A DNA stretch of 64,000 nt, taken from positions 2,406 to 66,405 of the forward strand of contig NZ_JACTVA010000013.1 in the NCBI RefSeq assembly GCF_014490485.1, read 5' to 3'. The notes below the pieces were generated by a model, which searched no databases, was not told where the DNA came from, and was given only the letters and a program-made list of their open reading frames with translations. This DNA comes from Teichococcus aerophilus. Its GTDB lineage: Bacteria; Pseudomonadota; Alphaproteobacteria; Acetobacterales; Acetobacteraceae. Below are positions 1 through 64,000 of this stretch, piece after piece. Position 1 is the first letter of the stretch. The number at the start of each line of letters is the position of its first letter. Position numbers and translations under genes: made by a program.

Positions 1-7
1 GCAGGAC

Positions 8-2363
<2,356 letters not shown>

Positions 2364-2607
2364 AGGCTTGGCCCTTGCGGGCAGTCGGAGAAACAAGGCC
2401 GAGGAAGGATTCCCCAGGCCCCATCTTCTTTCTTCAAGTTTGGTGTTGCGCGCCCAGAACAAGGCGGCGCTTCTGAACTTACGGGCCACAGGGGTTTAAT
2501 TCGCTCGGCAGAGGTGCCGGACCTCAGGCGAGAATGCACCCGTCTCATTCAAACCAACACCTCAACAGCAACGACGCGAGAAAACTCGAAGAAGGAAAAG
2601 AAGGGGT

Positions 2608-2627
2608 CCGGGGAATTCCTTCCCCGG
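2608..2627. terminator. hairpin between convergent cheD and the MCP-like gene
   Basis: A perfect 8-bp stem CCGGGGAA / TTCCCCGG closes a 4-base TTCC loop and is followed by CTTTCC. It lies in the 387-bp gene-free gap (2364-2750) between two convergent genes, so it could serve either strand. It lacks a long T run, so intrinsic terminator function is only probable. The rest of the gap is less GC-rich than its surroundings and holds no supportable gene. Confidence 0.45.
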
Positions 2628-2750
2628 CTTTCCTCCACCATTCGGAGCTCCAAAGCGCACTGGCTTGAGGTGGAATCACCGAAAGACCGAATCACGCGAC
2701 CAAACAAGGCATACAGCTCGAGGTGTGAAGAAGTGTGAACGCATCATGCT

Positions 2751-4433
2751 CTAGAACAAAATGTCCTCCAGATTAGCAGGGGCCGCCGCGGGCGCCGCGC
2801 CGCCCCCGGCCAGCCGCGCCTGTACCTGGCGTTCGCTTTCCATGGTGTAGCTGGCACTGGCGGGCAGCAGCGGGCGGATTCGCGCCACCTTGGCCTCGTC
2901 TGGCGCCGGGCCGCCGGCCAGGGCCAGTAGTCGGGCGGCGGCAGCGCGCAGCATCTCCGGCACGTTCACCGCCTTCAGGGCCGTCTCGGCCGCTGCCAGG
3001 GCGGTCGCCGCGCCGTTGCCTTCTTCCTCCAGCGTCACCAGGGCCAGGCCGATCTGCTGGCCGGTGTCTTCCAGCCGCGTCATGGCGCCGGCAATCAACC
3101 CGCTGAGCTGGTCCAGCGCCGTTTCCTCGGCGCTCCGCCCACGGTCGACGCGGTCCTGCGCCAGGGCGGTCACGCTGGTCAGGTCCTCGGCAATCTGCGC
3201 GACGATCTGCGTGGTCTGGTCGGCGCAGCTGCGCAACTCCCGCGCAATGGTGTGCAGGGTACGGCCGGCATCGTGCAGCCGGCCGGATTTCAGCGTCATG
3301 TTCAGGCTCATCAACCGCAGGTCGGTCTCCAGCCCCCGCACCGTGGCGATCTGGCTGACCAGTTGCGTGACAGAGGATGCGATGCCGCGCGCCATGCCAT
3401 CCACCTCCGCCTGCGCGGTGCGGAACTCGCGCAGCAGCGCCTGCGCTTGCCGCACCGTGGCTTCCAGCGGCCCCAGCAGGCTGCCGCGCCGCTCGTTGCT
3501 GCCATAGGCTTCGTGGCCCAGCTGGCAGATTGCGCGTGCATCCGCCGCCATGGCCCGCAACGCGCCGTCCACGCGCTCGCATTGCGCGGCATGTTCCTGC
3601 GCCGCGTTCTGCAACAGGGCCGATTGCAGGTGGCACACATGCGCCCGTACCAGCGCCGCATCGGCGGCATCATCCGGCATCCGGTGCCGCGCCAGCGCCA
3701 GCACCGCTTCCTCCACATGCTCCACCCGCTGGCGGGTGGTGTCGGCAATCTGCAGCGCCATCACCGATTCCGCCACCCGCCGCGCAATGGCGGCGGATCG
3801 CGCGGAAACCTCGGTGGAGGCCTCCGCCCCCGCGCGCAGCCGGCGGTCCACGGCGCCCACCCCCTCGGCCAGCCAACCCGGGATGCCCTGCAGCGCCTCG
3901 GCCTGCTGGCGCGCGAAGCCGTCCTGCCGCGCCAGCCCGCCGCGCACCTGCTCCTGCAACTGCACCACCACGTGTTGGAACTTCTCCAGGCTCTGGCGGG
4001 AGAGGTCGAACAGCCGGGCGATCTCGGTGGTAAAGGCGGAAAGGTCCTCGCGCGATTCGCCGAGGCCGGACGCGCACACCTTGGCCGATACGGTCAGCAT
4101 GCCCACGGCCCGCACGGTGCTGTCCAGCCGCCCCAGGGCGCCGCCGATGGTGCCCAGCTGCCCGCCCATCCGCTCCAGCACCTGCCGCTCCACCCGCAGC
4201 ACGGCATCGATGCCGCGCACCTGGCCGGCAGCACGCTCCAGCTGCGCGATGGCGTCCTGCAATTGTGGCCCGCGCAACTGCGTGCCCAGTTCGTCGAAGC
4301 AGCGCCCCAGGCCGCCCAGGGAACCCGCGGCGCGTTCCAGCTGGCGCCCGGCGGCACTGAAATCGGCCTCGAGCGGCGCATGGGCTTGGCGCAGGTCGTG
4401 GGCGATGGCGGTCAGCCCGGGGCACGGAATCAT
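2751..4433 (-). CDS. MCP-like coiled-coil chemotaxis protein
   Basis: This large, almost wholly alpha-helical Ala/Gln/Leu-rich protein (560 residues from the chosen start) has no obvious transmembrane segment. Near residues 375-420 the stretch LMSLNMTLKSGRLHDAGR followed by LHTIARELRS resembles a diverged receptor signalling hairpin (usual form: ALNAAIEAARAGE followed by VVA.EVR.LA). The C-terminus ends in NLEDILF, a short docking-type tail. Convergent placement against cheRBD suggests a soluble receptor-like or adaptor role in the same chemotaxis system. The start is uncertain: 4433 is used here; an upstream ATG at 4487 has an AGGA close before it. I do not recognise a precise family. Confidence 0.6.
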   Translation of the reverse strand: MIPCPGLTAIAHDLRQAHAPLEADFSAAGRQLERAAGSLGGLGRCFDELGTQLRGPQLQDAIAQLERAAGQVRGIDAVLRVERQVLERMGGQLGTIGGALGRLDSTVRAVGMLTVSAKVCASGLGESREDLSAFTTEIARLFDLSRQSLEKFQHVVVQLQEQVRGGLARQDGFARQQAEALQGIPGWLAEGVGAVDRRLRAGAEASTEVSARSAAIARRVAESVMALQIADTTRQRVEHVEEAVLALARHRMPDDAADAALVRAHVCHLQSALLQNAAQEHAAQCERVDGALRAMAADARAICQLGHEAYGSNERRGSLLGPLEATVRQAQALLREFRTAQAEVDGMARGIASSVTQLVSQIATVRGLETDLRLMSLNMTLKSGRLHDAGRTLHTIARELRSCADQTTQIVAQIAEDLTSVTALAQDRVDRGRSAEETALDQLSGLIAGAMTRLEDTGQQIGLALVTLEEEGNGAATALAAAETALKAVNVPEMLRAAAARLLALAGGPAPDEAKVARIRPLLPASASYTMESERQVQARLAGGGAAPAAAPANLEDILF

Positions 4434-4559
4434 GGCGGCTGTCTCTCTTCGAGCGTTCCAGCGCATCATGCCCGCACGAAGGTTCATGATTCCTGACCAG
4501 CCGTGCGCCATTCGCCCATGCACGGGGCGCCGACGACCGAAGCCCGAAGCGCCCGGCCG

Positions 4560-5843
4560 TCAGCCAGCCTGTGGCCCGGACGGCGCCGGTGCGCTCCGTA
4601 GCAACGGCCGCAGCATCAGCAGCCCCAGCGCCGGCCCCGCCGCCAGCCATGGCAGCACCGACGCCAGCGACGCCACCCCAGCCAGGCGCGTGAACAACTC
4701 GATGCTGAACACCGTGATGGCGAAGCCGACGCAATTGACCAGCGTCAGCACGCTGCCCATCGCCGCCCGCGGCGCGTTCCGCGCCGTCAGCGCGGAGAAT
4801 TGCGGCGAATCTCCCGCCGCCGTCATCCCCCACAGCAGCAGCCACGCCAGGAAAACCGGCAACGGTGCCCCCAGCAGCAGCGGCGCCGCCAACGCGCAGG
4901 CCCCGCTGGCCCCCAGCTGGAAGGCGGCAATCCGCGCGCTGCCGAAGCGCCGCGCCAGCAGCCCGCCCGCCACGCAGCCCACCGCGCCGGCCGCGATGGC
5001 CCAGAACGCCCCGGCACTGACGGCGGTGCCCGCCAGCCGCGTGGCCAGGATCAGCGGCAGCAGAACATAGAGGGTATAAAGCTCCCACATATGGCCGAAA
5101 TAGCCGAAGACGGAGGCCCGCAGCCGCGCATCCCGCCAGGTGGCGGCCAGGCCGCGCAGGCGGATGGCGGCACCGCTGGGCGCATCCGGGTTGGGCGGCA
5201 CCAGCAGCAAGGTTGCCAGCCCTCCCAGCGCCGCCAGGGCGGATACGCCCAGCAACAACGCCTGCCACGGCAAGGCCGCGCCGCCCCCCAGCTCGCCGCC
5301 GCTCAGGGCACGCACGCCGTGGGGCAGGGCGGTGCCCAGCACCAGCGCGCCGATCAGCACGCCCAGCGCCGCGCCCAGCCCCTCCCGGTACCACCCGGCG
5401 GCAATCCGCATGCCGACCGGGTAGATCCCCGCCAGCAGGAAGCCCACGGTGAAGCGCAGCGCCAGCAACGGCCACCACGCCCCGTCCAGCAGCACGATCC
5501 CCGCATTGGCCAGCGCCCCCAGCAGGGAGCAGCCGCAGAACAGCCAGGTCGGCCGCAGCCGGTCCGCCAGCATCAACAGCGCGAAGACCAGCGTGCCGCA
5601 GACAAAGCCCAGTTGCACCGCGGAACTCAGGCTGCCCGCCGCCGTCGCCGGCAGGCCCCAGTCGCGCTGCAGGTCCGGCATCACCGCATTAGCGGCGAAC
5701 CACAACGAGGTGCCGCAGAACTGCGACAGAACCAGGGTCGGCAGCACCCGCCTGGGCACTTTCGCACCCTGCCGGCCACTGTCTGTCCCCGGCGCCACGC
5801 TCTCACCCCCACGCGGAAGGCTGTCGGCTTCGATTGGTCTCAT
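4560..5843 (-). CDS. MFS transporter
   Basis: A 427-residue major facilitator with about 12 hydrophobic segments beginning at PTLVLSQFCGTSLWFAANAV. The sequence DRLRPTW in the first intracellular loop fits the MFS A-motif position, and RFTVGFLLAGIYPVGMRIAAGW is a typical TM4-TM5 region. Substrate cannot be read from sequence. The start MRPIEADSL is preferred over longer Arg-rich upstream codons, which look like untranslated GC-rich DNA. It stands alone, between the MCP-like gene and the nitroreductase, all on the minus strand. Confidence 0.8.
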   Translation of the reverse strand: MRPIEADSLPRGGESVAPGTDSGRQGAKVPRRVLPTLVLSQFCGTSLWFAANAVMPDLQRDWGLPATAAGSLSSAVQLGFVCGTLVFALLMLADRLRPTWLFCGCSLLGALANAGIVLLDGAWWPLLALRFTVGFLLAGIYPVGMRIAAGWYREGLGAALGVLIGALVLGTALPHGVRALSGGELGGGAALPWQALLLGVSALAALGGLATLLLVPPNPDAPSGAAIRLRGLAATWRDARLRASVFGYFGHMWELYTLYVLLPLILATRLAGTAVSAGAFWAIAAGAVGCVAGGLLARRFGSARIAAFQLGASGACALAAPLLLGAPLPVFLAWLLLWGMTAAGDSPQFSALTARNAPRAAMGSVLTLVNCVGFAITVFSIELFTRLAGVASLASVLPWLAAGPALGLLMLRPLLRSAPAPSGPQAG

Positions 5844-6045
5844 GCGTTGCAGCCTGATCCGCGCCGGCTGAAATATCCAGCCGCCTCCTACGGATTGCCA
5901 CCGCCTCTCCGCGGCCCGCCTGCTCCGGCGCCCGTCGCGGCAGCGGCACCGCATGGTTCCTGCCGCCCCGTACCGGGAACCATCGAAGCAGGATCGGCCG
6001 GACCACCATGATCAGCGGGCCTGGATACCCACGCTTGCTGCAAGC

Positions 6046-6888
6046 TCAATCTGCCTTGAACCCCTTCCTGCGGATGAAGGCGCCGAAATCCGCCCGCTCC
6101 GGCACCGAGTATTGCCGGACCTTGTCCTCCGACCAGCCATACGCCTCGGCCTGGCCGAACCGCTCCGTATACCGCTGCGTCGCGTAGGGCTGCACGGCGG
6201 CGCGCCGCCGGTCGTAATCGGCGATCTTGTCCCGCAGGCCGCTCTCGTCATACCGGTCGTGATGGACCGTGACGTCGAGCCCCAGGCGCGGGCTCATGAC
6301 CCCCGCGAAGGACGGCCACCCCACCCCCAGCCCCGCCACCGGGAACACATGGTCCGGCAGGCCGAGAAGCTCGGACACTTCCGCCGCCCGGTTGCGGATG
6401 GCGCTGACAGGGCAGGCCCCCAACCCAACCCGGTCCGCCGCGGCGATAAACGTCGCCAGCACGATGCCCGCATCGACCGAGGCATTGAACAGCGGGTCCA
6501 GGTGGTCATTCACGAAAGGCTGCTGGCGCCACTCGAAGGCCAGCCGGTGCCGCCGGTTGTTGGCGCAGAATACCAGGAACGCCGGCGCCTCCCTGGCCCA
6601 GGGGTTGTCCGGGATCAGCGCATGCAGCTTCTCCCGCTGCGCCTGGCCGGAGATGATGATGATATCCGCCTGCTGCAGGTCCGACTTCGACGGCGCGGCC
6701 AGCGCCACCGCGCACAGCGTCTCCAGCAACGCGGGGTCGACAGGGTTGTCGGTGTATCGCCGCATGACCCGGCGGTCCGCCATGGCCGCCAGCACCTCGG
6801 CACCTTCCGGCGCGGCCTGCAGCGCCGGCGCGGAACCGAACCGCGCCCTGAGGATCTCCAACAGTCGATCGAGCAACACCACCTCCAT
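6046..6888 (-). CDS. nitroreductase family protein
   Basis: A 280-residue FMN-dependent NAD(P)H oxidoreductase of the nitroreductase fold. The family pattern is clear: DRRVMRRYTDNPVDPALLETL near the N-terminus, ALAAPSKSDLQ (flavin binding), a central VDAGIVLATFIAAADRVGLGACPV helix, and FPVAGLGVGWP late in the fold. Length is slightly above the usual 200-250 because of a C-terminal extension ending in RRKGFKAD. It lies 72 bp downstream of the metallo-beta-lactamase-fold gene on the same strand, so they may be co-transcribed. An alternative start at 6939 exists. Confidence 0.85.
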   Translation of the reverse strand: MEVVLLDRLLEILRARFGSAPALQAAPEGAEVLAAMADRRVMRRYTDNPVDPALLETLCAVALAAPSKSDLQQADIIIISGQAQREKLHALIPDNPWAREAPAFLVFCANNRRHRLAFEWRQQPFVNDHLDPLFNASVDAGIVLATFIAAADRVGLGACPVSAIRNRAAEVSELLGLPDHVFPVAGLGVGWPSFAGVMSPRLGLDVTVHHDRYDESGLRDKIADYDRRRAAVQPYATQRYTERFGQAEAYGWSEDKVRQYSVPERADFGAFIRRKGFKAD

Positions 6889-6960
6889 CAACGCCGCGCC
6901 GCGGCAACCCGCATCGGCGCCGCCATGGCCACGGATCATCCCAGGGAAACGGGATGGCTC

Positions 6961-7854
6961 CTAGAGGGCAACGGACTCGCCATCCGCCGGAACGCGCAGG
7001 CTGGACGCGAAGCCTTCCTTGGCGGCGAAGGCCCGCAGATCGGCGCGGCTGAGGATGCAGTGATTGACCGCTTCCATGTGGCTGGCGATCAACATCGCGC
7101 CCGGTGCCGCCTGATGCACCGCGCGGACATCCGCCATGCCCATGATGATGGGGTCCAGCCCAATGAACAGCGCCATGCCGGCATTCAGGACGATCGCGTC
7201 CGGCCGGTGGGTGGCGATGGCCTGCGCGACGTGCTGGTTCCAGATGGTGTCGCCCGCGACATACAGCGTCTTCTCCGCGGGATGGCGGAACACCACGCCG
7301 CATACCTTGCCCAGGGCCGGGATGGCCTGCAGCGTCGCGTCCGTGCCGTGCTGCCCATCCGTCCGCGCCAGCGTCACGCCGTTGAACGCCGACGTCCCGC
7401 TCAGGACGCGCACATCCGTGAAGCCGGCCTGGCGGATCGCGGCCGCATCCGCGTCATTCTGCGCGAAGATGGGCAGAGACTTGCGCAACTGCGCCTTGGC
7501 GGCGTCGTCCCAGTGGTCGGTGTGCAGATGCGTCACGATCACCGCATCGACGTCGATGAGCTCGGCGACAGGCAGGGGCAGCGGAACCATCGGGTTGCGC
7601 ACCTGGCTGCTGGCCGAGCCGGGGAAGCCGGGCGCCGCGCCCTGGTCCGCCAGCATCGGGTCCACCAGGAAGCGCACGCCGCCGAAATCGACACGGAGCG
7701 TCGCGTTGCGGATCTGCCTGACCGTCGCCTGCCCGGCGGCCGCCGCTGCGGGCCGGACCGTCATCCCAAGCGCTCCGGCGGACAGCGCCCCGAGCGTACC
7801 CATCACCGGAAGCGCCTCGCGGCGGGTCATCGGCAACCCGTCCTGGTCCGTCAT
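6961..7854 (-). CDS. exported metallo-beta-lactamase-fold hydrolase
   Basis: A 297-residue zinc hydrolase of the UlaG/L-ascorbate-lactonase-like type. The metal motif THLHTDHWDD (HxHxDH) lies near residue 110, with later ligands in VAGDTIW and the C-terminal SHMEAVNH. The N-terminus MTRREALPVMGTLGALSAGAL followed by AAAAA looks like a Tat-type export signal. AAGGAACC 6 bases before the ATG supports the start. The gene is divergent from the GlxA-type regulator at 7990 across a 135-bp gap, a common arrangement for a regulator and its target. Substrate unknown. Confidence 0.8.
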   Translation of the reverse strand: MTDQDGLPMTRREALPVMGTLGALSAGALGMTVRPAAAAAGQATVRQIRNATLRVDFGGVRFLVDPMLADQGAAPGFPGSASSQVRNPMVPLPLPVAELIDVDAVIVTHLHTDHWDDAAKAQLRKSLPIFAQNDADAAAIRQAGFTDVRVLSGTSAFNGVTLARTDGQHGTDATLQAIPALGKVCGVVFRHPAEKTLYVAGDTIWNQHVAQAIATHRPDAIVLNAGMALFIGLDPIIMGMADVRAVHQAAPGAMLIASHMEAVNHCILSRADLRAFAAKEGFASSLRVPADGESVAL

Positions 7855-7989
7855 GGCTGGTTCCTTTCAGCACCGGGGCGCCACGCTGATCGCCGGCATG
7901 CCCACGCGGGAGATATGATGACCCCTGGATAGGCCAGCGGCGGCCAGGGTAGGAGTGGCGGTGTCGACATTATCAGGGTTGAAAACGAC

Positions 7990-8982
7990 ATGACCGGCGC
8001 GGACCGTATCGAGGTCGGGTTGGTGCTCTACCCAGGCGCCCAGCTGGCCGCCGTGCTGGGTATGACGGATTTCCTGCTCCTCGCCGGCCGCATCGCCGCC
8101 GAGGCGACCGATCACCGGCAGGCTCCCGCGCTCCGGGTCAGCCACTGGCAGCTCCATGAGGGGGAGGCTGCTCCGCGCCGGGTGTTCGACACCGCGCCGG
8201 ACGAGGCCGGCGCGCCCTCCGTCCTCATCCTGCCGCCCCGGCTCGGGCCGCTGATCGAACCCGCGGAGGCCGCGCCCTTCGTCGGCTGGCTACGCGAATC
8301 GCACGGCACCGGCACCGTGCTCGGCTCCATCTGCACCGGCGCGTTCCTGCTGGGGGAAACCGGCCTGCTGGCCGGCCGCAGCATCACCACGCACTGGACG
8401 TTCGAGGAGGCCTTCGAGGCCCGCTTCCCCGAAGCGAAGATGGATGCCGCCCGCCTGATCATCGACGATGGAGACATCATCACGGCTGGCGGCGTGATGG
8501 CCTGGACCGACCTCGTCCTGAAGTTGATCGACCGCTATCTCGGGCTGGTGGTCATGCTGGAGGTGGCGCGGCGCTTCCTGGTCGACCCGCCTGGCAGGGA
8601 GCAGAGCTACTACAGCGCCTTCGCGCCCAGGCTGAACCATGGCGACGGCGCCATCCTCAAGGTCCAGCACTGGCTGCAGGCGACGGGCGCGAAGGAGGCC
8701 GACCTGGCCGCCCTGGCCGCCAGGGCCGGGCTGGAGGAGCGGACCTTCCTGCGGCGCTTCCAGAAGGCGACGGGCCTGACGACCACGGAATACGCCCAGC
8801 GCATCCGCGTCAGCCGCGCGCGCGAACTGCTCCAGTCGGGCGCATGCACCGCCGATCAGGTGGCATGGGATGTCGGCTACTCCGATCCCGGTGCCTTCCG
8901 AAAAGTCTTCGCGAAGATCGTCGGCCTGACGCCCGCCGAATACCGCAAGCGCTTCCAGGCCCGATCCCCGCACCTGCTATAG
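7990..8982 (+). CDS. GlxA-family AraC-type transcriptional regulator
   Basis: This 330-residue regulator combines an N-terminal DJ-1/PfpI-like class I glutamine amidotransferase fold (about 8-190) with a C-terminal AraC DNA-binding domain (about 220-325). The nucleophile-elbow region GSICTGAFLLGETGLLAGR carries the conserved cysteine, and DIITAGGVMAWTDL is typical of this group. The HTH region shows EERTFLRRFQKATGLTTTEY and the second helix pair VAWDVGYSDPGAFRKVFAKIVGLTPAEYRKRF. It is divergent from the metallo-beta-lactamase and nitroreductase genes, which it probably controls. Confidence 0.88.
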   Translation: MTGADRIEVGLVLYPGAQLAAVLGMTDFLLLAGRIAAEATDHRQAPALRVSHWQLHEGEAAPRRVFDTAPDEAGAPSVLILPPRLGPLIEPAEAAPFVGWLRESHGTGTVLGSICTGAFLLGETGLLAGRSITTHWTFEEAFEARFPEAKMDAARLIIDDGDIITAGGVMAWTDLVLKLIDRYLGLVVMLEVARRFLVDPPGREQSYYSAFAPRLNHGDGAILKVQHWLQATGAKEADLAALAARAGLEERTFLRRFQKATGLTTTEYAQRIRVSRARELLQSGACTADQVAWDVGYSDPGAFRKVFAKIVGLTPAEYRKRFQARSPHLL

Positions 8983-9100
8983 AAAGGCGTTGCCCACGCA
9001 TACCGGCCCGCTCATCCGCTGGTTCCGCGGGCCTTGCCGGGCACCCTCCCGAACAACGCCGTGCGCAGCTTCAGTTCTACGAAGCCGACATTGGCGCGGG

Positions 9101-10309
9101 CTAGGCCGCCACCCTCCGCCGCCCGCCGATCGCGAGTAACAGCATGGCCAGCAGCGACAATCCCGCGCCGACGAGGAACGGCACCGCCGACCCGAAGCTC
9201 TGCCAGAACCAGCCCGCCGCCGTGTTGCCCAGCAGGACCACGGCACCCGTCGTCAGGTTGAACGCGCCGAAGGCGCTGCCTTTCAACCCGTCCGGTGTGG
9301 CCCCTGCGATCATCGCGCCCAGCAGGCCCTGGGAGAAGCCCATATGCAGCCCCCAGAAAACCGTGCCGAGGATGTACACCCAGGCCGAGCCGGCAAAGGC
9401 CAGGACCAGATGCGCGGCGGCCAGGAAGGCCAGGCTCCACAGCAGCAGCCCCGTGGTGCCGATGCGGTCGGACAGCCTGCCGACCGGGTAGGCCGCCAGC
9501 CCGTACACCGCGTGCATGATCACCATCGAAAGCGGCACCCAGGTCGGGGAGAAGCCAGCCTCCAGCGATTTCAGCAACACGAAGGCTTCGCTGAACCGCG
9601 CCAGCATGATGACTGAGGCGATGCCGATCACCCCCCAGACGGCGCGATTCAGCTGCAATGCCTGAGAAAGCCGGAATCCAGCCCGCTTGGCCGCGCCGTT
9701 CTCGGCCGGTTCCCGGACACCGAAGATCAGCACCGCCATGGCCAGCGCGGCCGGAATGGCCGCCAGCCAGAACACGGTCACGATATCCCCGGCCATCAGC
9801 ATCATCACCAATACGGCAAGCAGGGGACCGACAAAGCCGCCCACGGTGTCGAGCGACTTGCGAAGCCCGAAGCTGGCGCCACGGATCTCCGGCGGGCTCA
9901 CCGCCGCGACCATCGCATCGCGCGGCGTGCCGCGGATGCCCTTGCCCACCCGGTCCATCGCCTTGGCCAGGATGATGAGATCGACGCTGGCCGCCAGCGG
10001 AAAAAACAACCGGGAGAGCGCCCCAAGGCCGTAGCCCAGCACCGCCAGCGGCTTGCTGCGGCGGCTCCAGTCGACGAACAGCCCCGACAGGAACTTGGTG
10101 GCGGTCGCCACGGCGACCGACAAGCCCTCGATGAAGCCGACGAGCATGGCCGAGGCGCCCAGACTGCCCACCAGATAGAGCGGCAGCAGGGTCTGCACCA
10201 TCTCGGAGGAGACATCCATCAGCAGGCTCACGACGCCCAGCATCCAGACCGTCACCGGGATGGCCGGGCGCCGGGCACCAGGCGGCGTGCCGGAATGGGG
10301 ATGATGCAT
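9101..10309 (-). CDS. MFS transporter
   Basis: A 402-residue major facilitator with 12 predicted helices. Good MFS marks are DWSRRSKPLAVLGY in loop 2-3, AKAMDRVGKGIRGTPRDAMVAA in the first half, and GRLSDRIGTTGLLLWSLAF in the pseudo-symmetric second half. The RGTPRDAM segment recurs in a subgroup of uncharacterised multidrug or efflux-type carriers. Start at MHHPHS is chosen because upstream codons read as low-complexity GC-rich sequence. No partner genes are adjacent, so substrate is unknown. Confidence 0.82.
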   Translation of the reverse strand: MHHPHSGTPPGARRPAIPVTVWMLGVVSLLMDVSSEMVQTLLPLYLVGSLGASAMLVGFIEGLSVAVATATKFLSGLFVDWSRRSKPLAVLGYGLGALSRLFFPLAASVDLIILAKAMDRVGKGIRGTPRDAMVAAVSPPEIRGASFGLRKSLDTVGGFVGPLLAVLVMMLMAGDIVTVFWLAAIPAALAMAVLIFGVREPAENGAAKRAGFRLSQALQLNRAVWGVIGIASVIMLARFSEAFVLLKSLEAGFSPTWVPLSMVIMHAVYGLAAYPVGRLSDRIGTTGLLLWSLAFLAAAHLVLAFAGSAWVYILGTVFWGLHMGFSQGLLGAMIAGATPDGLKGSAFGAFNLTTGAVVLLGNTAAGWFWQSFGSAVPFLVGAGLSLLAMLLLAIGGRRRVAA

Positions 10310-10521
10310 GGGCCAGCGCCTTATGGATTGCTCCGCGGGGATATGCCCAGGCTCACCCTTCGGCACAACGTACGCCGCCCCATCGCGCGCGGCGGACAAG
10401 CAACCCGCCGCCGGCAGCATCACCGCCGCCCACGGCACACCCCCCCCTGGCCACAAGGCCCGCGAACCCGGACAACCGGCCACGCCACTCCCCGGCCGGC
10501 CGGTCGCCCGGACCCGCCGCC

Positions 10522-11400
10522 TCAGGCCGGCGGCGAACCCGCCTGCGGCGCGACGGCGGCGAAGTCGCTGGCATCATGCCGCTCGCGCAGCTGCCGCGAC
10601 GGGTCGCCATTGACCTTGTTCACCATCGCGCCGCGCTGCACCGCCGGCCGGCTGCCCACCAGCGCCGTCCAGCGCTGCAGGTGCTGGTACTGGCCCACCT
10701 GCAGGAACGTCCCGGCGTCGCCATACAGCTCGCCCTTGGCCAGCAGCCCGTACCAGGGCCAGATCGCCATGTCCGCCACCGTGTAGTCCGAGCCCGCGAT
10801 GTACTCGCTGACCGCCAGCCGCTGGTCGAGCACGTCGAGCTGCCGCTTGGCCTCCATGGCGAAGCGGTTGATCGGGTATTCCAGCTTCTCTGGTGCATAG
10901 GCATAGAAATGCCCGAAGCCGCCGCCAAGGAACGGCCCGCTGCCCACCTGCCAGAACAGCCAGGACAGGCACTCCGCCCGCGCGGCGCCCGCCTGCGGCA
11001 GGAAGGCGCCGAACTTCTCCGCCAGATGCACCAGGATGGCGCCGGATTCGAACACCCGCACCGGCTCCGCCCCGCTGCGGTCCACCAGGGCCGGGATCTT
11101 GGAGTTGGGGTTGATCTCGACGAAGCCGCTGCCGAACTGGTCACCCTTGCCGATCTCGATCAGCCAGGCGTCATACTCGGCGCCGCCATGGCCGGCCGCC
11201 AGCAGCTCCTCCAGCATGATCGTCACCTTCACGCCGTTGGGGGTACCCAGCGAGTAGAGCTGCAGCGGATGCCGCCCGACCGGCAGCGCCTTCTCCTGCC
11301 GCGCGCCGGCGGTCGGCCGGTTGATGCCGGCGAAGGCGCCGCCGTTCTGCTGGTCGTTCACCCAGACCTTGGGCGGGGAATAGCTGGAAGCCTGATCCAT
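10522..11400 (-). CDS. yghU: YghU-family glutathione S-transferase
   Basis: A 292-residue member of the Nu-class/YghU glutathione-transferase branch, longer than ordinary GSTs. The N-terminal extension SSYSPPKVWVNDQQNGGAF precedes the thioredoxin fold; LYSLGTPNGVKVTIMLEE is the characteristic YghU/YfcG start with the TPN glutathione contact, followed by NPNSKIPALVD and the ESGAILVHLAEKFG glutathione-site motif. The helical domain ends with DYTVADMAIWPWYG. GGAGAG upstream supports the start at MDQASSY. Such proteins act as disulfide-bond reductases and peroxidases towards glutathione disulfides. Confidence 0.9.
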   Translation of the reverse strand: MDQASSYSPPKVWVNDQQNGGAFAGINRPTAGARQEKALPVGRHPLQLYSLGTPNGVKVTIMLEELLAAGHGGAEYDAWLIEIGKGDQFGSGFVEINPNSKIPALVDRSGAEPVRVFESGAILVHLAEKFGAFLPQAGAARAECLSWLFWQVGSGPFLGGGFGHFYAYAPEKLEYPINRFAMEAKRQLDVLDQRLAVSEYIAGSDYTVADMAIWPWYGLLAKGELYGDAGTFLQVGQYQHLQRWTALVGSRPAVQRGAMVNKVNGDPSRQLRERHDASDFAAVAPQAGSPPA

Positions 11401-11517
11401 CTCGTCTCTCCGATGATCTCGCCAGCGGCGCCCGAAACCGGGCAGCGCCAGGACGCCCTGGCCAGCCGCCATAGTAGTCGCCTTCCACCCCCTCGCTCCA
11501 CCCCCGCCCGCCCGCCG

Positions 11518-11856
11518 TCAGGATTGGCCAGTCTCGTCGGCGTTCAGCCTGGCGGCCCAGTCCGCGTAGGGCGTCGTCCGCGCCATGCGCCGGTTGTAGT
11601 CAGGCGCGCCGTCATCCCACCAGACCGGGCCACGCTCGCCCAACTGGTGCTTGGCCGCGTCCACCCTGGCTCGCGCGGCCTCCCGCGCCACCTCATCCGC
11701 GGTGCGCATCGCCGCCTGCTTGGCCCGCCGTGCCGCCATCAGCTCCTTCACCAGCTCATCGCGCCGCCCAGGCGGCAGGCCAGGATCGGAACAGCGCCAC
11801 AAGCGCCCCCGGACGATGAAGTAGCGGCCATCGGGCGTCACCGGACCCTTGCCCAT
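11518..11856 (-). CDS. conserved hypothetical protein
   Basis: A 112-residue protein with the segment GRYFIVRGRLWRCSDPGLPP, a charged Ala/Arg helix, and VDAAKHQLGERGPVWWDDGAPDYNRR. This block pattern is familiar from uncharacterised small proteins of Rhizobiales and Acetobacteraceae, but I cannot name a function. Its ATG overlaps the stop codon of the upstream AraC regulator in a TGATG arrangement, so the two are likely co-translated. No signal peptide or membrane segment is visible. Confidence 0.7.
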   Translation of the reverse strand: MGKGPVTPDGRYFIVRGRLWRCSDPGLPPGRRDELVKELMAARRAKQAAMRTADEVAREAARARVDAAKHQLGERGPVWWDDGAPDYNRRMARTTPYADWAARLNADETGQS

Positions 11857-12800
11857 CAGCGCAGGCTCCCGCCGCTAGCTGGTGCTGGTGCTGGTGCTGG
11901 TGCTGGTGCTGGTGCTGGTGCCTTGGCGGCCAGCCGCGCGGCCTCCGCATCCCGTGCCGGCGGCGCGCCGAACATCCGCCCATACTCGCGCGTGAACTGC
12001 GGCACGCTCTCATAGCCCACCGCGAAGGCCGCGCTGCTGGCCGAGCAGCCTTCGCCCCGCATCAGCCGCCGCGCCGCGATCAGCCGCAACTGCTTCTGGA
12101 ACTGCAGCGGCGACAGCGAGGTCACGCTGCGGAAATGCTGATGGAAGGAGGACGGGCTCATCCCCGCCACGGCCGCCAGGCTCTCCACCGGCAATGGCTC
12201 GGCATAGCGGGCCCGCAGCACCGCCACGGCGCGCGAAACCCGCTCCACAGGCCCGCCTGGCCAGCCGACCCGCCGTACCGCCGCCCCATGCCGCCCGGTC
12301 AGTAGCCAGTAATGCAGTTCGCGCATCAGCGCCGCCCCCAGCACCGGCACCGCCGCCGGGCGGTCCAGCAGGCGCATCATCCGGGTGGCCGCCTCCACCA
12401 CCTCGGCTGCGGTCGGGTCGGCCTGCACCGCGCTGGCATCGGCGGCATCGGCCCCCTCCATCTGCAGGCTCAACTCGGCGATGACGGCCGGGTCCAGCTC
12501 CACCACCAGCGACATGTAGGGTACCGCCGCGCTTGCCTGCGTCACCTGGCTGATGGTTGGCACATCCGCCGTGATCAGCAGCGAATCCCCCGCGCCGAAG
12601 CTGACATCCCGCGTTCCCATGGTGACGCGCTTGCCGCCCTGCATCACCAGGCAGGCGAGGGGGCGGGAGATGTCGTGCACCAGTTCGCTCGGCGCCGTCG
12701 CATGGACGGTGCTCAGGCCAAGGATGAAGGTGCGGGCGATGCCGTGGCCATCGGCATGCGCCTCGCCATGCCGGCGCACCAGGTCGAGAAGGCTGCTCAT
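11856..12800 (-). CDS. AraC family transcriptional regulator
   Basis: A 314-residue regulator with an N-terminal AraC_N-type cupin-like domain (HDISRPLACLVMQGGKRVTMG and PYMSLVVELDP are typical) and a C-terminal HTH domain, including SPSSFHQHFRSVTSLSPLQFQKQLRL and AFAVGYESVPQFTREYGRMFG. The C-terminus is an Ala-Pro dipeptide tail coded by a perfect hexamer repeat (11879-11920). It is divergent from the SDR at 12933 and overlaps the small gene downstream; this family commonly activates adjacent oxidoreductases. Confidence 0.9.
   Translation of the reverse strand: MSSLLDLVRRHGEAHADGHGIARTFILGLSTVHATAPSELVHDISRPLACLVMQGGKRVTMGTRDVSFGAGDSLLITADVPTISQVTQASAAVPYMSLVVELDPAVIAELSLQMEGADAADASAVQADPTAAEVVEAATRMMRLLDRPAAVPVLGAALMRELHYWLLTGRHGAAVRRVGWPGGPVERVSRAVAVLRARYAEPLPVESLAAVAGMSPSSFHQHFRSVTSLSPLQFQKQLRLIAARRLMRGEGCSASSAAFAVGYESVPQFTREYGRMFGAPPARDAEAARLAAKAPAPAPAPAPAPAPASGGSLR
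11879..11920. repeat. (CTGGTG)7 hexamer microsatellite inside the AraC regulator
   Basis: Seven perfect tandem copies of CTGGTG lie in frame near the 3' end of the AraC-type gene, encoding an alternating Ala-Pro tail. A 6-bp unit would change tail length by two residues per unit without shifting the frame. Confidence 0.95.
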
Positions 12801-12932
12801 GCCGCCATGCTACCCGCCGCGCCCCCCGGCCGCATCCGGCTTCGGAGGATCAAGCAAGCAAGTCCGAGGTTCCGGTAAGGACGCCCGCCCGGCCGGGGGC
12901 GATGATCAGGGCACCAGGCAAGGAGCCCAGCC

Positions 12933-13688
12933 ATGACCACCATCTCCCTCGTCACCGGCGGCAGCCGCGGCCTCGGCCGCAACACGGCGCGCAGCATCGC
13001 CGCCCGCGGCGGCGACGTCGTCATCACCTACCAGAGCCGCGCCGGGGACGCCCAGGCGGCCGCCGCCGAGATCGCCGCGATGGGCCGTAAGGCCATTGCC
13101 CTGCAACTCGATGTCGGCAACGCCGCTACCTTCCCCGCCTTCGCCACCGCCTTGCGGGCGGCCCTGCGCGAAACCTGGGGCCGCGACAGCTTCGACCACC
13201 TGGTCAACAACGCCGGCTACGGCGACTTCGCGCCGATCGCCGACACGACGGAGGCGCAGTTCGACCGCCTGGTCGACGTGCACCTGAAAGGCGTGTTCTT
13301 CCTGACCCAGGCGCTGCTGCCGCTGCTGGCCGATGGTGGCCGCATCGTCAACCTGTCCTCCGGCCTGACGCGGGTCTCGGCGCCGGGTTGGGCCGCCTAC
13401 GCGGCGGTGAAGGGCGCGGTGGAAGTGCTGTCCCTCTACATGGCCAGGGAGCTGGGGGCGCGCGGCATCGCCGTCAACACCGTGGCGCCGGGCGCCATCG
13501 AGACCGATTTCTTCGGCGGCGCGGTGCGCGATACGCCTGAGTTCAAAAGGCACTTCGCGGACATGACGGCACTCGGCCGCGTTGGCGTGGCGGACGATAT
13601 CGGCCCGATGGTCGCCAGCCTGCTCGGCCCCGACAACCGCTGGGTCAACGCGCAGCGCATCGAGGTCTCCGGCGGCCAGGGCATCTGA
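12933..13688 (+). CDS. SDR family oxidoreductase
   Basis: A 251-residue classical short-chain dehydrogenase/reductase. The cofactor motif TGGSRGLGRN is at residues 8-17, NNAGYGDF near 91, the catalytic serine in NLSSG, and the catalytic pair YAAVK near 153. PGAIETDFF follows, as in classical members. The glycine/arginine layout of the first motif suggests NADP(H), but this is an inference. It is divergent from the AraC regulator at 12800 over 132 bp, a common regulator-target layout. Substrate unknown. Confidence 0.92.
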   Translation: MTTISLVTGGSRGLGRNTARSIAARGGDVVITYQSRAGDAQAAAAEIAAMGRKAIALQLDVGNAATFPAFATALRAALRETWGRDSFDHLVNNAGYGDFAPIADTTEAQFDRLVDVHLKGVFFLTQALLPLLADGGRIVNLSSGLTRVSAPGWAAYAAVKGAVEVLSLYMARELGARGIAVNTVAPGAIETDFFGGAVRDTPEFKRHFADMTALGRVGVADDIGPMVASLLGPDNRWVNAQRIEVSGGQGI

Positions 13689-14045
13689 CCGCCGCGCCCG
13701 GGGCACCGTCCGGCGGCGGTGCATCTGCGCCGGCACACCGCATCCTCACTCGCCCACGGACAGGGGCAACCGCCCCTGCCGCCCTGGGCCGCCCGGACCC
13801 ATCGCCACCACACCGGCCGGGGCAGGGGGGGGGCATGGACGGCCCGCCCGGCGGCCTGCATCATCGTCTGGAAAGGCCGGCGGCCGCACCCATCCGGGGC
13901 GACGCCCCATGACCGGCCACCGCAGGGTGAGGCGCTCCGTGACCATTCCGACCCGACACCATCGCAGGATGGCCGCGCGCAGGCGCCCAGCATGACGCGC
14001 CCCGCCCGGCCCGGCGGCGCCTCTCCCCACGCCAGGGGCGAGGTC
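13689..14045. other. 357-bp GC-rich gap without a supportable gene
   Basis: Between the SDR and the MFS gene. Open frames run through it only because stop codons are rare at this GC content. No repeat, tRNA or clear terminator was seen. A run of eight G lies near 13826. Confidence 0.5.
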
Positions 14046-15260
14046 ATGAGCCAGGCCGACCTGCTGGATTCCCGCACCGCCTGGCTGCGGCTCGCCGCCA
14101 TCGTCGCACTCTCCACCATCGGCGGCGTCGGCATGTGGTCGGTGATCGTCGCGCTGCCCTATGTCCAGGCGGAGTTCGGCATCAGCCGCGGCGCCGCCTC
14201 GGTGCCCTACACCCTCACCATGCTCGGCTTCGGCGCCGGCGGTATCCTGATGGGCCGCCTGACCGACCGTCTCGGCCCGATGAAGCCGCTGCTCGGCGCG
14301 ACGCTGATGCTGGCCGCCGGATATGCCCTGGCGGGGCTGGCGCCATCCATCACCGTCTATACCGTGGCGCAGGGCCTGCTCATCGGCATGCTCGGCGCCT
14401 CCGCCGCCTTCGCGCCGCTGGTGGCCGAGGCGTCGCTGTGGTTCCGCCGGCGGCGCGGCATCGCGGTGGCGATCGCCGCCTCCGGCAACTACCTGGCCGG
14501 CGCCGTCTGGCCCCCGGTCCTCAGCTGGCTGATCGGTGCCTATGGGTGGCGCACCGCCCATCTCGTCGTCGGCGCCATCTGCCTGGTGACGATGCTGCCG
14601 CTCGCCCTGCTGCTGCGCGCCCGCGCCCCCGGCACGCATGGTGGCGGCCTGCAGAAGGATGCAGGGGAGGGCAGGCCCTTCGGCCTCTCCCCCACCGGGG
14701 CGACGGTGGTCCTCTCCACCGCCGGCATCGCCTGCTGCGTCGCCATGGCGATGCCGCAGGTGCATATCGTCGCCTATTGCGGCGACCTCGGCTACGGCGT
14801 CGCCCGGGGGGCGCAGATGCTCTCGCTGATGCTGGCCTGCGGCATCGCCTCCCGCCTCGCCTCGGGGCTGATCGCGGACCGGATCGGTGGGCTGCGCACG
14901 CTGCTGCTGGGCTCCGTGCTGCAAGGCCTGGCCCTGTCGCTGTTCCTGTTCTTCGATGGCCTCGCCTCCCTCTACACGCTTTCGGCGCTGTTCGGCCTGG
15001 TGCAGGGCGGCATCGTCCCCTCCTACGCCGTCATCGTCCGGGAAAGCTTCCCCGCTTCCGAGGCCGGCACGCGCGTCGGCATCGTGCTGATGGCGACGCT
15101 GGTCGGCATGGCGCTCGGCGGCTGGCTGTCCGGCGTGATCTTCGACGCGACCGGCAGCTACGCCGCCGCCTTCCTCAACGGCGTTGCGTGGAACATGGCG
15201 AACGTGCTGATCGTGACGACGCTGCTGCTGCGCCGCCGGGCGCGCCTCGCCACCGCATAG
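14046..15260 (+). CDS. MFS transporter
   Basis: A 404-residue major facilitator with 12 helices, resembling the monocarboxylate/oxalate-type branch: WSVIVALPYVQAEFGISRGAAS in the first helices, GRLTDRLGPMKPLL as the A-motif loop, WFRRRRGIAVAIAASGNYLAG in the middle, and SGLIADRIGGLRTLLLGS in the second half. The start MSQADLLDS follows GAGG. An orphan oligopeptide-type binding protein lies 103 bp downstream on the same strand. Substrate is unknown. Confidence 0.85.
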   Translation: MSQADLLDSRTAWLRLAAIVALSTIGGVGMWSVIVALPYVQAEFGISRGAASVPYTLTMLGFGAGGILMGRLTDRLGPMKPLLGATLMLAAGYALAGLAPSITVYTVAQGLLIGMLGASAAFAPLVAEASLWFRRRRGIAVAIAASGNYLAGAVWPPVLSWLIGAYGWRTAHLVVGAICLVTMLPLALLLRARAPGTHGGGLQKDAGEGRPFGLSPTGATVVLSTAGIACCVAMAMPQVHIVAYCGDLGYGVARGAQMLSLMLACGIASRLASGLIADRIGGLRTLLLGSVLQGLALSLFLFFDGLASLYTLSALFGLVQGGIVPSYAVIVRESFPASEAGTRVGIVLMATLVGMALGGWLSGVIFDATGSYAAAFLNGVAWNMANVLIVTTLLLRRRARLATA

Positions 15261-15363
15261 GCAAGGGAGGGCGGTGCGAGCACGCCCTTGTCGCGGAACA
15301 TTCCGGCAGGCACTCTTTCCGCCGGACCGTCCCGGCTCGGGCGTCCAGGCAGAGGGCACCGGC

Positions 15364-16965
15364 ATGACCTACCGCAGAACGCTTCTGAAGACGGCCGCCG
15401 GCGCAGCGACTGCCCTCGGCGCCGGCCACATCGCCGCCCCCGCCCTGGCCCAGGGCCGCGCGCGGACGCTGCGCTTCGCCCCGCAGGGCAACCTGGCCAG
15501 CGTGGACCCGATCTGGGGCACCTCGGTGCTCTCCCGCAACGCCGGGCTGATGATCTATGACACGCTGTTCGGCATCGGCGCCGACTTCCAGGTCCGGCCA
15601 CAGATGGCCGCCGGGCACGAGGTCTCCGCCGACGGGCTGACCCACACCATCGCCCTGCGCCCCGGCCTGCGCTTCCATGATGGCGAGCCGGTGCGCGCCC
15701 GCGACTGCATCGCCTCCATCCGCCGCTGGTCGAAGCGCGACGTGCTCGGCCAGCGCCTCGACGTGCTGCTGGACGAGATGGCGGCGGTGTCAGACGACCG
15801 CTTCACCCTCCGCATCAAGCGGCCCTGGGCCGGGCTGACCTGGGCGCTGGGCAAGGTGGGCGCCAATATCTGCGCGATCATGCCGGAACGCGCGGCGCAG
15901 ACCGACCCCTTCACCCAGGTCACCGACATCGTCGGCAGCGGCCCCTTCCGCTTCCTGCGCGACGAATGGGTGGCCGGCAGCCTGGCGGTGTTCGAGCGCA
16001 ACGCCGCCTACCAGCCGCGCCAGGAGGCGCCGGACCTGCTGGCCGGCGGCAAGCCGGTGCATTTCGACCGCGTCGAATGGCGCGTGATGCCCGATGCCGC
16101 CACCGCCGCCGCCGCCCTGCAGAACGACGAGATCGACTGGTGGGAAACGCCGTTGCCGGACCTGCTGCCGGTCCTGCGGCGCAACCGGCAGATCGTGGTG
16201 GAGACGATCAACAGCTTCGGCGCCTTCGGCGTGCTGCGCTTCAACCACCTGCACCCGCCCTTCGACAATCCGGCGGTTCGCCGCGCCCTGTTCCCGGCCG
16301 TGGACCAGGAAGCCTTCATGCAGGCCGCGATGGGCACCGACCCCGAGCTGTACCGCATCCCCGCCGGCGCCTTCACCCCTGGCGCACCCCTGGCCAACGA
16401 CGCCGGGATGGAGATCCTGACCAGCCCGCGGGACCTGGAGAAGGCGCGGCAACTGCTGCGCGCCTCCGGCTACAACAACGAGCGCGTGGTGCTGCTCTCG
16501 GCGACCGACCTGCCCAACCTGCAGGCCATGACGGAAGTGGCGGCCGACCTGATGCGCCGCGTCGGCTTCAACGTGGACCTGCTGTCGATGGACTGGGGCA
16601 CGCAGATCCAGCGCCGCACGAATCGTGGCCCGGTGGAGCAAGGCGGCTTCAGCGCCTTCTGCACCACCTGGGAAGGGATGGACACCTCCGTCCCCGGCAG
16701 CCACCAGCCGCTGCGCGGCAACGGCGCCAATGCCTGGTCCGGCTGGCCCACCAGCCCGGCGCGAGAGGCGCTGCGCGACCAGTGGTTCGAGGCCACCGAC
16801 CCCGCCGCCGAAAAGCGCATCGCCGAGGCCTTGCAGCTCAATGTGTGGGAGGAAGCCCCCTTCATCCCACTCGGCCTGCAGCGGCCGCAGCAAGCCTATC
16901 GCCGCAGCATCACCGGCGTCCTGAAGGGCGGCCCGTCCCTGTTCTGGAACGTGCGGCGGAGTTGA
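15364..16965 (+). CDS. ABC transporter substrate-binding protein, peptide/nickel family 5
   Basis: A 533-residue periplasmic binding protein of SBP_bac_5 type. The Tat/Sec-like signal MTYRRTLLKTAAGAATALGAG ends near ALAQG. Family signatures include the HTIALRPGLRFHDGEPVRARDCIASIRRW segment near residue 85-115, VGSGPFRF, and AVRRALFPAVDQEAFM around 310. It is likely to bind peptides or other medium-sized solutes outside the membrane. No permease or ATPase genes are adjacent, so it must work with components elsewhere. The start at 15364 places the signal peptide correctly. Confidence 0.88.
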   Translation: MTYRRTLLKTAAGAATALGAGHIAAPALAQGRARTLRFAPQGNLASVDPIWGTSVLSRNAGLMIYDTLFGIGADFQVRPQMAAGHEVSADGLTHTIALRPGLRFHDGEPVRARDCIASIRRWSKRDVLGQRLDVLLDEMAAVSDDRFTLRIKRPWAGLTWALGKVGANICAIMPERAAQTDPFTQVTDIVGSGPFRFLRDEWVAGSLAVFERNAAYQPRQEAPDLLAGGKPVHFDRVEWRVMPDAATAAAALQNDEIDWWETPLPDLLPVLRRNRQIVVETINSFGAFGVLRFNHLHPPFDNPAVRRALFPAVDQEAFMQAAMGTDPELYRIPAGAFTPGAPLANDAGMEILTSPRDLEKARQLLRASGYNNERVVLLSATDLPNLQAMTEVAADLMRRVGFNVDLLSMDWGTQIQRRTNRGPVEQGGFSAFCTTWEGMDTSVPGSHQPLRGNGANAWSGWPTSPAREALRDQWFEATDPAAEKRIAEALQLNVWEEAPFIPLGLQRPQQAYRRSITGVLKGGPSLFWNVRRS

Positions 16966-17261
16966 AGGCGGGCAACGCCCTGCCCGGGGTGGCTGGCGCG
17001 GATCGCCGGCCCGGCCATCTGTGCCCGACCCCGGGCGGGAAGCGATCGATAAGCTCAGCGGGGTCCGCCCCGCCCACGGCCAACGTGTCAGCCTGACCAA
17101 AATCCGATCCCGGCCATGCCGCCATCCTTGCTGACCCGCAGGCGGCCATGGAGGGAAGCCGAACCGCCCCGCCGCCCCCGGTCATCCGGCCGGCCTGTCA
17201 CGCAGCCGGCTTCACCCCCGCCACCCACGCCGCCGTGACCACCCGCACCCGGATCCGCCGC

Positions 17262-18746
17262 TTACCAGGGCTTCAATCTCCGCAGCCGGCCACGAAACAG
17301 GCCCCTCCTGCTCAGGGCCTCGAACATCTCTTCCGGCCCCTCGGGATCGAGCACTTCATGGTCCGCCAGCCACGCCTCCACGGCGTTCAGGTCCGGCTCC
17401 TCGTAAGGCCGCAGCGAGCGGCCGGGGCCGCGCAGCGCCTCGATCGCCCCGATCAACGAGCCCTCGGCCGCGATGGCATCCGCCACCGCCTGCTTCGGGA
17501 CGCCGAGATGCTCCGCCAGCAGGTCGTCGCGCGTGCCGAGGATACGCGCGGACAGGTCCGGCCTGGCCCGCTCCCCGGCGTCGATGGCGACGTCGCATTC
17601 CGTATCCAGGCGCATGGAACGATTGTTGAGGTTGGAGGAGCCGATGCGAAGAACCCGGTCATCCACGATCATGATCTTGGCGTGGCAGTAGATCGCCTCG
17701 CCGTCGGCGGTGAAGGGATGGTACAGGCGAAAGCGCCGTCCCGTCGTGTCCAGCCGCCGCAGCGCCTCGTGCAGCCGTGCCCGGGCCGTGTCCATTGCCA
17801 GGGGCTCCAGCCAGCCCTGGGCACTCACCGGATTGATCAGCACGATCTCCGGCCCATCCGGCTCCCGCAACCGCCTGGCGATGGCCTCGGCAATGCGGCG
17901 GGAGGCGAAGTACTGGCTTTCTGCATAGATGCAGCGGCGGGCGGAGGCGATAAGGTCGAGATGCAACTGCTCCACCTCCCGCACCGCCGGCCTGTCCGGC
18001 ATCTCCGGGTAGGAGCGGGCGACAGCCACCTCGACATTCTCGAACTGCGGCGCCAGCGCCTCCGGCCAGCAGCGGTTGCCGGATGGGATCGGCGGCAGCC
18101 GTCTGCCGCCGGCGGCATGCCAGCGGTCCATGGCCAACTCGCCAAGCGCCACGGCCGCCTGTCCCTCCAGCGCCGTGGTGGCATCGTGCCATGGCTGGTA
18201 GGGCTTCCCGCCGGGATTGACCCGCTGCGGGTCCTGGTCGCGGTGCTCGCGCGTATCCCAGCGCTCGCCGGTCATGTCGATGCCACCGCAGAAGGCGGTC
18301 TGGTCGTCGAGCACGACGATTTTCTGGTGGTGGGAGGCCCCGGTCGGGTGCGCACCGTCCAGCTTGGTATGGATGCGGCTATGCCACATCCAGCGTGCCA
18401 GGGTCAGGATGGTGCTGCCGCGGAACACCGTCTTGACGGCGCCCAGATCCCATCGGAGCAGATAGACGTTCAGCTCCGGCCGGTTCTTCACAAGCCAGAG
18501 GATGAATTCGCCCAACTGGCCAGGCGCCTCGTCCTGGCTGCCGACCCCCAGATGGATCCTGGCATCGAAGTCCCAGCCAATCAGCAGGATGCGATGGCGC
18601 GCTGCCAGCATGGCCGCCCGGGCAATCCGAAAATACTCGTCGGCATCCACGATGACGGCAAGCTTCCCGGCATGCTCGACTCGCCAGCAATTGTCGCCCG
18701 GCCGAAGCAGGGACGCGGGACGGGGAGGGGACGCCATCTGATCCAT
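17262..18746 (-). CDS. phospholipase D-like protein with two HKD motifs
   Basis: A 494-residue PLD-superfamily protein. The first catalytic motif is SHHQKIVVLDD with downstream GGIDMTGERWD; the second is CHAKIMIVDDRVLRIGSSNLNNRS. Two HKD motifs in one chain fit transphosphatidylation or phospholipid hydrolysis, as in bacterial phospholipase D and cardiolipin synthases. There is no N-terminal transmembrane pair as in cardiolipin synthase, so a cytosolic or peripheral enzyme is more likely. It stands alone, with 296 bp of gene-free sequence upstream of its 3' end. Confidence 0.88.
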   Translation of the reverse strand: MDQMASPPRPASLLRPGDNCWRVEHAGKLAVIVDADEYFRIARAAMLAARHRILLIGWDFDARIHLGVGSQDEAPGQLGEFILWLVKNRPELNVYLLRWDLGAVKTVFRGSTILTLARWMWHSRIHTKLDGAHPTGASHHQKIVVLDDQTAFCGGIDMTGERWDTREHRDQDPQRVNPGGKPYQPWHDATTALEGQAAVALGELAMDRWHAAGGRRLPPIPSGNRCWPEALAPQFENVEVAVARSYPEMPDRPAVREVEQLHLDLIASARRCIYAESQYFASRRIAEAIARRLREPDGPEIVLINPVSAQGWLEPLAMDTARARLHEALRRLDTTGRRFRLYHPFTADGEAIYCHAKIMIVDDRVLRIGSSNLNNRSMRLDTECDVAIDAGERARPDLSARILGTRDDLLAEHLGVPKQAVADAIAAEGSLIGAIEALRGPGRSLRPYEEPDLNAVEAWLADHEVLDPEGPEEMFEALSRRGLFRGRLRRLKPW

Positions 18747-18853
18747 GCGCCCCTTTAATCAGATAACCCGGCCCTTGACGATCACGGCGGCGCCCGGCCA
18801 TGCGCGGCCGCGCCACAGCGTGGTGACGCATCTCCGTTCAGCCCTGTACGGCC

Positions 18854-19759
18854 TCAGCGCCGCGCCGCCAGCGTGCGTTCCAGGTTGCGCAGCAGCCGGT
18901 CGATCTCGCCCATATGGATCGCCGAGAGCTTCGGCCCCGGCATCCGCATGGTGGCGTGGCGGATGGCGCCGCGGCGGCGCATCACCTCTTTGCGCGCGGC
19001 GACGCCCCAGAAGCCCTGCGCCTCGTAGTTCAGCAGCGGCAGGTAACGGTCGAACAGGTCATGCGCCTCGTCCTCGCGCCCCTGGGTGAAGAGGCGGTAG
19101 ACGCCGGAGAGCATCTCGGGGTGGGAGAACCCGGCCATCGGCCCGTCGATGCCGCGCCCCATCTCCTGCGGCAGATACAAGCCGTTATTGCCGGTCAGGA
19201 TCGCCACCCGCCGCCCGCCGCCGGCCCGCAGCTGGGTGATCTTCTCCAGGCTCGGCAGGTCCTCTTCCTTCACCACCTGGATCTGCGCGTGGCTCTCCAC
19301 CAGCTTGAGGATGGACGGCACCGACATCCACACCCCGGTGGAGCCGGGGAAGTCCTGCAACACCGTTGGCACGTCGCCAATCATGCCGAACACGGTGGCG
19401 AAGTAGCCGAGCAGTTCCACCTCCGTCCGCAGGCCGCCCGGCGGCGCGATCATGACGCCTGAGGCGCCCTGGTCCATCGCCTGCTTCGCCAGCAGGGCCA
19501 GCTGCGCCGTGCTCGGGTTGCTGACGCCGACGATCACCGGCTTGCCCTGCGCGCGCGCGATGAAACGGCCGCTGACCTGCTGGGCTTCCTCAGGCGTCAG
19601 CTTGCCCCCCTCGCCGCTTACCCCCAGTACCACGAAGCCGTCGGCACCATGACCCAGGTAGAATTCCGTCAGGCTGTCGATGCTCGCGAGATCCACGGCG
19701 CCGCGTTCGTCGAACGGCGTCTGCGCGATGATGAAGCTGCCCTTGATGGCTGAGAGCAT
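18854..19759 (-). CDS. dihydrodipicolinate synthase family protein (DapA-like aldolase)
   Basis: A 301-residue (beta/alpha)8 class I aldolase of the DapA/NAL superfamily. GVSGEGGKLTPEEAQQV matches the usual G.tGE...L...E pattern, and VVKEEDLPSLEKI carries the expected Schiff-base lysine. The position that normally holds the catalytic tyrosine (YNVP in DapA) reads LQDFPGSTGV, so the standard proton-relay tyrosine is absent. This argues against true DapA; a non-biosynthetic pyruvate-type lyase is more likely. AGGAAACG before the ATG supports the start. Unlinked to other lysine genes. Confidence 0.82.
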   Translation of the reverse strand: MLSAIKGSFIIAQTPFDERGAVDLASIDSLTEFYLGHGADGFVVLGVSGEGGKLTPEEAQQVSGRFIARAQGKPVIVGVSNPSTAQLALLAKQAMDQGASGVMIAPPGGLRTEVELLGYFATVFGMIGDVPTVLQDFPGSTGVWMSVPSILKLVESHAQIQVVKEEDLPSLEKITQLRAGGGRRVAILTGNNGLYLPQEMGRGIDGPMAGFSHPEMLSGVYRLFTQGREDEAHDLFDRYLPLLNYEAQGFWGVAARKEVMRRRGAIRHATMRMPGPKLSAIHMGEIDRLLRNLERTLAARR

Positions 19760-20071
19760 CGTTTCCTGGCTCCGGTTCCGGCCTGGGACGGCCACGGTTG
19801 GGCACAGTGCCGCCGGGGGTCCTGCCCGTCGCGCTGCGACGTGTACGGGTTATGCCCGGCCCGCCGCCAAATGTCACCGAAGCCAAAAGTCGCAACTTGC
19901 CGCGCCGTCAATCATCCAGCGCGCAACGGAGCCGTACCACCTCGTCGCCTTCAGCCGAGAATCCTGGCCACACCTTTGTCGGGTCGCCGGATGGCACGGC
20001 AATCCATTCGGTCTCCAGCACAGGCCGCCACCGGCATACCAGTCGACGCGCCAGGTTTGAACACCGGCAGG

Positions 20072-20206
20072 TCAATCACGCTGCCTCGAAAGCGATGGCG
20101 CCGAGACCCCCGCCGTCACGGCCATAAGAGCAGCGACCACCAGGCAGAATGCCGCTGCAACATGCAACGGCCCACCGCGACGGCGCGCTCCGGTTCGCCT
20201 GCCCAT
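20072..20206 (-). CDS. possible small single-pass membrane protein
   Basis: A 44-codon frame inside the otherwise gene-free gap 19760-20306. It starts with Arg-rich MGRRTGARRRGG and has one hydrophobic helix AAAFCLVVAALMAVTAGV. GGAGGG lies 6-7 bases before the ATG, which is the main reason to list it. No family is recognised and it could be chance. The rest of the gap shows no other feature. Confidence 0.35.
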   Translation of the reverse strand: MGRRTGARRRGGPLHVAAAFCLVVAALMAVTAGVSAPSLSRQRD

Positions 20207-20306
20207 TCCGACCCTCCCCGGGCAGCGAACATGGGGATGACGATGCACCGCGCGCGCCAGCCTGCCGGGTGGCACATCACTGATGCCTCGTCATCCCCCG
20301 CATGAT

Positions 20307-20960
20307 TCAGCCTGTGGTGCTGGGAACCGGCGTGTTGAGCAATTGCTGCTCCCACAGATAAGCAATGCCGCTGCCACCGGCATGCTGCGTGATGACGTTC
20401 GTCAGCGCGGCGGCTTGCTCGGCCCGGGCCCAATCGCGCTGCCATTCGGCCGCGACCGCCAGCCAGGTCATCATGTTCGCGCCCGCCGCAACCATGCGCT
20501 TGATGGCGACCTCATGGGCCTCGACCGAGACGCCGCCGGACGCATCGGTGACCACCGTCACATCCCAGCCCTCGCCCAGGGCGTGGATGGCCGGCATCGC
20601 CACGCACACTTCCGTCCACAGCCCGGCGATGACCAGCTGCTTGCGGCCGGTTGCCTTGACCATCTCCACCACCGTCCGGTCTTCCCAGGTGTTGATGAAC
20701 GTCCGGTCAATCACCTCCTGGCCGGGGAAGACATCGGTGATCTGCGGGAACAGAAGACCACCCCGCTCAGCAAGCACGCTGGTCAGAATGGTCGGCACGC
20801 CGAAGACCTTGGCGGCCTTCGCCAGCCCGGCCGTATTGTTGATCACCATCTGCGGCTCGTGGCTGTTCACGTTCGCTAGCTGGTAGGGCTGATGGTCGAT
20901 CAGCAGGAGCACCGAATCCTCGGGGCGAAGAAGCGAATTGAGGCCATTGCGGAAAGTCAT
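20307..20960 (-). CDS. isochorismatase-like cysteine hydrolase (YcaC-type)
   Basis: A 217-residue cysteine hydrolase. The catalytic aspartate lies in LLLIDHQPYQ near residue 21, and the nucleophile cysteine in AGLWTEVCVAMPA near 118, preceded by KQLVI; TDASGGVS follows as in YcaC-related proteins. The fold hydrolyses amide or ester bonds in small molecules. GAGG precedes the ATG. It is divergent from the LysR gene at 21109, which probably regulates it. Substrate unknown. Confidence 0.9.
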   Translation of the reverse strand: MTFRNGLNSLLRPEDSVLLLIDHQPYQLANVNSHEPQMVINNTAGLAKAAKVFGVPTILTSVLAERGGLLFPQITDVFPGQEVIDRTFINTWEDRTVVEMVKATGRKQLVIAGLWTEVCVAMPAIHALGEGWDVTVVTDASGGVSVEAHEVAIKRMVAAGANMMTWLAVAAEWQRDWARAEQAAALTNVITQHAGGSGIAYLWEQQLLNTPVPSTTG

Positions 20961-21108
20961 GAGACATCCTCTGCCACTGTTGCGAATGGGACGATTTCCT
21001 GGACACGCGCCAGATGCAGCGATGTCCGGGCCGGAGATTGCCGTTCCGATTTGCGGTGCAGTAGCCCTCCACGGTGTTAAGCTGTGTCGCGCATCGGGGA
21101 ACACCAGC

Positions 21109-22062
21109 TTGAACATCGAGGACCTGCGGATTTTCGTGGAGGTTGCCGATGCCGGGGGCGTGTCGTCCGCGGCGCGGCGGCTCGGCGTCTCCAAATCCAT
21201 CGTCAGCCGCGCCTTGCTCCGGCTCGAGGAGGAACTGGGCGTCCAGCTTCTCGCACGCACCACCCGTGGCGCCGCGTTGACCGAAGCCGGAAGCACGTTC
21301 CGCGACCACGCCGCCAAGGCATGCGCGGAGATCGACCTGGCGCGGGAAACGCTCTCGCCCGCCGGCGACCTGTGCGGCCGCCTGAGAATCGCCGTTCCGC
21401 TGACGTTCGGGCCCACCCACCTCGCCCCCGTGCTGGCCGACATGGCACGGCGGCACCCGCAACTTCACGTCCACACGTCCTACACCGATCGCTTCGTGGA
21501 CCTCATCGCGGAAGGTTTCGATTGCGCCATCCGGATTGGCTATCTCCAGGATTCCAATCTGGTCGCAAGACGCGTCGGGCCCATCTACGGCAAGCTGGTT
21601 GCAAGCCCGGATTACATCCGGGCACATGGGTCCCCTGAGTCGCCGGAGGACCTCGCCGCGCATCAGGCCCTCATGCAAGGAACCGAAGCCTGGCAGCTCA
21701 TGGATGGCGACAAGACCATCACGGTACGCCCGCAGGGGCGCTTCAAGGCTGACAACGGCACTGCCCTTGCCGCCGCCGCACTGGCAGGCCTCGGCATCGC
21801 CTGGATCCCGGACGGTATCACCCACGAGCACCTGGCCTCCGGGGCGCTTGTTCCGGTCATGACGCGCTACCCGCCGCCGCCGGCGGCCGTGTACGTCATC
21901 CGCCCACCCGGCCACCTCCCCGCACGAAAGATACGGGTCCTCACGGAACTCCTGGTCGCGTGCTTCGACAAGGCGCCGAGCCTGGACATCGCAAAGGCCC
22001 AGGCAGAACCTGCGCCCGCCGCGCCGACCAGGCGGCACACGCGGCCCAAAGCCGCCCCATAG
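21109..22062 (+). CDS. LysR family transcriptional regulator
   Basis: A 317-residue LysR regulator. The winged HTH at 1-60 shows NIEDLRIFVEVADAGGVSSA, then LGVSKSIVSRALLRLEEELG and LLARTTRGAALTEAG. The effector domain has GRLRIAVPLTFGPTHLAPVL and the DCAIRIG pattern typical of the CrgA/DsdC-like group. The only start that gives a full HTH is a TTG at 21109 with GGGGA about 10 bases upstream; in-frame upstream codons do not look coding. A Pro/Arg-rich tail follows residue 300. Divergent from the isochorismatase-like gene. Confidence 0.88.
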   Translation: MNIEDLRIFVEVADAGGVSSAARRLGVSKSIVSRALLRLEEELGVQLLARTTRGAALTEAGSTFRDHAAKACAEIDLARETLSPAGDLCGRLRIAVPLTFGPTHLAPVLADMARRHPQLHVHTSYTDRFVDLIAEGFDCAIRIGYLQDSNLVARRVGPIYGKLVASPDYIRAHGSPESPEDLAAHQALMQGTEAWQLMDGDKTITVRPQGRFKADNGTALAAAALAGLGIAWIPDGITHEHLASGALVPVMTRYPPPPAAVYVIRPPGHLPARKIRVLTELLVACFDKAPSLDIAKAQAEPAPAAPTRRHTRPKAAP

Positions 22063-22307
22063 AAGTCGCGCCATTTCGCGGCATCCCGGCTTCGATACGA
22101 TCTCGGCTAACGTCTGAGCAGTTCGCGGATGGCCGTCACGCGGACGACTCGCCAAACCGCGCCGTTCCCCACCATCCCGCTCCGACCATCCCTTTGTGGG
22201 ACGGCGGGGGCGCCCGTGCCGGCGACCCCGCATGGCCGATTGCAACAACCGCATTGCAAAGCCGGCGGATGGGGCGGATCGTATGGGTCGCAGCCAGGAC
22301 CTATGGA

Positions 22308-22604
22308 ATGAAGCACGCTCTCCGTTTCCTGGCCACCCTCGGCATTGTCGCCCAGGCCCTTGCGCTCCTCGCAACCTGGGGAGAGATCGCGCCCATGCTT
22401 CGCGGCGAACGCAACATCGATGTCGTCGGTACCGCGCTGCTGTTTCTGCCATTGCTGCTCGGTGTGGGCGGGGCGGCCTGGGCGGCAAGGCTCCATTCGC
22501 ACGGCTCCGCCTGGGCCTGGGTGGTGATGGGCGTACCACTGGTCCTTCTGGGCCTGGCGCTCTGCCTGGCAGTGTTGTTCTGGCTGGAACCGATCAGGCA
22601 CTAG
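22308..22604 (+). CDS. small three-helix membrane protein
   Basis: A 98-residue hydrophobic protein with three likely transmembrane segments: RFLATLGIVAQALALLATW, VVGTALLFLPLLLGVGGAAW and WAWVVMGVPLVLLGLALCLA. It starts at MKHALRF, preceded by AGGA at 8 bases. The stop codon abuts the inverted-repeat element at 22605, so the original C-terminus may have been altered by that insertion. No family recognised. Confidence 0.6.
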   Translation: MKHALRFLATLGIVAQALALLATWGEIAPMLRGERNIDVVGTALLFLPLLLGVGGAAWAARLHSHGSAWAWVVMGVPLVLLGLALCLAVLFWLEPIRH

Positions 22605-22720
22605 GAGACTGTTTCGGAAATCTGCTGGCTGAGGGCGCGGCCGAAGTGTTCGTGCCGGCACGGAGGCGGCTGGCGCGGAAGCGACCGCCGCGCCCGACCC
22701 GGCAGGCTTGAAACAGTCTC
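22605..22720. mobile_element. 116-bp inverted-repeat element, probable MITE
   Basis: Perfect 11-bp terminal inverted repeats GAGACTGTTTC and GAAACAGTCTC enclose about 94 bp of GC-rich sequence with no open frame worth calling. Ends of this form occur in IS5-type insertion sequences of alphaproteobacteria (family recollection, not searched). Flanking TAG/TAA triplets give no exact target duplication. It lies directly after the stop codon of the small membrane protein. Confidence 0.6.
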
Positions 22721-22856
22721 TAACGCGCAGGGACAGCGAAGAACCACAGGCAACAGCGGCGATTCACCACGATCGGAGACCGGCCCGGCGGCCAACGGCC
22801 AGATCCGCGAAAAGCGCCGCGCGCGGCAGATGGCCAGCCCCGTGCGGGCAACTGGC

Positions 22857-23837
22857 TCACTCGGGCTGAATGCCGCTCATCCGCACGACCTCTTCCCATT
22901 GCGCGATCTCGCGCAGCCCCTGCTCGCGAAATGCCTCCGGTGTCGAGGCCACGGGCTCGAAGCCGAGCTCCGTCAGGCGGGCATGCATGGCATCGCCCGT
23001 CAGCACCTTCCGTGCCGCCTGCGCCAGCGTCTCCACCATCGGCGCTGGCAGCCCGGCCGGGCCGACCAGCCCGTTCATCAGCGCGGCATCGACCTTGGGC
23101 TGCCCGGCCTCCGCCATGCTCGGCACGTCCGGCAGCAGCGCCGCCCGGGTCGCGCCGGTCACCGCCAGGGCACGCAGCCGTCCGGCCCGCACATGCTCCG
23201 CCATGGCGGGCACGGTACCGAAGGCCATCTGCACCCGGGCCGCCAGCAGGTCGGTGATCATCGGGCCGCCGCCCCGGTAGGGCACATGCACATAGGTGAA
23301 GCCGGCTGCGAGCCTGAGCTGCTCCCCCGCCATATGGACGGCGGAGCCATTGCCGGCGGAGCCGAAGGCCAGCTCACCCGGCTTCGCCTTCGCGGCCTCC
23401 ACAAGCTGCGCCACGCTGTTCCAGGGGGATTGCACCGGCACCACCAGCACCAGTGGTGAGCGGACCAGCATGGACACGAAGGTGAAGTCCCGCCGCGTGT
23501 CATAGGGCAGGCGCGTGGCGAAGAGCCCCTGGTTGACCAGGAAGGCAGTGTCCACCACGCCCAGCGTCGCCCCGTCCGGCGCGGCCGTGGCGATGGCCTG
23601 GGTGCCGGTGATGCTGGCGGCGCCGCCACGGTTCTCGACGACGAAGGCGGCGCCGGTGGCACCCGTCATCTCCTGCGCCAGCAACCGGGCGGTGATGTCG
23701 CTGGCCCCGCCCGGCGGGTAGGGCACGATCAGCCGCACGGTGCGCGGCAGCGCCTGGGCCATGCCGCCGCCCGCCGGTAGCGCCAGCGCGGCACCGAGCG
23801 CAAGAAGCCCGCGACGCGTCGGGAATGCCTGGGTCAT
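22857..23837 (-). CDS. tripartite tricarboxylate transporter substrate-binding protein (TctC/Bug family)
   Basis: A 326-residue periplasmic binding protein of the Bug family. The signal TRRGLLALGAALALPAGGGMAQA is followed by the hallmark VRLIVPYPPGGASDITARLL, then VVENRGGAASITGTQAIA, YVHVPYRGGGPMITDL, and LRALAVTG. These proteins deliver carboxylates to TctAB permeases. No tctA or tctB is adjacent, which is usual for expanded Bug families. It follows the enolase-superfamily gene by 32 bp on the same strand, suggesting shared catabolism of one acid substrate. Confidence 0.93.
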   Translation of the reverse strand: MTQAFPTRRGLLALGAALALPAGGGMAQALPRTVRLIVPYPPGGASDITARLLAQEMTGATGAAFVVENRGGAASITGTQAIATAAPDGATLGVVDTAFLVNQGLFATRLPYDTRRDFTFVSMLVRSPLVLVVPVQSPWNSVAQLVEAAKAKPGELAFGSAGNGSAVHMAGEQLRLAAGFTYVHVPYRGGGPMITDLLAARVQMAFGTVPAMAEHVRAGRLRALAVTGATRAALLPDVPSMAEAGQPKVDAALMNGLVGPAGLPAPMVETLAQAARKVLTGDAMHARLTELGFEPVASTPEAFREQGLREIAQWEEVVRMSGIQPE

Positions 23838-23869
23838 ATGTCGTCTCCCCGTTCTTGTGTTGGGCGGCC

Positions 23870-25018
23870 TCAGTCGCGCGCGAGGCGCCAGTGCTCGGTC
23901 ATCCAGGGCGCCAGCTGAGCCGGCTCCAACTCCAGGCCGATGCCCGGACCCTCCGGCAGGCCCATGGTGCCATCCGCCGCCAGCTCCGGCGTGCCGCACA
24001 GCGTCAGCAGCGGGTTGGGCGTCACGTCATATTCGATGAAGGGATAGGGCAGCGCCCCGCCGCCGCGGCGCGCCGTCAGCAGCGCCGCCATCTGCAAGGC
24101 CGCGTGGAAGTTCACCACCGTGCCGAAGACATGCGGCATGGCCGGCACGTCGAAGGCATCCGCCAGGGCGGCGACGCGCCGCAGGCCGGTGAAGCCGCCG
24201 CACACCGTCAGGTCCGGCTGCAACACGCCGAAGGCACGCGCCTGCAGCATGTCGCGATAGGCGGCCAGGCTGCCTAGCGCCTCGCCCCCCGCGATGGCGC
24301 AGCGCGCGGCGCCGGCCAGGGTCTGGTAGCCGCCGGTATCCTCAGGCTGCAGCGGTTCCTCGACCCACAGCAGGTCAGCCTCCTCCATGGCGCGGAGGGA
24401 GGCCAGGGCCGGCCCCACCGTGTAGCCCTGGTTGATGTCGACCATCAGCGCGACGTCGTCGCCCACCTGGCGCCGCAGGGCGCGCGTCATGGCGCCGTCC
24501 TGGCGGGGGGAGACCCCGGCGCGGGGCTTGATGGCGCGGAAGTTGCGCCGCAGCAGCGCCTCGACCTGCGCGGGATAGGCGCCGTAGGGCTCGGGCCCCT
24601 CGGCGATGAAGGGGCCGCTGGCATAGGCCAGCATCCGCTGGCGGGAGGCACCGCCCAGCAGCTGCGCCACGCTGATGCCCCGCTCGCGGGCGGCGAGATC
24701 GTGCAGCGCCATGTCGATGGCGGAGACGCCCATCATGGCCGCGCCCCGCCGGTCGTAGGACAGGGTGGCCATCATCGCGCCGTAGAGCCGCGCCATGTCG
24801 CCGGCAGGCTGGCCCAGCACCAACGGCGCCAGCTTGGCCTTGATGAATGCCGCCGCCGCGAAGGGGGAGGAGAACACCTCGCCCCAGCCTCTCGTCCCGT
24901 CCTCCGCCACCAGTTCCAGCAGCAGGAAGTCCCGCCTGCGGATGAAGGTCGATGCGTTGCCGAGCGGCGGGCTGGGCGCGAAGCCGCAATGGTACCCGTT
25001 GATGGCGACGATCGTCAT
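23870..25018 (-). CDS. mandelate racemase/muconate lactonizing enzyme family protein
   Basis: A 382-residue enolase-superfamily enzyme. The capping domain is followed by the barrel, with metal ligands in LMVDINQGY, LWVEEPL and IAGGEAL. The second-strand region reads AIKPRAG rather than the KxK of MLE-type enzymes, and a late FGTVVNFHAAL segment may provide the general base region. It would abstract a proton alpha to a carboxylate (racemase, dehydratase or cycloisomerase). GGAGG precedes the ATG. Probably co-transcribed with the TctC gene and controlled by the divergent LysR at 25105. Confidence 0.87.
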   Translation of the reverse strand: MTIVAINGYHCGFAPSPPLGNASTFIRRRDFLLLELVAEDGTRGWGEVFSSPFAAAAFIKAKLAPLVLGQPAGDMARLYGAMMATLSYDRRGAAMMGVSAIDMALHDLAARERGISVAQLLGGASRQRMLAYASGPFIAEGPEPYGAYPAQVEALLRRNFRAIKPRAGVSPRQDGAMTRALRRQVGDDVALMVDINQGYTVGPALASLRAMEEADLLWVEEPLQPEDTGGYQTLAGAARCAIAGGEALGSLAAYRDMLQARAFGVLQPDLTVCGGFTGLRRVAALADAFDVPAMPHVFGTVVNFHAALQMAALLTARRGGGALPYPFIEYDVTPNPLLTLCGTPELAADGTMGLPEGPGIGLELEPAQLAPWMTEHWRLARD

Positions 25019-25104
25019 GCTTCCTCCGGCTTATTCGTTGCCACCAAAGCTGGTCGGGCCGCATCATGCTGTCAAATATCTGATTTTCCTGATTTCATAG
25101 ACAA

Positions 25105-26040
25105 ATGGTTATGAACCCGACACTCCGCGACCTCGAGGTCTTCCGCGCCGTGATGGAATGCGGCGGCGTCACCCAGGCCGCGCGGCAATTGGGCATGTCG
25201 CAGCCCGCCGCCAGCAAGATGCTCCGGCAGGCCGAGGAACGCCTCGGCTTCCAGCTCTTCCTCCGCGATGGCAAGCGGCTGGTGCCGACGGCGGAGGCAC
25301 ATGCGCTGCTGCCCGAATGGCTCGGGGCCGCGGCGGCCCTGGACGGCGTCAGCCGCCTGGCCGATGCCCTGCGCAAGGGCCGCAGCGGCCGGCTGGCCGT
25401 CGCCGCCGTGCCGGTGCTGGCCACGGCCCTGCTGCCGGATGCCGTGCAGGCCTTCCGTGCCCGGCATCCGGGGGTCCTTGTCTCCCTGCGGGCCTGCACG
25501 GCGCTGGAGGCGGCGCACCTGGTGGCGGACCACCGTGCCGACCTCGCAGTGATCCTGGGCCACTCGGCGGACCTGCGGGTCGAGACGGAACGCCTCGGAA
25601 CCTCGACGATCGGCTGCGTCCTGCCGCGACGCCACGCCCTGGCCCGCCATCGGCGGCTGGGGCTGATGGATCTGGCCGATCAACCGGTCATCTCGCTCTC
25701 GGCGCAGCAGCCGGTCGGCGCCATGCTGCGCCAGGCCATGGCGCAGGAACCCCGCATGGGGCAGGTGGTGGTGGAGGTATCGCAATCCAGCATCGCCTGC
25801 GCCCTGGTGCGGGCCGGGGCAGGGGTAGCGGTGCTCGACGGCTTCGGCCTGCGCGAGGCCAATGCCCAGGGGCTGCTGGTGCGGCCGCTACTGCCCGCGA
25901 TGCCGCTGGAAGTCTGCCTGCTGCGCCCCCGCCATCACGCCCAATCCATCCCCGCCGCCAGCTTCACCGCCTTCCTGAAGGAGGCGGCGCAGCGGGCGCT
26001 TGCAGGCGGGCGCGGGGTGAATGAGCACGGGGAGCGTTGA
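25105..26040 (+). CDS. LysR family transcriptional regulator
   Basis: A 311-residue LysR regulator. The HTH contains LRDLEVFRAVMECGGVTQAARQ, then SQPAASKMLRQAEERLGFQLF. The effector-binding domain follows from GRLAVAAVPVLATALLPDAV. Two in-frame ATGs lie 6 bases apart at 25105 and 25111. The 86-bp gap to the divergent enolase gene is AT-rich and probably holds both promoters and the operator. It is the last ordinary chromosomal gene before the accessory region. Confidence 0.9.
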   Translation: MVMNPTLRDLEVFRAVMECGGVTQAARQLGMSQPAASKMLRQAEERLGFQLFLRDGKRLVPTAEAHALLPEWLGAAAALDGVSRLADALRKGRSGRLAVAAVPVLATALLPDAVQAFRARHPGVLVSLRACTALEAAHLVADHRADLAVILGHSADLRVETERLGTSTIGCVLPRRHALARHRRLGLMDLADQPVISLSAQQPVGAMLRQAMAQEPRMGQVVVEVSQSSIACALVRAGAGVAVLDGFGLREANAQGLLVRPLLPAMPLEVCLLRPRHHAQSIPAASFTAFLKEAAQRALAGGRGVNEHGER

Positions 26041-26334
26041 GCCGGACAGGATGCAGGAGCGCCCAGCCGCATCTCTGCGGCGCTCAATCCCCACGGTGGC
26101 GGCGATGTCGCGCCAACGCTCCGTCTCTGCAAGGCTCAGCGGCGTATCCGGCGGACGCTCAGCGGTCCGCTACGGCAAGGCGTCGGGTTGTTGCCGCAAT
26201 GCCGGCAGGCCGCCAGCGGTGAGAGCCGGGCTCCGCCCGGCCGGGCACCTGTGGATCCCAGCAAAACCTGTCCCAGGGACCAACCTAAGTCATTGATTTG
26301 CCGATGCCCATTTCAGCAAATCATGTCACTGGCT

Positions 26335-26389
26335 TTAACCATAACTTGGCACCAGCCGACCCTAAATTAGCCATAAGTTGGCACTGGCC
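26335..26389. repeat. pair of 23-bp direct repeats, 32-bp period
   Basis: Copies at 26335-26357 and 26367-26389 share the core CCATAA-TTGGCAC and match at 19 of 23 positions. They lie in an AT-richer patch of the 552-bp gene-free gap 26041-26592. They could be transposase-binding sites of a Mu/Tn7- or IS21-type element end, and they sit just outside the TGTCAAC motif at 26441. Confidence 0.6.
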
Positions 26390-26440
26390 ATAGCTCACCT
26401 AACGAGGGCTGGCCATGTCCGAAGTGGCAGCATCTGCGCG

Positions 26441-26453
26441 AATCTCTGTCAAC
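26441..26453 (+). repeat. candidate left-end TnsB-binding motif
   Basis: AATCTCTGTCAAC matches the reverse complement of the right-end copy AATCTATGTCAAC at 12 of 13 positions. Related but weaker sites are ATGTCAC at 26313-26320 and TGTCAAC at 29151. Confidence 0.45.
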
Positions 26454-26539
26454 TTTGGCCGCTCCACGCCAGTGGTGCCGCAACGAGTGAACCAGTCGCC
26501 TCGGCAGAAAATCGAATCCTCTTTTGTTCTCGACCTGCA

Positions 26540-26579
26540 TATAATTTCCAGGTGACGCCCGGCTGCCGGGTTCAACCCG
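26540..26579 (+). promoter_or_regulatory. promoter and palindrome upstream of the CBASS effector
   Basis: A perfect -10 hexamer TATAAT is at 26540-26545, about 48 bp before the effector ATG; the -35 position is poor (TCCTCT), so an activator or extended context may be needed. A perfect palindrome CGGGTT-C-AACCCG spans 26567-26579, between the likely transcript start and the gene, and could be an operator or a 5' hairpin. Confidence 0.45.
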
Positions 26580-26592
26580 TGGATGCCGGTCG

Positions 26593-27708
26593 ATGCCCTG
26601 GTTCCGTAAGCATACAGAAGAAGCCCCGACGGGCTCTCGCACGCTGACCTTGACCGGCGTGACGCTTGTCGCCGCCGGGCTTGCGCTGATGAGCCCGGGC
26701 TTCAAGGATGCCCTGCTGTCGGCCGTGAACAAGGCGTTCGACCTCGGCCTATCCTTGGACGCGCCGTGGTGGACTGGGGTGCCGCTCGTCGCAGCTGGCG
26801 TCTGGTTGCTGGTGCCCCTTTTCGTGCGCCAGCTTCGGGACGCCCGGCGTCCAGACGAGCCCGCACGCGCCTTTCTCGCACTGCGCCATGTATCCCTGGA
26901 CCTGTCGCTGCCGCCGAAGCTGGAGGAAGTGTCGATCCCAGGATGGCTTGGCCGCCGCTATCTGCGGCACGCCGACTGCGACCAGACTAGGTGCCTGTCG
27001 CTCGGCGCCACCAAGCTGACTAGGGCGCTCAGTATCCAGGAAGATGCCTTTAACGAGATCACGGTTCAGCGCCGGAATGATGACCGGCTGGCCGTCGGCT
27101 ACTACGGCGTCGCTCACGTGCCGCTGCAGATCCTGGCCGGGCACACTGCCACGACGGCCGTCCGCGCCGCGCTCTTCGAACTCGACCGGCCGAACAGCAC
27201 CTGGCGCGAGCTGGCACAGGGGAAAGGCTCCAACCTCGGCGTCCGGATGCAGCCCAGCCCCTCTGCCGAACCACCGGTCTCGGCCGTCATCCGCGTGGCG
27301 GTGAGCTATGGCATCCCGCTGGCTGACGTCAGCGAGGTCGTGTCCGGGCCGTTCGACGAGTTCCTGATCACCGTTGCCGAGCCGAAGCGGGACATCATCA
27401 CGCACTACGGGCAGGTCGAGGCCATCGCAGACGCCTTCCGCGACGCGCTCGACAGCGCGCTGGGCAGGGTGCCCAAGGGCGGTATCATCCACGTTTTCGC
27501 CGCCGTGCCGATGTGCGTCGGCTTCTCACTCGGTAGGATGATCACCAAGACCCTTCACCCGGAAGTGGTCGCCTACAACTATTCGGCGCAGAGCACACCC
27601 CGCTATGCGTGGGGCATCCGCATCAACGTCAACGACCTGGGGCGGCGTCAGGTCGTCAGACCCCAGCAGGCCGGTATCCCCGAACTCGACGACGAGGCAG
27701 CAGAATGA
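26593..27708 (+). CDS. cap14: CBASS effector: two transmembrane helices fused to a SAVED domain (Cap14-like)
   Basis: A 371-residue protein. Two hydrophobic helices occupy about 17-36 (TLTLTGVTLVAAGLALMSPG) and 58-78 (PWWTGVPLVAAGVWLLVPLF). The C-terminal half is a SAVED nucleotide-sensing domain, best seen in GGIIHVFAAVPMCVGFSLGR followed by HPEVVAYNY and TPRYAWGIRIN. Known TM-SAVED effectors bind a cyclic oligonucleotide and disrupt the inner membrane, killing the infected cell. Its stop overlaps the start of the CD-NTase gene by ATGA, coupling the sensor-effector to its signal synthase. Name assigned by architecture; nucleotide specificity cannot be read. Confidence 0.85.
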   Translation: MPWFRKHTEEAPTGSRTLTLTGVTLVAAGLALMSPGFKDALLSAVNKAFDLGLSLDAPWWTGVPLVAAGVWLLVPLFVRQLRDARRPDEPARAFLALRHVSLDLSLPPKLEEVSIPGWLGRRYLRHADCDQTRCLSLGATKLTRALSIQEDAFNEITVQRRNDDRLAVGYYGVAHVPLQILAGHTATTAVRAALFELDRPNSTWRELAQGKGSNLGVRMQPSPSAEPPVSAVIRVAVSYGIPLADVSEVVSGPFDEFLITVAEPKRDIITHYGQVEAIADAFRDALDSALGRVPKGGIIHVFAAVPMCVGFSLGRMITKTLHPEVVAYNYSAQSTPRYAWGIRINVNDLGRRQVVRPQQAGIPELDDEAAE

Positions 27709-29099
27709 CCTCCTGGATGTTCATGTTCGACATGTCCGCGGACCTGTCGAGCTTCTACCACGGCCACATCAGGCTCGGAGGCGACCTCCGCACGAATCTG
27801 GCTGCCAAGCGGGACCTCAACCTCGACCGGCTCAACGCGGGCTTGGACGCGCTGGCCACCGAGACAGGGAAGCCGCACCCGCACTGGTGCGACTGGCGGA
27901 ACCAGGGCGGCTACGCGATGCACACCCTGAACAAGGACCCGTCGGACGAGAGCGACTACGACATCGACGTCGCCGTAATCTTCAAGAAGTCCGAAATCTG
28001 CGTGGATCCACTGCAGGCGCGGAAGCGCGTGCGGGACGCCCTGGCGAAGAAGTGCGTCAACTTCACCACGGAGCCGGAAGCCCGCACCAATGTCGTGACC
28101 ATCTACTATGCGGACGGCTACCACATCGACTTCGCCGTCTACCGGACCTACGTGGACGACGCGGGCGTGACGCATACCGAGCACGCCAGCCGGGAGTGGA
28201 CAGAACGGGACCCCGCCAAGGTCACCAACTGGTTCCAGAGCGCGGCCGACCGGCTGAGCCCAAAGGAGAACTCGTGGCTCGGCTACAAGCCCGCAGTGGC
28301 GCCCGGGCAGTTCCGGCGCATTGTGCGCTTCACCAAATGGTTCTGCCGCTCGCGCTCCGGTTGGACGCTGCCTGGCGGCATGGTGGTCTCGGCCCTCCTG
28401 GAGGAGGCGGGCGTCTATAAGGCCAACGACAACCGGGACGACCGAGCCCTCTATGACACGCTCGTCGCACTGCGGGACCGCCTCAAGGTCAATTGCCAGG
28501 TGTTCAGCCCCGTGGACGGCTCCGAGCTGACCGGCCGTACTGAGGTGCTGAACCAAGTGAAGCGCCTGCGCGATCGGCTCGACGAGAACCTGCCCAAGCT
28601 CGACATCCTATTCGACCAAGGCGCCTGCACCCGCGAGAAGGCACGCTCCGCCTGGGACTGGATCTTCAACCACGACTTCTGGGCTAAGAAGGAGACCGCC
28701 CAGAAGAGCCTCGTCGAGGCCCGGGCCATCGCCTTGCCATACTTCGTAGAGGTCACCTGCGGGCTGGCGAAAACCCATGGTGGCCTTGTCTACCGCTACT
28801 ACACGAGCGGCAAAGGCTTCCTGCCGAAGGACCTGCATCTCAGGTTCGACATGGTCAGGACCAACGTGCCCCCGCCGTACGACATCACCTGGCACTGCAC
28901 GAACGAGGGCGACGAGGCTGCCGAAGCCGAGCAGATTGGCTGGCAGCAAAGTGGGCCGGAGATCTGGACCAGCACGGCCTTCTCGGGTGTCCATCGGCTC
29001 ACCTGCCGGATCTCGGCCAACCAACGAGTGCTGGCCGAGACCTCCCACGTGGTGCGCATCGCTCGCGGTTTGCGTGGCATACGCGGCCTGCTCAGGTAG
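27705..29099 (+). CDS. CBASS CD-NTase with SMODS catalytic and AGS-C-like sensor domains
   Basis: A 464-residue cyclic-oligonucleotide synthase. The nucleotidyltransferase site shows GGYAMHTLN near residue 68, the metal pair D86 and D88 in DYDIDVAVIF, and the third acid D142 in YHIDFAVYR. The helical OAS-like part follows (to about 340). The last 95 residues, with YDITWHCTNEGDEAAEAEQ, the GVHRLTCRIS segment and TSHVVRIARG, match the AGS-C sensor domain found on many CBASS cyclases. It would make a second messenger for the SAVED effector upon phage infection. No Cap2/Cap3 or HORMA/TRIP13 genes are present, so this is a minimal type I layout. Confidence 0.88.
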   Translation: MTSWMFMFDMSADLSSFYHGHIRLGGDLRTNLAAKRDLNLDRLNAGLDALATETGKPHPHWCDWRNQGGYAMHTLNKDPSDESDYDIDVAVIFKKSEICVDPLQARKRVRDALAKKCVNFTTEPEARTNVVTIYYADGYHIDFAVYRTYVDDAGVTHTEHASREWTERDPAKVTNWFQSAADRLSPKENSWLGYKPAVAPGQFRRIVRFTKWFCRSRSGWTLPGGMVVSALLEEAGVYKANDNRDDRALYDTLVALRDRLKVNCQVFSPVDGSELTGRTEVLNQVKRLRDRLDENLPKLDILFDQGACTREKARSAWDWIFNHDFWAKKETAQKSLVEARAIALPYFVEVTCGLAKTHGGLVYRYYTSGKGFLPKDLHLRFDMVRTNVPPPYDITWHCTNEGDEAAEAEQIGWQQSGPEIWTSTAFSGVHRLTCRISANQRVLAETSHVVRIARGLRGIRGLLR

Positions 29100-29253
29100 C
29101 CGGGGCGGCTCCTAAGCAGCCGCAGGAGCTCAGTGAGCGTGACAGGGTCTTGTCAACTATGCGGAGCCGCAGTCGAGCCGCCGCCATTAGCAGCCGATTT
29201 CCACTTGGCCGAATGCCGCTGACGGTTACCCTTTCCACAGTCGTGGCAGCGAG

Positions 29254-30801
29254 ATGAGGGCTAGGGTGACCAAGGATTTCGGTTGGAAGATGCGCGCTGA
29301 CATCCTGCGGCGCGATGCCGAGCAGAAGCTGCTCGTTCCGCTGCGGGAACACCGCTGGACGGCCGAGATCGAGCGGGTGGTGGAGGAAGGCGAGTACGTC
29401 GTCATCACGGCAGAAAGGAACGGCTTCAAGCGGCGTTTGGCGCTTGTCTACAGCAGTGGCACCGACAACCGTGTGTTCCGCCGCCTTGATGAGGAAGTCG
29501 ACCTGACCCTCTTCAACGGTCAGCCGTACAAGCTTGATGAGTTCACCCGTGGCGTTTCGAGACCAGTGCGGTCGGCGGACGACTTCCACCACCATCTTGT
29601 CGAATGGAACCAGCTCAGCATTCCCGACAAGATAGCACCGGCTGCGATTCATCCGGAGGTGGCGGAGGAGGCGCCTGCTGGGCCACGGGAGAGGCGGCTC
29701 CTGTCCGAGGTGCCTATCGACGCGATCTGGTCACGTCTCTCGCGCCTGAAGAGCGCCACGCTGGCGAGGAAAGCCGTAGATGCCCGGGCCGCCGCGAGCG
29801 GCTTCCAGCTTGCCGCTGCCTCCCTGCAAACGAAGGGCGACGGGCTGGCCTACGCGGTCAGGAACGCGGCCGACTACTTCGCGCTGAAGGACGTCGGGAA
29901 CCTGAGCCAGCGGATCCTGAACCTCTACTACGGCTGCTTGGCGTTTGCCTTCGCTGAGATGCTTGCCGCGTCCGACGGCCCAGCCGAGCTGTCTAGCATC
30001 GAGGATATGACGAAGCAGGGGCATGGGCTGTGGACGCACGACGGCCAGGATGAGGGCTTCGGCGGCCTGGCCGTCGGGCCAACTGGGTCCGGCTTCTTCC
30101 TTAACTGGACGCAGTCCATGGGTGTCAGCCCCGTGGCCACCATGAAGAAGAAGCCGAGGCAGGCGTCTGACCTCTTAGCGGCACCGGAAGGCAGCTGGGC
30201 CACGATGGAGCAGCTGTTCGCCCGCATCCCAGAGGTTGGCGACCTCTTCGAGGACGTCTTCTCTGGTTCTCCTGCTTGGGTGTCGCCCAGTATAGAACAT
30301 CGCGCCAATCAGCGGACGGGGTTGTTCGGCGGCAATGACCGCGCGGAAACGAGCTACATACTGCTCGCCGATGATTCCGGGCGGATGACCGCTGAAACCT
30401 TGGTCGGCCTCCGGGGCCCCATTCGAGAAATCACCCCACTTCCGTCCGGTAGCCGGGCCCGCCACTTCCGCGCGGCCGTCGATCATCCGGATGCAGAATA
30501 CTGGTTTAGCACCCTCGACGTGCACCGTAGCCCGTTCGGTATGGGCGGACTCATCCTGCCCCTGTTCGGGTCCGTGACCCAGTATCGGGCAATCTGCTTC
30601 GTCATCCTGTACGGGTTGTCGATCGTCGTCCGCTACCGTCCGAGCCTGTGGCGCCGCATCCAGGAAGGGGATCTAGACCACATGCGTGCTCTGGTGGAGG
30701 CGTTCCTCACGACAGTGGAGCGCGTCCTTCCGGAGCAGTTCCTGGAGAGCATCACCGGCGAGAAGATGTCGGTGGGCCATCCCGCTTCCTTGCTCGGCTG
30801 A
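29254..30801 (+). CDS. YaaC-like protein with novel N-terminal region, candidate CBASS accessory
   Basis: A 515-residue protein 154 bp downstream of the CD-NTase on the same strand. Residues about 185-500 look like a YaaC domain, with helical VRNAADYFALKDVGNLSQR and ILNLYYGCLAFAFAEML, then a C-terminal GGLILPLFGSVTQYRA and FVILYGLSIVVRYRP. Residues 1-110 are a separate alpha/beta region: an Arg-rich start, VEEGEYVVITAERNGFKRR, LALVYSSGTDNRVFRR and VDLTLFNGQPYKLDEF. I do not recognise this part. YaaC function is unknown, but association with a CBASS pair is suggestive. An alternative start at 29290 exists. Confidence 0.6.
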   Translation: MRARVTKDFGWKMRADILRRDAEQKLLVPLREHRWTAEIERVVEEGEYVVITAERNGFKRRLALVYSSGTDNRVFRRLDEEVDLTLFNGQPYKLDEFTRGVSRPVRSADDFHHHLVEWNQLSIPDKIAPAAIHPEVAEEAPAGPRERRLLSEVPIDAIWSRLSRLKSATLARKAVDARAAASGFQLAAASLQTKGDGLAYAVRNAADYFALKDVGNLSQRILNLYYGCLAFAFAEMLAASDGPAELSSIEDMTKQGHGLWTHDGQDEGFGGLAVGPTGSGFFLNWTQSMGVSPVATMKKKPRQASDLLAAPEGSWATMEQLFARIPEVGDLFEDVFSGSPAWVSPSIEHRANQRTGLFGGNDRAETSYILLADDSGRMTAETLVGLRGPIREITPLPSGSRARHFRAAVDHPDAEYWFSTLDVHRSPFGMGGLILPLFGSVTQYRAICFVILYGLSIVVRYRPSLWRRIQEGDLDHMRALVEAFLTTVERVLPEQFLESITGEKMSVGHPASLLG

Positions 30802-30848
30802 CCTGACCTAAGCCGCCCCGTTGTCTCGATGGCGGCTCGGCAACAGGC

Positions 30849-33257
30849 TCAGGTGCCGCTTCCCAGCGGCCGCAGGAACTCAGCGAAGACACCGCCTACC
30901 CGGCCCTGGCCATCCACCGGCACGTAGATGTGGTGCCGGTCTCCCTCGTCGCGGCCGATCATCGGCTCGGCCACGCCCCAGGGCACGAGCAGGAAGAACG
31001 CCTGATCGCAGAACGCAAGCACCAGCCAGCCCCGCCGGGCGGCTTCCAGGCGCTTGCGCATGGGTGCGTTGAACCGGAAGACGTAGTTGGCTTTGAAGCG
31101 GGGCCTGCGCCCGGTGATCGCCTGCACGTAGATGCCGCCATGCTGGTCGGCGAAGCCGTTCCACGCCCGCCGCAGCGTCACGCCGAGCACGCGCGCTGCA
31201 GCCTTGCCAGCGCGGTCGGCCGCGTCGAACGCCTGCTGCGTCGAGGGCTTGGGTGTCCCTTCGACCACGTCCCGGCGCAGGCGGGCGAGGATGTTCGGCG
31301 TGAGGTCGGCACGCCGGAACAGGTGCGCCTCGCCCTCGTCCACGGCCGGGCCTGACGCCGCCCGCACCCCCAGGAAGGCGAGGCGTTCGGCCGCCCACCG
31401 ACCCGTGCCGACGCCGGTCATGGCCGCTACCTCACCCGCCTGGACGAAATCTCGCCTGAAGGCGTCCAGCGCCTCCTGGGTCACCCGCAGCCCGCGCTCC
31501 TCCCGCGTCCCGAGGACCACCGTCGCCAGCAGGCCGCGCTTGACCCAGAGGCGGGCGGTTTCCGCCGCGACACCGAGGGCATGCGCCGCCTCGACAACTG
31601 ACAAGGTCGTACGCGGCACCCGGATGGACGTCAAAATGTCGCGGCGGTCGAGCATTATTCGGCCGAGACCTTTCGCCCTGGCCTGCAGGGCCACCGGAAC
31701 CAGGCTGCCGTCGAGTACGGCCTGGCAGACCTGCACCAGGGAGCGGTGGGGCTGGGGCGCGTCCGCCAGGGACACAAAGGCCATGCCCTTGCGGCGCACC
31801 CTGCCGCTGGGGATCTTGGCCTCCAGGGACGCCACAAGGGCCTCAACGTCGGCCACGCGGTAGATGCGCTGGTGAATGACCCGTTCCCCGGGAGGGACGA
31901 CCGGCAGCAGGCCTGCGGCCGTGAGTTCCCGCAACGCCGGGCGTCCGACGCCAAGGGTCTGCTCCGCCTCCTGCTTGAAGAGCGTCGCTGCCTTGGTCGC
32001 GTGCAGCTGCTTCACCAAGTCCGCCCTCAACAGGGACGGGGCGCCCTGTCCTGTGGAGCGCACCAGGTACAGGCCCTCGCGGTCGGCGAGCTCAATCATG
32101 GTCTCAGGGGCGACCTCAAGGAAGCGGGCGGCCTCGGACATGGTCATGTGCCGGTGGCGCAGCGCCTCGAGCGAGCCGTAGCGCCGCAGCCCGGCCGCCG
32201 TGGTGGCGAAGTCGAGCTGGGTCGCGGCGAAGACCGCGAACGCCTCCGCCACCGGCCTGACCCAGGGCTCCCCGCCGAAGCGGAACAGCCAGTGCGTCAG
32301 GTAGCCGAACTCCTTCCTGAGGCCGTACCGCCCCCGCCGCCCGCCAGCCCGGGCCCTCAGCCGTTCCAGCAGGACATGGAAGCCCCTCGGCCAATCGGCC
32401 AGCGCCGCCCAGCCCTCGTCGAGGACTAGGTGCATCGTCTCGGGGTGGCGTTCGAGAACGTCGATGGGGCGGCCCACCCGCTCGAACCCGCAGGCGAAGG
32501 CGCCGAGCTGAAAGGCGAGCCGGACCAACTCGCCGCCGGAGAGGCCGGGCGGACCGGCACCGACGGGGATGGCGTCGCCAAGGGCATCGATCGTCATCGC
32601 GGTGCCAGCCACCTCGGCGGCGGGGACCGGCTGCGCCAGCACCTCCAGCAGGTCCGCCCCGCACCCTCGCCGGGGGCAACAGGTCAGAGTTCCTGCCTGC
32701 CAACTCAGGGGCTTGTTGCATGCCGGGCACCCGTCGACGAGGCGCAGGGCGTGCCAGGGGCATATTGCGACGACTGCCAGGTCCCATGCCATCCAGTGGA
32801 AGCCGTGCTCGCGCAGGCACTCTGGGCAGTAGCGGCGGTAGGTCAGTCGGAAAAATTCACGGGGCAGCAGGTGCCCCGTGAACTGGAGGCGCGTCGGATC
32901 CGAGGTGGGGTAGGAGATGCGGTCGAGTGTCGCCTGGTCCAAGCCGAGCAGGGTGGCGAGGGCGCCTCGGAACCCTGGCTCCGGTGGTTCGGACAGGATG
33001 GTCTGCAGCGACTGGCCAGGCAGGCGGATCCGGCCGAGCACGCGCGCCGGATCCCGGAAGCCATAGACTTTGGCGTTCCTGACAACCAGCGAGGCTAGGT
33101 TCTCCCCGGGGTTCAGATGCTCCGGGTGCGGTAAGGAGTAGCCGGTGCCATGGTTGGCGAAGAACCCCGCGGGGCGCCTGCGCCCGGCCATCCTGCTGCG
33201 ACGGCGGGCGCGGGCGGATGCGTTGCGCGCGTCGCCGCGAACGCCGTCTGAGGACAT
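30849..33257 (-). CDS. tniQ: TniQ/TnsD-like target-selection protein, unusually long
   Basis: An 802-residue protein. The TniQ region covers about 30-330: GYSLPHPEHLNPGENLASLV, and zinc-ligand motifs YCPECL (near 143), ICPWHALRLVDGCPACNKPL and CCPRRGCGADL. It is followed by at least four HTH-like segments, including MSEAARFLEVAPETM, LGVGRPALRELTAAGLL, VVEAAHALGVAAETARLWV and VAAMTGVGTGRWAAERL, and a novel C-terminal domain with FCDQAFFLLVPWGVAEP. Tn7-family TnsD proteins use the C-terminal part to bind a specific target, so a DNA-site-specific insertion mode is likely. The start lies 1 bp after the tnsC stop. Confidence 0.85.
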   Translation of the reverse strand: MSSDGVRGDARNASARARRRSRMAGRRRPAGFFANHGTGYSLPHPEHLNPGENLASLVVRNAKVYGFRDPARVLGRIRLPGQSLQTILSEPPEPGFRGALATLLGLDQATLDRISYPTSDPTRLQFTGHLLPREFFRLTYRRYCPECLREHGFHWMAWDLAVVAICPWHALRLVDGCPACNKPLSWQAGTLTCCPRRGCGADLLEVLAQPVPAAEVAGTAMTIDALGDAIPVGAGPPGLSGGELVRLAFQLGAFACGFERVGRPIDVLERHPETMHLVLDEGWAALADWPRGFHVLLERLRARAGGRRGRYGLRKEFGYLTHWLFRFGGEPWVRPVAEAFAVFAATQLDFATTAAGLRRYGSLEALRHRHMTMSEAARFLEVAPETMIELADREGLYLVRSTGQGAPSLLRADLVKQLHATKAATLFKQEAEQTLGVGRPALRELTAAGLLPVVPPGERVIHQRIYRVADVEALVASLEAKIPSGRVRRKGMAFVSLADAPQPHRSLVQVCQAVLDGSLVPVALQARAKGLGRIMLDRRDILTSIRVPRTTLSVVEAAHALGVAAETARLWVKRGLLATVVLGTREERGLRVTQEALDAFRRDFVQAGEVAAMTGVGTGRWAAERLAFLGVRAASGPAVDEGEAHLFRRADLTPNILARLRRDVVEGTPKPSTQQAFDAADRAGKAAARVLGVTLRRAWNGFADQHGGIYVQAITGRRPRFKANYVFRFNAPMRKRLEAARRGWLVLAFCDQAFFLLVPWGVAEPMIGRDEGDRHHIYVPVDGQGRVGGVFAEFLRPLGSGT

Positions 33258-33258
33258 C

Positions 33259-34182
33259 TCAGTCGTTCCCGGCCGGGCGGACGGAGCGGGGCGCCGGGCC
33301 CCGGAAGGGGTTGGCCCGGCGACGCTCACCGAGCAGCTGGCCATCGGCGGCCTCGGCCATCAGCTCCATGGTGATCCTCGGGAGCTTGCGGATGCGGGCG
33401 AAGGCGAGGGCCGCCGCGATGAGGTTGGCCGCAAGTCCAATGAGGCCCTCGCAGAAGGCGTAGATGCGGAGCGCCATGTTGGCATCGCTGAATTGCGCGC
33501 GCTCCGGTAAACCAAGGCCCTCATCGATGGCATACAGCAGCGCCCGGAACTCGTGCCGATCCGCCTTGTCCGCCCAGTCGTACGGCTTGACCTCGTACGC
33601 CCCGATAATTCTACCCGCGAGCTGGCGGTTGTTCTGGCCGATCAACCGCATGGTCTTAGGCTCTCCGATGAGGAGGAGGGGCGACACCTTGCCGTTCAGG
33701 ACCCGCGTCAGCCACTTTCCCCCGCTTTCGACCACGGTGTCGGTATCCGAGTTAATGAGGTTGTGGATCTCGTCGAAGATCGTGAAGATCGGCTCCCGGC
33801 GCTTCAGCTCGTCGATAACGCGCTGTGTCTTCTGCGCTTCGTTCCCGTAACTGGGATCCGGGTCGCCCATGGCTTCGAGCGACGTGCCCGCGAGCTTGTT
33901 CAGGGTGCTGTTCGGCACCGCCTCCACGTATGGCAGACGCGCCATGAGGTTGTGGGTTCCGTTGACCCCATAGCGCAGTTTGGCCCAGTTCTCTGGCAGG
34001 AAGGTTTTTCCGGAACGAGGGAAGCCAAGAATGATGACCGCCTTGTGGTAGTTTCGCTCCCGTCCGTACTGCGCCAGCATGTCGAGATACTCGAACGCCT
34101 TTTCCGCCCGCTTGGTCTTGTAGAAGACCGAACTGACGATAGCCTTCGCGTCGAAGTCAGCGCTGTCATCCTGATCACTCAT
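33259..34182 (-). CDS. tnsC: TnsC/TniB-type AAA+ transposition regulator
   Basis: A 307-residue ATPase that links target recognition (TniQ) to the transposase (TnsB). Walker A is GFPRSGKTF (residues about 52-60), Walker B IFTIFDEIHNLI, and a sensor-like LLIGEPKTMRLIGQN follows. These match TniB/TnsC proteins of Tn5053/Tn7-type elements. The start MSDQDD overlaps the end of tnsB by 8 bases; longer upstream readings are the tnsB gene in another frame. Together with tnsA, tnsB and tniQ it forms a tight four-gene operon. Confidence 0.92.
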   Translation of the reverse strand: MSDQDDSADFDAKAIVSSVFYKTKRAEKAFEYLDMLAQYGRERNYHKAVIILGFPRSGKTFLPENWAKLRYGVNGTHNLMARLPYVEAVPNSTLNKLAGTSLEAMGDPDPSYGNEAQKTQRVIDELKRREPIFTIFDEIHNLINSDTDTVVESGGKWLTRVLNGKVSPLLLIGEPKTMRLIGQNNRQLAGRIIGAYEVKPYDWADKADRHEFRALLYAIDEGLGLPERAQFSDANMALRIYAFCEGLIGLAANLIAAALAFARIRKLPRITMELMAEAADGQLLGERRRANPFRGPAPRSVRPAGND

Positions 34183-36403
34183 CTTGCCCATCCCTGTGAA
34201 CCTTGCCGCGAACCGCCGCGGCAAAATCGATGTCGTCGTCCGCGTCCCAGTCGAGGTCGCGACCCTCGGCAGCGGAAGCAGGTGATGCCTCGGCCGTTGA
34301 CTTCGATGCTGGTTTTGGTCGGATGCCGGGAGAGCGTTTGCGCTTCGGCGCGGGCGGCGCCTCCGGGTCCGCGGACGGCGCCGTGCTGGCGCCATCCCCC
34401 TCCGGCAACGTCTCATCCCCAGCGTTCCCAAAGATGTCCTCGGCGATGTCCAGTCCGCTGGCCGCCTCGTCGAAGCTCGGCTCCTCGGCCTGCATGCGCA
34501 TCCGCGCCTTCTCCCAGGCGGCCTGCGCTCGCTCGCGGTTCTTCAAGCCCTTCTGCGTCAAACGCTTCTTGAACAGGCCATCCAACTCGGCCGCCGCTGC
34601 ATCGTGCCCGTCCTCGTCGTCCGGAAACGCCTCCGGGTTCTCGCGCTGAAGCGCCCGCACACGAAGGTGCCACTCGAGTGACCGGCCCCGCAGGCGCTCG
34701 CGCCAGCGTCCCCGCGCCCGAGCCTCCTTCCATTGCCCGTCGCGCGGGTCGCGGAAGTGGCCGACGCTAACGTCCAGCCGGTTCGGTTTGAACTGCACGT
34801 AGCGGTGCAGCGGGTGGATCGACAGGTCGGCCAGGATGCCGTCCTTGTCGGCGTAGTCGACCAGTTCGAAGCGGATGCCGGACCGCTGAACCTTGCGCCA
34901 GGAGGGGGGCGATGTGAGCACGGCGACCTGTTCGGGGCCGAGCGGCGGGCGCATGCCATGGCGGGTCACGCTCTCCTCGTAGGCGCGGAGCGGCGAGCTC
35001 CCCAGGCTGCGGTGCGTGCGCTGGTGGTAGACGCTGACGATGTAGCGGGTGACGAGCTCATTCAGCTGGGTGAGGGTCGTGCGCGCCACCTTCTCCGGGA
35101 TGGCCTCCTTGTTCCGGAGGAACCAGTTGGAGAAGGTCGTGCCCTCGATCCGTTCGAAGGTGTTCCTAGACAGCGTCTGGATGAACCGCTCGATGGTGCC
35201 CTTGTACCAAGCCTTGAGGACGGGGGCGTACTCGACGCGGGCACCCAGGCCGCTCATGGCCTCCACGAATGTGAAGGAGCGGAACTCCTTGGCGCGGTCG
35301 GGCACGATGATCTTGGGGCCGCTGAAGCAGGGCCAGGGGACATTCAGACCCTTGACCCGCCTGAGTGCCTCGTCCTTCGGCAGGAGCGCCATGGCCATGC
35401 ACTCCATGACGCTCCATGTGCCGGGCGGCGCGAAGGTGATGAAGAAGCCGACGCACATGCGGGTCGCGCGGTCGAGGATGACCGTCACCCATGGCCTGCC
35501 AATCGGCTTTCCGGTCGTCTCGTCGACCGCAATGGCGTTGACCCTGGTGTGGTCGATCTCCCAAACGTCGTTGTGCCGATCGGCGACCGGGCCTGGGCCA
35601 ATCGGACGATGCTTGCGGTTCGCCTCCCGCGCCCCCTCGCGGCAGTGGGCCAGCGTATAAAGGTCAATCTTCTTGATTTCGGCGTAGACGGCGGTGGGGC
35701 TGGGGCATCTCAGCTTCTGCCCCTCGGGCAGCGGGGCGTTGTGATCGTCGAACGCTGTCTTCACCGCCCGGTAGACGGCCGCGCCGGACGGCCGCGTGTC
35801 CACCAGGTACTCACTCTCGACTGTCGCGGTCAGCAGCTCGCGCTGCAGCGCCAGCCTGTCGGTGCGATTGCCGCGGTTCAGGATTTGCGGAACCACGGCG
35901 TCGGGCACGCAGCCGCCGTTCAACCACTCGCCAACCCAGCGCACCGCGTGGCGCGCGGATGGCGGCCTTCTATCTCCGGTCGCCTCTGCAACCCGCCTGA
36001 CCACCGGCGCCATCATCAGGGCCGTGCGCGACGGCCTTCCCGCGTCTTCCCACCCCTGGCAGTAGGCCGCCTTGCGCATGGTCTCGGCGCCGTACGCCTC
36101 CCAGCGCGCCCGGTCGATCTCGTCCTGCTGGTTGAACACGTCCAGCGTGACGCGGATGCGCTTGCCCTCGGCGGTGTAGGCCAAAGCCTCGATGGCCGTC
36201 AGTAGCCGGAGCTCGCCCCGCTGCTGCATCTCCAACAGCTGGATGTCGGTGAGATCGAGGCGGGTCCCACCATCGCACTCGAAGAGCAGCCGCCGGTGCT
36301 TGTCCTTGCTCCGGCCCAGGTAACGCCTGGGCGTGTCGTTGATGACGGCGATGCATCCGTGCTCAAGCTGGAACTGGAGGTTCAGCTTGCCGAGGGACTT
36401 CAC
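34175..36403 (-). CDS. tnsB: TnsB-like DDE transposase
   Basis: A 742-residue Mu/Tn7-type transposase with rve integrase core. The catalytic triad is D284 (VWEIDHTRVNA), D369 (IIVPDRAKEF) and E405 (KGTIERFIQTL), with exactly 35 residues between the last two. The N-terminal third contains a DNA-binding region, and the C-terminus is Pro/Asp-rich, a likely TnsC contact tail. The GTG start overlaps the tnsA stop as GTGA, indicating coupled translation. Codons upstream of 36403 in this frame are a shadow of tnsA. Confidence 0.93.
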   Translation of the reverse strand: MKSLGKLNLQFQLEHGCIAVINDTPRRYLGRSKDKHRRLLFECDGGTRLDLTDIQLLEMQQRGELRLLTAIEALAYTAEGKRIRVTLDVFNQQDEIDRARWEAYGAETMRKAAYCQGWEDAGRPSRTALMMAPVVRRVAEATGDRRPPSARHAVRWVGEWLNGGCVPDAVVPQILNRGNRTDRLALQRELLTATVESEYLVDTRPSGAAVYRAVKTAFDDHNAPLPEGQKLRCPSPTAVYAEIKKIDLYTLAHCREGAREANRKHRPIGPGPVADRHNDVWEIDHTRVNAIAVDETTGKPIGRPWVTVILDRATRMCVGFFITFAPPGTWSVMECMAMALLPKDEALRRVKGLNVPWPCFSGPKIIVPDRAKEFRSFTFVEAMSGLGARVEYAPVLKAWYKGTIERFIQTLSRNTFERIEGTTFSNWFLRNKEAIPEKVARTTLTQLNELVTRYIVSVYHQRTHRSLGSSPLRAYEESVTRHGMRPPLGPEQVAVLTSPPSWRKVQRSGIRFELVDYADKDGILADLSIHPLHRYVQFKPNRLDVSVGHFRDPRDGQWKEARARGRWRERLRGRSLEWHLRVRALQRENPEAFPDDEDGHDAAAAELDGLFKKRLTQKGLKNRERAQAAWEKARMRMQAEEPSFDEAASGLDIAEDIFGNAGDETLPEGDGASTAPSADPEAPPAPKRKRSPGIRPKPASKSTAEASPASAAEGRDLDWDADDDIDFAAAVRGKVHRDGQDE

Positions 36404-37200
36404 CCGCGCGGCCTCCAGGACTCGAGCCGTACCCGCATGGCCGCGAGACTGGCGGCTGCCAGATCCGCCCGCAGATCGCCGCGCAGCGCCAGTGCCAGCA
36501 CCGTCGCCCGCACGAAGGTCTCTGCCGGGAGAGTGGCCTCGAGGTCGCCGATGGCCTGCCAGCCGCGGCCGGTGAGTGCCCCGACGACCGCCCGCTCCGT
36601 CGCGGGCGGCGGTGTGTAGTAGGCGTGCGCCAGGATCTCGGCCGCGTTGCCGAGCCGCGGCTCCACGGACACCTGCGCCCGCGACAGCCTCTGGTAACGC
36701 CAGCCACGCTCGGCGTAGATGGCGGTTAGGGCGCGGCTTCCCGGGGTGCCCTCGGGTGGCACCTCGCCGTCGACGACGTCGATCACCGCGGTGCCGCCGC
36801 CGCGGCGCCGCGCCCTGATGGCAGGCGCGTATGAGCGCGGCTCGCCGTTCAGGGCGAGGAATACGCGCTCGGGGAAGGTCTCGTAGGCGGCGACCTCCCG
36901 GTTGATCTCCAGGAGCACCATCAGCCTGCCGATCCAGCGGTTGGGATAGGCCATCGGCCGCCCGTTCTTCGGGCTGCTGCAGATGCCGTTGACGATGCCC
37001 GGCGAGCCTGCCGCGAGGCGGGCGCGTTCCGGGGCCGGGATCGGCTCGACCCGGTAGGTGATCTTGCCGTCCGGCGTGTCGAGGGTCGTGACGGGCGCCG
37101 CCGGGGGTGCCGCCTGAACGCGCTTCCGTCTTGGCTGGCCTGCGGGCGCGGCGGTGCCGCTCGGCAAGTCCTTGCGAGAAGATGTGTGAGCGGTGCCCAT
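36400..37200 (-). CDS. tnsA: TnsA-like transposon endonuclease
   Basis: A 266-residue protein. The segment WIGRLMVLLEINREVAAYET, then RSYAPAIRARRRGGGTAVIDVVDG, matches the TnsA PD-(D/E)XK nuclease: a glutamate in LLEIN, an aspartate near IDV and a basic residue after. TnsA cuts the 5' ends of the element so that, with TnsB, transposition is cut-and-paste. A helical C-terminal region follows, as in TnsA. AGGGG 7 bases before the ATG supports the start. First gene of the tnsA-tnsB-tnsC-tniQ operon, next to the putative right end. Confidence 0.82.
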   Translation of the reverse strand: MGTAHTSSRKDLPSGTAAPAGQPRRKRVQAAPPAAPVTTLDTPDGKITYRVEPIPAPERARLAAGSPGIVNGICSSPKNGRPMAYPNRWIGRLMVLLEINREVAAYETFPERVFLALNGEPRSYAPAIRARRRGGGTAVIDVVDGEVPPEGTPGSRALTAIYAERGWRYQRLSRAQVSVEPRLGNAAEILAHAYYTPPPATERAVVGALTGRGWQAIGDLEATLPAETFVRATVLALALRGDLRADLAAASLAAMRVRLESWRPRG

Positions 37201-37385
37201 GCTTGACCCCTGGCTGTGACCGACAAGGCCGCCTCACGGTGGATGCGATTCAGATCAGACGAATCGGTTACTTGTCAATCTACAATCGGCATGCGACGTT
37301 TTGCTCCAGAGGCGGGTGCCTCTAGCGGCGATTCTGGAAAATTCACTCCAGAAGGATTAATGGTCTATCCTCTGAATACTTCGAG

Positions 37386-37423
37386 TGTTGACATAGATTA
37401 TTTGGGAAATGTTGACATAGATA
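37386..37423 (-). repeat. candidate right-end TnsB-binding repeats
   Basis: Two copies of TGTTGACATAGAT at 37386-37398 and 37410-37422 lie 24 bp apart in an AT-rich stretch (about 37250-37423) of the 259-bp gap between tnsA and the FtsH-like gene. Base composition returns to high GC immediately after 37423. Their reverse complement matches the left motif at 26441, in inverted orientation. Confidence 0.55.
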
Positions 37424-37459
37424 CGCGCCTTGATGCGGCGCGACGCAGGGGTGCGCCTG

Positions 37460-39640
37460 TCAGGGCTTGCGGGGCGGGCGGGGAGGGGTGCCTGCGGTGA
37501 GCAGGCGCTCGACATCGGCGCCCGAGACGGTCTCCTGGGTGGCGAGCAGGTCCGCTAGGCGGCAGATGGCAAATCCATGTTTGCGCACCACCGACCGCGC
37601 CTCCGCGTAGGCGGCGTCCAACATCTCGCCGACCCGGGCCGCGACCTCTGGCCGCATCGCCAACAGGGCGGGAACACCGGCAGCGTCGGGCAGGCCGCGC
37701 CAGACTAAGGCGCCGTCACCCTCGTCGAGGCCGAGCGCGGTCACAGCCGCCGTCGCGAGGCGCGTTGCCGTGGCGAGGTCGCTCTCGGCTCCGCCACCGC
37801 TCCCGGCCGATGCCTCGCCGAGCAGTTCCTCCTCGGCCGCCCGGCCCGCCAGCGCCTCGCGCAGCAGAGTTGACAGGGCGGCGCGGGTGAACGCGGGCTG
37901 GCCACCGGCCGGATCCGCCAGCAGCACCCGGCCAGCGTGTTCGCCGACCGCCAGGACGGTCACGGAAACCACGGCACCCGGCCGCTCCAGTGCCGTCACC
38001 ACCGCGTGCCCGGCCTCGTGGATGGCCACGCGGCGCAGCACCTCCGGGGCCGGGCGGGGCCCGCCGCCGCGCAGCTCCGCCTCCAGGTCCGCCAGGGTCG
38101 CCTCCCGCCGGTCGTGCCGCGCCCGCCGCCGCATGCCGCGGACCCAGCGCTCGGCCTCGGCGCCGGTGGCCCCGAGACCCAGCAGCGCCAGGCGCGACAG
38201 GTCGGCGCCGGGCAGGTCGCCGCCAAGGTGGTGGCGCAGGATGGCGGCCAGCGCCGCCTGGTCCGGCAGCGGCACCCGGATCAGGCGCTCCAGGCGCCCC
38301 GGACGCAGGATGGCCGGGTCGATGCGGCTGGCGTCGTTGCAGCAGCCCAGGACGACGACACCCTCGCGCCCGGCGGCGCCGTCCAGCTCCTCGAGGAAGG
38401 CGTTGACCACCTGGACCGAGTAGTCGCGGTCGTGGTGGCGGAAGGTGGTGCGGTTGCCGAAGCTGTCGATCTCGTCCACGAGAAGGATGCAGGGCGCCGC
38501 CTTGCGCGCGGCCTCGAAGGTCCCGCGCATGGCGCCCAGGGTCGTGCCGAGGTGGCCGTCCTTGGCACCCTGCCACTGCCCCAGGGAGCCGGTCACCAGC
38601 GGCACTCCGCACTGCGCGGCCAGCGCCCTGGCGAAGGTCGTCTTGCCTGTGCCGGTGGGACCGACTAGCACGGCGCCGCGGTCCACGTCGCGCCACGGCA
38701 ACGCGCCGCGGGCGTAGTCGGCGAGGTCGCGGGCGACGTCCTTGCCCCAGCGCGCGGCTTCCTCCATCCCGTGCAGGCCGTCGAGCGTCAGCGGCCGGGC
38801 GCCGATCCGCGACGACGCCAGCTCCGCCAGCCGCCGGAGGTAGTCGTCGGCGTCCTGGTGCGGCAGCCGGGCCAGCCACAGGTCGCCGACGGTGACCAGC
38901 CGCGCCACCTCCGGCGGGACGGACGCGCTGACCGGCGCGGCACCCGTCAACATGGTCGCTGCTTCGGCCAACGCGGCCGGATCGAGCGGGCCGACTGTCA
39001 CCGTCGCCGTGGCGGCCCGCAGCAGGTCTGATGGCAGGCAGCGGGCGGGCGCCGGGCTGAAGCCGTAGACCGGGCGCCCGCTGGCGACCATGGTGCGAAC
39101 GGCGCCGTTGCCGTCCTCGGGGCGGTGCCAACGGTCGGAGCCGTCGCGGCGGAACTCAGCCCAGCTCGGTTCAATCTTGCTGATCCGACGGTATGGCCGA
39201 TCCTGGGCGTCGTCGCCGTCGAAAGGTACCTCGTCCGTGCCGTGGATCAGCATGCGCCAGGTCTCGGCGACGGGGACGACCCACTCGGCGTCCGGCACCT
39301 CGATCACGAGGACCGCGCCCGGCTCCCGCGCCCTGCCGTGGAGGGTGGGGTCGGCCATCAGCAGTCGCCGCACCATGGCGTATGCGGCGGCCTCGGCAGG
39401 GTCTTCCAGGCGCACCCGCGAGGGCCGGTGCGCGGGCGGCGGCTGCGGCTCCCGCGCCTGCGGCGGGTTCGGACCGAGGTGGAACGGCTCGTCACCGATC
39501 TCCTCCTCGACGGCCTCGGCCAGCCCTTCGATGGCGAGGTCCAGCGCGTCGCCGGTCAGTGCGGCGGCGCCACCCATGCTGCCGGGCGGCAGGGCAGGTG
39601 AGGGGGCGGATGCGGAGGTGTTGGGGATGGGGTTCGGCAT
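37460..39640 (-). CDS. soluble FtsH-like AAA+ zinc metalloprotease
   Basis: A 726-residue protein. The first 300 residues are unfamiliar and Pro/Ala/Glu-rich. The AAA+ module has Walker A VGPTGTGKTTFA (about 327), Walker B CILLVDEID, and the second region of homology RIDPAILRPGRLERLI. The M41-type peptidase has HEAGH near residue 542 and the third-ligand region AESDLATATRLA. FtsH normally carries two N-terminal transmembrane helices; none are visible here, so this is a cytosolic variant. It follows the DUF6634-like gene by 4 bp, implying an operon. Role unknown; regulated proteolysis or a plasmid/defence function are possible. Confidence 0.85.
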   Translation of the reverse strand: MPNPIPNTSASAPSPALPPGSMGGAAALTGDALDLAIEGLAEAVEEEIGDEPFHLGPNPPQAREPQPPPAHRPSRVRLEDPAEAAAYAMVRRLLMADPTLHGRAREPGAVLVIEVPDAEWVVPVAETWRMLIHGTDEVPFDGDDAQDRPYRRISKIEPSWAEFRRDGSDRWHRPEDGNGAVRTMVASGRPVYGFSPAPARCLPSDLLRAATATVTVGPLDPAALAEAATMLTGAAPVSASVPPEVARLVTVGDLWLARLPHQDADDYLRRLAELASSRIGARPLTLDGLHGMEEAARWGKDVARDLADYARGALPWRDVDRGAVLVGPTGTGKTTFARALAAQCGVPLVTGSLGQWQGAKDGHLGTTLGAMRGTFEAARKAAPCILLVDEIDSFGNRTTFRHHDRDYSVQVVNAFLEELDGAAGREGVVVLGCCNDASRIDPAILRPGRLERLIRVPLPDQAALAAILRHHLGGDLPGADLSRLALLGLGATGAEAERWVRGMRRRARHDRREATLADLEAELRGGGPRPAPEVLRRVAIHEAGHAVVTALERPGAVVSVTVLAVGEHAGRVLLADPAGGQPAFTRAALSTLLREALAGRAAEEELLGEASAGSGGGAESDLATATRLATAAVTALGLDEGDGALVWRGLPDAAGVPALLAMRPEVAARVGEMLDAAYAEARSVVRKHGFAICRLADLLATQETVSGADVERLLTAGTPPRPPRKP

Positions 39641-39644
39641 GGCG

Positions 39645-40016
39645 TCACCGCAGGCCCAGGGAGCAGGTCCGGTCGGCGGGCGGCGGCACGACCGGCATGG
39701 GCGCGCGCGGGGCGCCGAGCCGGTAGAGGCGGTTCAACGTACGCGCCCAGCCAACGGTCGGCGCGAAGGCCCACAGGTCGGAGGTGCGGCAGAAGGGGCC
39801 GTCCAGCAACGGATGGCCAGTGACGGCGCCGACGAGGCACAAGACCGGGCGCGAGGTCACGGCCCACCCCTCCAGCAGCGGCGCCTCGGACAGCTCCTCC
39901 GCAGACGGCATCCCGACAGCGGCCAGGCGCCGCAGGTCCGCGGCCAGCGTTTCCAACCTGCTGGCTTCCGCCTCGACGTCGCCGCGCACGGTTCCTCGTT
40001 CACCGATGATAAGCAT
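39645..40016 (-). CDS. DUF6634-like protein
   Basis: A 123-residue protein starting MLIIGERGTV, with a helical middle and the pattern GHPLLDGPF-C-RTSDLWAFAP, then ARTLNRLYRLG. AGGAGG sits 5 bases before the ATG. I associate this with the DUF6634 group of small alphaproteobacterial proteins, from memory and not from a search. It is directly upstream of the FtsH-like gene with only 4 bp between, so it may be a substrate, adaptor or regulator of the protease. Confidence 0.6.
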   Translation of the reverse strand: MLIIGERGTVRGDVEAEASRLETLAADLRRLAAVGMPSAEELSEAPLLEGWAVTSRPVLCLVGAVTGHPLLDGPFCRTSDLWAFAPTVGWARTLNRLYRLGAPRAPMPVVPPPADRTCSLGLR

Positions 40017-40681
40017 GGTGCCTCCTGTCTCTGATGGGTGGTTGTCGGGGTGTTGGTGGCGGCCTGCGGGTGCGGCCGCCGGGCGCCCTACGCGGGCGCG
40101 GGGATGACGACCCAGTGCCCGTTTCCGCACCCGCCGACGTACCCCGCTGGGCCAGGGGGACCCGGTTCAGTCGCCTCGGGGAAAGAAAGGGCGGTCGTCA
40201 TGCGCAGAACAGAAGCGGAACATCTGGCCCGGCGCAATAGGCATGCGCCGGTGTGATTTGCCAGCAAGGGAAGCACCCGAGGTTGCCTTTCGAAGGCCCG
40301 CCAGTCCCTCAGGTGGCTGGATCTACCGTGCTGAATCCTTTCGGATTTCCTTGCAACATTGGGTAGGTGCAGGATGGCCATGGTACGTTTGCCGTGGTTG
40401 GCTGCCAATGGTCACGCCTGAAATGTCGTAGGATCAGATACCTAACGCTGGGCGCCGAGCATGCCATTCCAGAGACCACGTACCGGAAGCCGATAAAACC
40501 ACAGGGTTGAAAAAAGCACTGAATAAACCGTGCCGAGCTGCCCGCCGTCGTCTGGATGCGGCCTATAGCTCCGCAAATCGTGAACAGTTCGTCAGGGTGT
40601 TACAGCCATTGCCCGGCGGAGGTCTGGGTTTGGCGATACTCTGCCTTCGCGGGTAGCGGAGTCAGCATTGGGAGTTGGCAC
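40017..40681. other. 665-bp gene-free gap
   Basis: Between the DUF6634-like gene and the kinase. The left part is GC-rich and presumably holds the operon promoter; the right part (about 40430-40660) is AT-richer with no supported gene. AGTTGGCACCTAACG at 40673-40687 echoes AGTTGGCAC (26375) and CACCTAACG (26397) from the left edge of the Tn7-like element. Short frames here lack ribosome sites or family resemblance. Confidence 0.5.
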
Positions 40682-42157
40682 CTAACGCCGCCAGGATCCC
40701 TCTGAAGGCCGCTCCGGCATGGTGTTCGGGTGGTGCAGCCTCCCGCGTGTCCCGTCGGCGAACCAGCCGAGCCATCGGTCGATGAAGTCCTCGAGGCTTT
40801 CCGAGGAGAACGGGGTGAACGGCCAGGCCATCTGATACTCCGCCAGCCCGGTCCACAGCGCCTTCGCGGCTGCCTCGCCGGGCGGCAGGGAGAACGGCGC
40901 GAGCCGGGAACGCTGGCGTGAGAAAGGGCTCAGCATGAAGGCGGCCTCGTACCAGCCGTACCGGCCCGCCTCCTTGATGTCGCCGAACCAAAGGGCGTGC
41001 GAGCGGCCGTCGTAGTCGTAGCGGTTCGAGGGCACCCGCACCTCAATGGAGGCAGCGGCAGCCACGTTGAAGGCGGGCGCCTCCCAGCCTTCCCACGGCT
41101 TCTCGGCCACGGCGACAAGGCCGCTCAAGGACAGGGTCGCCCCGTTAAGCGACGCGGACCAACCGCCGTCCCGTGCAGGGCGGATGGTAGCTGTCGGAGC
41201 ATCCGTCTTGATGGCGTCGCGCACCTGCTCGCTCAGCCGCCTGAAGGAAGCTTGCGCGTCGCGGACGAGCTCCCGGCGCCTGTCCGCATCTGAACGCGCG
41301 GATGACGCTTGGCGGGCTTCCTGGCCCATGCGCGCGACGTTCATCCCGTTTGCTTCACGCAGGCGGCTCCTGCCCTGGGAGGCCGGGACACGTTGGGCTG
41401 CCTCGAGGCGTGCGAGGAGGTTCGCGGGGCTGGGCCGGGTACCGGCCGACTTGTAGAGGCATTCTGCGATGACGGACGCCAGGGCAGTGGAGACTCCTGC
41501 CAGCGGCACCGGATCGGCGTGCAGGTGCTGCTCCCGGAAATCGTGCATGTCAGGCCCCGGGAACGGGCGGGAGCCGGACAGAAGTTCCTGGGCGATGACG
41601 CCCAGGGCATACACGTCGGCCGCTCCGGTGGCACGCTCTCCCCTCCACCGCTCCGGGGCGGCGTACGCGAAGCTCATCGCGTACTTTAGGGTGTCCGGCG
41701 CCGTGGTCGCTTCGGCGTACCGGGAGATGCCAAAATCTGCGAGGCACCACCTGCCTTCGAGAAGCAAGACGTTCTCTGGCTTCAGGTCACGATGCACGAC
41801 CTTGCCGTTCATGTCGGATAGCGCCAGGGCGATGTCGGCCATCACGGCCAGCGCATCCTCAAGGGGCATCGTACCCCCGGCGTCCGTGATGTGCTGCCGC
41901 AATGACGCCTGCGCGCGCGGCATAATCAGAACCCAGTGGCCGTCGGTCTCACCGCTGTCGATGATGGGGACGACGTTCCGGATCCCGTCCAGGTCCGTGA
42001 ACAGCATCTCGCGCTGGGCGCCCGACGCCTTTGAAACGAGCTTCGCCACGGCGGGGCCAACGTCCCCGGAGATGCACCGAGCCTCGAACACCTGCCCGAA
42101 GCCACCGGCCCCGATCCGATCTCCCAGCATCCACTCGTGATTCAGGCGCAGCCGCAT
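40682..42157 (-). CDS. Hanks-type serine/threonine protein kinase
   Basis: A 491-residue kinase. The ATP loop GAGGFGQVFEA (16-26), lysine in AVAKLVSKA (39), catalytic loop VVHRDLKPENVLLLEG (about 120), DFG in LADFGISRYAE, and APE in YAAPERWRGE are all intact, so it should be active. After residue 270 an unfamiliar region follows, with RPARDGGWSASLNGATLSL and WFGDIKEAGRYGWYEAAFML, ending in a Trp-rich tail. There is no transmembrane helix or PASTA repeat, so the input is probably cytosolic. Its partner phosphatase is not visible. Upstream start codons at 42187/42190 lack a ribosome site. Confidence 0.88.
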   Translation of the reverse strand: MRLRLNHEWMLGDRIGAGGFGQVFEARCISGDVGPAVAKLVSKASGAQREMLFTDLDGIRNVVPIIDSGETDGHWVLIMPRAQASLRQHITDAGGTMPLEDALAVMADIALALSDMNGKVVHRDLKPENVLLLEGRWCLADFGISRYAEATTAPDTLKYAMSFAYAAPERWRGERATGAADVYALGVIAQELLSGSRPFPGPDMHDFREQHLHADPVPLAGVSTALASVIAECLYKSAGTRPSPANLLARLEAAQRVPASQGRSRLREANGMNVARMGQEARQASSARSDADRRRELVRDAQASFRRLSEQVRDAIKTDAPTATIRPARDGGWSASLNGATLSLSGLVAVAEKPWEGWEAPAFNVAAAASIEVRVPSNRYDYDGRSHALWFGDIKEAGRYGWYEAAFMLSPFSRQRSRLAPFSLPPGEAAAKALWTGLAEYQMAWPFTPFSSESLEDFIDRWLGWFADGTRGRLHHPNTMPERPSEGSWRR

Positions 42158-42330
42158 CCTCGATCTCCAGCCGATGGCGGGGTGCATCATAGCGCGGCGC
42201 CTGCCGAAGGGGACCAGCCCGACCAAACCGGACCGGCTACGCCTCGCGGCACGTGTGGCGCGGCCCACCGGATCCAAGGATCCGGTGCCATGTTGGTGGT
42301 CGGAAGATCGCCAGCCGCTACGGCCTCCCG

Positions 42331-42657
42331 TCACCAGCCACGTTCGTAGCGCGGGCCATACCCCTGCTGATGCCGCCACGCCCGGCGTTGCTCGCGTTCC
42401 TGCTCGATGCGCCAGGCTTCGCGCCGCGCGGCCTCGGCGATGCGGGCCTCGTCCCGCTCCCGGCGCCACTCCCGCCACTGCTGGCGCCGCTCCCAGTTGC
42501 CATCGTACGGCCGCTGGTCCCAGTACTGCACAGTCTGCGCCACCGCTGGCGGCGCGGCGACGGAAGTGGCGGCTGGGGCAGCGGACGCGTTGTGCGCCGC
42601 CAGCGTGAGCAGGCTCCCTGTCATTGCGGCTGCTGCCGCCACTACGATCCGACGCAT
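42331..42657 (-). CDS. small exported Arg/Trp/Gln-rich protein
   Basis: A 108-residue protein. The signal peptide MRRIVVAAAAAMTGSLLTL is followed by a cleavage-like NASAAPA. The mature part is strongly charged, with YWDQRPYDGNWERRQQW, then RREAWRIEQEREQRRAWRHQ. GGAGG upstream supports the start. Similar short basic periplasmic proteins are common in Acetobacteraceae without known role. It faces the CoiA-like gene divergently. Confidence 0.65.
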   Translation of the reverse strand: MRRIVVAAAAAMTGSLLTLAAHNASAAPAATSVAAPPAVAQTVQYWDQRPYDGNWERRQQWREWRRERDEARIAEAARREAWRIEQEREQRRAWRHQQGYGPRYERGW

Positions 42658-42841
42658 CTGAACCTCCGGGGTGGGAACCTCGAGGCTGGCAAAGTCGCAG
42701 GACAGCTTGTCGGCTGTTGGGCTGAACGATGGCCGCCGCGAGGCAACCAAAGCCATCGCGGGGGCCGACCTGCTCGTCCGGCGGGGCTCCAAGCCAGCAA
42801 GTTGATGCTAAGCTGCAGCCTTCCTGAACCTCACCGGCGCC

Positions 42842-44803
42842 ATGGACGGACCAGCCAGCTGCCACCCTTCCACGCCGCCGCCCCCCGATGGGGACGGCAC
42901 CAAGCTCCCCTACGGCCTCGCCGAGGACGGCCGCTTGGCGCATGTGTCGGAGGTGGCCTCGGGGTTGGGGTGCCGGTGCCGCTGCCCCGGCTGCGGCGAG
43001 CGGCTGGTGGCCCGCAAGGGTGCCATCAAGGTCCACCACTTCGCCCACCACGTGGACCGCGCCTGCGTCGGCGCCTGGGAGACCACCCTGCACCGGCTGG
43101 CCAAGGAGATCGTGCTGGAGGCCCGCGACATCCTTCTGCCGGACGCGGTGGCCGAGGTCGACGGCCTGCGCCACGACGTCGCCTTCGCCACCGTATTCCC
43201 CTACGAGGCGGCGGAGGCCGAGGTCAACATGGGTGGCCTGCGTCCCGATGCCATCATTCGCGGCCGGGGCAGGGAGCTGCTCCTCGAGTTCCACGTCCGC
43301 CATCCCTGCGGCCCCGAGAAGCTAGTCCTCCTGCGGGAGCGGAACCTGCCCTCGGTCGAGATCGACCTCTCGCGTGTTCCCCGGCACGCGTCCCGTGCCG
43401 AGCACACCGAGCTGGTCTTGCGCGGGGCGCCACGCCACTGGCTGCACAACGCCAAGGTTGTCGCTGAGGAGGCGCGCCTGCGGCGCATCGCGGCGGAGCG
43501 GGCGGCAGTCGAAAAGCGGCGCTTGCAGCGGCTCCATGGCCGGATCGCCGACGAGGTAGCGGGCGCCTGGATTGAGCCCGCGAGTCCCGGCCATTCCAGC
43601 TGGCGCATCAGGGCCATCGACGCCGGTTTCGGCGGGTTCGTCGGCCGCAGCGTTCCCGGGGCCGGGTGCTTCTCGGTGGCGGCCGAGACGTGGCAGGCGG
43701 CCTTCCTGGACCATGTCGCCATCAGCGCCGCGGGCCACCTGGTGACGGGTGACGCCGCGCTCCGGACGCTCCAGAAGCGCCAGATGCTCAAGGCGCCGTT
43801 CCAGATCCGGCGGAACTGGGAGCCGGAGTTGGTCACGCACATTCAGGAGCGCGTGCCGGGCTTCCGCCCGCCCCATGAGGTTATCACCGACTACGCCGAC
43901 TGGCTGGCGGAGCGCGGCCTGCTGATGCGCGTCCGCCATGGCTGGGTGGCCGCCCAGACCGTTGGGTGGAAAGCCAGGCAACGGATGGAGGCGGCGAGTG
44001 AGGCGAGGCGCCGCCAAGGTGAACTCCAGGACAAGCTGGGCACCCTGCTGCGGGCGGCCGAGTTGCCCTGGACGGACACGGCAAGCTGGCTTGACAGGGC
44101 TGTCCCCGAGTTCGGTGTGGCGCCTCGTGTGCTGGCCGAGGAGGGCGGTGAGGGCTTCGAACGGCTCATGCGAAGGCTCGATGAGCTCGAGAGGATGGCC
44201 CAGCCGCACGCCAGCCCGTATGAGGGCGGCTTGCTGAGCCTGCCGCTGGATGCGGTGCGGCTGAGGCGCCGGGACGAGGCGCGTGCCCGGCAGGAGGCCG
44301 CACGCCTCGAGCGCGAGGAGTTCGCGCGGCAGGCTGCGGAACGCCGCCGCAAGGAGTCAGGGGACTTCGTTGCCACCCTGGTGCTGGACGCTGTTGCCCT
44401 GATGGGCGAGGACGCGGGCACGGCCTGGGTCAGGGAAGCGGTCGGCGCCGCAACCGGGCTGCCTTTCGACGAGGGCCGGTTCGCGCTGGACTGGCAGGCG
44501 AGGAACCGCATCAACGAGGCGATGGCGGGTGAGCGAGGCCGCATCATGGCGGCCCGGGAAGCCGAGCGGCGCTGCCTGGACCGGGAGGCGGAGGCCGCCG
44601 CCGTTGTGGCAGGCTGCCGGAGCAGGCTCGAGGCGGAGGTGATCGCGCGCTTCCCCGGCCAGCCGGACTGGGCGCAGATGTGGCTGCGCGGCAAGCACCC
44701 CGCACTGGGTCGGTCGCCTTGGGAACAGTGCGTCGACGAACGGTCGCTCGAACGCTGCAGGAGCCTGCTCGACGCGGCGCGGCCCAAGGGCAGGCGGCGC
44801 TAG
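42842..44803 (+). CDS. CoiA-like competence/nuclease protein
   Basis: A 653-residue protein. The N-terminus has the CoiA-type zinc ribbon: CRCRCPGCGERLVARKGAIK, then HHFAHHVDRACVGAWETTLHR. The nuclease-like block GGLRPDAIIRGRGRELLLEF (about 133-152) fits a PD-(D/E)XK core, with the acids in RPD and LEF. The rest is long and helical. CoiA is involved in processing of imported DNA; here it could act in DNA uptake, or defence, in the accessory region. No comE or dprA genes are near. Confidence 0.65.
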   Translation: MDGPASCHPSTPPPPDGDGTKLPYGLAEDGRLAHVSEVASGLGCRCRCPGCGERLVARKGAIKVHHFAHHVDRACVGAWETTLHRLAKEIVLEARDILLPDAVAEVDGLRHDVAFATVFPYEAAEAEVNMGGLRPDAIIRGRGRELLLEFHVRHPCGPEKLVLLRERNLPSVEIDLSRVPRHASRAEHTELVLRGAPRHWLHNAKVVAEEARLRRIAAERAAVEKRRLQRLHGRIADEVAGAWIEPASPGHSSWRIRAIDAGFGGFVGRSVPGAGCFSVAAETWQAAFLDHVAISAAGHLVTGDAALRTLQKRQMLKAPFQIRRNWEPELVTHIQERVPGFRPPHEVITDYADWLAERGLLMRVRHGWVAAQTVGWKARQRMEAASEARRRQGELQDKLGTLLRAAELPWTDTASWLDRAVPEFGVAPRVLAEEGGEGFERLMRRLDELERMAQPHASPYEGGLLSLPLDAVRLRRRDEARARQEAARLEREEFARQAAERRRKESGDFVATLVLDAVALMGEDAGTAWVREAVGAATGLPFDEGRFALDWQARNRINEAMAGERGRIMAAREAERRCLDREAEAAAVVAGCRSRLEAEVIARFPGQPDWAQMWLRGKHPALGRSPWEQCVDERSLERCRSLLDAARPKGRRR

Positions 44804-44905
44804 GCGCGGTTGCCGTTGGCCTCCTGACGGGCTCCAATTCGCAGCATTGCGATCCAGCATGGACGAGGCCGCACCGTCGCGGTGTCACCCGGTCGGGAGC
44901 GCGCA

Positions 44906-45253
44906 ATGACCAGAGTCATGAAGCCAGCACCAGCACCTACAGAAGAGGAGAAGCGGGAAGACCTTGAGTTCACCATGCAGCGGGGTGATCTGCTCGTCGT
45001 GCGTTACCTGGCCGACCGGCATGGGATGGCCGAATGCGAGCGGCTGTTCCCGGATGGGACCCTCTCTGCTTGGCTGGCAAGGGCCGAGGCTCATGAGGCC
45101 GAGCACGGGGAGGGGGCTTTCCTTGACCCAAGCCACCGCTTCAATCGCGAGCTCTTGCCTATCCTGGATCGGCAAGCGGCTGGTGAGCACATGACGCCGA
45201 AGGATTTGCCCGCCCCACGGTGGAACATGGATCGGGGCTGGCATCACGACTGA
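44906..45253 (+). CDS. hypothetical protein
   Basis: A 115-residue acidic protein with EEEKREDLEFTMQRGDLLV, then RYLADRHGMAECERLFPDG and PKDLPAPRWNMDRGWHHD at the end. GGGAG 7 bases upstream of the ATG supports the start. No family recognised. It follows the CoiA-like gene by 102 bp on the same strand. Confidence 0.55.
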   Translation: MTRVMKPAPAPTEEEKREDLEFTMQRGDLLVVRYLADRHGMAECERLFPDGTLSAWLARAEAHEAEHGEGAFLDPSHRFNRELLPILDRQAAGEHMTPKDLPAPRWNMDRGWHHD

Positions 45254-45260
45254 GGCGTGG

Positions 45261-45593
45261 TCAGCCGCGGCGTCCACCTGGTCCCGTCGGGCCTTCCGGC
45301 GTTTCATCCGGCTCCTGCGTTCCTCGCGCGAGCCTGCTTCTGGCGGCGGTGCGGGCCGACGCCCCCCGGGCGGAGCCCGGGTCCGAATGCGACGGGGGCT
45401 CCGCGCGGCCGTCGACCAAGACAATGTAGCGCGTCGGCCCACGACCGGCCGGTGGGGTGACGGCGACGACGACGACGCCTTCGCCTGCGTCGCAAAACTG
45501 CACGACGGAGGCTTCAGAGCCGACCTCCGCCTGGAGGAGGTAATCCTCTTCTAGGTAGCTGGGCTGGCCAGCATCGCTGAGTTCAGGCTGCAT
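45261..45593 (-). CDS. hypothetical protein
   Basis: A 110-codon frame with a plausible beta-rich core: YLLQAEVGSEASVVQFCDAG, VVVVAVTPPAG and RYIVLVDGR, then a Pro/Arg-rich low-complexity tail. There is no clear ribosome site. The core looks more protein-like than the neighbouring frames, but it could still be chance in GC-rich DNA. Confidence 0.4.
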   Translation of the reverse strand: MQPELSDAGQPSYLEEDYLLQAEVGSEASVVQFCDAGEGVVVVAVTPPAGRGPTRYIVLVDGRAEPPSHSDPGSARGASARTAARSRLARGTQEPDETPEGPTGPGGRRG

Positions 45594-45697
45594 CAGTTCA
45601 CCGCGAGTTGGAAATCCTCGACTACCGCAATGCCCCCGGCCTGGCGAGCCCAGACCAGCGAAGCGCCCCAACCGGCTGCCATGGCTGACTGCGGCCC

Positions 45698-45991
45698 TCA
45701 TGAACCAATGATGCCAAGGATTCCGGCTCCCAGCTTCCCGGCGTCCTCCTCGCGCAGAACGACGGTGACCGGCTGGAGCACATGACCGGCTGGGTGACGC
45801 AGCACAGCCTGGCCGGTCACGCGGACGATGCCGCCGACCCGCTCGTAGGCGAAGGCGAACGTGCCATTGGCCCCACGCGCCAGCTCCAGCATCCAGGACG
45901 CGTCGGCGCCCTGCACCATCGGCGGCTGTCCCTCCGGGCGTGCCAGCGGGGCAGGGGTGTGGCCGATGAACGTCGTGTCCTTGCCGGGCAT
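45698..45991 (-). CDS. hypothetical protein
   Basis: A 97-codon frame starting MPGKDTTFIGH, preceded by AAGGA. It continues SWMLELARGANGTFAFAYE, RVTGQAVLRHPAGHVLQPVTV and ends GAGILGIIGS, giving a plausible small beta protein. No family recognised. It lies upstream of the similar-sized frame at 45261 on the same strand. Confidence 0.45.
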   Translation of the reverse strand: MPGKDTTFIGHTPAPLARPEGQPPMVQGADASWMLELARGANGTFAFAYERVGGIVRVTGQAVLRHPAGHVLQPVTVVLREEDAGKLGAGILGIIGS

Positions 45992-46139
45992 GCGCATTCC
46001 TTCTGCTTCCGCGCACGCCGTCCTTGGTGACCAACGACCAAGCCTTGCTGGCATGCGGCGGCGAAGGTGGCGCCGACGCGATCGCCGGTCCAATCACAGG
46101 AACGGCGCCGCGCAGGGCGACGGCAGCGACGGCCGCGCG

Positions 46140-46691
46140 TCAATCCTTCGCCGCCGCCTTGCCGCCGGACACCTCCATGACAACACGGACCATCATCTCG
46201 ACGGCCTCCGACCGGCTGCCCAGCCCGTTGTGGCGAGCCAGCGCGTCCAGCCATCCGGCCGACTCGACGTCGATGCGGATCGTGCGGAAATCCTTTGCCC
46301 GCCGGACCTCGTCACGCAGTTTCGCCAGCATCCGTGCCCGCGTGGCCGCGGCGAACTTCTCGGTCACCAGCAAGTCGGGCGAGTATCGATCCAGCACGTG
46401 CCGGATCAACCACTCCGCCTGCGCAGCGCTCCGGCGGCCGCGCCACTCCGCGCGCCGAGCCGGGAATCCGGCCGCGAGCGCCTCGTGCTCCTCGTCGGAC
46501 GCCTCGGGCGGGAAGGACAGCACGGGTTCCGGGCCGCCAGCTTCCTGGTACTGCCGGACGCGCCTTGCCAAGATCGGATGCCGGGCGGACACGCCAGCTC
46601 TTACCATCCACGCGAAGCATTCGTCACCGACCTCCCGCTGGAGCAGCATGGCGGCCATCCTCTCGCGCCTCGGCGTAGTGCGGCGACCCAT
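46140..46691 (-). CDS. RHH-like protein, paralogue 2 of a tandem pair
   Basis: A 183-residue protein. AAGGA precedes the ATG. The middle WLIRHVLDRYSPDLL and RARMLAKLRDEVRR closely match the upstream paralogue. The C-terminus, with TIRIDVESAGWLDALARHN, then GSRSEAVEMMVRVV, has the beta-helix-helix spacing of ribbon-helix-helix DNA-binding proteins. Probable co-transcription with the paralogue (44 bp apart), and probable binding to the inverted repeat at 47323. Confidence 0.6.
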   Translation of the reverse strand: MGRRTTPRRERMAAMLLQREVGDECFAWMVRAGVSARHPILARRVRQYQEAGGPEPVLSFPPEASDEEHEALAAGFPARRAEWRGRRSAAQAEWLIRHVLDRYSPDLLVTEKFAAATRARMLAKLRDEVRRAKDFRTIRIDVESAGWLDALARHNGLGSRSEAVEMMVRVVMEVSGGKAAAKD

Positions 46692-46735
46692 GGTGGTTGT
46701 CCTTTCCCAGATGACGTGGCGGCGGGCAGCCCCGG

Positions 46736-47269
46736 CTACCCGGCGCCCCACCCATCCGGTTTTCCTTCCGTTGCCCGGAGGTGCGTGGTCGCGACCCGGG
46801 CCATCGCCTTCACCGTCTCGGAACGGCTCGTGCACCCGAACAGCCTGCGGCCGATCTCGTCCAGCCCGAGGGCCGTCTCCTCGGAAACGCGGACCGTCAT
46901 CACAGGGCCACGGGCGTTCCGCGCCCGGTCGCGGAGCTTGGCAAGCAGCCGGGCGCGCAACACTTTTGCCCTAACCGGCGGGAGCAGGCAGTCAGGGGAC
47001 GTCGGGTCCAGCACGTGGCGCAGCAGCCAGTCGTCCTCGTGGCGCTGGCGCGACCGGAGAAATCTTTGCTTGGTGGCTTCGCTTATCGGCTCCGACCCGC
47101 CGCCGCCAGCAGCCGGAAAGCGCGAGTACGCGTGCAGGACGCCTCTGAGAGCGTCCGAGTACAACATGGCGCCGTGCGCCCGCAGCCAGCCCTCGAGGTC
47201 GCGCCCGAACTCCGACCGAAGCAGCCGCAGCAGGTTCTTGTCTCGATCATCGGTCGGTCGCGTGGCCAT
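46736..47269 (-). CDS. RHH-like protein, paralogue 1 of a tandem pair
   Basis: A 177-residue protein with LLRHVLDPTSPDCLL, RARLLAKLRDRARN and a C-terminal ribbon-helix-helix-like MTVRVSEETALGLDEIGRR, then CTSRSETVKAMARV. It shares the same block order with the gene downstream, pointing to tandem duplication. The start MATRPTDD is chosen over a longer frame that would run into the inverted repeat. Possible autoregulator, partition-type or antitoxin-like protein; no toxin gene is evident nearby. Confidence 0.6.
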   Translation of the reverse strand: MATRPTDDRDKNLLRLLRSEFGRDLEGWLRAHGAMLYSDALRGVLHAYSRFPAAGGGGSEPISEATKQRFLRSRQRHEDDWLLRHVLDPTSPDCLLPPVRAKVLRARLLAKLRDRARNARGPVMTVRVSEETALGLDEIGRRLFGCTSRSETVKAMARVATTHLRATEGKPDGWGAG

Positions 47270-47322
47270 GCGGCGTCCAATCCTTGTTCGTCCGCATCCA
47301 AGTGACAAAGGACTGACAAAAA

Positions 47323-47381
47323 TACCGTGGAACTCCACGGCCAATCCAGGGTACGACCATTTGGCGTGGAGTTCCACGGTA
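47323..47381. promoter_or_regulatory. large nested inverted repeat, probable operator
   Basis: Arms at 47323-47344 and 47361-47381 are reverse complements except for one missing base. Each arm is itself nearly palindromic around CCGTGGA-CTCCACGG. The site lies 54 bp upstream of the RHH-like gene at 47269. Such nested symmetry suits a dimer-of-dimers binding protein, most simply the RHH-like paralogues. Tandem TGACAAA repeats (about 47303-47320) lie on the gene side. Confidence 0.6.
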
Positions 47382-47926
47382 AATGCTTGGCTTGAACTGG
47401 TTCCTGGAGCGATTGCATGTGCCGTCCCGCGCCAGCGTGGCAGGTCCGCCGTTCCGGGCGCGTTCCGTAGTGAAGTTCCGCGCGAATCGTAGGGGAAGAG
47501 CCTCGTAACCTGCTGATTTCAGGTGCTGATTTGGCTCCGAATCTTGAATAGATTCCAGGGGGACGTGGCGCTGCCCGCTTGCGCAGTCCTGCGGCAGGGC
47601 AGCGGCGTTCATCCCTGGAAACTGGGCACCGTCCAACTGCGAGCAAAGGCGGGTAACGTCTGTAGCCTGTCGGCATCCCCTGGGAGCAGCCCTGGTCGGC
47701 TCGATCACAGCGGCAGCCACGGTGGCCGCCAGGCCGTCGCGGCTCGTTGGGGGGGTGCACCTGCCCGCCCGCAATACTGTGCCGGGATGGGGCGTCGCCG
47801 TATGGCCAGGAGGAGCACCCCGGCTAGCAAGGGAGCCGATGACAGCCCTGGCCGAGCCGGGACAGCAAAGTTCACGGAACTGCAACGGGACTATGTCGCG
47901 GTAAGCTGATACGGCCTTTCTGCAAG
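47382..47926. other. 545-bp gene-free gap bordering the arsenic island
   Basis: No supportable gene: open frames here are short or are extensions of shadows. It contains no tRNA and no clear insertion end. It separates the RHH-like pair from the arsenic/phosphate island and may include the island boundary. Confidence 0.45.
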
Positions 47927-47946
47927 TATCGAAATAATATTCGATA
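47927..47946. promoter_or_regulatory. ArsR-like operator upstream of the oxyanion-uptake operon
   Basis: A perfect inverted repeat TATCGAA-N6-TTCGATA lies 24 bp before the pstS-like ATG. The related AT-rich sequence ATATTTCGATTA occurs at 52641-52652 just before arsR-arsC. Shared TTCGAT cores suggest that one ArsR-type repressor controls both promoters. Confidence 0.55.
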
Positions 47947-47970
47947 TGCGTGGAGCAGGAGTTCACGGCG

Positions 47971-49095
47971 ATGGTGCTCAAGCCTACATCCGGTGCCGCA
48001 TTGGCAGGTAGCAAGGGGCGAGCTTCAGCCAGAGGCTTGGCGTCGCGTGCCGGTGGGCTGCTCATGCTGGCCGGAGCAGGACTGGCCGCCTTTGGCTCGC
48101 CCGGCGCTGCCCTGGCGCAGGCGCGTGAAGTCACGCAGGTCACCGGCAGTTCCACGGTGGCCCCGTTCAGCCGGGCGGTCGCGGCGGCGGTCGCAATGGT
48201 TGCGGGCGGCGAGCGCGTGCAGGTGGCCAGCACCGGCACGGTGCACGGCTTCGCCCAGTTCTGCCGCAGCAACGGCATGGGCAGCCCGGATGTCCAGGAT
48301 GCTTCCCGGCGAATCACCGGCGGTGAATTCGCGCTGTGCCTACGGAACGGCGTCAACGAGGTCATGGAGATCCCCATCGGCTTCGACGGCATCGTCGTCG
48401 CTCACCGGAAGGGCCTCGCCTCACCGAACTTCACGCTGACCCAGCTCTGGCTCGGCGTGGCCAAAGAAGTGCCCAAGGACGGGCGCCTCGTGCCGAATCC
48501 GTACACCTCCTGGCGCCAGATCTCCCAGGAGCTGCCGGACTGGCCGATCCGTGTTATCGGGCCGCCGCCGACGTCGGGCACCCGGGACAGCTTCACGGAC
48601 ATGGCGATGGTGGCCGGGTGCCGTGCGGCTCCCGAGATCCAGGCCATCGCCGATGCCGCCGAGCGGACCCGGGTCTGCTCGACCGTGCGCGAGGACGGAC
48701 GGTGGACGGACGCCGGTGAGGACGACCAGGCCATCGTCGGGCGCATCGTGGAAGGCGAGGACGGAACGCTGGGCATCTTCGGATACAGCTTCCTGGACGC
48801 CGCCCGCGACCGCATCGAGGGCTCCATGGTTGGCGGCGTCGATGACACGGCGGAGACCATCGCCTCCGGGCGCTACCCTCTCTCCCGCCCGCTTTTCCTT
48901 TACGTGAAGCGGCCGAACCTCGACCGGGTGCCCGGCCTCAAGGAATTTCTCGCCGAGTACGTGTCCGACCGGGCCTTGGGTCAGGGCGGCTACCTGGCCC
49001 GCATCGGGCTGGTGCCGCCACCAGCGGACCGGCTTCGCGCGATCCAGGATGCGGTGCGCGAGCGCGCCGTCATGACCCGTCGGCCGAACGGCTGA
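47971..49095 (+). CDS. pstS: PstS-like phosphate/arsenate substrate-binding protein
   Basis: A 374-residue periplasmic protein. The N-terminal signal ends about GAALAQA. The PstS pattern is visible: VTGSSTVAPFSRAVAAAV at the start, IPIGFDGIVVAH, the PPPTSGTRDSFTDMAM anion-binding loop, and FGYSFLD. AGGAG 9 bases before ATG 47971 favours it over the GTG at 47950. It opens an operon with phnD-C-E-E. In aio islands such proteins usually support phosphate supply under arsenate stress; ligand preference here is inferred. Confidence 0.85.
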   Translation: MVLKPTSGAALAGSKGRASARGLASRAGGLLMLAGAGLAAFGSPGAALAQAREVTQVTGSSTVAPFSRAVAAAVAMVAGGERVQVASTGTVHGFAQFCRSNGMGSPDVQDASRRITGGEFALCLRNGVNEVMEIPIGFDGIVVAHRKGLASPNFTLTQLWLGVAKEVPKDGRLVPNPYTSWRQISQELPDWPIRVIGPPPTSGTRDSFTDMAMVAGCRAAPEIQAIADAAERTRVCSTVREDGRWTDAGEDDQAIVGRIVEGEDGTLGIFGYSFLDAARDRIEGSMVGGVDDTAETIASGRYPLSRPLFLYVKRPNLDRVPGLKEFLAEYVSDRALGQGGYLARIGLVPPPADRLRAIQDAVRERAVMTRRPNG

Positions 49096-49122
49096 ATTTC
49101 TACGATGACAGGAGACTGGACT

Positions 49123-50094
49123 ATGATCAGCAGACGCACGTCGCTTCTGGCTCTGGCAAGCCTCGCCGCCTCGCCGGTGGCCGCGCAGCAGGCACCCGCG
49201 GCGACGTCCCTGGACTCCCGCTACACGGACCGCGGCGGTGACATGGTCGCAGACACCCCACAGGACGCCAGCCAGCAGGTGGACCCGTCCACGCTGATCT
49301 TCGCCTACACGCCGGTGGAGGACCCCGCTGTCTACCGCAAGGTCTGGGACGGCTTCCTGGCGCACCTGGCCAAGGAAACGGGCAAGCGGGTCCAGTTCTT
49401 CGCCGTGCAGAACAACGCCGCCCAGATCGAGGCGATGCGCGCCGGGCGCCTGCACGTCGCCGGGTTCAACACCGGATCCACTCCCCTGGCGGTCAACTGC
49501 TCCGGCTTCGTGCCCTTCGCCATGATGGCCTCCAAGTCCGGCGAGTTCGGCTACGAGATGGAGGTCATCGTACCCTCCGACAGCCCGATCCAGAAGCTCG
49601 AGGATCTGCGCGGCCGCACCCTGACCTTCTCGCAACAGACCTCGAACTCCGGCTACAAGGCGCCGGTCGCCCTGTTGCAGAGCCAATTCAATCTGCGTGA
49701 GGGCACCGACTACCGCTCCAACTTCTCGGGTCGCCACGACAACTCCGTCATCGGGGTGGCCAACCGGGACTACGAGGCGGCCGCCGTCGCCAACAGCGTC
49801 ATGCGCCGGATGATCGCTCGCAACGCGATCGATGCCGCTCGCATCCGCACCATCTACAAGAGCGACAGCTTCCCGACCACGGCGTATGGCATCGCGCACA
49901 ACCTGAAGCCCGAGCTGGCCGAGAAGATCCGGGCGGCGTTCTTCTCCTTCAACTGGGAAGGCTCGGCTCTCCTGGAGGAGTTCGGCAAGTCCGAGCCGCC
50001 GCAGGAGAAGTTCATCCCCATCACCTACAGCGAGCAGTGGAGCGTCATCCGGCAGATCGACCAGGCCACCAACGTCTCCTACGCCTGCCGCTAA
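49123..50094 (+). CDS. phnD: PhnD-type phosphate/phosphonate/phosphite-binding protein
   Basis: A 323-residue binding protein. The signal MISRRTSLLALASLAASPVA precedes the mature domain. LIFAYTPVEDPAVYRKVWDG and the ligand loop VAGFNTGSTPLAVN are typical of the PhnD/PtxB family, as are LEDLRGRTLTFSQQTSNSGY and the C-terminal ITYSEQWSVIRQI. GGAG 8 bases before the ATG supports the start. It delivers an oxyanion to the PhnC-PhnE-PhnE transporter encoded next. Confidence 0.9.
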   Translation: MISRRTSLLALASLAASPVAAQQAPAATSLDSRYTDRGGDMVADTPQDASQQVDPSTLIFAYTPVEDPAVYRKVWDGFLAHLAKETGKRVQFFAVQNNAAQIEAMRAGRLHVAGFNTGSTPLAVNCSGFVPFAMMASKSGEFGYEMEVIVPSDSPIQKLEDLRGRTLTFSQQTSNSGYKAPVALLQSQFNLREGTDYRSNFSGRHDNSVIGVANRDYEAAAVANSVMRRMIARNAIDAARIRTIYKSDSFPTTAYGIAHNLKPELAEKIRAAFFSFNWEGSALLEEFGKSEPPQEKFIPITYSEQWSVIRQIDQATNVSYACR

Positions 50095-50103
50095 GTGCCC
50101 GGG

Positions 50104-50970
50104 ATGAGTATGCCGGAAGTCTTGCCCGCGGCTGTCCTGGAGGTGGCGTGCCTGGTCAAGCGCTACCCCACGGGCGACCTTGCCCTCCGCGACGTCAACC
50201 TCCGGATCGGCCGCGGGGAGGTGGTGGCGCTCATCGGTCCCTCGGGAGCCGGGAAGTCCACCCTGATCCGCTGCGTCAACCGGCTCGTGCAGCCGACATC
50301 CGGCTCTGTCCGCCTGGATGGTGCCGAGGTGACGGGCCTCGGCAGCACGGCGCTGCGCCGGGAGCGCAGGCGCATGGGCATGATCTTCCAGGAATACGCG
50401 CTCATCGAGCGGCTGACCGTGATGGAGAACGCGCTCTCCGGCCGCCTTGGCTACACCGGCTTCTGGCGTTCCTGGTTTCGCCGCTTTCCCCAGGCCGACG
50501 TTGCGGAAGCCTTCGCGCTGCTCGACCGGGTCGGCCTGAAGGAGATGGCGAACAAGCGGGCCGATGCATTGTCTGGCGGCCAGCGCCAGCGCGTGGGCAT
50601 CGTGCGCGCCCTGATGCAGCGCCCGGAACTCCTGCTGGTGGACGAACCCACCGCCAGCCTGGACCCCAAGACCAGCCGTCAGATCATGCGGCTTATCCTC
50701 GAGCTCTGCACCGAGCGGGGGCTGGCGGCCATCATCAACATCCACGACGTCGCCCTGGCGCGCCAGTTCGCCCAGCGCATCGTCGGCCTGCGCGCGGGCG
50801 CCATTGTCTTCGACGGCCCGCCTGACAGCCTGGACGCCGCCGCCCTGACCGCGATCTACGGCGACGAGGACTGGTCGGCCACGCTGGGCCAGGGCCGCAA
50901 GGCCACGGACGAGGAGGAGGAGCACCACTCGACCGTCCCCGACGTCGAGCGTCTCGCGGGGCTCGCATGA
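50104..50970 (+). CDS. phnC: phosphonate-type ABC transporter ATP-binding protein PhnC
   Basis: A 288-residue ABC ATPase. Walker [11 protein letters not shown]-loop [16 protein letters not shown], signature [17 protein letters not shown], Walker [13 protein letters not shown], and H-switch [11 protein letters not shown] are all intact. The [13 protein letters not shown] insertion after the Q-loop is characteristic of PhnC. Starts at 50095 (GTG) and 50104 (ATG) are both possible; the ATG is preferred. Overlaps phnE by 4 bases. Confidence 0.93.
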
Positions 50971-51794
50971 GCGCCTCCCACGCCACGTCCAACCCATACG
51001 CGGCGCAGGCCGCTGGTTGGCGCCCGCCGCCTCTCATCGGCAGCCGGGCGCTGCGCTGGGCCCTGCTGCTGGGCGGCCTGGCCTGGTTCGTGGCTGCCCT
51101 GGTGACCATGGAGATCAACTGGGCCCGGGCGGCCGAGGGATGGCAGCGCGGGGCGCGCTTTCTGGCGGCCTTCGTGCCTCCTGATTTCGTCTCGAAATGG
51201 GATGACATCGCCGAGGGGCTGCTGGAAAGCGTGATGATGACCGTCGTCTCCACGGTGCTCGGTCTCGTGCTGTCGGTGCCGGTGGCCGTCGGAGCCGCGC
51301 GCAACCTGGCACCACGCCCGGTTTACCTTCTTTGCCGGGCGGTCCTGGTGGTCAGCCGCACCTTTCAGGAGGTGCTCATCGCCATCCTGTTCGTCGCGAT
51401 GTTCGGCTTCGGCCCGCTGGCTGGCACTTTGACGCTCGCCTTCGCCACCATCGGCTTCGTGGGCAAGCTCCTGGCCGAGGACATCGAGGCCACGGATCCG
51501 GCACAGCTTGAGGCGATGCGGGCAACCGGAGGCTCATGGCTGCAAGGATTGGCTTGGGGCATCCTGCCGCAGGTCAAGCCGCGGCTCCTGGGCCTCTCGC
51601 TGTACCGCGTCGACATCAACTTCAGGGAGTCGGCCGTCCTCGGCATCGTCGGCGCGGGTGGGATCGGGGCGACCCTGAACACCTCGCTGGACCGCTACGA
51701 GTTCGACACGGCGGCCGCCATCCTTCTGCTCATCATCCTCATCGTCATGGCGTGCGAGTACGCCAGCGGTGTCATTCGCAGGGCCGCCCTCTGA
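50967..51794 (+). CDS. phnE: phosphonate-type ABC transporter permease PhnE (first)
   Basis: A 275-residue inner-membrane permease with about six helices. [23 protein letters not shown] and the EAA-type loop [21 protein letters not shown] mark it as a binding-protein-dependent permease, and [18 protein letters not shown] is the PhnE family signature. It overlaps phnC by ATGA and the next permease by TGATG, so the pair likely forms a heterodimeric channel. Confidence 0.92.
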
Positions 51795-52615
51795 TGAGTG
51801 CCAACACCGAAGCCCGGACGCAGGATGTGGTGTGGCGTCGGCGGACACCGATGGGTGATCTGCTGGCCTGGGGCGCTTGGCTCGCCATCGTGCTGGCGAC
51901 GGTCCTCTCGTTCCGGCAGATCTCGGACGCGACCATCTGGGATTTCGTCTGGGACGCGCCCCAGCAGGGTGCCGACCTGCTCTCCCGCGCCGTGCCGCCA
52001 CGCTGGAGCTACGCCAGCGTGCTGTGGAAGCCGCTCTGGGACACGGTCAACATGGCCACGCTGGGGACCCTGCTGGCCGTCATCCTCGGCATTCCCGTTG
52101 CCGTGCTGGCCGCACGCAACACCACGCCGAGTGTCCTGCTCGTCCGGCCCCTGGCCCTGTTCGTCATCGTTGCCAGCCGGTCCATCAACAGCCTGATCTG
52201 GGCGCTGGTCCTGGTGGTCATCATCGGCCCCGGGCCGCTGGCGGGCACCCTGGCCATCGCGCTGCGCTCCGTCGGCTTCATCGGCAAGCTGCTCTACGAA
52301 GCCATCGAGGAAATCGATCCGGTCCAGGTCGAGGCGGTGGAAGCCACCGGCGCCACCCGCGCCCAGGTCCTGAGCTGGGGGATCCTGCCCCAGGTGGCGC
52401 CCGCCATCGCGGGCATCGGGGTCTTCCGCTGGGACATCAACATCCGTGAGGCCACCGTGCTGGGTCTGGTCGGTGCTGGTGGCATTGGCCTTCAACTGGA
52501 AGGATCAGTAGCAACGCTCGCTTGGCCCCAGGTCAGCGTCATCCTCCTGCTTATCCTGGCGACCGTGGTCGTCAGCGAATGGGTCAGTGCCCGAGTACGA
52601 AAGGCCATCACCTGA
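51794..52615 (+). CDS. phnE: phosphonate-type ABC transporter permease PhnE (second)
   Basis: A 273-residue permease paralogous to the preceding gene: NMATLGTLLAVILGIPVAVL, the loop EAVEATGATRAQVLSWGILPQ region, and INIREATVLGLVGAGGIG. The true start is ATG 51794, overlapping the upstream stop; codons before that belong to the first permease in another frame. Last gene of the uptake operon; 47 bp follow before arsR-arsC, containing a putative operator. Confidence 0.92.
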   Translation: MSANTEARTQDVVWRRRTPMGDLLAWGAWLAIVLATVLSFRQISDATIWDFVWDAPQQGADLLSRAVPPRWSYASVLWKPLWDTVNMATLGTLLAVILGIPVAVLAARNTTPSVLLVRPLALFVIVASRSINSLIWALVLVVIIGPGPLAGTLAIALRSVGFIGKLLYEAIEEIDPVQVEAVEATGATRAQVLSWGILPQVAPAIAGIGVFRWDINIREATVLGLVGAGGIGLQLEGSVATLAWPQVSVILLLILATVVVSEWVSARVRKAIT

Positions 52616-52640
52616 GCAAGATGTCACGCGACACACATAC

Positions 52641-52652
52641 ATATTTCGATTA
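52641..52652. promoter_or_regulatory. putative ArsR operator upstream of arsR-arsC
   Basis: AT-rich ATATTTCGATTA ends 10 bp before the arsR-arsC ATG, within a 47-bp gap of otherwise GC-rich DNA. It resembles half of the palindrome upstream of pstS (47927-47946). Position between transcript start and gene suits autorepression. Confidence 0.45.
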
Positions 52653-52662
52653 AACTGGAATC

Positions 52663-53523
52663 ATGGAATCGAATGACGCTGCTGCCGTCTTTGCCGCCCT
52701 GGGACAGGAGTCCCGCCTGGACCTCCTCCGCATCCTCCTGGAGGCGGGGCCAACCGGCCTTTCCGCGGGCGCGGTCGGCACGGCCCTCGGCATCGTCCCC
52801 TCGACCCTGTCGTTCCACCTGCGGGCGCTGGAGCAGGTTGGGCTGGTCCGCCCGACCCGGCAGGGCCGCAGCCTGATCTACGCCGCGCAGATCGAGCGCC
52901 TGCGCCACCTGGTCACCTTCCTGTCGCAGGACTGCTGCGGCGGACGCCCTGAGCTCTGCGGCGACCTGATGCAAGCCTGGCCCGCCAGCCCTCCGGAGAA
53001 CGGTCCCATGACCCCGGCCTACAATGTCCTCTTCCTGTGCACGCGCAATTCCGCTCGGTCGCTGATGGCCGAGGCCATCCTGAACAAGCTGGGCGGCGAG
53101 CGTTTCCGAGCCTACTCGGCGGGGTCGGATCCGGCGCCGCAGCCGATGCCAGAGGTGCTCGAGAAACTGGAAAGCCTGGGGCACGACATCTCTGGTGTTC
53201 GGAGCAAGTCGTACCGGGAGTTCCAAAAGCCTGACGCGCCCCGGATGGACTTCGTCATCACGCTCTGCGACGAGCTTCAGGGTCAGAACTGCCCGGACTT
53301 TGGCGGCCATGCCATCACGGCTTCCTGGCCACTTCCCGGGCCCGGCCAGTTCGCGTCTGGCTCGCACGAGCGCACCCTGATGCTCAATGAGCTCTATGCC
53401 AGCCTGTACCGGCGCCTCGGTATCTTCACCAGCCTCAAGATGGAAGCCCTGGATCGCATGTCGCTGCGACACCGGCTGGACGACCTGAGCGAGGCCCCTC
53501 TCACCGTCGCCAAGGAGCACTGA
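52663..53523 (+). CDS. arsR: ArsR repressor fused to low-molecular-weight-phosphatase-type arsenate reductase
   Basis: A 286-residue fusion. Residues 1-88 are an ArsR winged helix ([20 protein letters not shown], then [10 protein letters not shown]). Cysteines C91, C92 and C99 in [11 protein letters not shown] resemble the C-terminal arsenite sensor of the Acidithiobacillus-type ArsR. From about 118 an LMW-phosphatase ArsC domain follows: P-loop [12 protein letters not shown] (C126 to R132), with C202 (ITLCDE) and C210 (NCPDF) completing a possible thioredoxin-coupled triad. It thus may sense As(III) and reduce As(V). It opens an arsR-gap-arsJ operon. Confidence 0.88.
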
Positions 53524-53524
53524 C

Positions 53525-54574
53525 ATGCGCGTCGGTATCAATGGCATGGGCCGCATCGGCAGGCTGGCGTTCCGGGCCGCCCTGGGTGGCGTGTTCCGGG
53601 AGGCGAGCGACCCGCGTGGCGCGAACCGCCTCGACATCGTCCACGTGAACGAGCTCAAGGGTGGCGCCGCCGCGACGGCCCACCTCCTGGAGTTCGACAG
53701 CATTCATGGCCGCTGGCGGGAGCGGATTGCCGTTGAAGGCGAGGAAGCCATCGTCGTCGGCGACTGGCGCATCGGCTTCAGCGCCGCGGCGGCGCCGGGC
53801 GACGTCCCCTGGGGCGACCTCGGCTGCGACGTCGTGCTGGAGTGCACGGGCAAGTTCCTGAAGCAGGAGCAGCTCCAGCAGTACTTCGACCGCGGTGTGA
53901 AGCGCGTCATCGTGGCGGCGCCGGTGAAGGACCCGGCAGCGGCCGCCCTGAACATCGTGGTGGGCGTCAACGACCACCAGTACGACCCGGTGCAGCACCG
54001 CTTGCTGACGGCGGCGTCCTGCACGACGAACTGTTTGGCGCCGGTGGTGAAGGTGGTCCACGAGGCCATCGGTATCCGCCACGGCCAGATCACCACGATC
54101 CACGACCCAACGAACACCAACGTCGTGGTGGACGCGCCCCACAAGGATTTGCGACGCGCGCGGTCGGCCATGCTGTCCCTGCAGCCGACGACCACCGGCA
54201 GCGCCACGGCCATCGCGCTCATCTACCCGGAACTGAAGGGGCGGCTGAATGGCCACGCCGTCCGGGCGCCGGTGCTGAACGCCTCGCTGACGGACGCCGT
54301 CTTCGAGCTGCAGCGCGAAACCACAGCGGCCGAGATCAATGAATTGTTCCGCTCGGCTGCCGCCGGGCCGCTGGCGGGCATCCTGGGCTATGAGGAGCGG
54401 CCTCTGGTGTCGGCGGACTATGCCAACGACACCCGCAGCGCCATTGTCGACGCGCTCAGCACCATGGTGACCGATGGGACGATGCTGAAGGTCTACGCCT
54501 GGTACGACAACGAGATGGGCTACGCCTGCCGGATGGTCGACCTGGCCTGCATTGTCCGTGAGCGGGGCGTCTGA
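53525..54574 (+). CDS. gap: glyceraldehyde-3-phosphate dehydrogenase of the ArsJ pathway
   Basis: A 349-residue GAPDH. The NAD fold starts [19 protein letters not shown]. The catalytic cysteine is C166 in [34 protein letters not shown] and the late [15 protein letters not shown] are standard. Clustering with arsJ is the known arsenate-resistance pair: GAPDH uses arsenate in place of phosphate to form 1-arseno-3-phosphoglycerate, and ArsJ exports it. It starts 1 bp after arsR-arsC and overlaps arsJ by one base, so the operon is tight. Probably not the housekeeping glycolytic copy. Confidence 0.93.
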
Positions 54575-55800
54575 TGTCCGCCGTCCGCAACTACCTCATC
54601 GTGACCGGCGCCTACTGGGGCTTCACGCTCACTGATGGCGCGTTGCGGATGCTGGTGCTGCTGCACTTCTACCAGCTCGGCTACACGCCGTTCACCCTGG
54701 CTTTCCTGTTCCTGCTCTACGAGGCGGCGGGCATCTTCGCCAACCTCGGCGGCGGGTGGCTGGCGGCGCGGTTCGGCATCCCCCGGATGCTGGCGATCGG
54801 CCTGACACTGCAGATCGGCGGGCTGCTGATGCTGTCGGCCCTGGATCCGGCCTGGGGCGCCGCCGCGTCGGTTGCCTGGGTCGTCTGCGCCCAGGGCATC
54901 TCCGGCGTGGCCAAGGACCTGACCAAGACGGCCTCGAAGTCGGCCATCAAGGCATCCTCGCAGCAGGGTGCCGGACAGCTCTTCCGCTGGGTCGCGTGGT
55001 TCACCGGCTCCAAGAATGCCATGAAGGGTTTCGGCTTCTTCCTGGGCGGCTTCCTGCTCCAGGCCGTGGGCTTCCGTCCGGCTCTCTGGACACTGGTGGC
55101 CTTGCTGGCGGTGGCCCTGGTGGGTGTGCTGTTGTCGCTCCCCCGCGAGCTGGGCAAGGCCAAGTCATCCAAGAGCTTCAAGGAACTCTTCGCCAAGAAT
55201 CGCGGCGTCAACCTGCTGGCGGGCGCCCGGGTCTTCATGTTCGGCTCCCGCGATGTCTGGTTCGTCGTGGGCCTGCCTGTCTTCCTCTACAGCCAGGGCT
55301 GGAACTACGTCGGCGTCTCGACCTTCCTGGCTGCCTGGACCATCGGCTACGGCGCGGTGCAGGCCCTGGCGCCGCAGGTGGTCCGCCGCAGCCCCGACGG
55401 GCTGTCGCGCGAGGTGCCGGAGGCGCGCCTCTGGGGCGTCGGGCTGGCCATTGTCCCCGTTGCCCTCGGCATCGCGCTGGCCATGGGCACTGTCGGCCGC
55501 CCGGACCTTGTGGTGGTCGCCGGGCTGGCGGTGTTCGGGTTTGCCTTCGCCGTGAACTCGTCGTTGCACTCCTACCTCATCCTGGCCTACGCGGGTTCCG
55601 AGAAGGCGGCCGAGGACGTTGGCTTCTACTACGCCGCCAACGCTGCCGGGCGGCTGGGCGGCATCCTGCTCTCGGGCGTCCTGACGCAGTACGCCGGTCT
55701 GGAAGGGTGCCTTTGGGGGTCGGCCGCGATGCTCACCGCCTGCGCCCTCCTGACCTTCCTGCTCCCCAAGGGCCTTGTGGCACGTCACGCCCCCGTCTGA
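54574..55800 (+). CDS. arsJ: organoarsenical efflux MFS transporter ArsJ
   Basis: A 408-residue MFS protein. Family-like segments are NYLIVTGAYWGFTLTDGALR near the N-terminus, NLGGGWLAARFGIPRML, and KDLTKTASKSAIKASSQQGAG followed by RWVAWFTGSKNAMKGFGFFLGG, a loop I associate with ArsJ. It would export 1-arseno-3-phosphoglycerate, which breaks down outside to arsenate, giving net arsenate removal. The ATG overlaps the gap stop as TGATG. Confidence 0.92.
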   Translation: MSAVRNYLIVTGAYWGFTLTDGALRMLVLLHFYQLGYTPFTLAFLFLLYEAAGIFANLGGGWLAARFGIPRMLAIGLTLQIGGLLMLSALDPAWGAAASVAWVVCAQGISGVAKDLTKTASKSAIKASSQQGAGQLFRWVAWFTGSKNAMKGFGFFLGGFLLQAVGFRPALWTLVALLAVALVGVLLSLPRELGKAKSSKSFKELFAKNRGVNLLAGARVFMFGSRDVWFVVGLPVFLYSQGWNYVGVSTFLAAWTIGYGAVQALAPQVVRRSPDGLSREVPEARLWGVGLAIVPVALGIALAMGTVGRPDLVVVAGLAVFGFAFAVNSSLHSYLILAYAGSEKAAEDVGFYYAANAAGRLGGILLSGVLTQYAGLEGCLWGSAAMLTACALLTFLLPKGLVARHAPV

Positions 55801-55897
55801 CGGCCCGCTCGCAAAGCACGTGACAATCCGGCGAAAGGAGCGCCGAATGCAGGGGTACAGGTAGAACCCGTAAGTGGGTCGCCTAGGGGTGGAACGA

Positions 55898-56761
55898 ATG
55901 GCTCCAGCGTGCCCCGCAGGCCGGAGGGCCGTCCTGGCCGCCGTGGCCCTGGCAGGGCCGCGCAGGGCCCGTGCGACCTCTCTGACCCCGGTCCGCTTCG
56001 GCCTGACCCCAGTCTTCCTCGAATCCGACCTTGCCCTGCTGCGGGCGCTGTCCAGCCACATGGCGGCGGCGCTCGGTACCCCTGTTGAGCTCGTGAAGCG
56101 GCGAACCTACCAGGAGGTCGTCGGCCTGCTCCTTGCCGGGCAGCTCGACGCCGCCTGGATCTGCGGCTTCCCCTACGTCCGGCACGCCGACAAGCTGTCG
56201 GTTCTCGCCGTGCCGGTGCACCGTGGGCACCCCCTTTACCAGTCCTACCTCATCGCGGACCCCAGCCTGCGGGCCAGGTCGCTCGCCGACCTCAGGGGAC
56301 GCAGCCACGCCTTCTCGGACCCGGACAGCAACTCCGGATGCTTGACGACCCGCTGGCTGCTCGCGGGCCGAGATCTCTCCCCGGCGACGTTCTTCGGCAC
56401 CAACTTCTTCGCCTACGGCCACCGGAACGTGATACGGGCCGTGAGCAGCGGACTGGCGGAAAGCGGGTCCGTCGACGGCTACGTCTGGGAGACCATGGCC
56501 GAGACGGAGCCTGGGCTCACCTCGACAACCGATGTCGTCGCCCGCTCCGCGTGGCAGGGCTTCCCGCCGATCTGCTGCCTCACCGCGTCGCGGCAGGGCG
56601 CCGCGGCGCGCGGCATCGAGGCGGCCCTGCTGGCGATGGCGGATTCCCCGGCGGGCACCGAGATCCTCCGCGCGCTCCGCCTGGACGGCTTCATGCCCGA
56701 GAGCCCCGGCCTCTACGACGGCATCCGCGCGATGTCCCAAGACCTGGAGAGCCGGGCATGA
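55898..56761 (+). CDS. aioX: AioX-like arsenite-binding periplasmic protein
   Basis: A 287-residue PhnD-fold binding protein. The leader RRAVLAAVALAGPRRARA looks Tat-like. FGLTPVFLESDLALLRALSS, then DAAWICGFPYVRH, SDPDSNSGCLTTRW and YVWETMAETEP fit the AioX group; the cysteine in ICGFPY or SGCL could bind As(III). In known aio loci AioX presents arsenite to the AioS kinase. It overlaps aioS by ATGA. The start at 55898 is chosen since it places the leader; a longer frame begins at 55874. Confidence 0.87.
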   Translation: MAPACPAGRRAVLAAVALAGPRRARATSLTPVRFGLTPVFLESDLALLRALSSHMAAALGTPVELVKRRTYQEVVGLLLAGQLDAAWICGFPYVRHADKLSVLAVPVHRGHPLYQSYLIADPSLRARSLADLRGRSHAFSDPDSNSGCLTTRWLLAGRDLSPATFFGTNFFAYGHRNVIRAVSSGLAESGSVDGYVWETMAETEPGLTSTTDVVARSAWQGFPPICCLTASRQGAAARGIEAALLAMADSPAGTEILRALRLDGFMPESPGLYDGIRAMSQDLESRA

Positions 56762-58239
56762 AGCATGCGGCACAGCGGCGGCTACGGAGTCAGCTGGATC
56801 CACGGCACTGGCCGCTGCTGCTCACCGTTCCCTTGACGGTTGCGGCATTGGTGGCTGGCGTGGCCACCGTCACCGGGCAGGCGGTGCTGTCGCGTATGGA
56901 GGCGGATCAGGGGCGCCACCTGGCGGCGCTGGGGGCGGCCTTCCTCGACGGGCTGGCGACAGCCGCCCAGCCAGCCGCCGTGCGGGCCGACGTCTGGGAG
57001 GCTTTCGATGCCCTGGACCGTGCCAGCGGGCAGTACGAGGCCCTCCGTCCCACCCTATCGGTTGTGGTCCTGCCGGACGGCTCGGTCCTGGCATCCTCGA
57101 ATCCGCGGGTGCTGCGCACCGGCGCCGCGCTGCCGCAGTCCCTCTCCGGCCAGGCTGACCGGGCCATCGCCTCAGGGTCGCCCGCCATCGACGAGCGGGC
57201 CGGGCGGGCTGTCGTGGCGCGGGTCCTGCTGGAAGGTGGCGTGCCGGTCGGTCGGCTGGTGGCCGAGGCAGACATCGGCGCGCTGCTGGCGGAGCGAGAC
57301 GCGGTGGTCAGGACGCTGGTCCTGGCAAACATGGGCATTGCGGCGCTGTTCGCCGCCGCAGGCGCGCTGCTGGTCCGGCGCATCCTCCTGCCGACCGAGC
57401 GGCTCCGCCAACGGCTCCTCGAGGCCGCCAAGGGGCAGCGCCCTGAACCCCTGGATGCGCAGGCGGGATCCGGCCCTGAGCATCTGGCCCTTGTGAACGC
57501 ATGGAATGGCGCCGTGGCCGCCATTGCGGAGCGGGACCTCATGGCCGCGCGGCTGGCCCGGGAGGAGGGCCGCGCCCAGCTTGGGCGCCTGACGGCGGCC
57601 ATGGCCCACGAGGTGAACAACCCGCTCGGTGGCCTGATGACGGCCGTGGACACCCTCTCCGAATACGGCGACCGGCGGGAGATCCGGGAGGAGGCCGTCG
57701 GCCTGCTCAGGCGAGGCCTGGACGACATCCGCAAGGTGGTCCGCGCAGGGCTGTCATCCTGGAAGACTGGGCCGGGCGAGGCACCGCTCGCGGCCCAGGA
57801 CTTCGAGGACCTGCGGCTGCTCATCCGCCACGAGGTGTCACGCCGTGGCCTGACCCTCGACTGGCGCAACGACCTGCCGGACGGCGTGCGTGTCGACCGG
57901 ACGCTGGCCCGGCAGATCGCGCTGAACCTGCTCCTCAACGCGGCCGCCGCCTCGCCGCCGAAAGGCGTCCTCGGCTTCCGCGCGCAGGGGCTCAGCCAGG
58001 GCGGCGCGGTCATCGAGGTGAGCGATGTCGGCACGGGCCTTCCCGCCGACGCCGAAAGCCTCCTCGCGGATCCCGACGGCCTTCCGCCTTCCGGCGGCGG
58101 GCTCGGCCTCTGGACCGCCGCCCGGCTGGCGCGTAGCCACGGCGGCCGTATCACGCGCGAGCCGACACCGCTGGGGACGCGGCTGGTCGCGGAACTGCCG
58201 GTCCCCTCCCACGCCAAGGAGGCTGCCGATGCCAGATGA
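56758..58239 (+). CDS. aioS: arsenite-responsive sensor histidine kinase AioS
   Basis: A 493-residue kinase. A transmembrane helix at about 20-42 (LLLTVPLTVAALVAGVATVT), a periplasmic sensing region to about 180, then a second helix (VLANMGIAALFAAAGALLV). The H-box is RLTAAMAHEVNNPLGGLMT with phospho-acceptor H284, and the ATPase N-box LARQIALNLLLNAAA, G-box VSDVGTGLP, and a second glycine box GGGLGLWTAARLA follow. With AioX and AioR it senses arsenite and activates aioBA. It overlaps aioR by 11 bases. Confidence 0.9.
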   Translation: MKHAAQRRLRSQLDPRHWPLLLTVPLTVAALVAGVATVTGQAVLSRMEADQGRHLAALGAAFLDGLATAAQPAAVRADVWEAFDALDRASGQYEALRPTLSVVVLPDGSVLASSNPRVLRTGAALPQSLSGQADRAIASGSPAIDERAGRAVVARVLLEGGVPVGRLVAEADIGALLAERDAVVRTLVLANMGIAALFAAAGALLVRRILLPTERLRQRLLEAAKGQRPEPLDAQAGSGPEHLALVNAWNGAVAAIAERDLMAARLAREEGRAQLGRLTAAMAHEVNNPLGGLMTAVDTLSEYGDRREIREEAVGLLRRGLDDIRKVVRAGLSSWKTGPGEAPLAAQDFEDLRLLIRHEVSRRGLTLDWRNDLPDGVRVDRTLARQIALNLLLNAAAASPPKGVLGFRAQGLSQGGAVIEVSDVGTGLPADAESLLADPDGLPPSGGGLGLWTAARLARSHGGRITREPTPLGTRLVAELPVPSHAKEAADAR

Positions 58240-59560
58240 ACGTGGACGCATCCTCATCGTCGAGGACGACCCGACCACGGCGGGCACCCTGTCCCAGCGC
58301 CTGCGCATCGAAGGGTACGGCGTCGAGGTCGCGACGGGCGCCATAGACGCCGCGGCCTCGCTGGAGCGTCGGGTGCCCGACCTGCTGCTGTCCGATCTGC
58401 ACCTGCCGGACGGCTCGGGAGAGGAGCTCTTCCTGTCGCAGCGCAGCCGCCTCGCCGGGGTGCCGGTGCTGGTCATGACCGCCTACGCGGGCATCGACCA
58501 GGCCATCCGGCTGATGAAGGCGGGCGCCGACGACTTCCTGGTGAAGCCCGTCGAGACCCAGGACCTGCTCGGCCGCATCGCCGCGCTGATGGGCAGGCAC
58601 ATGGTGGCACCAGACGCCGCGGCCCTGGGGGTTTCGGGCGCAATCCGCCGGGTCGAATCCTTGCTGCGCCGCGCGGCGCCGAGCGACTGCCCGGTCCTCC
58701 TAATGGGCGAGACCGGCACCGGCAAGGAGGTGGCGGCCAAGCTCCTCCACGGCCTCTCGCCCCGGTCGACGGCGCCCTTCCTCGCGGTGAACTGCGCGGC
58801 AATCCCGGCTGACCTCGCCGAAAGCGAGTTTTTCGGCCACGAACGCGGCGCCTTCACCGGCGCCGCCACCCGGCGCCACGGCTGCGCGGAGCGTGCAGGG
58901 GCAGGCACGCTGTTCCTGGACGAGGTCGCCGAGCTGTCACCCGGACTGCAGGCCAAGCTGCTCCGGCTCCTGGAGGCTCGCGAGTACACCCGCGTGGGCG
59001 GCTCCGGCTCGCTGCCGTTCCACGCCCGCGTCGTGGCGGCAACCAACGCCGATCTGGACCAGCGGGTGCGCGAGGGCCTCTTCCGCGAGGACCTGCTCTA
59101 CCGGCTCGACGTCATCCGGGTCGAGATCCCACCGCTCCGCACGCGCCGCGAGGACATCGTGCCCCTGGCCCGCCGATTCCTGGCCGGGGCGGCACCGGCA
59201 GCTGCCCGAGGCATCCGAGGCTTCGACAGCCGGGCGGAGCGGGCGCTGGAGGAGGCGGACTGGCACGGCAACGCACGGGAGCTGCGCAACCGGGTCGAGC
59301 GTGCCGCGGCGCTGGCGGACGGGCCGTGGATCGGGGTTGATGACATCTTCGGCGGCGCCGTGTTCACCGGCACCACCCCGAACGATTGCGTCCCCACCCT
59401 GGCCGAGGCGGTCACGGAAGCCGAGCGGCGGGCGGTCACTGCGGCACTTGCCGCCGCCTCCGGCGAGGTGGAGGTCGCGGCGGGCATCTTGGGCGTCGGC
59501 CGCTCGACGCTGTTCGAGAAGATCCGAAAGCTGGGCCTGCGGCCATCGAATGAAGCCTGA
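58229..59560 (+). CDS. aioR: sigma-54-dependent response regulator AioR
   Basis: A 443-residue NtrC-type activator. The receiver has D56 in LLLSDLHLPDG and K in FLVKPVE. The AAA+ domain has Walker A MGETGTGKEVAAKL, the sigma-54 contact loop GAFTGA, and Walker B AGTLFLDEVAEL. The C-terminal Fis-like HTH is in VEVAAGILGVGRSTLFEKI. GGAGG before the ATG supports the start. Its target is probably the sigma-54 promoter at 60813. Confidence 0.93.
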   Translation: MPDERGRILIVEDDPTTAGTLSQRLRIEGYGVEVATGAIDAAASLERRVPDLLLSDLHLPDGSGEELFLSQRSRLAGVPVLVMTAYAGIDQAIRLMKAGADDFLVKPVETQDLLGRIAALMGRHMVAPDAAALGVSGAIRRVESLLRRAAPSDCPVLLMGETGTGKEVAAKLLHGLSPRSTAPFLAVNCAAIPADLAESEFFGHERGAFTGAATRRHGCAERAGAGTLFLDEVAELSPGLQAKLLRLLEAREYTRVGGSGSLPFHARVVAATNADLDQRVREGLFREDLLYRLDVIRVEIPPLRTRREDIVPLARRFLAGAAPAAARGIRGFDSRAERALEEADWHGNARELRNRVERAAALADGPWIGVDDIFGGAVFTGTTPNDCVPTLAEAVTEAERRAVTAALAAASGEVEVAAGILGVGRSTLFEKIRKLGLRPSNEA

Positions 59561-59622
59561 GCGGACGGGGTCCGCCTAGACCGATAGGTGGCAGCGCTTA
59601 CGCCGAGCTCCGAAGCAAGCGC

Positions 59623-60540
59623 TCAGGACCGGTCGCGTTCCACGGCTCGTCTAAACGCCGATTCGTTGAAGTCGTCTTCGTCGTACTCGTCTTCCTCATC
59701 CCTTTCCGGTTCCTCTGGCGGCTTAGGATCATCTGGATCCTCGAAGAAAGCTTCCAAGGCGAGGAACTGCTCCGCCGCCTCGTTCAGTTCCACTTGCACG
59801 ATGTGGGTTTCGACCTCGTTGGACTGTTCTTCCGCAGGGATGAGTTCGGCGTACCGGTACGTCAGCCACGGGAAGAAGTGGTTCATCACGTCGTGAGGTT
59901 CGTGAGTTGTACCCCATACACCAATCTGGGAGTCCGGTTCGCTCTTTTCGTAGGTACCGTAGTAGACGTCAATTTTCCGCAGACCTAAGGTCTTGTTGAC
60001 CCAGAAGTCGAACTTGAAGAAGACTTCCTTGTCCCTGTACTTCTCCATGTCTTCCTTGTCTGTGGCAAAGCGGTACCGCTTGACCGATGCACGGTCAGTG
60101 CCGATCCCGCTGGCCAACGCAGGCTTCGATTTCTCGTCGAGCACATTCGCAGCGGGGATGTGGATGGCCCAGCCCTTCGCCGTCTGCCTTGTCAGGTGGC
60201 GCTCAACGCGCTGCCAGAGGGTGAGGCCTGTCTCAGGATTGTGGATAATCAGGAACACCGGAAGCGAATGCCGAAGCCAGTACTCGAGGTGGCGCGGCTC
60301 CCCGTAAAACGTGTACCCGTCGGCGTTCTTGTGCTGGAAGAAAGAGGTGCCCGACTTGATCTGAAGCGCAATCAACTGCCCCGTGGGCACTGCCTTCGCG
60401 TCGGCAATCTCGACCTCCGCATCTACCCCGAAGTCGCTGACCGCCTGTTCACGGAAGAACCACTTCAGGCGCTTAGTGAAGATGAGGCCCACTTCCTGGA
60501 CGCCGACGCGCTCGGTTAGGGCTGTTGATGAGTGGACCAT
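59623..60540 (-). CDS. DUF4365-like putative nuclease, inserted within the aio locus
   Basis: A 305-residue protein. The N-terminus TERVGVQEVGLIFTKRLKWF, FREQAVSDFGVDAEVEIADA and GQLIALQIKSGTSFF fit the DUF4365 pattern, which is PD-(D/E)XK-like: D in FGVDAEVE and the QxK in LQIKSG. The middle has an aromatic-rich HSLPVFLIIHNPETG. The C-terminal 40 residues are very acidic (PDDPKPPEEPERDEEDEYDE). It runs opposite to the aio genes and separates aioR from aioB. DUF4365 domains occur in defence-linked proteins; function here is unknown. A GTG at 60582 gives a longer alternative. Confidence 0.75.
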   Translation of the reverse strand: MVHSSTALTERVGVQEVGLIFTKRLKWFFREQAVSDFGVDAEVEIADAKAVPTGQLIALQIKSGTSFFQHKNADGYTFYGEPRHLEYWLRHSLPVFLIIHNPETGLTLWQRVERHLTRQTAKGWAIHIPAANVLDEKSKPALASGIGTDRASVKRYRFATDKEDMEKYRDKEVFFKFDFWVNKTLGLRKIDVYYGTYEKSEPDSQIGVWGTTHEPHDVMNHFFPWLTYRYAELIPAEEQSNEVETHIVQVELNEAAEQFLALEAFFEDPDDPKPPEEPERDEEDEYDEDDFNESAFRRAVERDRS

Positions 60541-60812
60541 CGGGTGCATCGCTGATTGCGGAAGGTGCGCAACACTAAACACGATATGCTTTGTCGGGCG
60601 AGACCTTGCCCATCATATCACCTACTGGCAGTGCAACGGCCCACAGGCCCCTCCGTTCCTGCCTGGAGGGCGGCAGCGCTGCGTCCACCTTTCTGGACCC
60701 GGACGGCGCCAAGTCCGGATTGCTGGACTCCCGTGACGGTTCGGCGCCCACCATCATGCGTTAACAGTCTGATTTTCCGCATAAAGTGCGTGGATGCCAC
60801 CACGGGCGCCGC

Positions 60813-60828
60813 TGGCACGCCCGCTGCA
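60813..60828 (+). promoter_or_regulatory. sigma-54 (-24/-12) promoter for aioBA
   Basis: TGGCACG-CCCG-CTGCA matches the RpoN consensus, with GG at -24 and GC at -12 separated by exactly 10 bases. It lies 34 bp before the aioB ATG, giving a transcript start near 60839. This agrees with AioR being a sigma-54 activator. Confidence 0.85.
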
Positions 60829-60861
60829 ATGCAGTCGTCGCCTAAGAGCGGGGAAACGGAA

Positions 60862-61389
60862 ATGTCTGGTTGCAACAAGCTCACGGAGAGCGGCCGCCGC
60901 TTCTTCCTGGGACGGAGTGCGCTGGCGGTGGCTGGTGCGGCGGCGGCCTCCACGGTACCGCAGGCGTCCGCCAGGGCGACACCGGCCCTGGCGCGCGTTG
61001 CCTACCCGGTCAGCAGGCTGGGCAACCTCCGCGACCTGAAGGTCAACGAGCCCATGGACATCAGCTATCCTGACGCCGACAGCACGGGCGTGCTCATCAA
61101 GCTCGGCACGCCGGTGGAAGGCGGGGTCGGCCCGGACGGCGACGTCGTCGCCTTCTCAAACCTCTGCCCGCACAAGGGCTACCCCATGTTCTACGCGGCG
61201 GATGACCGCACGCTGAACTGTCCCGGCCACTACAGCCGCTTCGACTGCGAGAAGGGCGGCCTGCAGGTCTGGGGCCACGCGACGCAGAACCTGGCCCAGT
61301 TCCGCCTGCGCGTCGACGCGGGCGGCGACATCCATGCCGAGGGCGTGGACGAGCTGCTCTACGGCCGCCACTCCAACGTGCTGGCCTGA
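60862..61389 (+). CDS. aioB: arsenite oxidase small Rieske subunit AioB
   Basis: A 175-residue subunit. The Tat signal ESGRRFFLGRSALAVAGAAA is clear. The Rieske [2Fe-2S] ligands are C102 and H104 in CPHKGYP, and C120 and H123 in CPGHYS. The positions that form a disulfide in some Rieske proteins are Tyr and Gly here, as in the Rhizobium NT-26 type. AioB accepts electrons from the Mo/3Fe-4S subunit and passes them to a cytochrome. It carries the export signal for the AioAB complex. It starts 23 bp after the predicted transcript start and precedes aioA by 13 bp. Confidence 0.95.
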   Translation: MSGCNKLTESGRRFFLGRSALAVAGAAAASTVPQASARATPALARVAYPVSRLGNLRDLKVNEPMDISYPDADSTGVLIKLGTPVEGGVGPDGDVVAFSNLCPHKGYPMFYAADDRTLNCPGHYSRFDCEKGGLQVWGHATQNLAQFRLRVDAGGDIHAEGVDELLYGRHSNVLA

Positions 61390-61402
61390 GGAGGGCAGGA
61401 AC

Positions 61403-64000
61403 ATGGCCTACAAGCGCAACATCGACCGCCTGCCGATCCCGCCGCGGGACGCCAAGGTTAACAGCGTCGTCTGCCACTACTGCATCGTGGGCTGCGGCTA
61501 CAAAGCCTACTCCTGGCCCGTGAACCGCCAGGGCGGTCCGGCGCCGGGCGACAACGCTTACGGCGAGGACATGCGCGGCCAGCTCGGCGCCGACAGCGCC
61601 GCCTGGGTGGCGCCCTCCATGTACAACGTCGTCCGGCAGAACGGGCAGGACGTCCACATCGTCATCAAGCCCGACCACGACTGCGTGGTGAACTCCGGCC
61701 TCGGCTCCATCCGCGGCGCCCGCATGGCCGAGATGTCCTACTCCACCGTCACCGGGACGCAGCAGGCGCGCCTGACCGACCCGCTGGTCTGGCGCTACGG
61801 CACCATGTCACCCGCCTCCTGGGATGACAGCCTCGGGCTGGTCGCCGAGGTCACGCGCCGGGTCATCGAGGAGCAGGGCGAGGACGGCCTGCTGGTCTCT
61901 GCCTACGACCACGGCGGCGCGGGCGGCGGCTACGAGAACACCTGGGCGACCGGAAAGCTCTACTTCGAGAGCATGAAGGTGAAGAACATCCGGATCCACA
62001 ACCGCCCGGCTTACAACTCCGAGGTGCACGGCTCCCGCGACATGGGCGTGGGTGAGCTCAACAACTGCTACGAGGACGCCGAGCTCGCGGACACCCTGTT
62101 CGTCGCGGGCGCCAATTCCCTAGAGACCCAGACCAACTACTTCCTGAACCACTGGGTGCCGAACCTGCGCGGCTCGACGCTGGACAAGAAGCGGAGCCAG
62201 CTGCCGAACGAGCCGCACGCCGCCGCCCGCATCATCGTGGTGGACCCGCGCCGGACGGTCACCATCGCCGCCTGCGAGGCCGAGGCGGGCAAGGAGAACG
62301 TCCTCCACCTGCGCATCAACAGCGGCACGGACCTGGCGCTGTTCAACGCCCTGTTCACCGAGATTGCAGCCAAGGGCTGGACCGACAAGGCATTCATCGC
62401 CGCCAGCACCAGCAACTACGACGCCGCGGTCGGCGCCAACCGCACCACGGTGGAGGAGGCGGTCCGGCTCACCGGCGTGTCCGCCGAAGACATCCGCAAG
62501 GCGGCGGCATGGATCGCGGAGCCCAAGCAGGGCGGCGCCCGCCGCCGCACGATGTTTGCCTACGAAAAGGGCATCATCTGGGGCAACGACAACTACCGCA
62601 CCAACCAGTCGCTGGTGAACGTCGCCCTGGCGACGGGTAACGTCGGGCGTCCCGGCGGCGGCTGCGTCCGGCTCGGCGGGCACCAGGAAGGCTATGCCCG
62701 CCCGTCCGACGGTCATGTCGGCAAGCCCGCGCAAAATGTCGACGAACTCCTCATCGGCGGGAAGGGCGGCATCCACCACATCTGGGGTTGCGACCACTTC
62801 AAGACGACGCTGAACGCCTCCGAGTTCAAGCGCGCCTACCAGCGCCGCACCAACATGGTGAAGGAGGCGATGGACTCCGTCCCCGCCGGTGACCGCGCCG
62901 CCCAGGTGGAGGCCATCATGAGAGCCATCCGCGCGGGCGGCTTGTTCAGCGTGGACGTGGACCTCGTGCCGACCCAGATCGGCTCCTGCGCGCACGTCGT
63001 GCTCCCGGCGGCGACCTCCGGCGAGATGAACCTGACCTCCATGAACGGCGAGCGCCGCATGCGGCTGACCGAGCGCTACATGGACCCGCCGGGCAACGCC
63101 ATGCCGGACTGCCTCATCGTCGCGCGCCTGGCGCAGTCCCTGGAGCGCTCCTTCCGCGCCGCCGGGAACGCCGCCGTGGCCGACCGCTTCCAGGGCTATG
63201 ACTGGAAGACGGAGGAGGACGCCTTCATGGATGGCTACCATCGGCACGAGAAGGGCGGTGAGTTCGTCACCTACGCCCGCCTCCGCGCCATGGGCACCAA
63301 CGGCTTCCAGGAACCTGCCGTCGGGCTGGAGACCACCGGCGCGGTGGCTGGCAGCACGACCACCGGCGCCTCGCCTGGCGTGGTGGTGCAGGGCCCCGCC
63401 ATCGAGGGCGCCCGCGGCCGCGAGCCGCTGCAGCAGGCGGCGCCGAACGCCGGTGCGATCGGCGCCCCGGCGGCGGCCTCCGGCGGCAGCGAGCGGATCC
63501 TTGGCACCAAGCGCCTCTACGCCGACGGCAAGTTCAACCGGCCGGACGGCAAGGCGGTGTTCGCCGCCACCCAGTGGCGGGGGCTGCAGGCCGCGGGCAA
63601 GCAGGCCGAGAAGGACTCGCATCGCTTCCTGGTGAACAACGGCCGCGCCAACCACGTCTGGCAGTCGGCCTACCTGGACCAGCACAACGACTTCGTCCGC
63701 GACCGCTTCCCGTACCCCTACATCGGCATGAATCCGGATGACATGGGCGAGCTGGCGCTGAAGCCGGGCGACCTAGTCGAGATCTTCAACGGCAACGGCG
63801 CCACCCAGGCGGTTGCCTGGCCAGAAGGGGGCCTTGGCCGCAACCAGACCTTCATGCTGTTCGGCTACCCGACGGGCGTGCAGGGCAACGTGGTCAGCAA
63901 GGCGACCAACGAGCTGGTCATCCCAAACTACAAGCAGACCTGGGCCAACATCCGAAAGCTCAGCGACGCGCCCGAAGCCGTCCGCCACCTTTCTTGGAAA
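61403..64000 (+). CDS. aioA: arsenite oxidase large molybdopterin subunit AioA (cut by window end)
   Basis: An open frame of 866 residues without stop to the window edge. The 3Fe-4S ligands are C24, C27 and C31 in CHYCIVGCGYKAYSW, where the fourth ligand is missing as in AioA. It has no own signal peptide, fitting co-export with AioB. Conserved segments include GLGSIRGARMAE, WATGKLYFESMKVKN, NCYEDAELADTLFVAG, GGCVRLGGHQEGYARP and HLRINSGTDL. GAGG precedes the ATG. Residues about 640-698 form an Ala/Gly/Pro-rich insertion not expected in the family. It oxidises arsenite to arsenate in the periplasm. Confidence 0.95.
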   Translation, partial: MAYKRNIDRLPIPPRDAKVNSVVCHYCIVGCGYKAYSWPVNRQGGPAPGDNAYGEDMRGQLGADSAAWVAPSMYNVVRQNGQDVHIVIKPDHDCVVNSGLGSIRGARMAEMSYSTVTGTQQARLTDPLVWRYGTMSPASWDDSLGLVAEVTRRVIEEQGEDGLLVSAYDHGGAGGGYENTWATGKLYFESMKVKNIRIHNRPAYNSEVHGSRDMGVGELNNCYEDAELADTLFVAGANSLETQTNYFLNHWVPNLRGSTLDKKRSQLPNEPHAAARIIVVDPRRTVTIAACEAEAGKENVLHLRINSGTDLALFNALFTEIAAKGWTDKAFIAASTSNYDAAVGANRTTVEEAVRLTGVSAEDIRKAAAWIAEPKQGGARRRTMFAYEKGIIWGNDNYRTNQSLVNVALATGNVGRPGGGCVRLGGHQEGYARPSDGHVGKPAQNVDELLIGGKGGIHHIWGCDHFKTTLNASEFKRAYQRRTNMVKEAMDSVPAGDRAAQVEAIMRAIRAGGLFSVDVDLVPTQIGSCAHVVLPAATSGEMNLTSMNGERRMRLTERYMDPPGNAMPDCLIVARLAQSLERSFRAAGNAAVADRFQGYDWKTEEDAFMDGYHRHEKGGEFVTYARLRAMGTNGFQEPAVGLETTGAVAGSTTTGASPGVVVQGPAIEGARGREPLQQAAPNAGAIGAPAAASGGSERILGTKRLYADGKFNRPDGKAVFAATQWRGLQAAGKQAEKDSHRFLVNNGRANHVWQSAYLDQHNDFVRDRFPYPYIGMNPDDMGELALKPGDLVEIFNGNGATQAVAWPEGGLGRNQTFMLFGYPTGVQGNVVSKATNELVIPNYKQTWANIRKLSDAPEAVRHLSWK

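Follow-up and report, generated by a model that had tools for sequence, protein, structure and literature searches.

As described in passages of Benler 2021 (PMC8649781) and Faure 2023 (PMC10293859), Tn7 and Tn7-like transposons encode TnsB, TnsC and TniQ in a compact operon, have their tnsA side adjoining a gene's 3' end and carry defence cargo. The same features are found in an element within the 64,000-nucleotide stretch of Teichococcus aerophilus DNA analysed here (hereafter the window). Its cargo includes a CBASS system, which is already known from such elements and whose row in a table of Benler 2021 bears the number 216 (PMC8649781). In contrast to the described elements, it retains a TnsA without catalytic residues and probably targets an accessory FtsH-like gene; "FtsH" is absent from the main text of both Benler 2021 (PMC8649781) and Faure 2023 (PMC10293859).

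For Tn5053-type and type V-K elements, which have no tnsA at all, replicative transposition has been predicted or shown, according to passages of PMC11406308 and Benler 2021 (PMC8649781), whereas the window element keeps a TnsA-like protein. Relatives without TnsA typically gain a resolvase, as stated in a passage of Benler 2021 (PMC8649781), and Tn5053-type elements use one, but no resolvase gene was seen in the window element. In Tn7 itself, laboratory point mutations in TnsA abolish cut-and-paste but not replicative transposition (cited in a passage of Benler 2021, PMC8649781). In these mutants, as predicted from residues for the window's lineage, TnsA is present and unable to cut, although the loss is laboratory-made in Tn7 and natural and lineage-wide in the window's clade. 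TnsA sets the choice between cut-and-paste and cointegrates in Tn7-like elements, which is of practical importance where transposons serve as genome tools, and a natural lineage keeping a catalytically dead TnsA would part the structural from the cutting role. Likewise, a shared attachment site gathering various defence systems would help explain the defence genes found behind one gene in Acetobacteraceae.

Gene content of the element

In the window, a tnsA-tnsB-tnsC-tniQ set on the minus strand converges on a SAVED/CD-NTase/YaaC block on the plus strand (Table 1), and all four tns reading frames are open. An initial annotation had proposed a Tn7-like transposon with CBASS cargo and a search for the same tns set with other cargo. 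Related elements indeed combine the tns genes with different defence systems at the corresponding position, namely another CBASS, Lamassu, pPIWI-RE and Zorya-like systems. We read the element as a Tn7-like transposon belonging to a separate clade, and the reading of CBASS as its cargo is well supported because relatives share the tns set but differ in the defence system next to it.

Table 1. Features of the locus, with positions in the window
Feature	Position	Strand	Evidence
Proposed left-end repeat AATCTCTGTCAACTTT, not supported	26441..26456	+	
SAVED-domain CBASS effector, cargo	26593..27708	+	Pfam SAVED E 6.5e-32; NCBIfam SAVED
CD-NTase, DncV-like cyclase, cargo	27705..29099	+	Pfam DncV-like + AGS_C; PADLOC cyclase E 5.4e-184
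YaaC-like protein, probably separate cargo	29254..30801	+	Pfam YaaC E 3.8e-19; PADLOC: no match
TniQ with HTH, probable target selector	30849..33344	-	Pfam TniQ E 1.9e-14, HTH_17
TnsC/TniB ATPase	33259..34275 (start not fixed)	-	Pfam TniB E 4.7e-10; Walker A (residue 84)
TnsB transposase, DDE intact	34175..36403	-	PADLOC TnsB E 2.2e-21; D284/D369/E405
TnsA-like subunit without catalytic triad	36400..37200	-	hhalign 99.4%; I90/A127/V143; NCBIfam TnsA-like E 2.8e-6 (cut-off not reached)
Pair of 13-bp repeats TGTTGACATAGAT with the conserved signal of the right end (a terminus, a TnsB site or an operator)	37386..37422		
Accessory FtsH-like AAA+/M41 protease gene, outside element, probable attachment site	37460..39640	-	Pfam AAA, Peptidase_M41

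The locus thus encodes a TnsB DDE transposase (its match to Pfam rve, at E 4.1e-5, falls under the Pfam cut-off), a TnsC/TniB AAA+ ATPase and a TniQ/TnsD selector. D284, D369 and E405 of TnsB, the Walker A motif of TnsC and two CxxC pairs in the TniQ translation are present, which we take to be the functional residues of these proteins. To this extent the set is, as first annotated, intact and equipped with active-site residues; it is not fully intact, because TnsA lacks its catalytic residues. This loss and the probable FtsH attachment site are the two additions made here to the initial annotation. A search of viral contigs for relatives of TniQ found none.

The FtsH-like gene and the element ends

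In 11 of the 24 FtsH loci inspected, the tnsA end of an element immediately follows the 3' end of the FtsH-like gene, with two distant TnsB lineages represented, which is the position expected of a Tn7-like element with a fixed site at a gene 3' end; as two of the loci (G009 and G242:C26) were picked for their TnsB, this is not an unbiased rate. Outside these 24 loci, about eleven further accessory FtsH matches occur among the matches listed (G233, G033, 2/3 in G214, G180, G334:C43, G345, G317, G324, G342 and G211). FtsH-adjacent elements of the window's lineage do not form one clade in the TnsB tree, implying at least two changes. Because of this recurrent position in two distant lineages, the FtsH-like gene is probably the attachment site. 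The initial annotation had held that an uninterrupted locus in relatives, with a junction including this gene, would speak against the element, and the gene is instead most likely its attachment site; CBASS at the site without tns genes, which was to count likewise, was not encountered in the searches made.

The only two copies of the octamer TGTTGACA/TGTCAACA in the window, at 37386 and 37410, lie between the FtsH-like gene and tnsA, and the octamer is present in the same interval of 7/7 lineage elements (window included; for L064, L127 and L170 the tnsA start was placed by eye). The right-hand signal is therefore real, and the right end is placed within about 300 bp. In the two loci measured, the octamer lies 84 and 102 nt from the conserved FtsH codons.

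It could be argued that the FtsH-like gene itself belongs to these transposons or regularly travels with them, the true right end lying beyond FtsH/DUF6634. FtsH and tnsA share the same strand, roughly 240-370 bp apart where the tnsA start is evident, and in three relatives FtsH and TnsB are about equally identical to their window counterparts (76/75, 45/44 and 44/42 percent). However, the FtsH block of the window is 96% identical at the DNA level to that of G003, whose adjoining transposon belongs to a different lineage, the two TnsBs being only 25-27% identical. Moreover, 12 of the 24 FtsH loci have, as read by eye, no element directly behind the gene, prim-pol-like, integrase-like or other genes being found instead; in L170, a related element follows what looks by eye like gyrB, and FtsH is missing beside tnsA in two others. 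With the octamer also falling between FtsH and tnsA, a passenger FtsH appears quite improbable.

The opposite end is less clear. The matching inward-facing TGTCAAC motifs initially taken as element ends are not confirmed as a 7-mer, which occurs five times in the window, with 3.02 +/- 1.60 occurrences expected. The right-hand one coincides with a conserved signal; its left partner is weak. The inverted match between the two sides (18/21) exceeds 400/400 shuffles, and yet it is equalled or beaten by 32/374 random pairs of real window sequence; of candidate TnsB sites at the two ends, the right side shows a conserved octamer and the left side a match at a level that random pairs reach. A consensus scan built from other elements returned the left site as one of eight at four mismatches, with three better sites ahead of it, and a family search with 26040-26600 gave, beyond the window, short matches only (best E 2.6e-6). 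Among 182 loci compared, those with the repeat CCATAASTTGGCAC (26339/26371 in the window) all belong to the own genome, and right-flank pentamers sought at the left ends of the window and its relatives gave no support for a left end. The 5-bp target duplication that was to be looked for at both edges is missing beside TGTCAAC, where ATCTC stands at the left edge and TAGAT at the right, possibly just because the true left end lies elsewhere. The comparison with empty sites, also proposed initially, yielded no uninterrupted locus in the genus searched with LysR-side DNA; G006 matches window positions 22857-25970, plus a short repeat inside that stretch, and its sequence beyond the break found only 65-72% partial and short matches in the own genome. 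A left end at 26447 is accordingly unsupported.

TnsA and the mode of transposition

TnsA with PD-(D/E)xK catalytic residues is present in classic Tn7, and not in all members of the family. The window TnsA is homologous to TnsAs with an intact triad (99.4%, E 4.5e-21 by hhalign profile), which themselves match PseTnsAB at E 1e-14; its triad is replaced, with I90, A127 and V143 aligned to the catalytic residues E, D and K. D and K are absent in 6/6 aligned lineage members (window included). A TnsA split over two frames in G013 stands outside these six and, by eye, likewise lacks D and K. Canonical TnsAs keep D and K in 13/13 and E also in 12/13. Profile matches outside the own genome numbered 10, of which nine were readable at the triad, L181 being too poorly aligned to be counted. 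The lineage elements with a dead TnsA group on a single branch of the TnsB tree (100/99), which contains no element whose only TnsA is canonical (L137 and L173 being one gene); another changed TnsA, L163, falls outside this clade on a long branch. A structure prediction from two sequences only was unusable (pLDDT 38.5), a PDB search with the dead-TnsA profile gave no match, and phmmer with one intact TnsA returned chance-level matches only. In the comparison with the Belnapia element (one pair), tnsA has a dN/dS of 0.36 and the four tns genes range over 0.20-0.36, and tnsA looks maintained. As the gene looks maintained and D and K are lost in all six aligned lineage members, TnsA is probably a non-catalytic subunit, and transposition is probably replicative, without excision of the element.

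In the mechanism that we propose, the long HTH-bearing TniQ, acting through TnsC, would pick the site behind the FtsH-like 3' end, and TnsB, with its intact DDE residues, would perform both cleavage and joining at the 3' ends. The TnsA-like subunit would be kept as a structural or regulatory partner of TnsB and TnsC, the 5' ends would remain uncut, and transposition would proceed via a cointegrate resolved by host recombination. The explanation as a whole, namely a Tn7-like clade with an FtsH site, CBASS and YaaC cargo, a non-cutting TnsA and a cointegrate route, is in our view fairly probable. Several observations count against it: no target duplication, empty site or resolvase gene came to light, the left end is unsupported, two relatives encode an intact TnsA beside the dead one, the FtsH-adjacent elements do not group together in the TnsB tree, the distance between FtsH codons and octamer varies, 12 of the 24 FtsH loci lack an element right behind the gene, and L163 falls outside the clade.

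The missing target duplication, the unsupported left end and the change of all three TnsA catalytic positions would also fit an immobile relic with a decayed TnsA and a lost left end, the CBASS being stranded in a genomic island. We consider this unlikely, given that the four tns frames are open with dN/dS values as above, and that the D and K losses are common to six elements with different cargo, which is not expected from the decay of one copy. Alternatively, cut-and-paste may persist with another nuclease cutting the 5' ends, for instance a TnsA acting in trans, an idea sustained by two relatives (G003:C21 and G011:C21) in which a TnsA with an intact triad immediately precedes the dead one. 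In the host genome, however, the profile that finds intact TnsAs elsewhere recovers the window TnsA only (7/73 first-look candidates scored there), and no second TnsA-like frame was seen beside tnsB in the window ORF list, so that a nuclease in trans is here improbable. More tentatively, and with somewhat less than even confidence, it can be suggested that in this clade the former endonuclease TnsA has become a transposase subunit that is obligate but non-catalytic, and that the clade moves defence systems replicatively into a fixed site behind accessory FtsH-like genes, some members having paired the dead TnsA anew with an active one.

The CBASS pair and neighbouring cargo

The genes initially described as cap14-like, CD-NTase and YaaC-like were confirmed by coordinates and domains, the first as a SAVED protein. 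The CD-NTase translation carries DxD plus D (D86, D88 and D142), presumably its active-site residues, and its match to the NCBIfam cGAS model lies below the cut-off. The SAVED domain provides a nucleotide-sensing effector, in which one clear N-terminal hydrophobic segment is seen near residue 60, a second one there being under the threshold used. Based on these domains, the pair is predicted to function as a CBASS.

The initial annotation saw no other cargo, which is doubtful, because YaaC homologues occur on both plasmids examined without listed CBASS genes and a related CBASS pair occurs without a listed YaaC, the gene tables being incomplete in each case. YaaC is probably a cargo separate from CBASS; as a CBASS partner it is unsupported, and a literature search for YaaC together with CBASS found none. 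On plasmid p2METDI of Methylorubrum extorquens DM4, a two-gene CBASS has, as in the window, a SAVED gene followed by a DncV-like cyclase (52.5% identity to the window cyclase), but it is plasmid-borne, and no tns or YaaC appears among the listed genes of that stretch, whose gene table is incomplete. In the Belnapia element, the cargo includes a 1749-aa protein.

FtsH genes as neighbours of the element

The window lies on a host contig of 97.2 kb, in a genome of 5.66 Mb, and the tnsA side of its Tn7-like set abuts an FtsH-like gene whose product keeps both Walker A and HEAGH (see table). A family-wide search for FtsH-like proteins gave matches in 295 of 299 genomes, mostly at lower scores that were taken as housekeeping FtsH, and 24 accessory FtsH loci were inspected. 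At 11 of these, a Tn7-like element is located directly behind the FtsH 3' end, with tnsA proximal. Six belong to the window's lineage, i.e., TnsB relatives with a TnsA-like protein that lacks the catalytic D and K (dead TnsA): the window, G242:C71 and G242:C26 (Belnapia rosea, same family as the window's host), G050:C477, G050:C514 and, spread across two contigs, G013. The other five (G003:C6, G004, G008, G009 and G016) carry TnsB proteins 25-27% identical to that of the window and are termed lineage B. These lineage-B loci, all behind the same FtsH gene in five genomes of the genus (L055, L056, L057, L058, L129), show a common core with variable stretches between, and four of the five have a second TniQ gene.

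Features of the locus (window coordinates)
Feature	Coordinates	Strand	Remark
LysR-like gene	25105-26040		read by eye; left of the SAVED gene
SAVED protein, CD-NTase		plus	between LysR-like and FtsH-like genes
YaaC protein	29254-30801	plus	between LysR-like and FtsH-like genes
tniQ, tnsC, tnsB, tnsA-like gene		minus	between LysR-like and FtsH-like genes
FtsH-like gene	37460-39640	minus	right neighbour of element; probable attachment site
DUF6634 gene	39645-40034

No element was found directly behind FtsH at 12 of the 24 loci (G078, G003:C21, G223, G334:C6, G338, G192, G174, G230, G354, G214, G022 and G158), as judged by tblastn with the window proteins and by maps read by eye; G022 and G158 do have a Tn7-like element, several kilobases away from FtsH. 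At G209 (L166), only a degraded part of FtsH is present, amid remains of TnsC and TniQ, and this locus was counted neither as occupied nor as empty. Its pieces (L166:6128-16637) lie near restriction-modification-like genes, read by eye, and fragments there resemble the window SAVED protein. A DUF6634 gene adjoins many accessory FtsH genes, usually just upstream, and the pair is found in varied contexts.

Window positions 37504-44799 share 96% DNA identity with G003, yet the elements behind the two FtsH genes are distant from each other; FtsH and transposon thus have different histories, which join at the 3' end of FtsH. On an Azospirillum argentinense plasmid, a related element with a dead TnsA (L170:2552-11546) follows what was identified by eye as gyrB, itself preceded by apparent dnaN and recF. 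The literature searched yielded no paper linking Tn7-like elements with FtsH and an attachment site, nor one on Tn7-like elements in Acetobacteraceae.

Ends of the element

The right end can be placed only within about 37201-37504, because the window FtsH diverges from the G003 copy beyond 37504. The divergence affects the last FtsH codons (37460-37504), next to 7.3 kb of 96% identity, and the window FtsH lacks the C-terminal end common to G003 and Belnapia. The left end, which the initial annotation had set near 26441 on the LysR side, could not be established, and no target duplication was seen at the proposed ends. Just outside this point, at 26335-26389, is a pair of direct repeats of 23 nt each, with 83% identity between them (core CCATAASTTGGCAC), found only in the window's own genome among the loci compared.

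All seven lineage elements tested, window included, have one or more copies of the motif TGTTGACA/TGTCAACA in the interval that separates tnsA from the target gene, with 10 copies in these intervals versus about 0.04 expected (summed means of single-base shuffles). Only one further copy is present elsewhere in the seven loci (L064), and neither of two lineage-B intervals tested has any. Since its orientation varies (reversed in L059 and L161) and it includes TTGACA, this motif could be a promoter or operator instead of a terminus.

TnsA without catalytic residues

The window TnsA-like protein has no Pfam match and is matched weakly, below cut-off, by the NCBIfam TnsA-like subunit model (E 2.8e-6). 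An alignment of four intact TnsAs (A3) keeps E78, D115, E129 and K131; its PDB match is the TnsA portion of PseTnsAB (E 1e-14), where the same residues align. Six window-type TnsAs, window included (A4), align to A3 with a probability of 99.4%; they read A, A, S, A, S, Q at the D position and V, E, F, F, V, F at the K position, and the E position is changed in two (I90 in the window, L in Belnapia). Searching 385 genomes of the class with the A4 profile gave ten matches outside the own genome; L181 aligned too poorly and was left out of the control count, and the nine readable ones keep D and K throughout and E in eight (L179 aligns H there). Together with A3, D and K are thus present in 13 of 13 controls, and E, D and K in 12 of 13.

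Tandem TnsA genes precede tnsB in G003:C21 and G011:C21 (L062:6402-7995, L126:8530-10153); in each pair, the leading gene retains the E/D/ExK triad and the following one is dead, with changes at all three positions. D and K are likewise altered in the TnsA of G192 (L163). Lineage-B proteins, assigned as TnsA by position and alignment only, keep PD and not ExK. The tnsA of the G013 assembly (L127:508-1316) is interrupted, with its two parts in different frames, which could reflect decay or an assembly error.

One TnsB-tree branch (support 100/99) unites the six elements next to FtsH with the one behind gyrB and the two that encode a double TnsA; it has no member with only a canonical TnsA, and within it the FtsH elements are not one clade. 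L163 falls outside, on a long branch. The dN/dS against Belnapia (one pair, NG86) is 0.36 for tnsA, for which reason the gene looks maintained, and 0.20, 0.29 and 0.22 for tnsB, tnsC and tniQ, respectively.

From these sequences we infer a mechanism in which TniQ probably guides TnsC to the 3' end of FtsH, TnsB would join the 3' ends, and TnsA likely holds the complex together without cutting. Because TnsA would not cut, the uncut 5' side would probably lead to a cointegrate, resolved by the host. Catalytic tnsA mutations abolish cut-and-paste, not replicative transposition, according to a passage of Benler 2021 (PMC8649781). In the portions available of PMC10293859, PMC8649781 and PMC11406308, no natural dead TnsA was seen; one may still be in print elsewhere.

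Exchange of defence cargo

The SAVED effector and the DncV-like cyclase constitute a two-gene CBASS. Among genome contigs, the window TnsB retrieved one relative, from Belnapia rosea (75% identity). In relatives, the cargo slot was taken as the stretch beyond tniQ. It contains a CBASS with cyclase, E2 and phospholipase in G050:C477, Lamassu genes in G013 (LmuA split over two frames), a pPIWI-RE system in G242:C26, a Zorya-like ZorB with a weak ZorA match in G003:C21, a 1442-aa protein weakly matching MzaA beside a 1749-aa protein in Belnapia C71, and two proteins with no PADLOC match in G050:C514. This exchange is the best evidence that the CBASS belongs to the transposon. CBASS as Tn7-like cargo is not new in kind, as the table of defence cargo of Tn7-like elements excerpted from Benler 2021 (PMC8649781) already gives CBASS a row of its own, bearing the number 216.

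The same SAVED-cyclase pair is found on a Methylorubrum plasmid, with no YaaC among the listed genes. YaaC is probably cargo separate from the CBASS, because no CBASS gene is listed in the YaaC neighbourhoods of two plasmids (L167 and L169); no paper tying YaaC to CBASS was found in the literature searched. Twelve plasmid records, mostly from enterobacteria, encode YaaC proteins with 36-40% identity over at least 80% of the query.
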